From: Diphasiastrum complanatum
Taxonomy: Eukaryota; Streptophyta; Lycopodiopsida; Lycopodiales; Lycopodiaceae
Direction: 5' to 3'
Assembly: GCA_029204225.1 (NCBI GenBank)
Contig: CM055095.1
Span: 37,720,597-37,784,596, forward strand
DNA length: 64,000 nucleotides
Notes under the pieces: model-generated
The model's database searches: none
Seen by the model: the letters and a program-made list of their open reading frames with translations, nothing else
Told to the model about the DNA's origin: nothing
Program-made: the position numbers and the translations under genes
In this document: positions 1 through 64,000 of the stretch, in pieces
Layout: the number at the start of each line of letters is the position of its first letter
How positions within the stretch are numbered: position 1 is the first letter of the stretch

Positions 1-1801
1 CATGAAGAGTGCAAACATGCACATTTTTTAAAGAGATAGGCAGCACAGGCTTCCAGTTTGGATCTGCATATTCTCTAGTAATTCTTGTACCCCTAGTTAC
101 ATCTTTTGCCATTTTCATGCAGTACAAACAAAGGTGTTTTGATGTAGCACCGTGAGAGACATTATACATACATTTCAATGTTTTCAAATCACCTGCTAAG
201 TGCCATTCAACATTGAAGTCTTCAACTCATGGAACGTTGAGAAATCCTCCATCCATATGGTCCTTGATGATCCTAGGATAAGATGTCCTTGAGAATATCC
301 ATGATAATATATCATGATCCTCTTTCAGCACCTGTCCAAAGAATTAATCATACTTAGTTTACAATGTATTAATACTATTCAATGAATGTAATGTAATAAT
401 GAGGCTAGTTACCTAAAACGCTGCAACCACCATATATCATTTTCTGACTGGACATTGAATTTGAAATCTTCTTGGTTCTTTGTTTGGGATAGAGCACCAT
501 TCATGAGAGTTTATATTAACTCTTCCATCTTCTACCCTTTCACAATTTCTGGCTCATCTAACTTAATTACTATGATTATTTTGCCATTCACTTTTTCATA
601 GGCTATATCATAGAATGTGATGATGTATCTCAGCAAGTAATTTAGATCAACAAATAAATCGTTTGATGAATTATAGAATATCGATCTTCCATCAGTTTCA
701 TACACCTCCTCAATATGAAATGGAGTTCCAGTGATCTTATGCATACCTATGTTTAATGTATCCCTCTCTTTCTTCAAGTGATATGTCCTAGGGATTGGGA
801 CTTTTCTAATTTGAACTTGCTTAAAATCTCCTCTAATTAGTTTAAATATTGTTGCATATGCTTCCCTACTAATACTTGCAAAATCACAAGCACCCTGAAC
901 TATAGTCTTATCTAAAATATTTCGAATGTCCACCATCAAAGACTCTGCTATTTTACACTTTACATTTGGAATCCTATTGTTCATCATGATACGCTCAGTG
1001 AGTTTGCAAGTCAATATTGTGCCCAATGACATTCCTAGTGTAGCATTGTCTTTAATATTCCGAGGAGCTACTAATGCAGATCTGCAAAAAAAACAGATAG
1101 TTAACAGAATATCACCATAGCTGAAATTAAATCTAAATGTCATTGAAAAACTTACAAAATTTAGAATATGTTTACTTGAATGCACGGATCCTTCTATTTC
1201 GATAACCTCCTTTTGAAAGCGTTTGAATATCCTTGCAACTTTGTCGCTTTCGCTTCTTACTTTCAGCCTTCTTCTTTACCAAATCCACATCCTTCAGTAA
1301 TTGTAAGTTTTCAATACGAATAGACTGTAAGACTGATTGCATTTGCTCTAGTTCTGATTTGATATTGATTGCTATCTTTTGTAATGATTCATTATTTTTT
1401 TTAAGTTGTTCATTTTCTTCTAACGTCTTTTGGAGATGACAATCTCTATTCTGACAATACGAGGATATCCAAATTAACTCACCTTCTAAAAAGTGACCTT
1501 TATTCATATAGAGTTGTTTTCCATGGTTTTGCAATCTTTCATAATATCCAAGTAATCCACTATGCCCATTGCATATCCATGTAACTAAATGAATTATTGA
1601 AGAGAATGTGGGATGTGTCAAAGTGCTTGGATCTTGTGGATATAATGTTCCATTTGTCCACAAATCCATGTTTTTCTTTCCTTCTGCCCTGTAATGAGAA
1701 CGATCTTCAGCAGATATTTGAACTCCTTTGCCTCCTCTTCTCTGCAAAGGTGCCAAATCAACAGGGATATCCACATGTAGATGATATAATGTCATCATCA
1801 A
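1..1801 (-). pseudogene. Transposase-like gene, copy A (3' end beyond window edge)
   Basis: Reading right to left, the protein has a short N-terminal region (MDLWTNGTLYPQDP), a lysine/glutamate-rich coiled coil (about 1240-1440), a middle domain (KIIIVIKLDEPE near 560-600) and, after an intron near 345-413, a segment with AGDLKTLK, CLYC and NVHVCTLH running off the window at base 1. Acidic residues in that order, a CxxC pair and a late LH motif recall eukaryotic DDE/RNase H-fold transposases, particularly uncharacterised families in animals and plants; this assignment is inference. Copy B at 15993-18345 matches along its whole length and has the same intron position. A TGA stop interrupts the segment before AGDLK, and the intron donor is one base out of phase compared with copy B, so copy A is broken. 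No terminal inverted repeats were found. Confidence 0.6.
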
Positions 1802-2170
1802 AAAAATAATAGAGTAATCAGTTGCATCAAAGTACTATGACCAGATTCTATGAAGCAAAACAAAATACTCATCTTTGATTATATTATATACTATGTACGA
1901 TCAATCCAATCTCCATGCTTGTATGCTTGATTCAAATTTGGAAATGCCGCTCATTTTTTCATTTTTTCCATTCTCGTGGAAGGAATGCATATGTAAACAT
2001 TTTGCAATTTTTCCTGATTCGAATTTGGGGATGGCGGTCATATTCTAGATCCAATGAAAATTTTGCCCTTTTCGTAACCAATGGAGGGAATATTTTTGAA
2101 TTTAGTCAAGTTATACTGCGAACTGTTAACAGTTCTTAACTGTGACTATAGACACTGTGGTTAGATCATT
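1802..2170. other. Spacer between transposase-like gene A and copia fragment
   Basis: No gene seen. Two imperfect copies of a short segment, gattcaaatttggaaatgc near 1930 and gattcgaatttggggatgg near 2016, suggest a small old duplication. Confidence 0.4.
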
Positions 2171-4050
2171 GGGAGTTGGGGAGGCCTTGGGAGTGGTGTG
2201 GGCAAACAAATAAACAATATTGAAAAAAAGAAAGATAGATCAAAGCTCAAGTGCTTCTATTGTGACATCAAAGGACACTTTGCAAGTGAGTGCTACAAGA
2301 AGAAGAGAGATCAAGGAGACAAGCAAGGTAATCTTACTCTTGATGAGGATGGTTTGGATGTTCAAGATGCAAATGATGATGTTTTTGTGATGTCTTCATG
2401 TATGCTTGCTAATGATGGAGATCTAGATCCATGGTGGATTGATAGTGGAGGAAGTTCACACAATGTGACTTTTCACAAAGAGTATTTCACTTCTTTGTTG
2501 GCATATGGAGATGACAAGAGGGTGATCTACACGGCCAATGATGGTGAGTGTGCAATCAAAGGGATTGTCACAATTTATATTTCTCTCTCTACAAATAGGA
2601 ATGTTCATTTGGAGGATGTCTTGTTTATTCCATCTATTACCAAGAATTTGCTTAGTGTGAGTCAATTGCTAAGTAAGGGCCTCAAAGTTGAGTTTGATGG
2701 AGATGCTTGTATGATCAAAAGGAAGGATGTCTTGATTGGAAAAGGTAAAAGACAAGTTGTTCAAACTAGATGCTTGTGTTATTGGTAACCAAGTTGGATG
2801 TGTTGCAAGAGAGCAAATACCTATTCAAGAGGTTTGGCATAAAAGGATGGGACACCTTAACTTCAAGTCATTGGAGGTAATGGCTAGAAAGAAGGTTGTG
2901 ATAGGTCTTCCAAGTTCCTTAAGTGGCATCAATCATGTTTGTGAGTCTTGTGCATTGTCTAAGTCACATAGACTACCTTATGCTAGGTCTACATCTAGAT
3001 CTACAAAGCCTTTTCAACTTGTACATTCGGATATTCATGGAATTACTACAATTAACAATAGTGGAGCTAAGATGTATGTAACTTTCATTGATGATTTTAG
3101 TAGATTTTGTTGGATCTATCTACTAAAGAGCAAAGATGAAGTGTGTGATGTCTTTGTTAAGTTCAATAATGCAAGGGAGAACCCATTTTCCACAAGGATC
3201 AAGTGCTTAAGGAGTGAAAATGGTGTTGAGTACATATCTACCAAGCTCCAAGCCTTTTGTGATGAGCATGGGAGGAGTATACAACACCAAGGACCCCACA
3301 ACAAAATGGAGTGGCAGAAAGGAAGAATAGGACTTTATGTGAAAGTGCTAAAGCCATGAGGTTAATTGCTAATCTTGATAAACCATTTTGGGATCAAGCT
3401 TTGTTGTGTGCCAATTTCTTGTGCAATAGGTGGCCGAGTGCTATTTTGGATGGAAGGACACCCTTTGAGATGCTATTCAAGAGGAGGCCAAGTGTCAACT
3501 TTCTAAGAACTTTTGGATGCACATGCTATGTCAACATTACTCTTGATGTTAGGACCAAGGAGGATCCATCTTCAAGAAAGGTATTTAATTTGTTGGATAT
3601 AGTGAGGTGAGTAAAGCCTACAAAGTTTATATTCCTACTACTAACAAAGTGATTGTTGGTAGAGATGTCATGGGGAAACATTCCAAAAGTGTCTTCAAGT
3701 ACTATTGATGATGATGTGGATGGATCTAACATTCTTGATGTTGATGTAAAGGATCCTACTTTAGATGGTGATGATGATGGACCTTCATCAAGTCAAAAGC
3801 CAAGGAGAACGTCAAGGGAAAGACAAGTACCTTCAAGGCTCACATATGATGAAAAAGGCATGGTAAGCAAGTAGTTTTTGGAAATTATTTTGCTTTCCTA
3901 ACCTCTTTTGATGAACCTACAAGTGTAGATGAAGCAAGGAAATAATAGGAGTGGATCCAAGCAATGGATCTTGAGTATCAAGCTCTTATGAAGAATGGAA
4001 CATAGAGATTGATGGAATCACCTAAGGACAAGAAAGCTATTGGATGTTTT
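2171..4050 (+). mobile_element. Ty1/copia fragment: gag end, protease, integrase, RT start
   Basis: The ORF at 2198-2788 holds a CCHC zinc knuckle (CFYCDIKGHFASEC) and the protease motif WWIDSGGSSHN. After a frame change, 2736-3359 carries the GAG-pre-integrase zinc-binding region (VWHKRMGHLNFKS ... CESCALSKSH) and the integrase core (HSDIHG, then LRSENGVEY where copia normally has SDNG). A second shift leads to MAERKNRTLCESAKAM at 3311 and an acidic linker ending PSRLTYDEKG near 3860. The first residues of reverse transcriptase (WIQAMDLEYQALMKNG) appear near 3950 and the match ends by about 4050. The linker and gag resemble the element at 40864-45217, so both belong to one family. No LTR is seen at either end; this is a truncated, frameshifted remnant. 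Confidence 0.85.
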
Positions 4051-5335
4051 CATGATTTTACAGCAAGTAATGGATATGGAAAACAATGTTTGTTCAAAGA
4101 CTTTTATGATCAAGTTGATGATCAAGAGGTTCATCTCAAAGGGCTTCAACAAGGCAAAAGAGAAGTTGGCAATTTGGAGCTAGTCAAGAGCATCAAAGGA
4201 GAGGTAATTGACAAAGATGTTATGGATATGTTTTTGTAGGTTATTGAAGACCCAAGTAAAGTCAAAGGGGCAGCAAGGAAGTGTTGTTCAAGTCTACTTT
4301 ACTTGTTCTATCTCATGTTTGAGCATTTTCATGTGGATGTGTACAAATTGTCAAAATATGGTAAAACTAGCTAAATTGGTGAGCGTCATTTTGATGTTGG
4401 ATTTGTATTAGCATTCTTGGCTGGTTTTGTTGATGGAAATAAAGCTATGGGAGGTTCATTATGTCACTCATTCATGGTCAAGTCATCAAGGTATGATGAT
4501 ATCTTGAGGCGGGATGGAGATGGAGGCTCATTCATGGAGTTTCATGGTGGATACATGGCAACAAAGGGCAAAGGAGGAGGAGACATGCAAGAAAATGTTG
4601 ATCACTCACATTTATTATTTGTTTGCTGTATTTTTTCACAGAGTTAAAAGTTGATAGCATGGAGGAATCATCTCATTTACATTCTATGTGATTCTTCATG
4701 GCATATTGAGGTGCAATATCATTTTGTGAGGGAGCAAGTCATTGCAAAGGAGGGGGGTATCGGGTGGCCTGAGACTCAAAACTTCACCTTGAACTGGATT
4801 GGGAAGCTGATCAGTCTTGGACATTTGCTTCGCTCTAGCCATAACAAGAATCTAACAATGGCTTGCCAACAATCCAAAAGATGGTGATGAAGCTCAAAAA
4901 TAAAAAATGTACGAAATGAATATTGGACTTATGCACAACTAGTAAAATAGGTACCTTATGGGCGTCTAGAGGTGCGCATTAATCAGATATGCAAAAACTA
5001 GAAAAAAGAAAGTGTCCAGATTGGGATTCAATGAAATTCATATAGAGTTTATCCCACACGTGTGCAACTTTGAAATACACGTGTTGAATATTTACTTGTT
5101 AAAATAAATGCATGGACAAGTGGCATGATATTATTCCTTGAATTCTAACATGTCAATAACCGTCATCATTAGGATTTTGACACCTGACAATTGTCATACT
5201 AATAAGCACATGCCATGTGTCCAAATATAGAATTTGTGCGCATGCTTTTATTTCATGCGTCTGTGCCAAAATGTGGACTAAACTAATATCTCAATGTAAT
5301 TAGGTAGACCATTGTTCAAAAATATTCTTAAAAAA
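4051..5335. other. Region without a recognisable gene
   Basis: Short open frames at 4009-4239, 4417-4647 and 4651-4887 have no recognisable motif; they may be decayed sequence downstream of the copia fragment. From 4890 to 5335 the sequence is AT-rich with no coding signal and is upstream of gene X copy 1. Confidence 0.4.
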
Positions 5336-5341
5336 GAAAAA

Positions 5342-5350
5342 CTATAAATA
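5342..5350 (+). promoter_or_regulatory. TATA box of gene X copy 1
   Basis: The sequence ctataaata matches a plant TATA box and lies about 45 bases upstream of the ATG at 5394, following AT-rich DNA. No other promoter element was identified. Confidence 0.5.
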
Positions 5351-5393
5351 TGAGACACCTTCCTCATTTTCACAACTCTAGTTTTGCTTTTTT

Positions 5394-6799
5394 ATGTTCA
5401 AGAACTTTTCTGCATTAGTCACTTTATGTGAATTAGTTGTTTTTCTAACAGTTTTAGACCACCTACGACTATTCTATACCATCATGGAGAATGCTAGGAT
5501 TGAGGTTTCAAGACTTCTAGTTGGTATAGAGTTTGAACATCAGATTGATAGGATATTGCCCATCTTCTGTGCCACAATAGATACACTTGCCACCTCCAGA
5601 GCTAACTCAGAAAGTGTGTCATTTGTCATGGATTATATAAATACAACACTTTTTCCGTATAGTGTAAAAGTTTCTGATTCTGATATTGCATGGATTCCAT
5701 ACAACTTACTAACATACATATGGAAGGGTGATAGACAATTTGTAACTAGAATCAAGAGATTTGTGCATAATCATTCTAGAAATCACTATAGAATTCTGAT
5801 AGTTGAGGAGCAGCATAGGGATAATTTGTTGAACATTGGATCAAAGATCATTTCAGGTGAGATGGTCTCTGTGTTCTTTGTTTTTGAGCATACAACTGTT
5901 CCAATGCCTACTGACTCACAGGAGGCCACTTTATGCCATGATGAGCATCCAATAAATGAAGAAGAAGAAAGAGCACTCTCCTTGCAACAATTTTCTGAGT
6001 TGTCTCAACAAACTAGTGATGCAAACAATAGATTGCTGCAAATTAGGAGCCTCTCCAATCATCATTAATGATAGAGACTACATTTTTTATCATGATCTAC
6101 AACATGTTCTCCATCTCCGAGAGGACAAACTACTAAGTGCGCTGCTGAAATTGTAGAATAGAGCCAATATATATGATCACACAGTGATTGATTATACCTT
6201 CTAGAAGTTGTGTCCGACAAATGAGGATGGCACAGGCAAAATGGCATTGGCAAAAATCCTGACAGAGCTTTGAAACGCTGGTCCCTCTTCTGAGGTGACT
6301 CACCAAGATCCAAAAGAGTACGATTTCACTCAACCGGAGGGACAACAAGGAAGCATTAACCTGAGTGACACTACAAAAGCTGATGAGGGGACACATGGCG
6401 CCATTGAAATCGATGCTTACACAGCTAGAGCAATGAGAGTGAGAAAAACCAGGGAGAGTGACTCCAAGGATGTTTCCTTGGTGCACAGGGGACACAGGGC
6501 GCCATTGAAATTGATGCTTACGCAACTAGAGCAATGAGAGTCTGCTTAAGTGCAAATCATTGTGCAAACATATTGCACAGGTGGAGCTAGCAAAAGGATA
6601 TAATAAAACACATTGTATTTTAAGAAGCGTAGTTGTAAATGATCTGAGCTCAAGCTTCGAGTCTAGGCTAGTGATTGGAGCAGCCACTGGCCCATTTTCC
6701 AAAGAATTTGATGCTCATATTATTACATCATAAATTCTTAAGCATACACTACTGTCAAGTGAGAGGAAGGCTATTATGTACCAAAAGCTCAATGAATAA
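5394..6799 (+). pseudogene. Gene X, copy 1 (unknown protein, partner of H3-like gene)
   Basis: Not recognised. An open frame of 224 codons from 5394 is followed, after a frame change near 6045, by a block that matches gene X copy 2 at 49013-50015: PIIINDRDYIFYHDLQHVL against PIIIDGQEYVFMHDLQHIL, then a MALAKILTEL/KALARVLCQL block, AIEIDAYTARAMR/AVEIDDFAMRRGD, and CILRSVVVNDL/CVLRKAILNNL near 6625. Two TAG stops and one TGA interrupt the middle block, and a segment is duplicated (6389-6541). The terminal stop is near 6799. The first 224 residues have no visible counterpart in copy 2 and contain no signal peptide or known motif; the end of that part is glutamine/serine-rich and could form a coiled coil. 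The gene converges on the H3-like gene at 7418-8013. The HDLQHxL block vaguely recalls KilA-N/Bro-N-type DNA-binding modules, but this is a guess. Confidence 0.55.
6389..6541 (+). repeat. Internal direct duplication in gene X copy 1
   Basis: A segment of about 52 bases containing gcgccattgaaat and gatgcttac followed by tagagcaatgagagt occurs at about 6390-6443 and again at about 6485-6541 with few differences, a period of roughly 95 bases. Only one copy of this block (protein IEIDA) is present in gene X copy 2. Confidence 0.7.
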
Positions 6800-6957
6800 A
6801 AAGTCTCTTTGCAATTGTGTGTTTCAAAATTGGTGTTGTGTTCCTATTTGTTCATTATGATTGAAATTATAAAAGCTAATTGCTTATAAAACTAAACTAC
6901 ACAGAAAATCAGTAAAGAGGAAGTCAAGAGGAGTGCGAGATTGGACCCTTTAACATA

Positions 6958-7265
6958 GTCAAAACCAATATTTTCATGCTCCTGCGTGATCACGTAGGAG
7001 CGTGAAAATAATGGTTTTGACTAGGTCAGAGGGTTCAGTCTTGTGCTCCTCTATGATCATGCAGGAGCGCGAAAATAATTGTTTTGACCAGGTTATAGGG
7101 TCCAGTCTTGCGCTACTCCGGGATCACGTAGGAGCGCAAATTTAGGGGTTTTGAGCTGTTCAAAGGGTCCACTCTTGCGCTCCTTCGTGATTACGCAGGA
7201 GCGCAAATATAGGTGTGTTGACCAGGTCAGAGGGCCTACTTTCGCGCTCCTCCATGATCAGCTTA
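6958..7265. repeat. Tandem hairpin array between gene X and the H3-like gene
   Basis: Four full units and one partial unit with spacing of 66-68 bases (unit cores at 6978, 7044, 7112, 7179 and 7246). Each unit has a near-perfect palindrome of the form gctcctgcgtgatcacgtag followed by gagc, then an A/T-rich spacer and a ttttgac-aggtcagaggg block. It fills the gap between two convergent 3' ends. A smaller, related arrangement sits at the same place in the second cassette (48791-48893). Confidence 0.75.
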
Positions 7266-7417
7266 TAGGATTCATAATATAAATTTGCATCACACGAGTG
7301 TGAAAAATCTGCACTATGAAATATGCATCAGATGTATATGGAAAATTGGCCCTTAGGGCTTCCATTGTATATGAACAATGTACATTTGAAACAGAGTGGC
7401 ATTGGGCCTATTCCAAT

Positions 7418-8013
7418 CTACAATTTCCTAATTTTCATGGCCAACATTAAGTCACATGGCATGAGTGTCACTCGCTTGGCATATTGGGCACAGAGGTAGG
7501 CATCTTCGAATAGTGTAGTGAGCTGATTCTTAGTAGCCTCCTATAGTGCAGATACAACCTCACTCGTGATCTTGTAGTCTAGAAATTGTCCATAATTTTT
7601 TTGATCACTCTAAAAAATGGTGTTCGAAGAAGCAAGAGATTGGTGTTGTTTTGGTACTCTCTTCCATAAATCTAGGTTGGCATTGGTTGCGTTGCAGCCG
7701 AAGATGCACCACCGGTAGCAGGTTGAGATACAACAGTAGTAGTGGCATTGTCGAGATTAAGAAGATCTTCGACGTCCGTGGGCACTATTCCCACAACCTG
7801 AACCTCAGAGTCTATGAAATTACGAACATCTTCCTTCGTTGGTGTGGGGATCCGAGGTGTAGTTGGAGAGCTCAACATGACACGGGCTGCCATGCGAAGA
7901 TTTCTTAAAATTTCATTGCGCCTGATACTCTGAAGCTGTTGCGCAGTAACCCTGAACCTGTTAGGCGCCCTTGCTGTTTGCTTTGTCCTAGCCATGTGCT
8001 TACTTCTAGCCAT
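7418..8013 (-). pseudogene. Long-tailed histone H3-like gene, copy 1
   Basis: Starts MARSKHMARTKQTAR; residues from the second Met match the first eight residues of mature histone H3 (ARTKQTAR). An alternative start is therefore 7995. A tail of about 100 residues follows, with PTPTKEDVRNFIDSEV and DLLNLDNATTTV, neither known from H3. The end is an H3 histone fold: YQNNTNLLLLRTPFFRVIKK (alpha-N/alpha-1 region), then after a one-base frameshift ITSEVVSAL-stop-EATKNQL and LFEDAYLCAQYAKRVTLMP (alpha-2 and loop 2), ending MKIRKL at a TAG. Canonical H3 has YQKSTELLI, ALQEA and LCAIHAKRVTIMP at these places. Two premature TAG codons; the second replaces the Gln of ALQEA. Total about 190 codons against 136 for H3. 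Broken here, but the pattern of a conserved tail and fold shared with copy 2 shows it derives from a real protein family. Confidence 0.8.
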
Positions 8014-8136
8014 AAACAGTTCAAAATATACTAGGAAGACCTTAATTACGCTAAAAAGATCTTACTGGAAAGATGAAAAAATCTACGAAATTACGCTCTC
8101 CTCTATTGGTAAAATTGAAAAATGAATGGTAAAATT

Positions 8137-8146
8137 CTTTATATAT
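8137..8146 (-). promoter_or_regulatory. TATA box of H3-like copy 1
   Basis: On the minus strand the sequence atatataaag lies about 124 bases upstream of the first ATG (8013). The H3-like copy 2 has a TATA box at almost the same distance. No plant histone octamer motif (CGCGGATC) was seen nearby. Confidence 0.5.
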
Positions 8147-8769
8147 CATTTGGCCCATGCATACTAAAGTTCAACTAGCATGTTTTGGCCTTGTATAGCT
8201 TAATGCAAGCTTTTTGGGCAATAGCAGATATGTGCAAATAGTGAGGTAGAGAGATCCCTCACAATTAGTTCGACGCACAAGTTCGATATTTGGTTTTTGG
8301 AATATTCTCAAGAATATTCTTCATGAATATTAATTTCAAAGGAATATTTCTTTTTTGTATAGTTATAAAGTGGCTAGAATATTTTAATATTCGACGACAC
8401 ATTTATTTCATGATCCATTCTAGTGACACGTGTACAAATCAGACAGTGTATAAATATCAATTCAACGCCAACACAAAATTTTTAGTAATTTTTTCATTCT
8501 ACCCTTGTTTACGTGTCGTACATATCGTTCTTTTCCGCAGTTTCTTGAAACTTTAATATTGCTTTTGATCACTGCGCACATGTTCGATACATACAAGTAA
8601 TCTTCTATTTTTTTGTGCTAATATTACATTAACCCAATGTCTTTACGTAGGCTTGATCCGGTTATCGTGCTCTCTTCATTTCTCAACGATTTTGGTATTG
8701 AAGCTGGGTGTTGGAGAGAGAGGGGGAGAATAAATAATTGACGAACACGAACGAGAAACGAACTCGAAC
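8147..8769. other. Spacer between the cassette and the copia element
   Basis: AT-rich, with several gaatatt/aatattc repeats near 8297-8390 and no recognisable gene. The edge of the cassette lies somewhere in this stretch but no terminal repeat marks it. Confidence 0.4.
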
Positions 8770-9129
8770 ACGAAACAAACTCGAACAGACCGCCGTTGAA
8801 GAAGAATGTAAATCCAGATGTGGATTTATGATTGTCTGCATCTCCTCCCCAGCTTGCATCAGAATAGCCACTGAGTTGATGAAGATTGTTGTTGTTGACA
8901 TCTCCATAGCAGATGCACTGGTTCATGGTAGCTCGAATACATCTCATGACTCGAATAAGAGCCTTCTAATGGGTAATGCTAGGATTAGCCATATATTGGC
9001 TGAGTGAGCTTACAACAAAAGAGATACCTGATCTTGTACAGACCATTGCATACATGAGAGATCCAAGTATCTATTGATACGGATATTCTCTCATCTGCTC
9101 CTCTTCCTGCTTGGTATGGGGACATTGGT

Positions 9130-9919
9130 CCTTCTACAAATGTAGGCCTGGATCCATTGGTGAGTGAGCTAATTTACAATTCATCAAATTGTATATGTTA
9201 AGAACATTGTGAAGATACCTTTGTTGAGTGATGTAAATCAGTCGATTTGCTCTATCTCTGTGGATTTGAATTCCAAGACAGAAGTGAGCTTCGCCTAGAT
9301 CAGTCATGTCAAATTCTGAGAACAACATCTGTTTTGCATCCTTGACCATTTTGGTATTGTTGCTGAAGAGAAACGTATCATCAACGTACAAGGTGATGAT
9401 AATGAAGGATTGCTACACTGACCTTGAATAAATATTGCAATCAACAGTGCTTGGTTTGAATCCTTGTTCAATGAGAAATGTGTTGATCCTCTAAAACCAA
9501 GCTCTGGCAGACTGTTACAAGCCGTACAGTGCTTTGTGGAGTTTACAAACATGAGTTTTCATGCCTTCCAGAACGTATCCTTTGGGCTGGATCATATAGA
9601 TATCTTCTTGTATGACTCCGTTCAAATAGGCTGTTTGTACATCAAGTTGATGTACTTCGAGGTCGGCAGCTACAGCATAAGACCAAAGCATTTGGATCGA
9701 CGAATGTTTGACGACTGGACTAAAAGTCTCACTGTAGTCGACATTCGGGATTTGGGTGAATCCTCGTGCTACTAGTCTAGCTTTCCTTCGATCAATTGCT
9801 CTGTTGGCATTATATTTGATCTTAAAGATCCATTTGCAATCAATAATATTGTAGCCAATAGGAGCTTCAACTAATGACCATGTCTGATTCTTGATCAGAG
9901 AGGAATATTCTCTGTCCAT
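9130..9919 (-). pseudogene. Copia reverse transcriptase domain
   Basis: The frame at 9515-9919 starts MDREYSSLIKNQTWSLVEAP and includes KWIFKIKYNANRAIDRRKAR, YSETFSPVVKHSSIQML and DVQTAYLNG, the usual opening of copia RT. After a frameshift near 9510, the frame at 9134-9391 has MYVDDTFLFSNNTK, containing the catalytic YVDD. The fragment ends near 9130 in the RT/RNase H connection. It copies element RNA into DNA in intact relatives; here it is split by a frameshift and lacks a complete palm. Confidence 0.85.
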
Positions 9920-9946
9920 GGCTTCTCTCCAGAGATCAAAGTCTGG

Positions 9947-10882
9947 TTAGCTGAGTGCCTCTTCGACTGTCGTCAGTTCCTGCATTAAGAAAAATGCAGA
10001 CTCAAAAGTATACCTTGTGGGCTGTGTGCGCACTTGGCTTGATCTTCTGGGATGATTCGACTGATGAACCACTCCTGGGACTTGTTGTTGGGTAGCAGCA
10101 ACATCTTCGTTTGATTTGTTGTCTCGAAGTGGGTCGACAATAGACGTGCTTGAGCCAGAAGCTCGGACTGTCGTGTCAATGGCAGGAGATGTAGGTTCTT
10201 CTTGAGCAATATCCTTGCCTTTGAGGTCGACGAATTGATCCTCGATAAAGATTGTATCTCGGATATACAAGATTTGTTGGGTATCAGGATCATACAGCTT
10301 GTAGGTGTTATTAGACAAAGTATATCCAATCATGATGGTCTTGAGACCTTGGAAGTCCAATTGTAGCCAAGTCCAATTGTAGTCCAATTGTACCTTTGTA
10401 TGAATTGAAGTACTGAGAGTTTGACTAAAGGTAGAAAAACAATGACTTAATTTATACAAGTATCCATGCCTCTTTCCAAGTGCTAGAATCTTGCCAGTCC
10501 TATCAACTACTTTACACTGATCACATTCGAACTCTACTCTATGTCCTAAATCTGCGATTCTGCTTATAGAGAGCAGATTCGTAGATAAATTTGGTACATA
10601 CAGGACTTTAGAGAGTAGCTTAGATTGATCATTTGTAAAACTTAATCTTACAGTGCCTTCACCTTTGATAGCTTGTGTGCTATTGTCACCAAGGTGAACG
10701 AACTTCTGGATACTGTAAGGTGTATAGGACTTGAAATAGCCAATGAGGCTAGTCATGTGCTGAGTGGCTCCGGAATCTAGGAACCAAGAACTGTCCCCAG
10801 ATGCTTCTTGATGGTTGGTCATGAAGGCATCATGATCTGCTTCTTGAATAGGCTGTGGAGCTTCTACACCTACATTTGCCAC
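9947..10882 (-). pseudogene. Copia protease joined in frame to the integrase-RT linker
   Basis: One 311-codon frame. The first half is the aspartic protease region (WFLDSGATQHMTSLIGYF, then VPNLSTNLLSISRIADLG and the C-terminal KRHGYLYKLSH). It then runs straight into the linker that normally follows integrase (IMIGYTLSNNTYKLYDP ... FIEDQFVDLKGKD). The GAG-pre-integrase zinc site and the whole DDE integrase core are missing, yet the frame stays open through the join. At the join (10350-10400) the short sequence tccaattgtag occurs about three times, which looks like breakpoint filler from an internal deletion. Confidence 0.8.
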
Positions 10883-11530
10883 TTGATTCGACTGTCCCTT
10901 GCTATTGTTCTTCGCTTGAAGTATTCAGCAGTCTTGAATTTCGTGGTTGTTTTATTTGCAGTATCTGCAGAACAGTTGTTTCTTTGTCTACGGATTCGAC
11001 TGTTCCTTGTCCTGAGCTGGTTTCTGGTCTGGCTTTTATTGCTTTGGGCCTTTCTTCTTCTTCTGCTTTGTCATGCTCTTGTTGGTATATAAAACTTGAG
11101 AATCAGCTGAGGAACTTGAGGCTTCGTTCCATCGTGTGTCTTCCTGCAACAACATAGTAATGACTCTTGAAAGAGTCAATTTTGGATGAGTCATGATGAT
11201 CATCACCTAGCTGTTGTAAGAACTTGGCAAGCTTGTAAGTTGTTGCATCACTGCGTCTTGATCGTCTATGACAGATCCGACAACGGCCATTTGTCTTAGT
11301 AGGTTCTTGAATTGATTAATGTGATTCTGCAGAGAATCACCATTCGTCATCTTGAGAGAGTAGAATTTCTTCCTGAGATGTAGCTTAGAAGCTATATCTC
11401 GCACTTCGTATAGTGTGCTCAAGATGTCCCAGTCTTCTTTTGACGTTTGAGCCTCGGATACATGGCCGATCTGGGTATCCGTGATGTTGAGGATGATTAG
11501 CGCGAAAGCTTTTTCATCTTTCTGCTTCTC

Positions 11531-12269
11531 AGATTAAGTATATCATGTATGCAAGTTAATAATGTGGCAAAGCACAATCCAATAGCGGACGAAACCGCAT
11601 GTCCTAGAAGCTTATTTTTTCTGTAATGAGGAATGAAACCTCTTCTCTTAGTCTCTTCTTCTCTCACTTGATCATCTGATCATCATCATCGTCTGAATGA
11701 TGTCCTAAATATGTATATATACATAATATTATAGGTGTGCAGATGTGAAAGTACAGAGTGGATGTGCTGTTTGTAGGAGATCGTGGGAGGCTGCAATCGT
11801 TGTCCAATCTGTTAGCGCAACTGCATGGAGTGAGCGTAAAAAGGGTGCGACGTCAGCCAGTGCTAAAGTGAACGTTGGTGATGATGCGAAAAGTGGGTCA
11901 CTCTTACGAATGGCCTTAGGTTAAGATTTATAGGGTGCCTTAGCTTTTAGGGCACCTTCAACATTCTATAGGATAGTGTCCCCTTTTCGCCTGTTACCAT
12001 AACTTGTGTAAAAACACATTGTTCGCGATTCTTTCACCTTTTATTCGTCGGTGCGAATTTGCGTGTAAATATGCAGGCTGCGTGACAACATTAGTAAACA
12101 TGTAGCAAGAATGGAGGCAGATTAAAAGTGGAATTTAGGAGAGTAGAAGGAGTAAATCCAAACACCAGGGAGTACTTCATATCGTTGTTTCATCCTTTTT
12201 CTCATGTTTTTGCTACAGCTAATCAAAATAGACACGTGTTCTTTGAGCCTTACAAGATATTCAAAAGTT
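11531..12269. other. Spacer between two copia remnants
   Basis: No recognisable gene. From about 12120 there may be highly decayed integrase sequence leading into the frame GVAERKNQTLIES near 12285. Confidence 0.4.
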
Positions 12270-14455
12270 TTGTTACATTGCCCTTGGAGTAGCAGAGAGG
12301 AAGAACCAAACACTTATTGAGAGTGCCAAAAGCATGATGGCCCATGCTTCTCTTCCCAAGAGATTTGGACAGAAGTTGTTGCCACAACTGTCTACTTGCA
12401 AAAATCAATCCATCACCAAGGCCCTGAATGGCAAGACACCCTATGAGTTGTGGACTGGATCGAAGCCATCACTCAAACATATTCGAGTGTTTGGATGCAT
12501 TGCCTATGCTCATATCCCTGAAGCTGGATGACAAAAACAGAAAATCGATTTCCATTGGCTACTCCTCATATCACAAGGCATACAAGCTCTACAACCTAAT
12601 CACTCAGAAGACATTCACGAGCAGAGATGTTATATTCATGCAAGACCAATTTTTCGATCACAAAGGAAAAGCTCCAGAAAAATCCGAACCAAAGATCGAA
12701 AATTCAAAATCCGACCTAAGGGTCGAACAACAAAAATCGATACTGACTCGAACAATGAGTCAGAACCTCAACAGATCAAACAACATGAAAGGGTCAAAAT
12801 TCAACCCAGAAGATCAAATCGACCTAGACCGCCTCCATCTCGATTCATGGATGATTCAGCTTGTTATTTTGTGCAGGAACCAAACATAGTTAATGAGGCA
12901 ATGTCAACCTTGATGCTGACCAGTGGAAAGCAGCCATGGATGCAGAATTTGATTATCTAATTGAGAATCAAACGTGGACTGTTACTGAGTTGCCAAAGGA
13001 TCGAAATCCGATCCCATGTAAGTGGATTTCTAAAGTGTAGTATGGTGCTGAAGGTAAAGTAAATCGGTACAAAGCCAGATTGGTTGCCAAGGGTTTTCAC
13101 AAATTCCAAATCTAGATTATTCCGAAACCTTTAGTCCTATGGTAAAGCATGATTCAATTCGTTTACTTCTTTCCTATGCAGCTGCAACAGACCTCGAAGT
13201 TCACCAAATAGACATTCAAACTGCATTCCTCAATGGCACGAAGAGGAGAAATACATGTCCCAACCAGAAGGATATGAGGTAAAGGGTAAGGAGCACCTAG
13301 TGTGTAAAATTCACAAAGGTCTGTATGGTCTAAAACAGTCTCCAAGAGTCTGATTTTAGAAAATAAATACATTTCTAATCGAAAATGGTTTCATTCCAAA
13401 CTCGATAGACTCAAATGTTTATTTTAAGTCTGTATCAGATTTCTTCATAATCATCACTCTTTATGTTGATGACACGTTACTGTTTAGTAACAATTTAATT
13501 TTTTTGAGAGATACCAAATGCTTGTTAGCATAGGAATACAATATGACATATATGGGTCCGGCTTACTACTGTCTTAGAATTCAGATTTTCCAAACTCGAC
13601 TAAGCAGACAGACTTTCATCAGCTAGCAAAGATACCTCACCAATGTGTTGAAGAAATATGGAATGGCCAAGTGCAAACCGAGCCACTTCCCACTTGGCCT
13701 TGGTTTGAAGCTTTCAAAGGAGCAATGTCCAAAATCTGAATTAGAGAAGGAGGAGATGAAGTAGTAACCATTTCCCTCCATAATCGGTTCATTGATGTAT
13801 ATTATGCTCTGCACTCAACCCGACCTTGCTTACTCAATCAGCTCTCTCAACCAATTTCTTTCAACTCTAGGTCCAGTCCATTGGAAGGCTCTCATGAAAG
13901 TCATGAAGTATGTCCAAGCTACAAAACATCTCAACATTTGTTATGGAGGGAGGCAGCCAATCTGCCAACATTCTAGAGGGATTCCCAGATGCAGATTGGG
14001 CTGGAGATATCGACACAAGAAAATCAACCTCTAGATTTGTGTTCTTGTTCAATCAAGGCCCAATTTCATGGAACAACCAAAAACAGACCTTAGTAGCGTT
14101 ATCCTCCACAAAATCAAATACGTAGCTGCCACAAATGCTACCAAGGAAGCAATTTGGCTGAGGAACTTGCTTGCAGATATCGAAATTATCCAATCACATC
14201 CAACGACCCTCTATTGTGACAATCAAAGTGCCATTGCACTATTTTTGAATCCGAGATTCCACTCTCGGAGTAAGCAAATCAAAATCCGATATTACTATCT
14301 TAGAGAGAATGTGCAAAGCAAGAAAATTTCTTGAGTTTATTGCAGGACAGAGTTACAGACAACAAATTACTTCACCAAGGCTCTAACAAAAGAGCATAAT
14401 CTCAGATTTAACAACCTACTAAATCTGAAGATCAAAATTTTTCAGGATTCACAAT
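12270..14455 (+). mobile_element. Ty1/copia pol remnant (integrase end, RT, RNase H)
   Basis: Integrase C-terminal part at 12285-12530 (AERKNQTLIESAKSMMAHAS, TPYELWTGSKPSLKHIRVFG), linker at 12530-12889, reverse transcriptase from about 12900 (NQTWTVTELPKD; LYVDDTLLFSN near 13460) and RNase H at about 13960-14330 (DADWAGDIDTRKSTS, LYCDNQSAIALFLNPRFHSR). Several frameshifts and stops interrupt it. A purine-rich tract, ggaggag (14459-14465 region), precedes the 3' LTR at 14465. The gag, protease and integrase catalytic core are missing or unrecognisable. Same family as the element whose 5' LTR is at 23970-24833. Confidence 0.85.
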
Positions 14456-14464
14456 AAGGAGGAG

Positions 14465-15369
14465 TGTTGGAATTCATGCTCAAGCCCAATTCCATTAAGT
14501 AATGAGCATCTTGAATCCTGTTCATACTTATTCTGAGAAAACTACACAAAAATATGAAGGTTCAAAATTTTAGCAAAGGATCGATTTTTTCTAACCCAAG
14601 CCATTTTTTTGACCCAATGTCAATCCCATCAAAATGTGATTTTCCAATCCTAGATCGAGGCAGAAAATATCCTGACGTCTTCAACCCTGGATCGAATCGG
14701 ATCAGATCGGCGAGTATGATAAATTCGGACATCTTCGACTCTGGATTGGATCGGGTCTAACAAATTTGACCCTTAGTTAATTTTTCGATACCTAGAAGTT
14801 AGAAATTTTCAATATGGTACCTCAAATCTGTAATTTTTCGAGTCATTGTATCTTTCGAGTCAGTGTATATTTTTCAAATCTTTTTAAATTTCAATACTGT
14901 TAACTAGAAGTCTGACCCACATACTGTTAAAATAATGATTACATTCTATGGTATTGTTAGTAGATTAACTTAGGATTCCAATGCACTGATCAACTAACTC
15001 CAATCATATGATGATGGAGTCAACGCCTTGACAAAAAAATTTCTAACAATGATTCAGACATTATTCTATAACGAGAATCAGTGATTAAGTAGGTTTTGTA
15101 GAATCAGTTAATTAGGAGTTTTGAATATCTAGCTATCAACGATTTCAGCTGAAGGTTGGGTGCCCTACTGTTCCGCGCCCAACTTCAAACTTCTTTACTC
15201 ACATTTTCGATTTTTATCTGAGTGCATTTTTGTGCTACATTTTTGGTTCCATTGCACATTTGCAGTATTCATTTCATCTTGAACTCATAGCTGGTAATTG
15301 ATGCATACCAATCTATCTCCATCTGCTCACCACTTCTGCCGCTCACCACGTTTCCATCAAAATCCTACA
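14465..15369 (+). repeat. 3' LTR of the copia element at 12270-14455
   Basis: Begins tgttggaattcatgctcaag directly after the purine tract and ends aaaatcctaca. The minus-strand LTR at 23970-24833 is the same sequence with small differences, for example the shared gaactcatagctggtaattg near the end. Length about 905 bases. Confidence 0.85.
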
Positions 15370-15992
15370 CTCATAAGTTCATTAAACCACACAAAATAAT
15401 TTTTGCTACTATTCTTTGATTTGCTCATTTTGCTTTGTAGGCAACTTACATAGAATTATGTCGAGAAAAGAAAAATGCTTATCTTTTGGAGCCATTTGCA
15501 AGAAGAAAATTCCTCCACGACAACAAAATGCAACTGGTATTAGAAAAAGAAAAAGAAGATGGCAAGGAGATATGGATATATTCAATCAGTTGGAAATGTA
15601 TTTTTTCAAAACAAATCACAAATATATAGTACAATGCTATGTTTGTCAATCTATCTCCCTTGATGTATAAATTTGCATGCCTTTCTAAACTTGATGTAGT
15701 TTGTAGATTTTGTTTGATGTCATATTGGTGCTCATCGATAGAATCATTGAAATACCTGAAGGATATATTCGTGTCTACCATTGAGGCCACCATGCTGTGT
15801 GTTTTTGTGAGATGTTGCTCTTGCTTGCCAATGAGATTTTTGCATCCCTTGTGATGACCATATACTCAAACTTCCATGATTTTCTGCTAAGGAGATGGAA
15901 TGGGGTCATAATATGTGCTGCAAAATATCAATCATTTCTATCAAAAGATAAACTTCAAAAAATAAAATAAAATGGTAACTTGATATCTGTTT
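15370..15992. other. Spacer
   Basis: Two overlapping short open frames (15416-15670 plus, 15479-15793 minus) have no recognisable domain. No gene is called. Confidence 0.35.
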
Positions 15993-18345
15993 TTAAATGA
16001 GTACCATGTAATGTGCGACATGATCCGCTCCTCGTGCCACTTTAATTGCATCTACAAACTCAACACAAATTTTTTGGAGCAGTTGCAAGTCATTGTTTGA
16101 AAATATTTCCTTTCGTAACATTTTAACCACATCATCTAATTTTTTCCATACTTCAATTTTCAATACCCTTGTTGATCCTTTCTGCTCAAAATCTTGAGTA
16201 GCAGCTATGATATCTTTCCAAACTAAGTAACACATCTTAGATGGCTTTCCTGAATGGTTTGATAAAAAATTTCATGCCTTTGCTCCGCCAATGCTTGGCT
16301 TGCAAAGTACATTTTCTATTTTTCCCGAAAGCTTAAGGTCCTTTTGTATTTTAACATGTCCTTCTTTAGACAGAACATCTTCTAATCTAGAAATAGCCTC
16401 CTTGGAAGATGATTATAGCTTAGTGTTCCAGGCATTTAACATGTGACAATACACAAGCTTTTCGATTATTCTAACCTCAACATGGAGAGTGCAAATATGT
16501 ACGTTTTGTAGAGGAATTGGCAGAATAGGTTTCCAATTTGGATCCTCTTTGTCTCTTGTTATTCTTGTATTCTTGGTCATGTCATTTGATGATTTCATAC
16601 AATATAAACATGGATTTTTGGCAGTTGCTCCATGGGAAACATTGAACATAAATTTTAAAGTTTTCAAATCACCAGCCAAATGCCACTCTACCTTGAAGTC
16701 TCCTATTTCAGGTACATTGAAAAGTTCCCCATCCATATGCTCTTTGATAGTTATAGAATATGTTCTTTTGCTAAACACCCATGACAAAATGTCATGATCT
16801 TCTTTTAAAACCTAAAAAGTGGATACACAAAAAACTAGTCGATTGATAACAATATCAAATCCAAGTAACATACTTTATTTTTTAGTTTTTAAAATATCAT
16901 ACCCCAACAATATCAAACTCAAGTAACATACTTTAGTTTTTAAAATATCATACCCCAAATGCTGCCAACCACCAGATGTCATTCTCGGAGTGACACTGAA
17001 GTTGAAATCTCTTTGATCGTTTGTCTTTTGAAGAGCTCCATTCATGAGTGTTATACTCACTCTCTCTATTTTTTGTCCTTTAATAAGTTTCGATTCATCC
17101 AACTTCAATACCAGGACTATCTTATTGTCTACCTTTTCTGTGGAAATATCATAGAAATGTATAATAAACCTTAATAACATATTCATAACTACAAACAAGT
17201 TATTTGACTGATTGTAAGACATGGATTTTTTGTCCTTTGATTGATATATTTCCTCGATATGAAATGGAACACCGATAATCTTTTGAATTCCTCTATTAAA
17301 TGTATCACACTCTTGTTTTATTTGAAATGGTCATTGAATAAAAAATTTCTTAATGCTAACCAACATCAAAGCCTCTTTGATAATCTTAAATATGGTGTCA
17401 TAAGCATCTCTGCTTATTCCAACAAAATCATATGCTCCTAGAATTATAGTATTGTCAAGTAATTTTTGTACTTCAATCATTAATGCATCAACAATTTTTA
17501 TCTTAACACGATTGTTTTGATTATTGATCATCAATGACTCAATTGAATTTGTTGTCAACACAGAGCCCAAAAGACTTGCCTATAGTAGCATTGTCTTTCA
17601 CATTTTGATTCTCAACCAATGCAGATTTGTAAAAAAAAAAAAATGATTAATGCTACAATTTACAATCGTGCAAAAACAATATAAGATCTAAACTCGTGAA
17701 GTAAAAAAACGACTGCAAAGGCCAAAAGTCAAAAACTTACTTTAATGCATAAATTCTCCTTTTTGATAGCCTCTTGTTGATGACAAATTATGAATATTTA
17801 TGCTGATCACTCATTTTCGTTTTTTTGTTTTTATCATTTTACCTATCAAGTCAACATCTTTCAATATTTGTGAGTATGCAAAACGACCATTATTCAATTT
17901 AATTTTCATTTGGTCAATGTCTTTTCTTGTACTCACTATGATTTTTTGTAACAATTCACTATTATTCCGAAGATTTTCATTTTCTTTTTGGATAACCTCA
18001 TTCTCTAGCAATTTTATTTGCAAAATATTGTCTTTTTGAGCACAATCTAAAGATATATGTCTAATTACATCCTCTTAACAATGGATTCTTTCCATTGAAA
18101 ATGCATTACCATATTCTTCTATTCTTTTACAATAAACTAGCAAACCATTCTTTCCATGACAGACAAAATATATCAATTGAGCAACTGAAGAAAATTTGGA
18201 ATGTTGCATGGAATATGCAGGATCTTTAGGATATAATGTCCCATCTGTCCAGAGGTCCAGATTTGTTTTCCCGTCAACCCTATAGCAGAAACAATAATCA
18301 ACTGATAAGCAAGATGCTTTGACACCTCTTTTAATCAAAGGAGCA
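15993..18345 (-). pseudogene. Transposase-like gene, copy B
   Basis: Homologue of copy A (1-1801) and more complete at its 3' end. On the minus strand: NLDLWTDGTLYPKDP (about 18250), coiled coil (17811-18023), middle domain (SRDAYDTIFKII; VLVLKLDESKL near 17105), an intron at about 16812-16953, then VLKEDHDILSWVF, AGDLKTLKFM, CLYCMKSSND, NVHICTLHVEVRIIEKLVY and a C-terminal part ending near 15993 (KMCYLVWKDIIAATQDFEQK). The ordered acidic residues, CxxC and LHxExRIxEKL resemble DDE-type transposases with an inserted zinc-binding pair; function is inferred. A frameshift before the intron (FSVTP against the VQSEND of copy A) and stops after NTKL and GGAKA show decay. Its 5' end is fused to copia integrase at about 18345. 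The intron has phase-0 GT-AG borders and contains an internal duplication. Confidence 0.6.
16848..16955 (-). repeat. Tandem duplication inside the intron of transposase-like copy B
   Basis: The stretch containing gtaacatacttta and ttttaaaatatcatacccca occurs twice in a row (about 16850-16906 and 16908-16955). The copy A intron has a single short version. Confidence 0.7.
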
Positions 18346-19030
18346 TAAAAACAAGCCTGAGGAGAGTAGCTAGTGGTGAATTGTTGATGTATTCCACAGG
18401 TCTTGCAAAGTTCCTTGAACTTGGTGGAGATGTATAAAACGTATAGCTTTGATTGTTCTCTAGGTCTGATTTTTTGTAGATGCCTTGAACTGCTTGAAGA
18501 ATAAGAAAGTATCAAATTTATTCCTTCAAAAAGTAAGTAGCAGTTCTCCTAGAAAAGCCATCAATAAAAGTCAGAAAATAAAAAGCTCCCCCTGTGGAAG
18601 AAGTCTGCATTGGGCCACAAAGGTCACTATGTACACTTGCTCGTAATGCAGCTTTCACATGGAAAATCAGATTTGCTAATAGAGAAAATATCTTGCACTA
18701 AATTCTGATTTGACATTTCTTGAATACTCTTGAAATTTAAATGGCCTAGTCTAAAATGCCACAGCAAATGATTTGATTCAGAAGTAGAAATAAGAGCTTG
18801 ACTACTAGTAGAATAATAGTGACTTAATTTGTAAAGGTAGCCACATCTTCTACCATAAGCTAGGACTTTCCTAGACTTGTCAAAAATAGTGCAGCCCTCC
18901 GTATCAAATTTTACCCTACGACCAGAATTAGTGATTTCGCTTATAGAAAGCAGATTCTTGGTAAGGTTCAGAATATAAGGGACATTGGGTAACAACTCAA
19001 TAACACCTCTCTGAAATTCGACCCTGACTG
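18346..19030 (-). mobile_element. Interior of minus-strand copia element 1: protease end to integrase start
   Basis: Contains the protease C-terminal region (VPYILNLTKNLLSISEITNS, then GRRCGYLYKLSHYYS), the GAG-pre-integrase motif (LLWHFRLGHLNFKSIQEMS ... CESCITSKC) and the start of the integrase core (FYFLTFIDGFSRRTATYFL, LCKTCGIHQQFTTSYSPQ). Integrase stops at about 18345, where transposase-like copy B begins in the same strand. Its gag and 5' LTR are at 22969-24833, on the other side of the inserted element 2. The second half of pol is missing. Confidence 0.8.
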
Positions 19031-20106
19031 TGTTGGATTATTCTCTTTCTTACTAATTGACTAATAGGTTTTAATCCTCATCCATTGTTTATCCAATTCT
19101 ACAGATTTTCCCGTGTCTTTATACAGTTTGCAGAATTACAAGTGTTTTTACACAGTCTGTAGAAATACACGGAGTTTGACAACAGTGTCGTATTTTCTCT
19201 CTCTACAATCTAGACAGTGTCGCCTATCAAGAATTACGAGTAAAATTACAGTGTCATATTTTTCGCATTTTTGTGACATTGTCATCTGTCAGGAATTACG
19301 TGTGAAAATGTAGTGTTGTCTTTTTTCCCTTTTTCGCCTGTGAAGAATTGTGAGTAAAACTGCAGAGTCACATTTTTTGCATTTTTCAAAGTGCCTCAAA
19401 TGTTAAGAAAATGACTGAAACAAAGTGTGGAGCTAATCCAATATTAAAAAAATGAGATTTTATGACACTATCGTTTTTTTTGCAAAAAACCGACAATGTC
19501 GTCCATTTGCGACACTGTCGCCTGTGGCAGTTTTAGTTCATTTATGCAAAGTGACAATTTTAGTTCATTTATGAGAAGGAACTGGATGAATGCCACCGAA
19601 CTCCAGCCAACTGGCACTCGCATTTGAAGACCTAAAATACTTAGTATAAATCAGTTGTTCATACATCTCATTATCAATGTTCAAGATCTGACAATATTGT
19701 GAATATGGAGTTGAGTGTTAATACACGACGCTTCCTACGCTCTTATCAAGCAGATCATTCACAATAAAAAAGTATTGTAGTTAGCTCTCTATCAAGCTTT
19801 CAAGCTTGAACTCTCTTGAGCATTCTAGCTCAATTTTTATTTATTTAGAGTTGCTATTGTGCTATTGCTTATCAATAGAGCTGCTTATTATCAGACTTAT
19901 TCTCAGTTACTCAGAGACAACTTAGAGTGCACGGTTTCCAACCGCTATTGTTTTGCGCTCATTAGCATCTGATTTTGTTTTCTAAATCAATACTATTTCT
20001 TATTGCATTCAGTATATGTCAGAATGCATGCATCTCTGTATTGCTTTTGTAACTGATAGAAATTGTTTGAGAACTCAATACTTTATGTTTGGCTACGTAA
20101 TCACTT
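19031..20106 (+). repeat. 5' LTR of copia element 2 (approximate end)
   Basis: Starts tgttggattattctctttct next to element 1 sequence. The second half (19530-20106) is repeated at 22320-22958 with small differences, which defines the pair of LTRs. Between 19150 and 19400 it contains three or four imperfect repeats of about 65 bases built on cagtgtcgt, gaattacgtgtg and cattttt. No tRNA primer site was found after it, so the true 3' edge is uncertain and may extend to about 20210. Confidence 0.6.
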
Positions 20107-20239
20107 AGTATCTAGCGATTTCAAAATTAGTTACTAAATATTGAACGTGATTTCCATCAATACTGTTTTGTTCAATTTTTGATAGACGTAGTCATGCATT
20201 GGAAGTAGGAAGTTTCCGCTGTTACATTATCTATCCCAA

Positions 20240-22315
20240 AGGATGGTAAAGCTTACATGCTTATTATCCTCAATGGTCTTGCTGAGAGAAAGAACATAAC
20301 CTTAGTTGAATCGGCAAAGTGCATGTTATCACATGCGACACTTCTGAAGCCCTTCTGGGCTGGAATCGTTTTAACAACAACTTATATTCAGAACAGATGT
20401 CCTACTAAAGGTCTCTTAGACAAAATACCATTCAAAGTTTGGACTAGTAGTGCAGATACCTTGTGATCTCAAGAAGAAGCTCGACTTTTAGAGTATTAAA
20501 TGTATTTTCATCAGCTACACTACTTCAGATCAAGCCTACAAGTTGTTCGATCCCATCAGTCGAAGATATTCACTAGCTGGGATGTCATCTTCATCAAAGA
20601 TCAGTTTCAAGACCTCTTCAGTCGACTATTCCCATTGAAGGTCCAAGCTCATCTACTCTCGACGAACAACATACCAACGACGAATCAGAAGATGATGATG
20701 TTACAGTTCAGCAACTACAGTATGATGAAAATGATCAACTTCCTCTATTACCCAAAAGATCTTCAAGACCAAGCAGACCACCTAACTAGTATATCAACGA
20801 GTCTGTAGCCTACCTTGTTCATAAGCCGACGTCTGTAGAAGAGGCACTCAGTCAGCCTGATTCAGTTCTCTGGAAAGAAGCTATGGATAAAGAGTATTCA
20901 TCTCTTACCAAAAACCAGACATGGACAATTGTTGAATTACTTGCTAGCAGAAACATAGTTGATTGCAAATGGATTTTCAAAGTCAAGTACAATGCAGATG
21001 GAAGCATCAACAGGAGAAATGCACGACTTGTTGTGAGAGGATTTTCTCAAGTATACAATGTCAATTACACTGAGACCTTCAGTCCAGTAGTCAAGCATTC
21101 TTCTATTCGACTTTTTCTATCATTTGCCGCTGCAGCAGATTTGGGAATACATCAAATGGATGTACAGACTGCATATCTCAATGGAGTTATTGAAGAGGAC
21201 ATTTGCGTGGTGCAACCCGAAGGTTATATTATCGAGGGTAAACACAATCACGTGTGTAAACTCCATAAAGCACTTTATGGCGTGAAGCAATATGCTCGAG
21301 CATGGTTTCAAAGAATCAATACTTTCCTTATTGATCACAGCTACATGCGAAGCTCTTCAGATTCCAATGTTTACTTCAAAGAAGTGCAACAGTCTTTTAT
21401 CATTATCACTCTATATGTGGATGATACATTGCTTTTCAACAACAATACCAACCTGATAAAAGAGGCCAAGACAATGCTATCTTCCGAATTCGACATGACC
21501 GATCTGGGCAAAGCTCATTTCTGCCTTGGTATACAAATCCTCAAAAACAGAAAACAGAAGTTGGTCTACATTACACAATAGAGGTACATCTACAACATGT
21601 TAGTCAGATATAATTTGATTAATTGCAAGTTAGCTCTCTCACCAATGGAACCAGGTCTCAAATTGTCAAAGGACCAGTGTCCCCAAACAATTCATGAGAG
21701 ATGCGTGAGTATCCTTACCATTCTATTATAGGATCCTTATGTACGCCATGATCTGTACCATGCCAGAAATAGCCTTTGCAGTCAGCTTTCTCAGTCAGTT
21801 TATGACTAACCCTGGTTTAAGACATTGGAAGGCTCTTATCAGAGTCATGAGATATCTTTAAACTACTATGGACTTTTGCATTTGTTATGGAACAGTCGGC
21901 AACGACAAACTCAATTTACTCAGTGGTTACACAGATGCAAGTTGGGCATGAGATGTAAACACTCGTAAATCTACTTCCGGATGTACATTCTTCCTCAACA
22001 ATGGTCCAATTTCCTAGAACAGTCACAAGCAATCTTCGATAGCTCTATCTTCCACAGAATCAGAGTATATTGTAGCCTCTCAAGTTACAAAGGAATCAAT
22101 TTGGTTAAGGAACTTACTTTCAGATATCGGTCTTGATCAATCTGCTCCAACATTATTATTTTGTAATAATCAAAGTGCCATTGCCTTATCAGCCAACCCT
22201 AGATTTCATTCTAGGAGTAAGCACATTGAACTGAAGTATCATTTTATCAGAAGCAAAGTTCTCAACGAAGAGGTCAGATTGCAGTACTGTAGAATGCAAG
22301 ATATGACAACAGATA
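20240..22315 (+). mobile_element. Interior of copia element 2: integrase end, RT, RNase H
   Basis: Integrase tail at 20257-20466 (LAERKNITLVESAKCMLSHA), linker at 20500-20880, reverse transcriptase 20883-21581 in one frame (MDKEYSSLTKNQTWTIVE, KWIFKVKYNADGSINRRNA, LYVDDTLLFNNN), RNase H 21600-22310 (CNNQSAIALSANPRFHSRSK). Gag, protease and the integrase core are absent. Near 21581 a TAG replaces the second Gln of the family motif YITQQRY, and near 22015 TAG replaces the Trp of the family motif GPISW. The element sits inside element 1 in the opposite orientation, and about 50 codons of element 1 are missing at the junction. Confidence 0.85.
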
Positions 22316-22319
22316 TTTT

Positions 22320-22958
22320 TACCTTTTTAGTTCATTTATGCAAAGTGACAGTTTTAGTTCATTTATGCAGATAGACTGTTTACGGTCAATTTTCACCGCT
22401 TATCAGCAATCAATTTCTGAGAAGGAACTGGATGAATGCCAGCGGACTCCAACCAACTGACAATCGCATTTGAAGACCTATAACATTTAGTAAAAATCAG
22501 TTGTTCATACATCTCATTATCAATGTTCAAGATCTGACAATATTGTGAATTGTGAAGGAGTTGAGTGTTATTACACCATGCTTCCTACGCTCTTATCAAG
22601 CAGATAGTTTACAATCAGAAAGTATTGTAGTTAGCTCTCTATCAAGCTTTCAAGCTTGAACTCTCTTGAGCATTCTAGCTCAGTTTTTAGAGATTTATTT
22701 AGAGTTGCTATTGCGCTACTGCTTATCAGCAAAGCTGCTTATTATTAGACTTATTCTCAGTTACTCAAAGACAACCTAAAGTGCGTGGTTTCTATCCGCT
22801 ATTGTTTTGCGCTCATTAGCATCTGATTTTGTTTTCTGAATCGATACTATTTCTTATCGCATTCAGTATATGTCAGAATGCATGCATTTCTGTATTGCTT
22901 TTGTAGTTGAGAAATTGTTTGAGAATTCAATACTTTATGTTTGGCTACGTAATCACTT
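22320..22958 (+). repeat. 3' LTR of copia element 2 (5' part missing)
   Basis: Matches 19530-20106 of the 5' LTR, including ctggatgaatgccag-ggact, tcaagctttcaagcttgaac and tatgtttggctacgtaatca. The first ~500 bases of the LTR are missing because the end of RNase H runs straight into mid-LTR sequence at about 22320. It contains about 50 bases (near 22365-22425) that the 5' copy lacks. Confidence 0.7.
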
Positions 22959-22968
22959 TTGATATCCT

Positions 22969-23840
22969 GAAAACTTCTGACCCTGGTCATAAGGGCAGTT
23001 TCATCTTTCTCTTCAGGCTGGATCAAGTGACTGGTTGAGGCAGCATTTGCTTGTTGTTGGATCTGCTTCTTCTTTTTATTGTTGTACTTGAGTGTCCTCT
23101 TACAGTATTTATAGAAGAGTTTCTGAATAGGTTGGAATGATGAAAAATTTGATCTTGGACCAGAATTCGACCCTGAGCCAAAATTCGACCCAGAGCCAAA
23201 ATTTGATCCACAACCAAAATTTGATCCTCGCTGCATGTTGCTCCTTTTGTCTGAATAATTAGATTTTGTAGATCTCTTTGACTTGAATTTTTTATTTTTC
23301 TTTGTGTATAGAGCCTAAGAATTAGATCCTGAGCATGAGGAGGATGCATTTGTTTTGATCTCTTCTTGTAACAACATTGAGATGACTTTATATAAAGTTA
23401 GTTGCTACTGGGTCGAAATAGCCATGGCCCATGTTTCATAGGCATCAGAGAGACTCGATAAAAGAGTCATCACTGCATCTGAATCTTCAATGTTCGATCC
23501 TGTTGTAGTCATCTACCCCATAAGGTTTTCGAATGTGTTGAGATGGCTGGAAATAGTGTCTGCATCAGACATCCTCAAGGTGAAGAATTTTTTCTCGGAT
23601 TGACTGATTTGGGAGTCATTGGTGTTCAATGTAATTAAGGCAAATGCCTTGCCATCTCGTTGCTTCCATTTGGTGATGCTAGCTGCATCAGCCTCTCGCT
23701 TCATTTCAGTACCATCGATGGTGTCCCATAGTTCCTTGGCTAATAGAACAACTCTCATCTTGAACTTCTGGTAGTTCTCTCTATTGAGCTTGTCAATCAG
23801 AGAAGAGCTAGAAGTAGAATTCCATTCTGGTATAGTATCG
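22969..23840 (-). pseudogene. Gag of copia element 1
   Basis: Minus-strand frames 23513-23758 (LLAKELWDTIDGTEMKREAD, FALITLNTNDSQISQSEK, LNTFENLMG) and 22965-23236 (FYKYCKRTLKYN knuckle remnant, GSNFGSGSNFGSGSNSG repeats, EEKDETALMTRVRSF). The UBN2-type gag domain and a degenerate zinc knuckle are visible; three or four frame changes separate the pieces. It lies between the primer site at 23958 and the inserted element 2. Gag forms the virus-like particle in intact relatives; this copy is broken. Confidence 0.75.
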
Positions 23841-23957
23841 ATATTGTTGGTAGAAACAATAATTGCAGATTATTGTTGGTTGCGTACTTGCTGATATGAG
23901 GTCTCGTTAGAAACGAGACTGAATCCGCAATGAAAATTGTAGATTACCGAGCCACCC

Positions 23958-23969
23958 GCTCTGATACCA
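23958..23969 (-). other. Primer-binding site of copia element 1
   Basis: On the minus strand tggtatcagagc directly follows the LTR end (tcctaca). This is the usual copia primer site complementary to the 3' end of initiator tRNA-Met. Confidence 0.85.
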
Positions 23970-24833
23970 TGTAGGATTTTGATGGAAAGCGCTGAGTAGT
24001 GGAAGTGGTGAGCAGATGGATATAGATCGGTAGTGCATCAATTACCAGCTATGAGTTCAAGATGAAAAGAACACTGCAAATGTGCAATGTAACCAAAAAC
24101 CTAGACACAAAAATGCACTCAGATAAAAAACAGAAATGTGAGTACAGAAGCTTGAAGTTGGCCGCGGAACAGTAGGGTGCTCAACCTTTAGCTGAAATTG
24201 TTGATAGCTAGATAATCAGAACTCCTAAATAGCTAGTTCTACAAAACCTACTTAATCACTAATCCTCAATACAGAATAATGCCTGAATCATTGTTACAAA
24301 AGATGTCTGTTAGGACGTTGACTCCATCATTGATGATTGGAAGTCAGTTGATCAGTGCATTGGAATCCTAAGTTAATCTACTTACAGTCCCACAGAATGT
24401 AGCCAATATTTTAACAATATGTGGGTTAGATTTCTAGTTAACAGTATCGAAATTTACAAAGACTCAAAAAATATACACTGACTCAAAAAATATACACTGG
24501 CTCAAAAAATACAATGACGTCGAAGATTTAAGGTCAAAGACATCCGGATTTATCAGACCCGATTCAGGGTCGAAGACGTCTGGATATTTTCTGCCTCGAT
24601 CCGATTTAATCCAAGGTTGGAGAATCACATTTTGATGGGATTGACATGGGGTCGGAAAATAGGCTTGGGTCAGAAAATAGGCTTGGGTCGAAAAAATTCG
24701 ATCTTGAATTTTTTCGATCCTTTGCTAAAATTTTGAGCCTTTATAGTTTTGTGTAGTTTTTCTAGAATAAGTATGAACATGTTTTAGGATGCTCATTACT
24801 TAATGGAATTGGGCTTGAGCATGACTTCCAACA
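23970..24833 (-). repeat. 5' LTR of copia element 1
   Basis: On the minus strand it runs from tgttggaagtcatgctcaag at 24833 to aaaatcctaca at 23970, about 864 bases, with TG..CA ends. It matches the LTR at 14465-15369. A short triplication, tatacactg-ctcaaaaaa, lies near 24470-24510. No matching 3' LTR of this orientation is present. Confidence 0.85.
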
Positions 24834-26285
24834 ATGACCACCTAAGTAATGAGACAACATGGCCCACATTTGCAAGTGGAATGGAGGAACTACATACTTG
24901 TCGATTGCAAATGAGCCAAAAGACACCATTGTATTATGTTGATACACAATACATAAACAACATTCAAATGCTAATCAAGCTTCAACATCTTATAATTGAC
25001 ACTAACATATTAATTAACTCTAAGCTTATAAGGGTCTAGAGAGGGGGTTCGTTTTGGGACTTATGGAGACTTGTGCCTTGATCATATTTCGGTAAGTTCT
25101 ATATACATGCCAATGCCTATGATCAGTCATGTATTTACACTCATGGATCTAATCTAGAGGCAAAACCACACTTATGCCTCAACACATGATGGCTATTTAC
25201 TTTGACACTTACGTTGTGTGTAATTCTAATAGCCAGTTATTGTGAAATCAAATGTTTTACACCACACATAAGTGCCCTTCACATACATCAAGATCTTCTT
25301 ACATATGCTAGATGTCATCTCAACAATGTGTCTTACTCACAAAGGGAAATGCTCAATTCTAAGACACAATGAGAAGATATTATCAATATAACTAACAAGA
25401 GTGCAAACACATATTATCAAAGTTAATTGTGATCATTGTGGTTTTGACCCTAACGTATTGTCTTAAGTAATGACAACACATTCCTCATGATCAGTCTATT
25501 ATATAGACAATTGAATTTGGCAATCGATTCATCTCTCTAGGGTGATTATGCAACCCACATTGCCAAGCAATAGACCAGATTTATAGAGGCTTTTTGAGCA
25601 ACAACTTGATTCAATACCCTTTTTCTTGTCAACAATTTGATTACCAAGTCAACATGAGTTTACATTTGCATAGACAACATAATTACTTAGGAACTTCCTA
25701 CAATAAGGTCTCTAATTCATGGCAATCTCAATGAGAACGAAAATATCATTGGCCAAACTGGCTCACTTTGATACCAACGATGGCATGGACACCGTATGAA
25801 GAACAACTTAGCTTGCCATGTTTAATTCTTTGCCTACCTTTATAAGAATCAAATATAAAACCCAACATGCCAACACACACTAGATTCATGGAATGTTCTT
25901 GATTGACCAACTTCATCTAGGCATCCATTGAAATCATAAATAAAACTTGACATCAAGCCAATTAAAAATTGTATGAAACTTGTAAAGAATCATTCAAAGA
26001 ACTTATTCATCACAACCAACACTCGAAGTTTGTTCCATCACCAATCAAGCTAACTCATCACACATCAAACCAACGAGTCAAAGTCTAAACCGACTTGACC
26101 ATACTTTTAACATATTGTACCTTGTTGACTAAATCTTCGATGATTGTCGACCACCATGGACAATGTCGAGAGATCCTTGCTTGGGTATTGTTAAAATTTC
26201 TCTCCCCCCCCCCTTTAGGGAACCTCACTTTGTAGCCAACTCCCTATAATTTTACTCTTCTCTTGTATGCCCTTGTCTATGCATT

Positions 26286-26352
26286 AGGTTGGAGTCGAAC
26301 TTATGACTTCAATAAAAAGGATATGAAGCCTTAACCAACTCACCAATTCTTG
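26286..26352 (-). repeat. tRNA-like (SINE-type) fragment
   Basis: On the minus strand gagttggttaaggcttc resembles an RNA polymerase III A box and agttcgactcc a B box, at tRNA-like spacing. No tail or target duplication identified. Confidence 0.45.
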
Positions 26353-26411
26353 GAGATGATTCCTACAATCAAGCGATTGGTCATGCACATTTTAGGGTCT
26401 TAGCTTGACTA

Positions 26412-26711
26412 GATCTATTTGATTTACATGTACACGATGGAGGCTCAACTTGATTAGATCCGTTCTCCAATAAGTGGTGATGACTTGATCTATCTAATTT
26501 ACATGTACACGATGGAGGCTCGACTTGATTAGATCCCTTCTCCCATAAGTGGTGATGACTTGTTCTATCTAATTTACATTTACACGATGGAGGCTCGACC
26601 TAATTAGATCCGTTCTCCAATAAGTGGTGATGACTGGATCTATTTGATTTACATGTACACGACGGAGGCTCAACTTGATTAGATCCATCCTCCAATAAGT
26701 GGTGAATTAGG
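26412..26711. repeat. Tandem repeat, four units of 75 bp
   Basis: Units start at 26412, 26487, 26562 and 26637. Each contains atttacatgtacacgatgga followed by ggctc, gattagatcc and taagtggtgatgac. Units differ at a few positions each; spacing is exactly 75 bases in all three steps. Confidence 0.85.
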
Positions 26712-27390
26712 TACGATCTATGTTCCTCCAAACTAATAAGGTTGGTAATTTGACTCAGATCGAGAGCATGAGGACATCATACATAAAAAACACCGAAAAA
26801 AGACTCGAGTATATGTGATTTAGTAGCTCATCCCCATGTGAATGAGAGAAGCTTTGCCCCTTAAATCCACAATTTAGTGTGGGAGTTTGTTTTGAAGAGA
26901 TGGTGGTGTTGTGGGAGTCACACTTTGGATATGAGGAGCTTTTTTCATAGGTCGTTGGTTATATTGAAGAAAAAGATCGAGATTTGAAACCGCCATGCCC
27001 TTGCTTCTCTTTTTCTTCACAAAGGTAATACATAATAATAATAAATCAGCTTTCTCTCGCTTCTATCTTTCCTTGCTTGCTCGCTTGCTCGCTAGCAATG
27101 TGGGAAAAGAGCGATGGTGGCACCAGATGTATTGTCGCTCCCCCATTGACAATGGAAGAACCTGAATAAGTCTGTATTTACAATGAAAGAAGCAGCAAGC
27201 AATAGACATAGTACATGATCGTAGATGGAAAGACAGCAGAGATGATGATCTATTGTTCTATCAATTTTTCATCTCGCAAGTTTAGTTTATTGGCGTGTTG
27301 ATCAGTTAGATCTGCGTTCTTGTCTTAAATCATCTGTTTGAAGGTGTAGCAGCAAGTTTGGAAGCAGCCCATATAGTTATTTCTCTATCC

Positions 27391-30300
27391 ATGGCGACCA
27401 CAGCTTCGGCACCGGGTGGAAGCTCCCGTCTGGGCAGGATCCTTGGCCCTGCTTTAGACAAGATGATAAAAAATGCTTCGTGGCGCAAGCATGGGAAGCT
27501 GGTACAGGATTGCAAGGCGGTTGTGGATAAGCTCGCTGCTGTTTCCGATGCTGCCAATGCAAATGCAAGTGCAGATGAGGAAGCTGTGCTGTTGACGGAT
27601 AGCCCTCTTGTTGATGAAAACATTTTGTATAGTGCAGGGGATGCAGAATTTATACTGCAGCCCTTCATCGCGGCTTGTGAAACGCAGGTTGCAAAGGTGG
27701 CGGAGCCTGCGTTGGATTGTTTTCAGAAATTGATTGCGCAGGGACACTTGAGAGGTGAGGTAGATGTGGACGTGGGTGTGGGGAGTAGCAATTCGGGGGT
27801 TTTAGTGCAGATCATGAATGCAATCTGCAAGTGCCATGACTCTGGTGATGAGGGCATTGAGCTTTTAGTGCTGAAAACACTTCTTACTGCAGTGATCTCG
27901 ACGACACTGGCTATTCATGGTGATTTTCTGCTCAAGGCCATTCGAACATGTTACAATGTGTTTCTGGGAAGCAAAGTTATTGTTAATCAGACGACTGCTA
28001 AGGCATCGCTCACTCAGATGCTCGTTATTGTTTTCAGGAGAATGGAGGCGGATTCATCCACAATTCCCATCCAACCCATTGTTGTGGCAGATCTGATGGA
28101 GTCCGCGGAAAGATCTGCTTCTGACGCAAATGTTACTCAGTCTGTTCAAAATATCATCACGAAGGTGGTATTGGATATGGAGATTGTCTTCCCTAAACTT
28201 CCTTCAGTCAAACCCTTAATAAGGGAGAATCAAGGCTTGAATGATGCTAGCTTAGCAAATGAAAATAGCAGCCCCTCCCACGTCTTGCAGGATTCAGAAA
28301 AGGGTGTGCAGGATAGCGGTGATTGGGATGATAGCTTAAATCAAAGGGCTGTGGAGAATAAGAAAGGTGAGGGATTCGACAGAGATGTAGACACAGAAGA
28401 AGATCTGGATGAGCCTTTTACGAACAAGCTTCGGCGGGATGCTTATCTTGCATTTAGGACACTTTGCAAACTTTCCATGAAAAATACAGCTCAAGAGGGG
28501 ACATCGGATGCTTTTCTAATTCGTGGGAAAGCTGTAGCTTTGGAACTGTTGAAGATACTGTTGGAAGATGCAGGACCCATTTTCCGCAGCAGTAAGAGGT
28601 GACAACTCTGCAATATGGAACCTTTATATTATTAGCATTCAAGGGAGTAAAGTTTGCTTCCTATCTAAACATCCAGTTTTTTTAGGGCAAGCTTCGGCTT
28701 AATCATGTGAAAGCATCCATTCATTTATCATATAAGAGGAATTGTATTGTTTGCCATTTGCCATGGTATACTCTAATATGTGAGAAGCTTTTGTTGAATT
28801 GGAATTCCACATTTTGGCTGGCCATGCAGATTCCTCAGTGCAATCAAGCAGTACCTGTGTATATCGCTTTTGAAGAACAGTGCATCATCAGCTTTGAACA
28901 TTTTTGATTTGTCTTGCTCAATTCTTATGAGCTTAGTGTCGAAATTCAGGGCTGGCCTGAAGGCTGAAATAGGAGTATTCTTCCCTATGATAGTATTGAG
29001 GGTACTGGAGAATGTGTCCCAACCAAGTTACCAGCTAAAAGTGATAGTTCTTCACCTGCTAGAGAAACTCTGCATGGATTCACAAATACTTGTTGACATA
29101 TTTGTAAATTATGACTGTGATGTTGATTCATCCAACATGTTTGAAAGGTATTTTCTCGCGAGTACCCCTGGTTTATCTTCAATGTACAAGTGTTCCATTA
29201 TTGTTCTCGTTGCTCTGCCTCATCACTTCATTTCAAAATTGGTTTCGCATCTGAATGCTTGTTCCTCTCCAGGATGGTCAATGGGCTGCTTAAGACCGCT
29301 CAAGGAGTCCCTCCAGGGGCAGACTCTACTCTGAATGCCGTTCAAGATGCTGCTTTGAAGGTTTCTGCCATAAAATGCCTTGTAGGGGTTTTGAAGTCAA
29401 TGGGGGATTGGATGAATAGGCAGTTGCGTTTGACTGATACTTCCTATTTCAAGAATATGGATCCCGAAGAAAGCACTGAATCTGGAAGTGCTGTTTTTGG
29501 AACAGTTCTTGAAGGCGATGATGAAAATGGAGCAGAAAGTCGCCCGACTGATTCTGGATTAGAAATCTCAGCAGTTGCAACCATTGAGCAAAGACGTGCC
29601 TATAAACTTGAATTCCAGGTAATAAGCATCACGGTTTTCAAGATCCTATTTAGCATATGTGCCAAAATCATGCTACTTTCCTTGGCATGAGTTTATATCG
29701 TTTCTAGAAACTGTAGGGCTCTTGGAATAAAAATTCAAAAAGCGATTTACGTCTCTACAATCCAATCTGCAGGAAGGAATATCACTTTTCAATCGTAAGC
29801 CACGGAAAGGAATCGATTTTCTTCTAAATTCCAAGAAACTGGAGTCCTCTGAAGATATAGCAAAGTTTCTTTTGGGTACTCCAGGTCTTGACAAAACTAT
29901 GATCGGTGATTATTTGGGAGAGAAGGATGATCTGGCTCTGAGAGTCATGCATGCTTATGTAGATTCTTTTAACTTTATTGCAATGCAGTTTGATGAAGCA
30001 ATTAGAACCTTTTTGATGGGATTTCGACTCCCTGGAGAAGCACAGAAGATAGATAGAATCATGGAGAAGTTTGCTGAACGTTATTGCAAGTGTAATCCTA
30101 AAGCTTTTACAAGTGCAGACACTGCATATGTGCTTGCGTACTCTGTCATTATGTTGAACACAGATGCGCACAACCCAATGGTAAAGGACAAGGTCAGTTC
30201 CAACGTTTTGCTTGATGCTGTCTACACCCTGACAATTCAAAATGTGGGGTTTAGGGTTTAACGTTTAGGGTAAGGATGTCATAGCATTTGGTCCTTGCCA

Positions 30301-33300
30301 TGCATGATGGTTTTGGTGGTCTGGGACTTTGTGCATGGGCTTCATAAGGTTTTAGATTGCATGCTTCCTTTGTCAGGTACTATCCCAGAGAAAAAAACGA
30401 TACATCCTTCTGTTTAAACTTGGGGCTTTGCCGCAGATACGAAGGACTCACCCTTGCTAGCATTTTTTTACTATCCTTTTTCTATCATGTTTATTGCTCT
30501 CTCAAAGCTCCAAAAGATTTCATTCCTGGTTACAATTATTGCATTTATTTGAATTTATAAGCAAAATAAATATGGTACGTTGCAGATGTCAAAGCAAGAT
30601 TTTATTCGCAACAATCGTGGAATTGATGATGGGAATGATTTGCCCGAAGAGTTTATGGGTGCGTTGTATGACCGTATCGTAAGAAATGAGATCAAAATGA
30701 AGGCGAACAATCCTGTATCAAAAGGTAAGCAAGCGTCCAGCAGTAATAGGTTGCCGGGCATTGAGAACATACTTAATATTGTCGTTGGGAAGCCTAAAAA
30801 AGAGGAGAAGTCATTTGAGACTAGTGAGGACATCAGTCAGCACATGCAAGAACAGCTGAAGGAGAAGGCTAGTAAATCTGAGTACGTGTCAAATGCCTTT
30901 TCCAGGAGTGCAATGTGTCATTTTGGAGTTGCAATAAAAAAGCTTCATACGTAAGGTTTCTTTAACACCCTGTGGTAGTTTTGCAGGTCTGCTTATTATT
31001 CTGCATCTGAAGTTGAGATTCTAAAGCCGATGGTGGAAGTCTCATGGGCTCCAATGCTGGCTGCTTTCAGTGTCCCGCTGGATAAAAGTGAAGATGGAGT
31101 TGTAACTTACCAATGTCTTGAAGGTTTTCGCCATGCAATCCATGTAACAGCAGTCATGTGCATGCAGACACAACGTGATGCCTTTGTTACTTCACTTGCA
31201 AAGTTCACATGTCTTCATTCTCCTTCTGATATCAAACAAAAGAATATTGATGCAATCAAGGTATTTTGCTGCTGACTGCTGTAGCATAAATTGAACATAA
31301 GAGTCTCTCAAATTTTTTGTGACCTACTTGAAGATTATTCCTGGCTTGTCAGGGCAATTTAATTGATCCTTGAAGCATTAGGAATTATTACTACTCGTTT
31401 ATGGTTTTTAAAGTTGTCAGTCAATGAGCTCGAACCATCTTTCTGACACTTGTTTTAGATGCTCAAGGAACGATTTTTGAGGCCTAAAGGATTTTGCAAG
31501 TTAACCAAACTATGCACTTGTCAGGACCCTGTATAGAATCTGACAAACATAGTTACCAGGAACAGCGTTTGCATTGGGTTGCAAACTTGCAAACCCATTT
31601 GCTACAAACGCACTTGGTGGGACCATGCATGGAATCTTACAGTCACGGTTACTAACAAACGTGTTTGCACTAGATTGCAAGCTTGCAAACACGTTTTCCA
31701 AGAACGCATTTGCAAACTCGTTACAAATGTCAGCATTTATGGTAGAATTTTGTTTTGGCAATTTTTATCTACAATCAGAAGGTTGAATGACCTTTGAATA
31801 TTGTATGTGATGTTTCACAGTATTTTGAACCTGTTATTTCTTAAGATGCCTAAAAAAGTTCATCTTAATATCGGCTAAACTTAGGGTTTTCTTTGTTTAT
31901 TTTTTTTGCAAATCTGCTGACTTTTTGCCAAACTTGCAAACATGTTCGCAAACTAAACACAGTTGAAGGCTGTGAATGTTTGCTGGCAACTATGCCAACA
32001 AGCTGATGGAAATTTGCTGTTAGAAAGTTCTTGGGTGTAGTTGCTATCACCCCGTGATGTGCACAATACTGACACATGTCCTGACACTTACCTGCATCTT
32101 TGCACTGAGAGTAAGACTGCTAAGGGCCAGAAGAGCCAGGCTTACGATACTGTGATATGCCAATCATTTGGAAAGCCTATGGCCGTGGAAAAAACTTCTG
32201 TAGAGCCTTATTAAAGTTTAGACCACAAGCTGATAGCTTAGAATGATCATGTGAGAGTGTAATTCCTTCTATCAAAGTATTTGGATTTAACTTTGGGTAT
32301 TGGCATCTACTATGTACTTCATTGTTTTAAATCATTTGAAGTATCATCTTTTGCAGACAGTCCTAATCATAGCGGAGGATGATGGGAATTATCTACAAGA
32401 AGCATGGGAACATGTGCTCACCTGTATTTCTCGCTTTGAGCATCTTCACCTGATTGGAGAAGGAGCACCTCCTGATGCCACTTTTTTTGCCGTACAGCAG
32501 AATGAACTTGAGAAAACAAGGCAAGGATTGCGGTCGCCTGTATTTCCCAGTTCATGGCGAAAAGGTACTGGTCGCATGCAGTATTCTGCAGCAGCTGCAG
32601 CAGTGGCACGTCGAGGTTCGTATGATAGCGCAGGAGCGGGTGGGCTTGGTAGTGGTGCCGTTACAACAGAGCAAATGAATAATCTAGTATCAAACTTGAA
32701 TATGCTTGAGCAGATTGACAGCTTGGAGGTGAATAAGATTTTCAGCCGGAGTCACCGGTTGAACAGTGAAGCTATTGTCGATTTTGTGAAGGCCCTTTGC
32801 AGAGTATCAATGGAGGAGCTACGATCGAACAGTGATCCTCGAGTTTTTAGCCTTACTAAGATCGTTGAGATATCGTAAGACTGCAGTGCTATCTGGCAAC
32901 TGTAAAACTTATGAATCTGTTCAGTAGGCACATAGATACATGAAGCATAACATGTTTTTAGATTAATGGACATGACAATCATTGCTTGAATGCAGGCATT
33001 TCAACATGAATCGGATTAGACTGGTTTGGTCTCGCATGTGGAATGTGCTAGCTGACTTTTTTGTGACAGTAGGATGCTCAGACAACCTTTCTGTTGCCAT
33101 GTATGTTATGGACTCCTTGCGGCAGTTGGCCATGAAGTTCTTGGAACGAGAGGAGCTGGCAAATTATAATTTTCAAAATCAGTTCATGAAGCCTTTTGTA
33201 GTTGTTATGCAGAAGAGTAGCTCTGTTGAGATCAGAGAACTTATAATTCGCTGTGTCTCTCAAATGGTGTTTGCTCGTGTCAGCAACGTAAAGTCTGGCT

Positions 33301-35656
33301 GGAAGATAATGTTTATGGTAATAGCTTCTGCTCAAACTGGTCTTAAAAAATCTTTTATGAATCTGTAATGATTGTAGTGCGTTTGTAGAAGATCTTGTGT
33401 GGGAAGTTGCCGTGAAGGGAATTATCATTATCACAGTTTACTGTCCTGCTTTGGTTTAACTCCTAAAAGCATATTCTCATATTTTTTCTTGCTTAGCGCA
33501 TACTTCCGAAATTATGAAAGCGATTTTTATAAAGTTGCTACAGAAAAATGCGTTCTAAATACCTGTTTCCTTTTTTTGAACGATATTTAAACAGGTTTTT
33601 ACGACAGCTGCTACAGATGAACATAAAAACATTGTGCTGTTGGCCTTCGAAACTATCGAGAAGATTGTGCGAGAATATTTCACATTTATAACTGAGACAG
33701 AAACTAATACTTTCACTGACTGTGTGAACTGCCTTATCGCATTCACTAATAGCAGATTCAACCAGGACATTTGTCTGAATGCGATAGCGTTTCTTCGATT
33801 TTGTGCACTGAAGTTAGCTGAAGGAGAGCTAGGCTCCTCTGCACACAACAAAGAGAACACAACTAAGATTACCACCAGTATCTCAGCATCTGAAAGACAG
33901 GGTTCCTTGGATATTCCATCTGCTGCTGATAAGGACGACTACTTGCATTTTTGGTTTCCCTTGCTAGCAGGTTTGCACTTGAAAAAGAACTTTTTCACTT
34001 ACTTTTATAAGAAACAGAGTCTGAGTTTCTTTCTTTCACACAGTTCGTTAGATGATATTTAAATTTTTTTACTAGTAAGTTAGTTTGGTTCTTAAATTCG
34101 TATGTCCTTCGCTCAACATAGGTTTGTCAGAGCTGACTTTTGATACTCGACCTGATATTCGAAAAAGTGCATTGGAAGTGTTATCTGACACTTTGCGCTA
34201 CCATGGACATATTTTTCCTCCTGATTTTTGGGAGCGCATATTTGAATCTATTCTCTTCCCGATATTCGAGAATGTGCAAAGGGAAACAGAGTCAGGAGCT
34301 GCTATGCACCCGAGTTTTGATGTGGATGAAGAAGATCAAGTGGAACTAGAGAAGAATAATTGGCTATATGAAACTTGTACAGTGACATTTCAGCTTTTAG
34401 TGGACTTGCTTGTCAAGTTTTATGCAGTCATAAGTTCTCTACTTGAGAGATTTCTATTACTAATGAAAAGTTTTGTGAGAAAACTTCATCAAAGGCTGGC
34501 TTCTGTCGGTGTAGCAGCATTTGTACGGCTAATTAGCAATGCAGGATATATGTTCTCTGAAGGGAGTTGGCACATAGTTCTATCAGCTTTGAAGCAAGTA
34601 ACTACAGAAACGCTCCCAGATTTAGGTCACATTGTGGGGCTGCTGGAGAAATTTCCAATCCGAAGTACTGCAGGGGAACACAACACTACAAGAAGCTTCA
34701 AGCTGAAAGTGGATGAAGTGACAAAAAGGCAGAAAGATGTTGTGGTTCTTTTGTCATTTAAATTTTTTGAAGTGAATTGCCATGTAGCAGTTCAGCTACT
34801 TCTGGTGCAGGCAAGTCTTGTTAGTTCTACGACTACTTAATCTAACACAAATCACAATCCTTGGCTTTTTTTACATGCGTTTTGCAAGTTTCTTGGCTAG
34901 CTAATTGGTTGAACGATTTTGGGCTTCTGAGTTTGAAACTCAATTGACATTTCTTTCAGACCAGAAGTTACACTCATAAGCAGGATGATCTGCATAGTGC
35001 ATCTAAGGGTTCTGGTGTTTCATACATATGTGCAGGCTATTTCTGAAGTTTACAATCTACATGGGGCTTTACTGATATCGGAATCAAATACCATTCTTTT
35101 ACTCGATACACTGCAATTAGTTGCTAGACATGCGTACCACATTAACCTTAATTATTCAATGCGTGAAAAGCTCCAAAAGTTACAGCCATCGATGCAGTTT
35201 CCTGATCCTCCCTTGCTACGCCTAGAGAGTGAATCTTATAATGCATATTTATTGATGCTGCAACAATTACCTGGAGACAAGCCAGGCTTGGCCCAGATGG
35301 GTCTGGTGGAGACTAGACTTGTGGAGCTATGTGAGGAGGTCCTGCAAGTCTACTTGAAAACTTCTGCTCTAGGTCCTGTTAGTGTGGCAGGCCATAAGGA
35401 TAAGCTCTTGCAACCACTTTGGGTGATTCCTTTGGCTTCTGCACGACGGCGAGAGTTAGCTGCAAGGGCTCCATTAGTAGTGGCAACACTTCGAGCAGTT
35501 GGTGGACTAGAAATTTCTTCATTTCAAAGGTATCTTGTCCGTTTCTTTCCATTGCTTGTGAACCTTGTCAGTTGTGAGCATGGATCTGTGGAGGTCCAAC
35601 TAGCACTCAGTAATATGTTTAGCTCTTCTATATGGCCAGTTTTATCGCAAGCTTAA
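27391..35656 (+). CDS. BIG: BIG-type ARF guanine-nucleotide exchange factor (Sec7)
   Basis: Activates ARF GTPases by GDP/GTP exchange to drive coat recruitment in trans-Golgi/endosomal traffic (known for the BIG family). Exons inferred from splice sites and family conservation: 27391-28598, 28830-29147, 29273-29618, 29773-30192, 30586-30881, 30987-31260, 32357-32874, 32996-33317, 33595-33970, 34122-34810, 35036-35656. They total 5388 bases, 1795 residues, in one uninterrupted frame, matching the 1.7-1.8 kDa-scale length (about 1,700-1,800 residues) of plant BIG1-BIG4. N-terminal DCB region: [23 protein letters not shown] box: NYDCD in exon 2. Sec7 domain starts in exon 4 with the glutamic finger in [17 protein letters not shown] and [22 protein letters not shown] regions follow ([26 protein letters not shown]). 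Start at 27391 chosen over 27358 because tccatggcg is a better context and the family starts just before SRLGR. Intron 10 is GC-AG. Confidence 0.93.
31261..32356 (+). other. Intron 6 of the ARF-GEF gene, with internal repeats
   Basis: Much longer (1096 bases) than the other introns, most of which are 105-400 bases. From 31563 to 31720 short related segments (gcgtttgcattgggttgcaa, gtgtttgcactagattgcaa, acttgcaaac, aacgcatttgc) recur, giving a decayed repeat of about 100-bp period. No gene is recognised in it. Borders are gtattt and ttttgcag. Confidence 0.75.
34811..35035 (+). other. GC-AG intron 10 of the ARF-GEF gene
   Basis: The donor is cag|gcaagt, a standard GC-type donor, and the acceptor is atgtgcag. 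Joining LLLVQ to [10 protein letters not shown] keeps the frame and matches the family, so this non-canonical donor is the natural reading. Confidence 0.8.
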
Positions 35657-37028
35657 TGCTTACTCTCAATAACACAAAAAAGGAATTTGGAAGGTAACAT
35701 AACCTTCCAAGGATTCATTTTCTATGCTCGTGATATGAAATCATCAGTTTGTGTACTATGCTTTCATAAAAATTAAAATCAATTCGTAGTTTTTAAAAGA
35801 GATTAGTTGTTCTCGAGAACAACTCATTTAGATCGGCTACTTACCATACATGTATTATCACATTTAATATAAAGGCACATTACTTGACACTGCTTGCAGT
35901 ATTCTCGAACTATATGTTGAGACAGTGGTGCAAATTTTGCAGAGTTATCTTATTTGTAATCTGGTCAAAGATGGGTTGTCAGGAATGCATGGTAACACAT
36001 CTTGGTTTCCAAGGGGGGCTTGAACCTGGGACCGAAAAAACTTCGGATGCCAAGCTAACCAACTGTGTCAACCCCTTGGATGATGAATGCATGATAATGA
36101 GATAGGTGGATTATTATAGATTATTGGTTAAAGTTTTTAGTCTTGTGTTCCCAAAATAGCAATTTCATGGCCTAACAGATTCCAAGACTGCGAGGGATAG
36201 TTGATTGGTAGTGCATGCACAATGGAGCTTGTCTTATTTCTTTGGAGAGAATTTCAATTGAAGTCAATGTAACCAGTCTGCTGAAAATTGTGCTCATTTA
36301 TGTGTAAGTATTGTTCTTAAAATCCTGAATCATTGCAATATTGGAGGTTTGAATGCAGAATGAGATTTTAATGATGGATTCTCCTGCCTCCTAGCACTTT
36401 TCAGGCTTCAGCTGTGAACTTTATTGTAGACATAGTAAGACTTTCAATCAAGAAATTTGGAGTTTTTGAAGACAGAAGCAATTAAGGGTTTAAGCAAAAC
36501 GATTTTTAAAATGTCGGCTTCCTTTTTGATAGTGTATGTTAGCCTTTTGTTGCATGCACCATGCAGTATTCTAGTCTATGATGATTACACACATCAATGA
36601 TCGCGGTGATAGGCTTCATATAACAAGGTTTTGCAAAAGAAACCAAGTTTTGGAAGGAGTCCAATGAGATGCAGGAGAGTCGCATCTCTACCATATGTAA
36701 CTTCAAACAGGACTCAATGTTGGCGGATAAACTTTAGGGTTTCATTATTTATAGAGGATGAATGCTTGTACAAAGACACTATTGGATGTAAGGAAGACAA
36801 TAGCCTTTGGTTACATTACAATACTTTTTCTAGGTAGCACGAGTGCTAGTCACTTCCAAAGGATGCAAAATCATATGCAACTTTGAATATATTCTTTTTA
36901 TAAGTACCAGCTTGAATTTATTCAAAATTATACTAAAAGATTTATATCAACTTAACTGATATTCAGAAACAAGTTGCTATTTTATATATATCACACTCTA
37001 GGTTAGTTACACTAGTAATCTCAATATA
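35657..37028. other. Downstream region of the ARF-GEF gene
   Basis: Presumably contains the 3' UTR in its first part; no polyadenylation site can be fixed. A tRNA-like insertion is at 35996-36083. No other gene recognised. Confidence 0.45.
35996..36083 (-). repeat. tRNA-derived SINE-like insertion with target duplication
   Basis: On the minus strand: gttggttagcttggcatccg (A-box region), ccgaagttttttcgg (anticodon-like stem) and ggttcaagcc (B box). Same family as 53269-53353. Flanked by near-identical 13-base repeats, gaatgcatggtaa (35983) and gaatgcatgataa (36084), consistent with retroposition. Confidence 0.65.
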
Positions 37029-37036
37029 CTTAGTAC

Positions 37037-37460
37037 CAAGGTTGCATCGAACCACGGTTCGAACCACCGAATCGTTAGGTACCGGTTCGAACCAGTTCTG
37101 CTGCATTTTTGACCCTCATGGTTTCTGGCAGCCTTGGATCTAATCAAGAATGTATCACAGTGTTTTTTTGTTATCTCTATCTTTTTTTTCGTTAAACAAA
37201 AGACTAGAACCTTGTATTAAGCTCCTACCAAATGATTTGAAAAAACCCTAATCTCTTTCACAAGAAAAGCAGAAATAATAGGAGGGGAGATTTCAGATTT
37301 TCAGAGCATCGGCAAGTTAGAATGAAGGTTCAAATTTAGAATCAATTAAAAAAAAATGTTCTAACCTTTTCCCGATTCGAACCGAGCTAGCCGGTTCGAA
37401 TCAGTTCGAATCGGGTCGAATCGGGTCGAATCGGCTGGTTCGAATTGGCTTGTAACCTTG
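37037..37460. mobile_element. hAT-type MITE with 8-bp target duplication
   Basis: A 424-bp element bounded by inverted ends caaggttgc and gtaaccttg, flanked on both sides by the identical 8-bp sequence cttagtac (37029-37036 and 37461-37468). Terminal sequence and 8-bp duplication fit hAT transposons. Subterminal parts are rich in ggttcgaa/ttcgaacc repeats in both orientations. It has no coding capacity, so it would depend on a transposase elsewhere. Confidence 0.85.
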
Positions 37461-37468
37461 CTTAGTAC

Positions 37469-39524
37469 AAATTACAATTTAGTATCAGAGTCCAGAATTT
37501 AACAATACTAGTCAATAGTTAACAAATTTGCAACTTACATTCATGTTGTTTGTTCTAGCAAGCAGCTCAAGCCTTGGCCCCTCAATGGTTGCCTAGTTGC
37601 TCATGAGGAGGATAGGGTTTGGCATTTACTATTTACGGTCATAATGCATAAGGTTATTAATATGGACCTTGGTAATTAATTGAAGTTTAAGTTACTTGGG
37701 CTTCTTGTTGGGTCTTGAAAAATTAAATTTTGAATTCTAATCACATGTGAGCTATGAATATTCTAACTACTTGTAAGTGAATCGAGCTTATTGTCAATTT
37801 AAGGACATCTTTCTAGCTATATTTTAGTGACAAAAAGAATCTTTGAGAAAATCTTAAGCTCTTCATTAAGTAATTCAAGGAGAATAAAAGGAATAAGAGC
37901 TTTGCGAATAAAAAATGCATAACTATTTTCACCCAAAATGAGAATACTCCCAATAACTGACAAAAGATGTCCTATATAATAGTAATGAAACTAGCTTAGA
38001 AAGGGTGTAAGCTTGTTTAGAAAATGTCCAATTGTTCTTTGACATCAAGATATTTGGAAAAATTATTAAAAGTTTTTTTTGACTAGAACTTTTTATGAAC
38101 ATGCAAAAACATGTCTAGCATGTCATGGTGCTTTAGAACATGTTTCCTCTTTTTGAGGTTTAGGAACTCCAATTTGTAGTTGTGTATGTTATGTTGTCCA
38201 TAGGTTTGTCGCTATTGGTTGGCAACCACAATGACATCGTACCTTTAAGTGAGGTATGGAAACATATGACACTAAAATAACCCTTGAGATTGTCGTTGTT
38301 GTAACTATCATGAAATTGTGGAATGCTTCTTGTGGTAGGCTTAATATTTTGGAAGGCTTCTTGTGGTAGGTTTGATATTGCTTCATGTAATATTCCATAA
38401 TTTCAAATGATAGTAGAAAACGAGGTAGGAGAACATTTGTAGTACATCGTATAATTTGATGATAGTACAAAACTAGGTAGGCCACCTCAAAATTCAGTTT
38501 TATGTTAAGTCTTTAAAATTTTTGTTACTGTGACCTTGATTTAAGTCAAGAAAAGGGAGATTTATAAACACAAGTTGAAGAAAGCTTATGTATGTAAAAG
38601 AATTCCAATCATTATGCTAGCTCTTTGAACATGTGTTGAAATGAGTCACACCCATGAGAATAACTTGGGCTCAACCTAAGTAGGCATTGCCACATGGAAC
38701 TATCATGTGGTGCTGATAATTGGGCTGGGCTGAAACTATTTTGGGCAATACATTTAGGTGGTTCTTTGCATCTTGGCCCCTTAAATGTGTTGTCACATGT
38801 CATGGTATTTGTAGTGATGTGATCTTGTTTCACATGATGTAGAGTTACCTCATTTTCCATGCACGATTCTTGTCTAGATTAATGCTCTCTATCTTTAATC
38901 GTAGCTCTTAAGCCCTTTCATTAGCACTCACTCTATGATCACTCCCTCACCATTCCTTAATAATAATTTTGCTTTTATTAATGAAGGATGGGAAAACCCA
39001 TCAATGTACAAAAAGATGAAAGTATATAGAATGATAATGATAACCGACAAAGAGAACTTCATGTTCTCATTTTGTATGGAGAACTTTCCTCTTTTGATTC
39101 TATGTCCATCTCTTTCATATTTGAAAAGCTTAATAAAACCTAAAATATTAAAGGGCTACGGTGGCCCACAATGCCAATCACATTAAGAGGTGCAAAATGG
39201 TTGGCCCAATCATGTTTAGAGATGCAAATCACTTGGCCAACCATATTCTGAGGTTCTAGCTAGTTGGTCCAATCATGGAGAGAGATGGGGATCTAGAGGT
39301 CCAATCATCATGAGAGGTGGAATCCATGAGGTCCAATCAGATACAAGCATTCCCCAAGCTAGTAGATCTTGAGCTACTCCTATATGGAAGTGCTCTCTTA
39401 TTGTATATACAAGTTTTTGTGAAGCAATCTTTGTGACTGCACATTGTTTTTTCTCATATTCTCTCTTTACTCTGAGGGCTCACTCATCTTCTCTCTCGAG
39501 TTCTCTCTCTACTCGAGAGTAGGC

Positions 39525-39562
<38 letters not shown>

Positions 39563-39759
39563 AAAGCTTGTTGAGAACTTACTTTTTTCATGTCCTTTGA
39601 TTGCTTTGAGTGCCAATTGAATGTGGACTCATTATGCATGAACTTGTGCTCTTGCCTTAGAATCAATCTAGAGGAAGATTGCAGGATGCAATCTATGTGA
39701 TAGATCTATGTGCAATGACAACTACATTAGAAGATCAATTGTAGGTGTTGTGAAGGTCT
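37469..39759. other. Gene-free region
   Basis: No coding sequence recognised. A duplication of aggcttcttgtggtaggtttg occurs near 38335-38375, and a (TC)16 microsatellite at 39529-39561 follows shorter ctctct runs. Confidence 0.45.
39529..39561. repeat. (TC)n microsatellite
   Basis: About 16 uninterrupted TC units preceded by shorter ctctct blocks from 39488. Confidence 0.9.
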
Positions 39760-40065
39760 TCACACGTGTGAAACCTTTATAGTATGTACTCTCATCAAAT
39801 TTTTCAATGTGTCATTATCTTTGACTTTCACATGTTGAATACACCGAATCACGAAACTTCCAATTGTTTCATCCAAAGTATCGGCATCCATTGTAGGAAC
39901 ATGCAATAACTTTCCTTTTTGACGGGCTGCATGAACAATGATTGAGCATTTTCCAATACCAATTTGTTTTCCATGACAAGTTGCATTTGGATCCAATGAA
40001 AATATCTCACCAAGTCCACATTCTTCTGTGTTTATTGTAAGCACCACTAAAGTTCCCACTTTCAA
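39760..40065 (-). pseudogene. Fragment resembling a plant transposon-encoded DUF8039-like domain
   Basis: A 101-codon open frame contains GEIFSLDPNATCHGKQIGIG, then LLHVPTMDADTLDETIGSF. The order (dP..hG..lG, then a leucine/proline stretch and a t-l-e-a-i-G-S-f ending) resembles a domain common in plant CACTA-type transposon proteins, where it follows the transposase; this is a recall-based match without an alignment. No transposase motif or terminal repeat lies nearby, so it would be an isolated fragment. Confidence 0.35.
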
Positions 40066-40080
40066 GTTATATTGAACACC

Positions 40081-40863
40081 TATAAAAGTTGAAGATTCAT
40101 TTACAATTTACGACATTCATGATCTAGGTTTGCTAAGATACCTTTTTTTATTGGAGCAAGATAGTGAAATTCTTCAATAGTAGAACTCATTATGTCATAT
40201 TTATTGCAAGCACCACTTAGTATTCCTAATTCCAAATTATATTCAACTTTTTGTACAAGCATAGATGTTCTCTTAGTATAAATTTCTATAGTACATTAGT
40301 TGAGCATGTCATCATCTAGCACTAAAATTTCATAACTAAAGATTCATTTCAATTTATTGTTTTTGATGAACTAGGTTAGCCAAAATATCATTTTTATTGA
40401 AACACAATAGTGTTGTTCTTTAGTAGTAAAAATAAACTCAATGAACCTAGTTTGTCAACATATATAATTATCATAAATTTAAGTTTAAAATCCAAGTTTT
40501 GTCAAGAAAAGTTCACAAAGGTATGACAATCCTAATTCGCTAATAACAAGAAAAAAAAATCATTAGGGCCCTTTTTGGACTACAAAAGGGCCTCTTCACT
40601 AATTATAATTAGTGTTTATGATGACACGTGTACCAATAGAATATTGACAACTAAGAGGGAATGGTCCATATGACATAGCAAATTCAATGGTGCAGATTAA
40701 ATCAAGTGTGGGTCCACAAAGTACACCTCTAACATTAACTCCAGATAAAGCGATAACTATGCCTACAAGTTAACATCAACTAGCCTGTCTATCTACTGTG
40801 AAAGTACTATACTTTAGGACCATAAATGGATCTACAAAAGATCCACAAGAGTGATTGGATGTT
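40081..40863. other. Gene-free region
   Basis: AT-rich with no recognisable gene. Two loosely related segments around 40130-40200 and 40370-40430 both mention attgaagaa/attgaaacac and agtgaaattctt-like sequence, suggesting old duplication. Confidence 0.35.
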
Positions 40864-41451
40864 TGCTTAACAATCTATCAAAAAACTAGACACAAAAAAG
40901 CTGATCTAGATTGGCAATTTGACTAGCATTAACAATCAAAAGCATTGATCAACATTGAAATCTATAATATAGGCTGTAGTACGACCTTCAAGCTGAGAAA
41001 CAAGTAGAAATTGATTTGGTTTCATTTGGATCACAAAAACTCAATATACATAGTGAACTAGCTTGAGATTGCCAATGAGCTCCAAAAATATTCTATCTTC
41101 TCAATATGGGAGCTTGGAATACATAGCAAATTCGACTTCCTTCTTGAAGTTAGGGGGATTTCCTGCATGTAATAAGGAATTTAACTCACTCTTCTTGCCC
41201 TAAAATGAAACCCTAGAGTTATGCTTGGTAGGTAGCTAGTTGGTCAAATTTTCACCTTAAACTTAGGTGTAGGTCCTATAAAGTAGGGATGACCACCAAA
41301 TAGTCATGACCAACTCTCTTGACTTGACCTAAACTACATTAGGAGTGGGTTTCCATGTGGCATTTTGGCCTTACATGTGTGAAACCCAATTAAACACAAT
41401 ATTTACAATGTTCTACATGGCTAGATTTGCCAAATTAGGCTATTTTTCACA
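40864..41451 (-). repeat. 3' LTR of the copia element 40864-45217
   Basis: 588 bases. Differs from the 5' LTR by small substitutions and a few short indels, for example near 40920 and 40965-40985. Confidence 0.85.
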
Positions 41452-41928
41452 GTCCTCCTCAAATCTAGCTTTGGAAATAATAATGTATCTATATACAATT
41501 CTTAGACCTGATCTTAACATCAGAAATGAATCATGTTCAGGGTTAGAAGATGACTAATCAGCCCCTAGAGATGATGACATGATCTATCACCATATCCAAG
41601 ATAATGCTTCTTTGATCTTGATCTCCTCCAAGATGAATTGAAGAGTCTTGATTCTTCCTTGCACCTTTGCACTTGATTTCTTCCATGTTGAGTGAAGATG
41701 CATGAACTTGAAACTTGCTCCTCCTTGATCTTGATGCTTCTCTTTGAAGGAAATATGATGTCTCCATGTCTTGTGAAAATCACATTGATCAAGATCACAA
41801 AACATGTACTTGCTAATATTACCAAGATTTATTATGCTAGAATGACTAGTCCACAAACCATCAAAAGTAAGCATGATTTTCCTAATCTTGTAATTACAAG
41901 TGATCTTGAACTTCATGAGGCTACGTAC

Positions 41929-42684
41929 TTACTTATGGAGATAAGTGTCCTTCAAGGATGTTTCACTTATTCTCATAAGAAGTTTACAATTTGCCTCTCC
42001 AAAAGAAAAAACACATTTTTCAAAACAATGAGTGATTAACTCATTCTTGCTCTTCCAAAATCCAAGAGCACTCATTTGATCAAACAACCAATTTACTCTT
42101 AATTGGTTCATAACAATTTTAAGATCACTAAGACATAAAAACTTGTTCTCAAACGAGTCATTACACATCTTATCTTCAACTTCCTTCTTGGTGAAGCCCT
42201 CAAGTTGCCTCATGTAGATCTCATAGCAAAAGGGTTCATCAAGCATTGAAGTTAGAAAAGTGCTGAAAGTGAATGGTTGAGAATCTTCCCCTTGATTACC
42301 TTAGCCAAGATAAGTGAGCCTTGAAGGCTCGTCCTTTGCCTTTGTGGATCTTCTTGGAGCACTTGATCTTTGAGGTGGATCCTCAAGATCTCCATCCCTT
42401 TGTTGCTCCTCCTCAATCCTTGCAAAATCATTGACACCAAGGTTGTTGATCTCACTTTCATTCACACAAGATACTAAATGGATCCAAGCATCTCTTGTCT
42501 AAACATATAAGAATGTTTCATGCATCTTATCACCACTATTTGGTACATGAAAGAAAGAGTGTACATTTGAATGAATGATTTCCTCTTTTGCCATAGCAAT
42601 TTTAGCATCCAACTTAAACAAACTACCTTGTTTAACACCATTTGCTATGCAATTATCATTCTTCAGTATGGAACGAACTCCATG
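41929..42684 (-). pseudogene. Decayed protease end, linker and RT scrap of the copia element
   Basis: Downstream of gag-protease, a minus-strand frame reads KQGSLFKLDAKIAMAKEE (start of GAG-pre-integrase), then jumps to an acidic linker with SAPRRSTKAKDEPSRLTYLG near 42300, matching the linker of the fragment at 3800. The frame at 41929-42246 has DEPFCYEIYMRQLEGFTKKE, where EIYMxQxEGF is an RT motif, and ends in scrambled sequence. The integrase is wholly missing. Confidence 0.65.
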
Positions 42685-43860
42685 CTAGAAGTGAACATGT
42701 AAACCATCATCCATTAGTTGTCCAACACTAAGCAAGCCCTTGGTAATTGATGGTACAAAAAGGACATTGTCTAGATCCATCCTTTTGCTAGATCCTAGAC
42801 TTAATGAGATGGTATCAACACTATCTATCTTACACTCTTGATCATTTTCTAAAGAAAAAAATTTACTAGCACCATTGAAAGAGTGTAAGGTTGAGAATGT
42901 GTCCTTTTGGAAAGTCATGTGGGATCTAGCCCCACTATCAATCCACCAAGTGTCCTTTGAGTTGCTTTTGCTTGTGTGGGTGGATGTAGATATTATCAAA
43001 GATGAGATCTCCTCATCTTCATCCTTCTGATATGCAAGGTTCCCTTGTTTGTCCTCCTCCTCTTTTGCTCTTAGCCTCTTGTAGCATTCGAATGCATAAT
43101 GCCCCTTCTTTCCACAAAAGAAGCATTTTTGCTTTGACTTTTTCTTTGAGCTTGATGCATCATCCTCTTCTTTGGCCTCTTTGGGATGCTTCTTCTTTCC
43201 ATTAGTCTTATTTTTGCCCTTGAATGGGAAATTGGCTTTCTCATCTCCATCCTGCAAAGACAATGAACTCATTCTTGCCTTGGCGTGGAGCATCCTACAT
43301 TCTTCAGCCACTAATACACTATGAAGTTTTTCTATAGTTGGCAAACTATCTTGGATGGCAAAACTTTGGACCAAATTTGCAAAGTCATCTCCTAGACCAT
43401 TAAGGACAATTTGTACAAGCTCTCCATCTTGAATATTCTCTCCAATGGAAGCCAACTCCCTATTTAGAGACTTGATTCTGAGTACATAATCCTGGGCACT
43501 CTCCTCACTTCTCCTCATGCTTTGCAAAATCTGATTTCTAAGCATGAGAACTCTAGAAGTGTTGCTAGATTCATAGATTGATTTTAAAGACTCCCAAGCC
43601 TCTTTACCACTAGTACATGCTGGTACTTCTCTCAACAAATCATTGCTCACATTCATCTTCACACAATGAAGTGCAAGCCTAGATCTCTTCTTGTATCTAG
43701 CTAACTCCTGTGAACTTAGAGGTTCATCTTCATCCTCAATCAAGAACTCATAAAGGTCTTGGAGCACCATGAGTGACTCCATCCTAACCTTCCAAACATC
43801 ATAATTTTTAGAATTCAATCGCTCACTAGCTTCTAGAAGGTATGCTCCAATAGATCCCAT
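42685..43860 (-). CDS. Copia gag-protease polyprotein, intact frame
   Basis: An open frame of 391 codons from MGSIGAYLLEASERLNSKNY at 43860 (the frame is open further upstream to 43905). Residues about 1-190 form the DUF4219/UBN2 gag domain (DVWKVRMESLM, EAWESLKSIYE, LRNQILQSMRRSEESAQDYV). A lysine-rich segment leads to one CCHC knuckle, CFFCGKKGHYAFEC, at about 265. The protease active site WWIDSGARSHM follows at about 310, and the frame ends with LFVPSITKGLLSVGQLMDDG. It is uninterrupted although the rest of pol is deleted. Gag binds and packages RNA, protease cuts the polyprotein. The frame ends just before the point where related elements continue into GAG-pre-integrase. Confidence 0.85.
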   Translation of the reverse strand: MGSIGAYLLEASERLNSKNYDVWKVRMESLMVLQDLYEFLIEDEDEPLSSQELARYKKRSRLALHCVKMNVSNDLLREVPACTSGKEAWESLKSIYESSNTSRVLMLRNQILQSMRRSEESAQDYVLRIKSLNRELASIGENIQDGELVQIVLNGLGDDFANLVQSFAIQDSLPTIEKLHSVLVAEECRMLHAKARMSSLSLQDGDEKANFPFKGKNKTNGKKKHPKEAKEEDDASSSKKKSKQKCFFCGKKGHYAFECYKRLRAKEEEDKQGNLAYQKDEDEEISSLIISTSTHTSKSNSKDTWWIDSGARSHMTFQKDTFSTLHSFNGASKFFSLENDQECKIDSVDTISLSLGSSKRMDLDNVLFVPSITKGLLSVGQLMDDGLHVHF

Positions 43861-43905
43861 CTTACCAATGATTAAGAGATAGATTTGACTGACTTTGAAA
43901 CTCAC

Positions 43906-44610
43906 AAAGGTCTCACACTTGTAGTGTTTTACTCAAATTGGATTTCTAATGCAATAAATGGACTTATAATAACAGTTCTATCACTCTCTCACAAAGCTGG
44001 AATGAAGATAAGATGATGTGAAATCTACTTACAATCAAATCTTGCCATTTTTTCACTCTATTGAGTACTCTTGAAAAAATCAATGAACACAAAGTAGATT
44101 GAACTTCTTGACCCTCCCTAAGTTCTTTTCCAAAATTTTCTCACTAGAAACTTCCTCTCTTTGGACTTCTAGTCACAGTTCTTACACTCCCTCACAAAGA
44201 AGAAATGAAGATTAGATGAGAATCTATCAAAGACTTATCAAATCCTACCAATTTTCACCATATTTGGAGAAAAACATAACTAAATCTCCCACACTCTTTT
44301 TGATGTACTTTCAAGACCTGTAAAACAAGTTTATAGGACCTGATTTCAGCCTAGATTAATTAGATCTCATGATCCTATGTCAAATCTAATCAATGGCCCT
44401 CAATCTTGGTAGCTTATCCTAAGATTTCCACCAAAAATTACATCAAAAGCTCACAAATTGAATTTCTTTGGATCAAATAAATATCATGCATTAAATGCAG
44501 GTTCAGAGGTCCCCAAATGTGTGAAAAGTATAGATTTGGATCCTTACCAATTTTGGGATCAAATCCCCTCACCAAAATCAAGATCCTAGCTCGCCCTCTT
44601 AATACTAGCT
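43906..44610 (-). other. Leader between 5' LTR and gag
   Basis: Untranslated leader of the copia element. It contains the degenerate primer site at about 44595-44610 and two similar segments (tctctcacaaagctggaatgaagataagatga at about 43984 shortened, and ccctcacaaagaagaaatga at about 44190). Confidence 0.6.
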
Positions 44611-45217
44611 TGCTTAACAATCTATCAAAAAACTAGACACAAAAAAGTTGATCTAGATTGGCAAATTGACAAACAACAAGCATTAACAATCAAAAGCATT
44701 GATCAACATTGAAATACGAGCCCACATGTGTGTACTACAGTCTGTAGTACGGCCTTCAAGCTGAGAAACAAGTAGAAATTGATTTGGTTTCATTTGGATC
44801 ACAAAAACTCAATATACATAGTGAACTAGCTTGAGATTGCCAATGAGCTCCAAAAATATTCTATCTTCTCACTATGGGAGCTTGGAATACATAGCAAATT
44901 TGACTTCCTTCTTGAAGTTAGGTGGATTTTCAGCATGTAATAAGGAATTTAACTCACTCTTCTTGCCCTAAAATGAAACCCTAGAGTTATGCTTGGTAGG
45001 TAGCTAGTTGGTCAAATTTTCACCTTAAACTTAGGTGTAGGTCCTATAAAGTAGGGATGACCACCAAATAGACATGACCAACTCTCTTGACTTGACCTAA
45101 CCTACATTAGGAGTGGGTTCCATGTGGCATTTTGGCCTTACATGTGTGGAACCCAATTATATACAATATTACAATGTTCTACATGGCTAGATTTGCCAAA
45201 TTAGGCTATTTTTCACA
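44611..45217 (-). repeat. 5' LTR of the copia element 40864-45217
   Basis: 607 bases, ends tgcttaacaatc and ctatttttcaca on the plus strand. Matches 40864-41451. Confidence 0.85.
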
Positions 45218-45283
45218 TCTACTAGCAACCATATGCTAAGTGAGCTTAGTCCTTATTTCAAATCTTGAATGTTCACAAGTTTG

Positions 45284-45492
<209 letters not shown>

Positions 45493-45596
45493 TCATTTTG
45501 TATACTCAACATTCTTTTTCTTTCATTTCTGTTCAACTTACCTAAAGCTCTCACACACTATTTTGCATATCTTACATTATCATTACATCATAAATT

Positions 45597-46720
45597 ATGG
45601 CCTCCAGTCAATCAAGGAAGCCCAAGAATCAACTGGCTTCCATTGTTGCACACATCAAAGATGCCAATGTCTCATAAATTCTCAACTTTTGACTGGGTTT
45701 ACATGCAACCTCTGGCAAAGGAACTCACAAGGTTGCAAAGAGAAAGCAAAACAACCAAGACTACCATTGGAAATGAAGGATCCACAATTTCAAGATCGAC
45801 CAAAACGACGAATATCTTGCAAAAGTGCAACACATATACATGCGTTGAGATATTTTATTTCGGGATGTGGCTGTTGCTGATAGAACCATATAGTCACATT
45901 GTAAGTCCCACCTCTTTTATTCTTGTGTTAAATATTATGTTTGAATTTTTATTATGACATTGTAATGGATAAGAATGTTGTATGAATGCCGGGTGCAGAT
46001 GTCTTTCCTTCAAATAGCTGGCAAAACGTGAAGTCCTTCACTGGAAAATTCTCTGCCATACACGTCAAATATGGAGAACTGATATATGGTGGGTTGACAT
46101 CCTCTACTCTAATCAAAATGGGCATTTTCGTTTACGATCACATGTACGAAGTTCCAAAAAAAAAAACTTCGGCCAGGGCAAATTAGCACCAATTTCTGAG
46201 CCTACGATCAATTCTCATGAGTGACCATATGTTGACCAGTTGACTATTGAATTAATGAGGAGGCAACTTCTTAAAGAGATTATTGATAATATGAAGCCAA
46301 CATTCGGATCCAAACGAGTCTACACTAGCATCTATGTGCTGATCACTATATTTGTTGCCATATTTAAGGTAGTCCCCTTTAGGATAACATATTTGTTGCA
46401 GGGGATTCAAAGGAAATGGAGACAAAGGAGATTTAATAAGGTGTAAGCTCTCTTGTCAAACAATGACCATAAGGTATCAAACATGCTCCTTAAGTTTCAT
46501 CTATAGGCGATATAAGTTTGCTCATGGCTGATGGGACGCGTTGGACGCTGAGACAAATCAGCAAAAAGTGAAATATCCATACATTTTCTCCATGATGAAA
46601 TACAAGAAGTTCATATCAATAGGGAGTGCAGCCTAGAAGATCTTCGACATATGCTTGGATTGACTTTTGCTGATGTGCCAGCAAATTTGTTTTCACTTGT
46701 AATGGACAAAATGTAAGTCC
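45597..46720 (+). pseudogene. Decayed coding region of unknown type, upstream of H3-like copy 2
   Basis: Starts with ATG at 45597 (MASSQSRKPKNQLASIVAHI) and carries several stops before open frames at 45986-46186 (SNSWQNVKSFTGKFSAIHVK) and 46240-46446 (TIELMRRQLLKEIIDNMKP). Near 46610-46720 another frame reads INRECSLEDLRHMLGLTFAD, which weakly resembles the HDLQHxLGL block of gene X (DGQEYVFMHDLQHILGLQED). No family is recognised. It may be a third, more diverged relative of gene X or an unrelated pseudogene; the similarity is too short to decide. Confidence 0.3.
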
Positions 46721-47226
46721 CTAATTTGCATCAGATTCTTGAATTTCAAATAGTAATGCTGAATACATATAGAAGGATTATTAATTTTGTGTCTGGTTTT
46801 GCAAATACATAGACGAGCCGAAAAAGATCAGATTTGTGTTTCATTTTAACAATCATGGACATTAGGAGTCTAATGGGAATAAAGGATTTTATGTAATGAC
46901 ATATAGAAAGCACAATTAGTTGGTTGTGTTTAGACTCTATTCAAATATGATTGGTTGTGTTTTGACTTTACTCTTGCATTATCACAATTCATATGCCTGT
47001 TAGTACATTCGTGGATGTCTAAGTAAGGTTGAGACAACTTGTTAGGGTTTTAATCGTTTAGTGATATGCATTTTATCAATAATATTGGTTTTCAATCAGG
47101 TTTCTTTGAAGGTCTCTGTTAACTTGCAATTCAGATCTCTACTCATGCGCCAAGACATGAATATACTATATTTGGAATAGAGGCCAAAATATTTATAGGA
47201 TCACTTACTAAAAATAGAACCCTTCA
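46721..47226. other. Spacer upstream of H3-like copy 2
   Basis: No gene recognised; AT-rich, with ttggttgtgtttagac and ttggttgtgttttgac repeated near 46920 and 46952. Confidence 0.4.
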
Positions 47227-47235
47227 CTATATAAG
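47227..47235 (+). promoter_or_regulatory. TATA box of H3-like copy 2
   Basis: ctatataag lies about 114-122 bases upstream of the ATG at 47349. H3-like copy 1 has a TATA box at a very similar distance. Confidence 0.55.
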
Positions 47236-47554
47236 GGTGTTTGGGTCCTCATTTTTCCACTTCATCCCTCGAGTGTTAGAGTGTCAGTTTTCAAAGAGTT
47301 TCCGTTTTCCAGATTTTGTGTTTTTTGATACGTGTTCACGAGGAAGATATGGCACGGACGAAACAAACGGCTAGAGATCCCAGAGTGATTGCATTGCTCC
47401 ATCGGGATGCACTAGCCGCCCTCGATGATAGAGAGAGAAGGGGGAGCAGAAGTAGGAGTAGGAGTCGTAGCCCAAGAGCGATGCAAGATGATTCGACCAC
47501 TTAGCATGAAGCTGAGGAGGAAATGGCCCAACCACTAACAAGACAGCAGGAGGA

Positions 47555-47620
47555 GCAACAACAACAACAGCAACAACAACAACAAGAGCAACCACAACAA
47601 TAGCAACCACAACAACAAAG
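47555..47620 (+). repeat. (CAA/CAG)n polyglutamine tract in the H3-like tail
   Basis: Mostly CAA codons with occasional CAG and GAG; one unit has become TAG (about 47600), which terminates the frame. Confidence 0.8.
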
Positions 47621-47999
47621 AAGCCCTTCCCCGACGCCAACTGAACGGGAAGAAACAATGCAGTTCTTGGACCAAGAGCTTGTGGCATCGGGTGCATTGC
47701 CGATTTTGAATGATTCATTCTTCGACCCATTTTCACTAGCAACGAGCATGGACAGGGTGGACTTGAACATATTGGATGACACCACACCTACCGTGTCACC
47801 CCCAAGTCATGGGCTAGTGATGGGTCCAATGATGTCATTGTTGGTGGGCGATTCTAATGAGGGCACCCCGATTTCACAGACAACAAGGATGAAGCATAAG
47901 GCGACACATAGACGGTCTGGAAGTAGAGCACACAAGCAAAAGAAAAAAAATCCCCGCAAGGTAGGCTCTACACCAAAGAGAAAGAATCTTGTTGCTCCA

Positions 48000-48145
48000 C
48001 TGCCATCACCACCGCCCCCACCGCCAACATTGCCTCCACCTCCACCTCCACCTCCACCTCCACCTCCACCTCCACCTCCACCACCTCCACCACCTCCACC
48101 TCCATCTCCACCTCCACCTCCACCACCTCCACCACCTCCAACTTC
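48000..48145 (+). repeat. (CCACCT)n proline-coding repeat in the H3-like tail
   Basis: Around 20 imperfect CCACCT/CCTCCA hexamers in frame encode a nearly pure proline tract. The opposite strand gives a spurious polyglycine frame. Confidence 0.9.
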
Positions 48146-48790
48146 TGCCATAGCTGGCCCAAGTAGGACCATAGAGTATGAGAGGGGTAGGCCAGTCCCT
48201 CGTGGGACACCTTGGGCTGGAGCTCCATAGGATGCAGCCACCATCTCCTCGATCACGTAGGAAGTGTAGAATTGCAAAGTGGCTGCAAGATTTAAGGAGA
48301 TATCAAAAATCTATTAAATTATTGATACCTAGGGCCCCATTTGTGAGGCTTGTCAAAGAAATAATTGATGAATTTTCCTTGGGGAATAGGGTTATGGCAA
48401 ATGCTGTGTCGGCGATACAAGAGTTTGTGGAATTGTACTTGACACAACTTTTTGAAAACTCATTTTTGTGTGTAGTACGCGGAGAGAGTCACAATAGTCC
48501 TGAAGGATCTCCACCTTGCTAGAAGGTTAAGGAGAGAGCGTAATTGAAAATATGATGTACTGAAGATTTTATCTATAATATACTGAAGATTTTGTGTTAA
48601 GTATATTGAAAATTTTCAGGTAATGTGAATGCAAATTGTTGTGATTGTGTTTAATATCTGATTTCAGGTTTATTTGATTGCAAATTTGAGTAATTCAGTA
48701 CTATCTATGTGAATGGAGTGATTTGAGATTTTTAGTACTATGGGAATGATTGTTTTTTATTATGATTTAGTTAAAGATATTTTTTTTTTT

Positions 48791-48893
48791 GCCTGGGCGT
48801 GAAAATCACGCCAAGGCGCGACCACGACCACTTTGACCTAGTCAAAGTGGCCTATGTTACGCCTTGGCTTGAAAATCACGCCTTGGCGTGATT
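48791..48893. repeat. Palindromic repeats between the H3-like gene and gene X copy 2
   Basis: Two units about 70 bases apart contain gcgtgaaaatcacgcc and gcttgaaaatcacgcc. Between them ccactttgac-cta-gtcaaagtgg is a perfect 10-bp-arm palindrome. Flanked by T runs on both sides. Position, spacing and the ttgacctagtcaaagtggcc block recall the array at 6958-7265. Confidence 0.7.
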
Positions 48894-49442
48894 TTTTTTC
48901 ATTTTTATCAAATATATTTTAAAATTGAATTCTAAATTATAAGAATAATTACATCAAATAATTAAAACAGATAATTAGGAGAGTCGACAAGAAAAACTGA
49001 CAATGTCTTTATTCACATGCAGTTTATTTCCTTTAGAGAAGACTTCAGATTCTCTGATCGCTTTGCTGATGACATTACTGATTTTAGCATATCTAATGCT
49101 AATTTCAAAGCATCACTCTCATTCTCGCGGGTCAATTAAACCTGAGAGAATGATCCAAGTCTCAAATCCAGGACATAAATTATTCAAAATGGCTTTTCGG
49201 AGGACACAGTAAGCCTTTGGCGCTGATGGGGACAACTCTACCTCTCCAACGTGCTTGGAGAGCGCTTTGTATTTAAGAAGCTCCGTTAGTTAATTTGGAC
49301 TGTACTTGTTGCTGAAGCAGAAAATAAAGTTGTTGGGCAAGCTCCCAACGTAGTGGGCCAGAGACTTATCCAGAGTTCCTACTTCAGCTTTTTCTCGAAC
49401 GTCGCCCCTTCGCATAGCAAAGTCATCAATCTCCACTGCGTC

Positions 49443-49534
49443 CTGCATTTGGTTCAAATTATTGCAAAATGAGTATAATGAAGACAAACAAACATAACAA
49501 AAACACACAAGTTGAATTGTTGGGTCAAACTCGC
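49443..49534 (-). other. GC-AG intron in gene X copy 2, absent from copy 1
   Basis: On the minus strand the exon ends DEGTE at gag|gcgagt and resumes gcag|gacgcagtgg as DAVEID. Copy 1 reads DEGTHGAIEID without interruption at 6380-6412, so the alignment is gap-free only if these 92 bases are removed. Confidence 0.6.
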
Positions 49535-50308
49535 CTCAGTCCCTTCATCAATGTCTTCGGTTTGCACAAGCTGAATTCCTTTGCCTTTGTACTCCACATT
49601 GACGTTTTCCTGTCGAGTACCTCGAATGGCCTCATTTGAATTGGTGGTGGCTGAAGTGTCTTCAATTGGCAAAGTACTCTTGCGAGTGCTTTCTGAGTGG
49701 TGTCCGTGTCATGGCCGATCAGCTACTCATACGTGTCGTCGGGCTGGGTGTGGTCGAATGTGGAACTGCCATGCCGCAACTTTACTAATGCTGCCAACAT
49801 CTCATCTTCTTGCAAGCCAAGAATATGTTGCAAATCATGCATGAACACATACTCTTGCCCATCAATGATGATTGGAACAAGCCATGGATACGAAGCATGA
49901 CATCATTGGACTCATCTATATCCTCTGGCTCCGCTGATGTGGATGCACCTCTTGCCACTTGTGCTGCCAAGACTGATTCCTACTCCGAGGATAAATCTTC
50001 CTCTTTAGCCTTCATCTAGGTGCAAGAATGCAAAAAGGCATGACAAGAAGTTCTATAAATTGGAAGGCAGCTTATTTTTTGCGTTAATATTAGATTTGTA
50101 GATCGTAAGCCTATGGTTAACATAGAGAAATGAATGGAATTTTAGTTGACTTGTAAATGGTCTACACACCATATAATCTTGGTAAAAACCATGATAAATT
50201 TTGTTTTAGTCCTATTGCTTTGACATCAATGATCCATATGGTTTCAATCTTATGCCAATGATGTACTGGTCTGTCTTATATGTCTTTTGGCATGGAAAAG
50301 ATGGTAAT

Positions 50309-50473
<165 letters not shown>

Positions 50474-50579
50474 ATCATCTAATGTTTCATATTTAGAAAC
50501 TTCTTCAGCAACAAAAAGTTTGGCAATATTTGATTTAGAGGCCATCAATTAGACGTAGAAAGTTACATATATATTTAGG

Positions 50580-52204
50580 ATTCAGGGTATATTTTAATAT
50601 GGCCCCACTGTTAGAACAAGGGGCTTCATCTGTCAGTAAATTATAAATCCTATGCATGAATCACATGCCTATAAATAGGGACATGAGCATGAAATCTTTA
50701 ATAGGCTCATACATGCAGTTTATTATGTCATTACCCATGTTTGCATATAATGGATCCAAATGCATCTTATACTCAAAAAATTCTATTTTGACGCGGGTTG
50801 ACCCAAGTTTACAGGCAAAGAATACACTCCTTCTATCAAATTTTCCTCAATGTATTATCAGAAAGAAGGAAGACTAGGATGGAGGCAAATTTAGAACAGG
50901 TAACTATGTTAAAAGGCTTCAAAATATTTACAGGTTTCATCATCTATATGCATGGAGAATGAACATAGAATTTAACACATGACACTTGACTTCAGACTTA
51001 TTAGTTGCATTATTTGTGGCATGTCAAACTTGTCTCCTATGTTGTGTAGGATCTATGATATGACTCGTTTGTATAACAATATGGACATTATCCAAAATCT
51101 CAAGTAGTAGTTGCAATAGGAATCTTCACACTCGTGACTTATAGTATTGATGTGCAATCTGCAATGTTGCATGCACCGGTTCGAGTCGTTGGCAGTTCAA
51201 ATCCGTTCGTTTGTCCGATTTGAATTGGTTTGAGTTGTCTGGATACACGACGATAGTGACAAATAAGTTCTTGGTTTTACATAGGCAAATGCTGATCCAT
51301 GCCTTTCCAAGAACCAAGCATCAAAGCTATGGCAGTGTAGTGGGTCCTGCAACACTATAGGGGGAGGATAATGTTAGTTGATGCCATGCCCCTGAGGTGT
51401 CGATGCAGTGCCTCTTCACCCAAAAGGGCTTCCAGTGAAGATGACGTTAAGAGCTGAGTCTGAGAGCACAAGAATTACTAGGGATACGCTAAGTGCATAT
51501 ACTATGAGCCCCATGGTAATTCCCAAAAGATGGAAAACCATGTGGGAGCTAGTAATTTGGGCACTCTCAAACTTGAGACGTATTTACAAGAAAGAGGCCT
51601 CCTAATAATGTGTAAGAGCTGGAACCCAAAAGATTATAGAATGAGATTCACTTGTAAGTCAAGAGGTGGAACCCAAAAGGTTATAGAATGTGGTTCACTC
51701 CATGTATGCACAAATAGGAGCCTCCTCCACGAGATCCATAGCATAATATTTGTATTGAAATGCTGCTGAAATGTTTATTGAAGATGCTTCATCTTGCATT
51801 TCCTTCTATGCTCCATCTTCATGCATTCAGTTTGGATACTTGTGTATGAGTGTGATTTGTTGATTCTTCCTCTTTCAAGTTGTTCTGGATTGATTAGTAT
51901 CAGCAAGTAGATGTACAAGGCTTGGAAGCTGATCTATCATTCTACTCAGATCTGATGCTTCCCTGTTCTTGGCTCCCTGAGGAGTGTTTCTTACAATTGT
52001 TGAGTGACAATTGTAAATAGCACTCTGTAGGATTCACATTTGCTATAATTAGATGTTTTGCTTGTGGATTAACAGTAGGATAGATTAGTTTCTTCCTATG
52101 ATCAGTAGATTAGATTCTTCCAAGAAGTAGGAATAGGAATAATCTGCAGACTTTAAACAATCAAGAAAGATATGAAACAGAACTGTAGAGCGTAGATATA
52201 CAAG
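50580..52204. other. Gene-free region with small repeats
   Basis: No gene recognised. At 51155-51240 gttgcatgcaccggttcgag and related ttcgaatt-type sequence resemble the end of the hAT-type MITE at 37037. At 51610-51690 a segment (ggaacccaaaag-ttatagaatg) is tandemly duplicated with a spacing of about 48 bases. Confidence 0.45.
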
Positions 52205-52390
52205 TCCTTAGAGATCATGCATCCAAGATGAGCTTCCATTGCCAGTCAAGGATTGAGATTGGGTCGTAGATGTGCCAAATTGACAAGCGGGGCAATACCA
52301 ATGTACTATAGAAGAGATCAGTAATCAAGAGGAAAGCGCACAAATTCTGCTAGCAGTTGGAAGGCAGAATCTGCTAACAATGCAGTTCAA
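52205..52390 (+). repeat. Dispersed repeat shared with 58970-59115
   Basis: ccattgccagtcaaggattg followed by tgtagatgtgccaaattg matches ccattgccagtctaggatcg and tgtagatgtgccaaaccag at 58988. In the second copy these bases encode LPV-stop-DRDQAVDVPN at the end of a coiled-coil frame, so this copy is probably the end of a related pseudogene. Confidence 0.6.
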
Positions 52391-52415
52391 CCTAAAAAAT
52401 AAAAATAAAAACAAT

Positions 52416-52731
52416 GTAACTTTTGAACCACAACTTGGATTAAGATGATTACGGTGCTATTAGAAGGCTATCTACGAGAAATTTCCAACGACACCCAATA
52501 TGATCTATTTCGAGATATTGTCAGTCAAAGTTATGGGTGACAAACTGGTCAATTGTGCTGAAAAGTGATATAAGATTGACCGATAGCTTTGACCAAATAT
52601 AACTTTGATTGATAACATTTTTTTAACTATAGCTCAGAACTAGGTCATGTTGGGTCTCATTGGAAAGCTCTCGCCGAGGCCTTCTAATGGCACCATAATC
52701 GTCTCAATCTAAGTTGTAGTTTAAAAGTTAC
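52416..52731. repeat. Long imperfect inverted repeat (fold-back element)
   Basis: The left arm starts gtaacttttgaaccacaact and the reverse complement of the right arm starts gtaacttttaaactacaact. The similarity runs for about 120 bases per arm with scattered substitutions, leaving a short loop near 52560-52600. No flanking target duplication identified. Confidence 0.75.
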
Positions 52732-53253
52732 AAATTTCTCAATTATAGACTATACCTTTACATAGAATTTAGCTAACCATTGAATATTGTGTAGGTAGGA
52801 CTGTGGGTAGAAAAATATTTTATTTTTGTATTTTACATTGCCAAAAATTTGTAATGGCAATCCTTATAGGGCCCTTTTGAAGGCCAAAATGTCTCTAATG
52901 GGTCATGCATCTTTACTATTGCAAGGTGTGAGTGAGGAGAGAAATGACAATTTGTAGAGATCGTAAGTGCCTTTCCACTACTTACAAGGTACAAAGTGAA
53001 GAAACACACAATTGACATAGTTTACACTTCTTTGGATTCATTTTGTACATATTTTTGGTAGTTGCTACCCATGGTTAAACTTTAAGGTCCCAATATGCAA
53101 CTACATTCTTCACATGACAAGGTAAAATCAATGTGAAAATTTAAAGAGTATTAGACTAAACAAAAATGTGTTAGGCATGTGTATGAGAAATGGTAACAAT
53201 TGCATGTGAATTACAAACTTAATTTTTATTGACCTTTTGACTAGCTATCTAGT

Positions 53254-53368
53254 CATTGTAATGCATGAACCAACGGGGTTGTCTTGGTTGGTTAGCTTGA
53301 CATCCAAAGTTTCTTTGGTCTCAGGTTCGAGCCTCCCCTTGGAAACCAAGAAGCATTGTAATGCATGA
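53254..53368 (+). repeat. tRNA-derived SINE-like insertion with 15-bp target duplication
   Basis: The 85-bp core (53269-53353) has an A-box-like ttggttggttagcttgac, an anticodon-arm-like ccaaagtttctttgg and a B box ggttcgagcc, ending ggaaaccaag. It is flanked by an identical 15-base repeat, cattgtaatgcatga (53254-53268 and 53354-53368). Same family as 35996-36083. Confidence 0.75.
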
Positions 53369-54759
53369 CAATATTTTTTTTGGGAGCATATTGGTAGACG
53401 ATCAAATATGTTACCCTTTGGATTTGCCATCAACATTGGTTAATTATTAAAGCTAGATCTTGTAATATTTGCTTTGATCAAGAGATATAGTGTAGTAGTT
53501 TGCCAGAGTATTGGGGATTGACATTCAATGCATGTTTGTTTTTTGTGGTGCAAATTCAAATGTGGTAGTAGTGCGCTAAATTAAGTGTGTGCTTATTTTT
53601 GAAAACAAACACAACTCCGAAGGTATCAAGGGAAGGGCCACTTGCAAAGTCCCCATCACATACTTTCTCATGATGTACACGTGCCTAAAAGGAGGCACAT
53701 TGCTTGATTTAGGTTGTAGACTAGTGTTGTCACAAAAGAAACAAAACTGTCAACAATGCTATTTGTCTTTGGATTTTGGCAAGATAATTGTAAATGATTT
53801 TCTTTTGTCACATCGTGAGGATGAGAAAGACAAGAAGCACATGCTCATGTGATTAACAATTATTGATATTGTAGGAAAAGATGTGGACACCTTTGTAGTT
53901 AAACTTGACTAGTAATATTCACAAGATGATCCACCTAACTAATAGAGCTTCCAAGGCTGGAAAACTCTCCTCCAAGCTAGAAATTAATCATACAAGCTAT
54001 CCATTAGAGGTATTTCGAGTACCAAAAGGGCCTTATGTCAAGATGCTGTTTTTGACTTTTCAACTATTTGACGTACACTTGGCCCAGTTATATATTTACA
54101 CATGTGAAAGACCGTAACGTTGTTTGCCGGTTGAACTTTTTTTGGAGCCTTTTGGTCATATTTTTTTACTGTTCAAAACTCCCGCCGGACAGGGTCCTGA
54201 CTTGTGATTGGACCATCATTGTTGCCCGTGAGTTTCCCGAGTGCCCAGGACTTAACACTAGTGGTTAAAGTAAGTCTCTGACCGTAGTTAGAGTAACATA
54301 TATGGTTTACGAAAGACCGCCAACAAATTTGGTTTCTTATTTTCATACTGATTCGTCTACTTTTAGATTCAAACTCTATTGCTCATCTTCTTTTAGCTTT
54401 GCAGTGGCTTTTGGAAGCCATAGACCATGAAGCAATATTGTCTCAATTTCTGTCTGCAATTGAAAAGACTCAGATGGCTCTTGGATACCATGTATCTATA
54501 CAAAATTTCAGTGGGTTTTCATGCATCCCTCATCAAGAGGTGCTTTTCGTAAAATGAGAAAATCAAATATGGATTATAGGAGCTTTTGGAAAGGTAGAAT
54601 TTAGACTTCAAAGTTTCACCTGATGGTCGATCCATTTCAGAGGTCTTGGTTCAACATGTGTACATGCATAAGGAAATTAGAGTGGAAGGCATAAGTTCAA
54701 ATCATAGACTCAAATGCAATTGTAAGTTTTGGAAATTTTTTGAAGTTTACATCCTAGAA
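53369..54759. other. Gene-free region
   Basis: Short open frames (for example 53589-53852) have no recognisable motif. Nothing is called. Confidence 0.4.
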
Positions 54760-55015
54760 CCGACATTACAGCTGACGAGCTAGATCCGATATTACAGCTA
54801 ACGAGCTAGATCCGGCATTACAACCGACGAGCTAGATCCGACGACTAGACTTGAAGATTACATCCGACAATCTAGACCTGACGTAAACTGCATCTAACAT
54901 AAACTGTAGGTCTAGACTGTCGGACTGCATGATCTAAACTGCATATGACGTAAACTGCATCCGACGTAAACTGTAGGTCTAGACCTGACGTAAACTGCAT
55001 CCGACGTAAACTTTT
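54760..55015. repeat. Tandem repeat block at the left edge of the gypsy remnant
   Basis: First three units of 26 bases (ccgacattacagctgacgag plus ctagat) at 54760, 54786 and 54812. Then a composite block to 55015 built from ctgacgtaaactgcatc and taggtctagac, each repeated several times. The catccgac motif also recurs at 57661-57710 past the other end of the gypsy coding region. Confidence 0.75.
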
Positions 55016-55149
55016 GAGTGAGATCACACCGAACGATAATCCGAATGATAGAGATAGACCTTTTCATTAGATCTCAAGTGAATCAAGATCCTGGACCATT
55101 AAGATGGAGGCTTGATCAGTATTATAGCCCAAAAGATCAGCATGTTCAA

Positions 55150-57343
55150 CATGTTCCTCATTTTAGCCCTTCAGAAGAGATGCTTTGTATGCAGAGAAAC
55201 CACTCACGTTCAAAGTGAATGTACCCTGAGATATCAATACATCGTTGAATGAAATGATTGTATTAGAAAACATTGCTATAAAGATTGCCCTAACCAAACC
55301 AAAAATACCGTTTTGAGCAACGCTCCCAGTAGTCCTGATATTCAAGATGAATTAAGGCAACCGGAAAACAATGAAGTGGTTGAGCTTACTTCATATTGGT
55401 GTTGCTAAAGGTAACAACATCACCTTACCTGTGCACTATAAATCTTATCCTTAGCAAAGGCATTTCGCTGAATCCTAAAAAGTAACAAATCTAGGTTACC
55501 CATGGTGAGGTACTGGGCCATAACATTTCTCAAAATGGTATAGCCACTGATCTTGAAAAGATCGGAGTGATTCTGGAAATGCCACTACCAGGCACGGTGA
55601 AGAAAATTTATGTTTTTCTTGACCACACAGGTTACTATCAAATTTTTATAATATACTATGCCAATAAAGCAAGGTCAGTATACAAAATCGTTATCGACCC
55701 AAGGTGGACAGAAGAACAGATTGAAGTCTTTGAAGACCTCAAACAGGCTTTAGTCACCGCACCACTTCTTCGTGTGCCTGATTACAACAAGGAGTTCCAT
55801 GTGCATACGGATGCTAGTAAGTATGCCATTGGCATTGTTTCAATGCAACTCGGAGAATTTGGAAAGGATTTTTCAATCCGTTTCCTAAGCCATAGTTGGT
55901 CTCAACTGAGGTTTATTATTCCACTATTGACAGAGAAGCATTAGCAATGGTCTATGTCATACAACAATTTTGTCATTATTTGCTAGGCCAGCTCTTTGTC
56001 TTTTATACTAAACATCATGCTCTTCTATACGTACTAAATAAACCATGCAAACAGGATGGATTGCACGATGGTTGTTGATTCTTCTAGAATTCAACTTTTG
56101 AGTTGTTGTTCGAAAAGGATCACAACATTTCTTGGCTGATTATCTTTCGCGATTATCCAATACTGAAGCATCTGGCGAGCCAATAAATGATGAGTTACCA
56201 AATGTGTGTCTATTTTATATAGATGCGACACCTTTATGGGCTCTGATGATATCACTAGATATCTAGCCACTGGGGAAATGGATCCTTAGTTAATAAAACC
56301 ACAAAAAATAAAGCTCATTATCAAATTTTTGCCTTATTATCTTATTGCATGACAACTATATAAGTTAGGTGTTGATGGTCACACGCCGTTGCACACATGA
56401 ATCTGAAGTCCGATAGATCATTGCCTTGACACACAAAGGTATTGGAGGTGGACATTTATCCTCCGATGCTAATGCTAGGGCAATCCTTTTGGTAGGATTT
56501 TGGTGGCCAACCCTATTCAGAGACACCCATGCTTATATAAAAGTCTGTGACGTTTGTCAACACGCAAAGAATATTCAAAAAGCCGACCACAATCTCGTTA
56601 CTCCAATACTTGAAAGTGAAGCATTTCACAAGTGGGGTATTGATTTTGTTGGACCTATTAGTCTAGCAGCACGTGGCACACAATCACGATACATCTTGAT
56701 TGCCACCAATTATGCAACAAAATGGATAGAGGCTAGAGCAACACGAAAAGCAGATGCAAAAATCGTAGCACGCTTTCTCTATGAAACCATTATCACTCGA
56801 TTTGGTTGTCCAATAGAACTTGTAATTGATCATGGATCTCACTTCCTTAACAAAGTAATCAACAATTTATTAACTCATTACTTCATTATACATCGAAAGA
56901 GCTGTACTATCCTAGATGCAATGGGCAAGCTGAATCTACCAACAAAACTATTTGCAAGGTTTTAACAAAGATAGTAGAAGCAAGTAGATTAGACTGGAAA
57001 ACAAAGTTATTTTTTGCTATTTGGGCTTATAGAACAACGCCAAAATGAGCCACGAGTTGGAAAACACCCTTCTCTACATGTCACTTTAGCATATGCTATT
57101 GACTTGTGTGATGATAGTGCTTATCAACACCAAGTTCAGAATAATCTCTTTACGTTAACCAAATTGTGTGAAACACGTTTCATATCTTATCACGCACAAT
57201 TAGTTCATAAGAGACGACAAAAGGCTTGGCATGATCGTCATGCCAAGACTAAGGATATTCATGATGGTGATATAGTTCTACTTTACACATCCTCGAAAGT
57301 CCATCTTGGAAAGTTGAAATTCTGTAGCCAAGGCCTTATATAG
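55150..57343 (+). mobile_element. Ty3/gypsy retrotransposon remnant
   Basis: Order of remnants: a CCHC knuckle CFVCRETTHVQSEC (about 55183) and a second degenerate knuckle; RT thumb at 55515-55680 (GHNISQNGIATDLEKIGVIL, LDHTGYYQIF); RNase H of the gypsy type at 55700-56080 (LLRVPDYNKEFHVHTDASKY); integrase zinc region and core at 56426-56965 (YIKVCDVCQHAKN, WGIDFVGPIS, LVIDHGSHF holding the first two catalytic Asp); integrase C-terminal region at 57014-57343 (DRHAKTKDIHDGDIVLLY). Protease and the RT palm with its active site are missing. Integrase before RT is not seen, so this is Ty3/gypsy order, not copia. Several frameshifts and no recognisable LTRs; inactive. Confidence 0.85.
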
Positions 57344-57760
57344 TAAAGAGATTTTTTACGAATGGTGCAATGCAGTTAAAAACATTAGAAGGCATACCCC
57401 TAGAGACATTGGTCAATGGTAGCTGACTACAGAAGTACTATGAGGATACCTTTATGGTAAGTCATGTGTAAAATGTACTTTTGGGTTATTTTTACTTTCC
57501 ATTTTTGTCAAATTTTTCTTTCCATTTTTTTCTCATCCACCATCCTATATATTATGTCCTTTCACAATATTTTCTCTATGTATATATCTACCCAAGTTTT
57601 TCCTAAAATACAATACATTTCACACTTGAAACAAAAATTCAAAAACTAAACCAAGTTTTACATCCGAAGGTACAACCGACAGTACCCTCAAAAGTGCATC
57701 CGACGGTCAGGTACACCTTCACGATCGTGACAAGCTACTGTTGCTGCATCTCAGGAACTG
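57344..57760. other. Region downstream of the gypsy integrase
   Basis: No gene recognised. It contains catccgaaggtacaaccgac near 57661 and catccgacggtcagg near 57695, similar to the repeat block at 54846-55015, possibly the remains of terminal repeats. Confidence 0.4.
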
Positions 57761-58990
57761 AGGACAAAAAAGCATCAAGAGAGATCTTCTCCACAAACAT
57801 CCGGACCTGCTGACCACACAAGCAACAAAAAAAACCAAGAAGGAAGGCACCAGAAGCAAGACAACTTCTGAATCGGACAACCCACCACCATCAAAGATAG
57901 CCAAGTTGATCCCTAGAAAGAAAAAAAGGATGGTTGTTGTCCTCTAGTAGCAGTGAGGACGATGATGATGAAGAGGAAGGCCAATTGCAGACAAGACAAG
58001 CTAGGACCAGAAAGACATCACCTGTCATTTCCTCAATACAACTACAATTGATGGATACTCAGCAGACACAGTCACCACTAGTGCCATCACCTCCTACTAG
58101 ATCCAGGTCCCAATCACCAACAGGGTCCATCCAAATCATAACCTCACCCACTCATGTACAACAAACAGTTGATTCTATGGTGACAATTCAACAACAACCA
58201 TAAGCAATAGATTTAGGGGAGGGAGAAAGGGCTGCCTACTGACACACTTGCAAAAGACACAATTGTAGCTAAGGAAGAAGACAATGTTCAAGCGGCACAT
58301 GCCATGGAAGATTTTCAACCAGATCAAGGGGAGAGCCCAAAGGCCGAGGATTGAGTACCCCTCTTCTTTGAAACAAGACAATTTCATCGATGTAGACGCC
58401 ATTGACTACTTGAGGTGGAGAAAGCGTCTGAGGAACTTGCACAAGTCTTGTCACTAACCCCCACTCCCACCACTACCACCATTGTTATTACCACCACTGT
58501 CATTACCACTCCCACCACTATTATTACCACCACCCCCATCACCAAATCCATTACCACATCTCTCGTCCCCATTATCATAATTCCCAACATCTCCACTACC
58601 CTTGTGAATACACAACTAACCACTCCATTGCATATTCATGCTTCCATTCTCCAATTTTGTTTTTCCAACCTACCACTGTCTGCACACCGAGTTTCCCACC
58701 CTCCCTGCTTAAGACAACTTATCCAAGAGAGCCAAGGAATCCCTGAAATGGCATGCTGAGTCCTCATACCACCTTCATTGGTTGGTAGATCAGCTTGTCC
58801 AGCAAGGAGAGGAACTAAGCTGTAGCAAGCCATGGAAGAAATCAATACTGAAAGGGCCAAGAGACAAGAGGAGCAATCTCAATTCTCAAATAAGCTCTAG
58901 TCTCTACAACAAGTGCAAGAGAAGCTCAAGCGTCAAATGGATCTCTTCACTCACAAGAATAAGAGACTAACTGATGTGATGACAACGAAT
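57761..58990 (+). pseudogene. Decayed low-complexity and coiled-coil coding region, unknown
   Basis: A basic/serine-rich frame (TKKTKKEGTRSKTTSESDN, PSKIAKLIPRKKKR) leads into 57934-58203 (SSSSEDDDDEEEGQLQ, then SPLVPSPPTRSRSQSPTGS). A threonine/isoleucine-coding ACC/ATT minisatellite follows at 58436-58620. At 58830-58990 a coiled-coil frame reads MEEINTERAKRQEEQSQFSN, LQQVQEKLKRQMDLFTHKNK, with TAG codons at two places. Similar low-complexity proteins often accompany plant retrotransposons, but no family is recognised. The end matches the repeat at 52205. It may be a downstream ORF of the gypsy element or an unrelated pseudogene. Confidence 0.35.
58436..58620 (+). repeat. Degenerate ACC/ATT minisatellite
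   Basis: Irregular repetition of cactaccaccattgttatta and related triplets; codes Thr/Ile/Pro in one frame. Confidence 0.7.
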
Positions 58991-59203
58991 CCATTGCCAG
59001 TCTAGGATCGAGATCAGGCTGTAGATGTGCCAAACCAGCGGGGCACATTAGAGTCAAGAAGATAGCAAACAAAATCTGCAATTCCTTGTGATGGGAATTT
59101 GCGAACAGTGGAAGATTAGAGGCGATATTGTTACCCTCTCTGAAGCGAAGAATGGATTCCTCTGGATTCTACCATAGCAGAGAGCTTCCGATCAAGGTCT
59201 TTT

Positions 59204-59720
59204 ATGGACATTCAAAACTGTATGAATTGTAGCACATGTTCAAAAAATGATAGATTGCACTGGTTTCTATCTTTTGCAATGTTTGTAAAGGTTTTTGTTA
59301 AATTTAATATTTGTAGAACAACGACAATTTTAATTTGTAGTGATTTAACAGACGAGATGTTATCAGGCCTCCTAGATGATCAATGGGATAAAAAGAGTGA
59401 TGGCAAATTCAAATACATAGTTAATAGATTGTCAATGAAATTTAGATATCAAATAGAAAAACAAATGCTTTCTTTAACATTTTAATATAGAAGATGGTCC
59501 AAAGTTGGCAATGAATAGAGAGCATTGAATCAAGATTCTACATAAAATCATCAAGATCAAATAGAAATTCAAGTGACGCAAAATGATTCTACTATTACAA
59601 CAATTGAGGTGGAGGTAGATTGGACACTGAATCGATCAGAGCTTACTTTGCTGCAATATGATATTCCTGAACACTTTTGTTTTCGATTCAATGAGAGATT
59701 GATACATGTATGTGTGTTTT
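59204..59720 (+). other. Unrecognised open frames
   Basis: 59204-59485 is open (SDLTDEMLSGLLDDQWDKKS near its end); 59550-59710 in another frame reads TQNDSTITTIEVEVDWTLN and LLQYDIPEHFCFRFNER. Composition looks coding but no family is recognised. From 59720 to 60190 nothing is seen. Confidence 0.25.
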
Positions 59721-60196
59721 CTATACAATGTTAATACACATTTGAAATGACTTTCAATGAGTTTATTTAAAATTATTTCAGTGTTTTCACTATTTTGTGC
59801 TTGCATCTAATATCTATCCCAATGTTGTTATTGTTTAACAAGTTTCTTTGATGTACATGTAAGACCAAGACAAGAAAATCGTATATAGTGCAAGGATTTA
59901 AATACAAGTGTAGAAATTGTCAAAATCGCATAAACATTGGGATGGTAGACATGCAACAATGTACCTTTCAAAAAAAGAAACTCAAATAACTTCAAGATTT
60001 CATCGAACATATGGTATTCAATATTTTGGGAAATGTACATTGTTAGCAAAATCGAAATAAAATATTCGTGGCTTTCAAGAATACCCCACTTTCTGTTTGC
60101 ATATCCATTCTATGCATCATCATGTGAGGATATCTTTTGATACATTTGTATTTTATATCAACAATTAGTTACACTTATATCGATATTTACATTTCA

Positions 60197-61010
60197 ATCA
60201 TAAGCGTCCACGTCTGGGGTAGCTCATGCTTGTAGGACCTTGCAGACGATAATAGGACTTGCAGCATTTCATGTCAGAACTGATGAACAGTTTTTGTTGA
60301 TACTTCAGGACATTGAAACTGCAATTTAAAACATTGAGTGTATATATTAGCCAATGACTAATAACCTATAATTACACAAATATTATATCATCAGGATACT
60401 GGAAGTTGAGAAATTTGCCCCACGTATATTAACAATTGGACTTTGCATCATATACCAATCCAAGAATGATTTAACATTCCAAATGCAAAACCATCCGCAA
60501 CTGAATGCATTGTCTTGTTGCGAAGACTAAAAGATTACAACGAAAAATTATTAAATGTATAATTCGGTATAATTTTTAACTGCATGCCATCATCTAAATA
60601 AAAAATCAGTGAAAAGATTTTTTTACCTTTGCATCAACAATATTCTTTCAGTATTTACATTTAGCCCATCTGGCCTGGGCAATAGCTCCACCATCTTCTT
60701 GTATAAGGAGTCGACATTGGAATGGGTGGCATTCAAGGAATTTATTTTCATGCACACAAGTGTGCAGCTTCTAGTAGAATCCACTTTTAAAGATATAACA
60801 TGCATGTTCCAATGTGTGCTGCTAGCAAATGACAAGCAATGAATGACTAGAATCTATAAGAGTTTCTAAAAACCAAATCTTACAAAAAGAAATTATCTTA
60901 CTCTCTGCACAATATGGAATGATGAAGATGGTTGTCTCCTCGCTTATGTGCTTGAAGAGCCTTCTAGCTTTCCTCTCTCGATGCTACATCTCTATTCAAG
61001 GGAGGTGAGG
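60197..61010 (-). pseudogene. Ulp1-like (C48) cysteine peptidase gene fragment
   Basis: Three minus-strand exons with plausible borders. Exon 1 (to about 60904) ends RERKARRLFKHISEE, then TIFIIPYCA; donor gtaaga. Exon 2 (about 60646-60828) begins STHWNMHVISLKVDS and includes LVCMKINSLNATHSN; donor gtaaaa. Exon 3 starts at about 60321 (acceptor aattgcag) with FNVLKYQQKLFISSDM and ends near 60197. The pattern ifviPvn..HW.l.vi, then (D)SL and (DCG)vfvLKY, is that of Ulp1-type peptidases, which in plants are common in MULE and other transposon genes. The His of HW is present; the catalytic Asp appears to be Asn (INSL) and the Cys falls at the last exon junction. A TAG upstream of RERK and the LTR at 61105 suggest truncation. 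Family call is inference. Confidence 0.4.
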
Positions 61011-61104
61011 GTGAAGAGCTGGGAGACCGAAGCTTGCGTTGTGCCCGCTTGGGCTTGTCAAAAATTAGTGAGAATGAGCGGAAGCTGATGAGCGAGCTTG
61101 GTGT

Positions 61105-61687
61105 AGGATCAGAAGCGCCACAAACAACAACAGAATATTCAAATTGAATGATTCAGACAAATGCTCAATGAAACAATACAATAGTGAGACTGAGAATTTG
61201 CACTCTGATTAATATCAAATAGTGAGTAAAATACTTGAAGTGATAACTTCAGCTTACAATCGTTGAGTGTGATAATGCTGGCTACAAAAACTCGAAAAAT
61301 TAGAAGAAGTTTTCTGATAAAGATTAAGTCTTAACTAACTTCATATCCACAGCTTATAGGTCTATTACAAAATATCTTCTTGCTAAATATCTAATTAGCA
61401 TTAATTGCTAGCTACTTCATTTATTACAACCGCCCTTGAATGTACAAAGTAGGCAGACTTTTAGCGCGAATCAGATTTCTAACCGACAGTATCGAAATTT
61501 ACATTGTATCGAAAATTACAATGACCGAAAAATATAGAATTTTTTGAGTCGATACAGTATCAAAAAATTCTAGAAAGTTCGATCTTGAATTTTTCGATCT
61601 TCTACTCAAAAATTTGAGCCTTCTGTTTCTGATTTTTTAGAATGCTCATTAATGAATATATTTGAGGCTGAGCATCGAATTCCAACA
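61105..61687 (-). repeat. 3' LTR of a minus-strand copia fragment
   Basis: On the minus strand it starts tgttggaattcgatgctcag after the purine tract ttaagggggag and ends gatcctaca, about 583 bases. Related to the LTR at 14465 at its ends, with a different middle. Confidence 0.75.
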
Positions 61688-61995
61688 CTCCCCCTTAATG
61701 TGGATCCATAAGACTTTTGATTTTCAGATTCAACATGTCGTTGAATCTGAGATGGTGCTCTTTTGACAGAGCCTTTGTGAAGTAATTTGCTACATTTATT
61801 CTGTCTTGCAGTAGATTGATGATACCTTCTTGCTTTGCAATTTCTCTCTTAAATAGTGATACCTGATTTCGATATGCTTGCTTCAAGAATGAAATCTCAG
61901 ATTGAGAGAGAGAGCTATGGTGCTTTGTTTGTCACAAAAGATGGTCGTTGGATGTGACTGTGTAAGGTCGATTTTTGCTAGCAGGTGCCTCAGAT
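61688..61995 (-). pseudogene. Copia RNase H tail
   Basis: Minus strand: DLTQSHPTTIFCDKQSTIAL, then SKHIEIRYHYLREKLQSKKV (with frameshifts), and the frame 61695-61886 with INVANYFTKALSKEHHLRFN, the C-terminal end of copia RNase H. Truncated at about 61995 by unrelated sequence. Confidence 0.75.
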
Positions 61996-62079
61996 GCTCA
62001 AAGCATATCCTCCATACTTTGATTACTCCTTTTCATATGTCCATTCAACTATGAAAGAACTACAACTAAATGAGATTTT

Positions 62080-62300
62080 TAGTTTCTCAAATACTATTGA
62101 CCAAAAATGACCTGTGATAACGATTACTAACTATGTCTTTGGACAATCCGTAGAGTTGAAACTATTGCTCTACAAATATCTTAGCTAAATCAAATGCCTT
62201 CACAATATATTTAGTTATAATAACTGTAGCTAATCTGGTTAGGCGATTCACAATTACCCAACTTGCATCATGACCTTTTTGACTCCAAAATACCAATTAC
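62080..62300 (-). pseudogene. Ty3/gypsy integrase fragment
   Basis: Minus strand: SQKGHDASWVIVNRLTRLAT and YGLSKDIVSNRYHRSFLVNS. This matches the gypsy integrase core (kgnDaIwVvVDRLTK ... LHGvPksIVSDRD), with both catalytic Asp positions changed to Asn in VNRLT and SNRY. Stops interrupt it. A short, dead fragment of another gypsy lineage than the one at 55150. Confidence 0.65.
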
Positions 62301-64000
62301 GAAATCAATAAAATGTTGTTCCACCTCTTGTTAGAAATTTCTTCTTGCATATACATAGGCTTCATGGATTATTTTTATTATAGTGAATGCAGATTCCAAT
62401 TCTTTAAGCTCAAGATCAATGGACACCAAAACTACCAACTATGGCCCCTAAGTGTCCCATGATACACTATCTTCCATGATACAATATCTTAAAAGCAAAA
62501 CAATACATTAATCTTCTCAAACTATCAATCCTTGTGGTAGATCGACTATCCTACTAGATAGACAATAATCTGTCTACCCAACGGTACCTTCAGCTTCTTA
62601 AAAGCTCCCAATGGATAAGCAATACCTTCATTCATATATATAATCAATCCTTGAACATTAAGCAGTAAATACATTCAATTATTTACACACCCAATAGAGT
62701 TGACCCACTACTTTCATGTAAAGTATGTTCTTACATGGCTGCCTATAGTTACTGCCTACATACAATTACATAGCAAGATTGATGCAACATTTTTTGGAGG
62801 AAGCATGCTCATGCACTCTAATGACTTTGTGCTTGATTCACTTCGCATAAATCACCCCTTGAACTTCATCCATCAACTTGATCTATGTACCTTAGACTTT
62901 GCTCACAAGTAAGTATGAAAAACAATCTTAACTAGCTCACAAGCTTGCCATAAAACTATTCACATTGATTAGATTACATACAAAAAAAGCAAATATTTCA
63001 TATTCAGATTGTTAACATTCAAAATCCAACTCAATGTGCTGGTGTACTAAATTGAAAAGTAAAAGTAGAACTCCCCTGTCAGATTTTAATCTATATATTA
63101 ATAAGCACCTTAATCCATAAGATAGAGATGAAAACTAGATGCTATGATGTCATCACATGCCACGTCCTGCCAGAACAGTTGTTTTTTCCTTATATGTCCT
63201 TATTGTGTGACTGAATAGAGTTGAACCTCTGACCTCAAGCTGAGGAAAGGAGGCCTATACCAATACGCCACTTGTTGGGGGACCTTCAGATTGTTGACGC
63301 CTTAATGTCAACCTATCCATTAAACAATGTACATATCATACACAAAGCCTTTTGAGTACAGTCAGAATTTCAGGGTGGCCTAAGAAATTGTTCTGAATTG
63401 AGACCCTACGACTTTTTGCCAGTAAACTCACTATCACAGTAATTAACTAGCTAAAAGTTCATAATTTCTGTAAGTGCATGGACTGCCCTAAAAAATGTGC
63501 TCCTATTTTGTGAAATGTTAGATCTTTCACAACAATAATGGATCTTAATCGTATGTGAACTGCAACCACAGTTGACAGTGCTAATTCTACTTTCTTGGGT
63601 ATTGAACTTTTCATCAGAGTCTGAGCATTTCAAGTGTGGCTTGTTGGCAACAATTTGTTTCTGGTTCTTTTTCAAAGTCCAAAGTCTGCTGATATTTTGT
63701 CAAACTTTCAAGCCCCATGGAAAAATGGACCCACCCTTCAATCCCAAATGGTCAACCGCCACATATTTATCTCATAAGAGAATTTGGTTTGCTTTGTCCG
63801 ATCAAACCTTTAACATGTGCATTTCCTGGTCTGTGATAGCCTTGCACCAGGTTGAATCTGCTCTAGCGTAGAAGCTGTGAACTTTTCCGAAAGATGATAG
63901 TGAGTTATTCTTGCTTGTTCTAGTCTTAGGAAACACTTGACAATGTGATGTCTCAACTTGTAAAAATGTCATCTAGCATGCACTGCATCTGCTTTCTAGA
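62301..64000. other. Right end of window, no recognised gene
   Basis: AT-rich, no coding region recognised; a tRNA-like insertion lies at 63205-63280. Small open frames (62700-62912, 63572-63871) lack motifs. Confidence 0.45.
63205..63280 (-). repeat. tRNA-like (SINE-type) fragment
   Basis: On the minus strand tggcgtattggtataggc resembles an A box and aggttcaactc a B box, at tRNA-like spacing. Different tRNA origin from the copies at 35996 and 53269. Confidence 0.45.

Follow-up and report, generated by a model that had tools for sequence, protein, structure and literature searches.

A histone H3 relative with a long tail is encoded by a multi-copy DNA transposon of Diphasiastrum complanatum

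Few proteins change as slowly as the core histones, which are regarded as a property of the host. The locus described here, from the lycopod Diphasiastrum complanatum, begins like histone H3, ends in an H3 fold and carries a long unrelated tract in between, which raises the question of what such a gene is and whether it belongs to the host at all. The window, i.e. the whole stretch of 64,000 nucleotides that was analysed, lies at C4:37720597-37784596 of a 1.745 Gb assembly and holds two related genes of this kind. The one of interest, gene A of copy 2, occupies 47349-48545 on the + strand and consists of two parts:

47349..48227, + strand, ARTKQTAR start and long low-complexity tail of gene A, broken (69% identity over 220 aa to the intact protein of locus L015)
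48232..48545, + strand, H3 fold of gene A, in two frames (Pfam Histone, PDB H3)

Translation from 47349 gives MARTKQTARDPRV, followed by SRSRSRSRSP, poly-Q, an acidic and hydrophobic block (REETMQFLDQELVASG) and poly-P. The main part of the H3 fold (48232-48471) stands in a frame different from that of the tail and matches Pfam Histone at 5.9e-16, and the C-terminal end (48476-48545) follows in a third frame at 0.028. The joined fold matches solved H3 structures in the PDB at 4.3e-23 over its residues 18-104. This confirmed the anatomy given in an earlier note on this DNA, which had described a MARTKQTAR start, a middle of SR, poly-Q, acidic and poly-P sequence and an H3 fold at the end, with small corrections: the middle had been put at about 300 codons, but about 294 codons precede the fold, and the fold, apart from a short break in its frame, is complete. 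The copy had also been called broken, and it is: the first frame is interrupted by TAG at codons 52, 85 and 294, and the frame changes both before and inside the H3 fold.

The same start was sought in the whole genome. MARTKQTARDP, the start of type A1, was found at 101 sites, with A1 sites on each of C1-C23, and the backward pattern used as a control at none; these numbers and an unbroken 412-aa protein of the same anatomy at locus L015 exclude chance. The L015 frame was checked from ATG to stop and is uninterrupted from MARTKQTAR to RRERN (Pfam Histone 6.7e-29). A wider pattern, MARTKQTAR plus two free codons of which the last base is other than G, gave 499 sites, which can also take in host H3 genes, and no match in the control. 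In the Pfam Histone search of the genome 150 of 6325 candidates were scored; at least 13 host H3 genes reached about 164 bits, and lower scores went to divergent H3 folds, which were seen on each of C1-C23. At least 23 of the scored folds sit in an open frame of at least 300 residues with a stop-free match, several H3-like types being mixed among them. Tail and fold occur together at several loci. The earlier note had named two observations that would speak against a distinct family, namely a lack of intact frames anywhere and a fusion of tail and fold at this locus only; L015 and the other loci give the opposite result in both cases. With many copies and an intact frame in the genome, a lone fusion or pseudogene was rejected. 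In a protein database none of 410 candidates for long H3-fold proteins reached E 0.001, an absence that says little given the uncertain coverage of plants.

A different subfamily, starting with MARTKQTARLT, is represented by at least 57 sites within 2.7 Mb (C3:18526147-21216286) among the matches listed. In one of its members (L058) a single frame codes for an H3-like protein some 150 residues long. The block is perhaps centromere-like or a locally amplified subfamily.

Membership in a transposon was a point absent from the first interpretation of the locus. Eight regions of about 20 kb and two regions of the window were compared by blastn, which revealed sharp common ends. Gene A belongs to a multi-copy DNA transposon of about 8 kb with terminal inverted repeats, a second gene (B) and a transposase of RAG1 fold (gene C). 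The parts of the element in the window are as follows:

40561..40594, + strand, left terminal inverted repeat (21-mer CATTAGGGCCCTTTTTGGACT; same left end in the C156, C8 and C6 copies)
40561..40797, + strand, left end segment of the element (blastn to the C156, C8 and C6 copies)
40798..45216, no strand, later LTR-retrotransposon insertion that splits the element and is not part of it (homology gap)
45217..50005, + strand, rest of the element (blastn to C8, C6, C5, C3 and C4157; ends at 50005, where those copies continue)
48791..48895, no strand, GC-rich inverted repeats lying where the 3' ends of genes A and B converge (similar array at 6911-7245, copy 1)
49128..49973, - strand, gene B remnant, convergent with gene A (tblastn with protein B of the C5 copy, 66-75% identity over 49457-49973)

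The terminal inverted repeats are 34 bp long, with CATTAGGGCCCTTTTTGGACTCAAAAAGGGCCTC at the left end and its reverse complement at the right. The whole genome holds 1657 such ends when up to 2 mismatches are allowed, and none was found with the control. Of five end pairs read directly, one lies 1.1 kb apart and the others 7.4-11.4 kb, and the 20-kb regions supplied two further copies with both ends (C6, and C8 with an internal deletion). Such repeats at both ends, present many times in the genome, make this a TIR DNA transposon. The flanking bases of the 7 end pairs showed AAT/AAT, TC/TC and CA/CA in three cases and at most one shared base in four, so that a 5-bp target-site duplication was found in none of the 7 and no consistent duplication length among them. 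This definition of the element covers the copy 2 type, as distinct from the A3 loci and the LT/LS and VH/GH types of H3-like gene.

In the window, CATTAGGGCCCTTTTTGGACT has one match with up to 3 mismatches (0 of 100 shuffles). Since the homology to the element breaks at 40797 and resumes at 45217 while other copies are continuous, the intervening segment was taken as an insertion; it carries direct repeats (40863-41264 and 44610-45032) and, by eye, a gag-like ORF (42685-43932). The right part of the element, with the transposase gene, is missing after 50005. The gene under study, H3-like and decayed, belongs to one old copy of the element. A more complete copy of 8.1 kb (L057) shows, from left to right, an ORF at 984-1841, an internally deleted gene A, gene B and gene C, with B and C on the opposite strand, and the order A, B, C recurs in the C6 copy. 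A remnant of the extra left ORF lies near 45900-46715 of the window and has a weak PB1-domain match (0.0051, below cut-off).

Gene A faces a homologous gene B in copy 1 as well, where the arrangement belongs to a sister family:

7424..7995, - strand, gene A of copy 1, a broken member of a sister family with the start ARTKQTARAP..., an H3 fold and a shorter tail (homology to copy 2)
5484..6733, + strand, gene B of copy 1, convergent with gene A (tblastn 2.2e-33, 2.2e-13)

The two B genes of the window match each other by tblastn at 49875-49648 (1.4e-14) and 49280-49128 (9e-8), and gene A of copy 1, read from 7995 to 7424 on the minus strand, follows the plan of copy 2 with a shorter tail. Both tails share a stretch of the form PTPT-EE...FLDxEL..G.LP with a local score of 58 against a shuffle mean of 29.5; none of 2000 shuffles reached the score, nor did any of 2000 when the intact L015 tail was compared with that of copy 1. 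The resemblance was weaker to another tail of the copy 1 type (C13), where the score was reached by 5 of 2000 shuffles with the window copy and by 219 of 2000 with L015. Two diverged families, that of copy 2 and that of copy 1, have the A-B pair. Ends of the copy 1 family were looked for and not found.

Several smaller features accompany these pairs. In both copies the GC-rich palindromic repeats (6911-7245 and 48791-48895), with TTTGACC.AGTCAAA-like cores, separate the 3' ends of A and B. Beyond gene B in copy 1, a start MARAKQMSK of a further H3-like gene was seen at 4842 (minus strand), where no fold was found, and the C13 region (L042:2063-2914) holds in the same position a further H3-like gene with ARAKQTTR and no ATG right before it. 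In this gene type the tail follows the fold. The copy 1 family may thus have two H3-like genes flanking B. Copy 1 also has a second, upstream start at 7995-8013 (minus strand), MARSKHMARTKQTAR, with the counterpart MTRHKHMARTKQTAR in C13, so a free ARTKQTAR end hinges there on the choice of start.

Gene C is represented in the window by two remnants outside the copy 2 element:

15735..18287, - strand, gene C (RAG1-fold transposase) remnant of a related element (tblastn 9.5e-64, 1.2e-70)
2..1834, - strand, second gene C remnant, running off the window (tblastn 8.8e-36, 4.4e-16)

The structural model of gene C (pLDDT 81.8) has the fold of RAG1/Transib-type transposases with an RNase H core; when the top 1000 chains from Foldseek were gone through a second time, ranks 1-31 were RAG1 and BbRAGL, followed by Transib, P element and Hermes. 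The sequence itself has no detectable similarity to RAG1: a profile of 41 sequences searched against the PDB found no RAG1 at E 10. As regards a DDE triad and a CxxC/HxxH zinc site, D113, C133 and C136 are invariant in the 41 rows. We take D18 to be a candidate first D and place a candidate E in the next exon, both by eye against RAG1. The search for relatives returned 68 sequences (P0002-P0069) with values to 3.5e-102. Their identity is up to 50%, and they lie on database contigs of up to 20 kb. Gene C would move the element by cut and paste. For gene B, none of 1567 candidates in a protein database reached E 0.01, which again says little because plant coverage is uncertain; a PHD or kelch partner of the RAG2L type gave no Pfam match above the cut-off in gene B pieces, and the model of B, with a pLDDT of 34, was too poor for use.

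Some viruses carry histone genes, and pieces of genes B and C matched no Pfam family above the cut-off, both of which would fit a relic of an integrated large DNA virus. This origin was rejected and is regarded as highly improbable, since viral contigs yielded no relative of the A fold, the B piece or the C alignment (single-protein scans that reach close relatives only); the precise inverted-repeat ends and the RAG1-type transposase fold point to a transposon, and one pair of ends, read at its ends, lies just 1.1 kb apart.

The relation of gene A to host histones was examined in an H3 phylogeny, as the earlier note had proposed. The H3-like folds formed three clades, A1 (96/95), A2 (100/99) and A3 (96/93), all outside the group of host H3 and CENH3 (97/92), in a tree of 14 rows, two of them CENH3, in which A3_C13 is a long branch. 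The claim of a distinct H3-like family that keeps the reader-binding end of H3 and adds a long tail is borne out by this position, the many copies, the intact 412-aa frame and the low dN/dS described below; the identity of gene A as a transposon-encoded H3 is well supported.

With the host replication H3 it shares the fold, at 47-53% core identity in four A1 rows, and identical residues 1-8, and it differs in that residues 9-37 are absent or unrelated, about 270 residues are inserted, K9 is lacking and the gene is carried by a transposon. To plant CENH3 it is alike in its divergent tail and in P63 and A65 of the fold; it differs in keeping ARTKQTAR, in an H3-length loop 1 and in its place outside the H3 and CENH3 group. 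These two residues and the dense block at C3:18.5-21.2 Mb, perhaps a centromere, could favour a host family of centromeric or germline H3 variants whose genes were multiplied by surrounding repeats. Such an origin is distinctly improbable, as the gene sits within an inverted-repeat unit with a transposase, A1 sites are spread over every one of C1-C23 and host H3 and CENH3 group together without it. Moreover, the best-listed PDB matches of A1, A3 and A2 were H3, with no CENP-A among the matches listed, and neither A1 nor A2 has the longer loop 1 of the CENH3 type.

Selection on gene A was estimated by comparing the window copy with other rows, frameshifted copies being projected onto the L015 frame. 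The H3 fold gave dS 0.74, dN 0.106 and dN/dS 0.145 (20 rows), the tail 0.33 (18 rows) and gene B 0.28 (16 rows); some copies enter as two rows, one row (L018) is from the sister family and the pairs are not independent. Among young copies dN/dS was 0.5-0.9, as expected from decay after insertion. The low ratio between the old window copy and the others indicates that gene A evolved as a protein and was constrained while the lineage moved. Plant DNA transposons often carry gene fragments, many listed copies are short or broken, and of the 17 divergent loci L014-L030, 16 are broken, partial or of another type, L015 being the intact one; a cellular H3 captured once in the manner of Pack-type elements, of no use to the element, could look like this. 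It is unlikely and already disfavoured by the low dN/dS between old and young copies, by the A-B pair in two diverged families, by three supported H3-fold clades and by hundreds of ARTKQTAR starts.

The damage in the copies has a pattern of its own. Pairwise C/T differences among eight copies amount to 18.4% at CG (1147/6236), 15.8% at CHG (1145/7243) and 4.5% at CHH (1574/34922), and 12 of 17 in-frame stops in 14 copies read TAG where L015 has CAG. This fits the trace expected from CG and CHG methylation, and the host seems to fight the element. A change of H113 to Y was considered as a family mark and rejected as decay, the single-frame copies having H113.

The pattern of kept and lost H3 residues bears on what the protein might do. 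Residues 1-8 are ARTKQTAR in A1 loci (one change each in L014 and L025) and in A2 loci, whereas A3, without the exact octapeptide, keeps R2 and K4 with the rest variable: DRRKQTRR or near it at A3 loci, ARAKQTTR (C13) and ARAKQMSK (window) in the A3-type genes beside B. Residue 9 is K in 13 of 13 host H3 genes; A1 has D or G there, A2 has A, E and once K (L063), and A3 has D, A or T. K9 is absent from 99 of the 100 ARTKQTAR sites listed out of 499, a count in which the pattern demands ARTKQTAR and 57 sites come from one clustered subfamily, and also from the fetched A1 and A3 loci. Six of these 100 sites were examined: in five an H3 fold follows, interrupted by stops or breaks in several of them, and in one it does not. 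The family lacks the short tail of H3 with K9, K14, K27 and K36; A1 loci have about 300 residues before the fold. Within the fold, the single-frame A1-A3 rows keep H113, R116, L126 and R129 of the H3-H3' bundle in 7 of 7 and D123 in 6 of 7.

H3K9me2 feeds CHG DNA methylation in plants, the two being coupled. A tentative reading, held at somewhat under even probability, is that gene A encodes an accessory H3 of the transposon, an anti-silencing nucleosome component with the K4 end and no K9. The product would pair with H4 and enter nucleosomes of the element or otherwise bind chromatin. Displaying the H3K4 end without K9, it would make nucleosomes that could be read and methylated at K4 and would bear no H3K9me2; the K9 methylation loop would get no substrate, and the long tail may serve as a recruiting or activating arm. 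In favour of this reading stand the family with its copies and defined ends, the gene order A, B, C, the RAG1 fold, the low dN/dS, the tail motif common to both families, the missing K9, the conserved bundle residues and the methylation-like damage. A nucleosomal role is opposed by R63 and R49, DNA-contacting residues in H3 for which each of the seven single-frame A1-A3 rows has another residue, and by K56, which is R in three A3 rows. A loss specific to K9 is opposed by the general loss of similarity after residue 8, which K9 shares, and by the A2-type L063 with its K9. As young copies are decaying and look methylated, any anti-silencing would be imperfect.

The residues of H3 bound by most readers are 1-8. 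A1, A2 and two or more further fold types retain them, and the tails diverge right after residue 8, which suits the main rival: the ARTKQTAR end as a decoy or tether that would draw in host proteins reading H3K4 (PHD proteins, ORC1, chromatin modifiers) for the element or its transposase, the fold serving only to dimerise outside nucleosomes. It also suits the finding that RAG2L, the partner in animal RAG transposons, usually has a PHD finger and that sea-urchin RAG2L binds methylated H3K4 (PMC7204232). A decoy would not need the H3-H3' bundle residues that are kept as well, Pfam finds no PHD in pieces of B or C, and A3 lacks the exact octapeptide; this reading is possible but doubtful. The anti-silencing reading, extended to a RAG1-fold plant transposon lineage whose own K9-less H3 would sit in element nucleosomes, block the H3K9me2-CHG loop and offer its K4 end to activating readers, a selfish histone, is likewise put forward with considerable reserve.

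No counterpart of a transposon-encoded H3 was found in the literature searched, partly by title and abstract and with subscription papers and preprints outside its scope. The nearest known systems are RAG-like transposons (PMC7204232) and the VANC anti-silencing proteins (PMC10398659, PMC5735166). Compared with the RAG1L-RAG2L and Transib transposons described in PMC7204232, the plant element is without the 5-bp target duplication and has other inverted repeats; a partner with kelch or PHD was not found, and in place of a histone reader it carries a histone. VANDAL elements of Arabidopsis are likewise plant DNA transposons with an accessory protein countering silencing, an activity reported there and proposed here; VANC proteins are sequence-specific (PMC10398659, PMC5735166), whereas the accessory gene here is a histone.

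If the anti-silencing reading is true, mobile DNA would have a new weapon in its conflict with silencing: a transposon family that encodes an H3 and diversifies it under selection. Such a family would also be a natural experiment, showing which residues of H3 are enough for reading (1-8) and which ones silencing requires (K9). A plant genome would moreover hold a RAG1-fold transposase next to a gene linked to the H3K4 end that is read by animal RAG2, in contrast with animals, where RAG elements carry a reader of that same end.

Elsewhere in the window, exons that identify the DNA as that of a land plant, those of a BIG-type (SEC7) ARF exchange factor and apparently intact by eye, were seen at 27310-35656.
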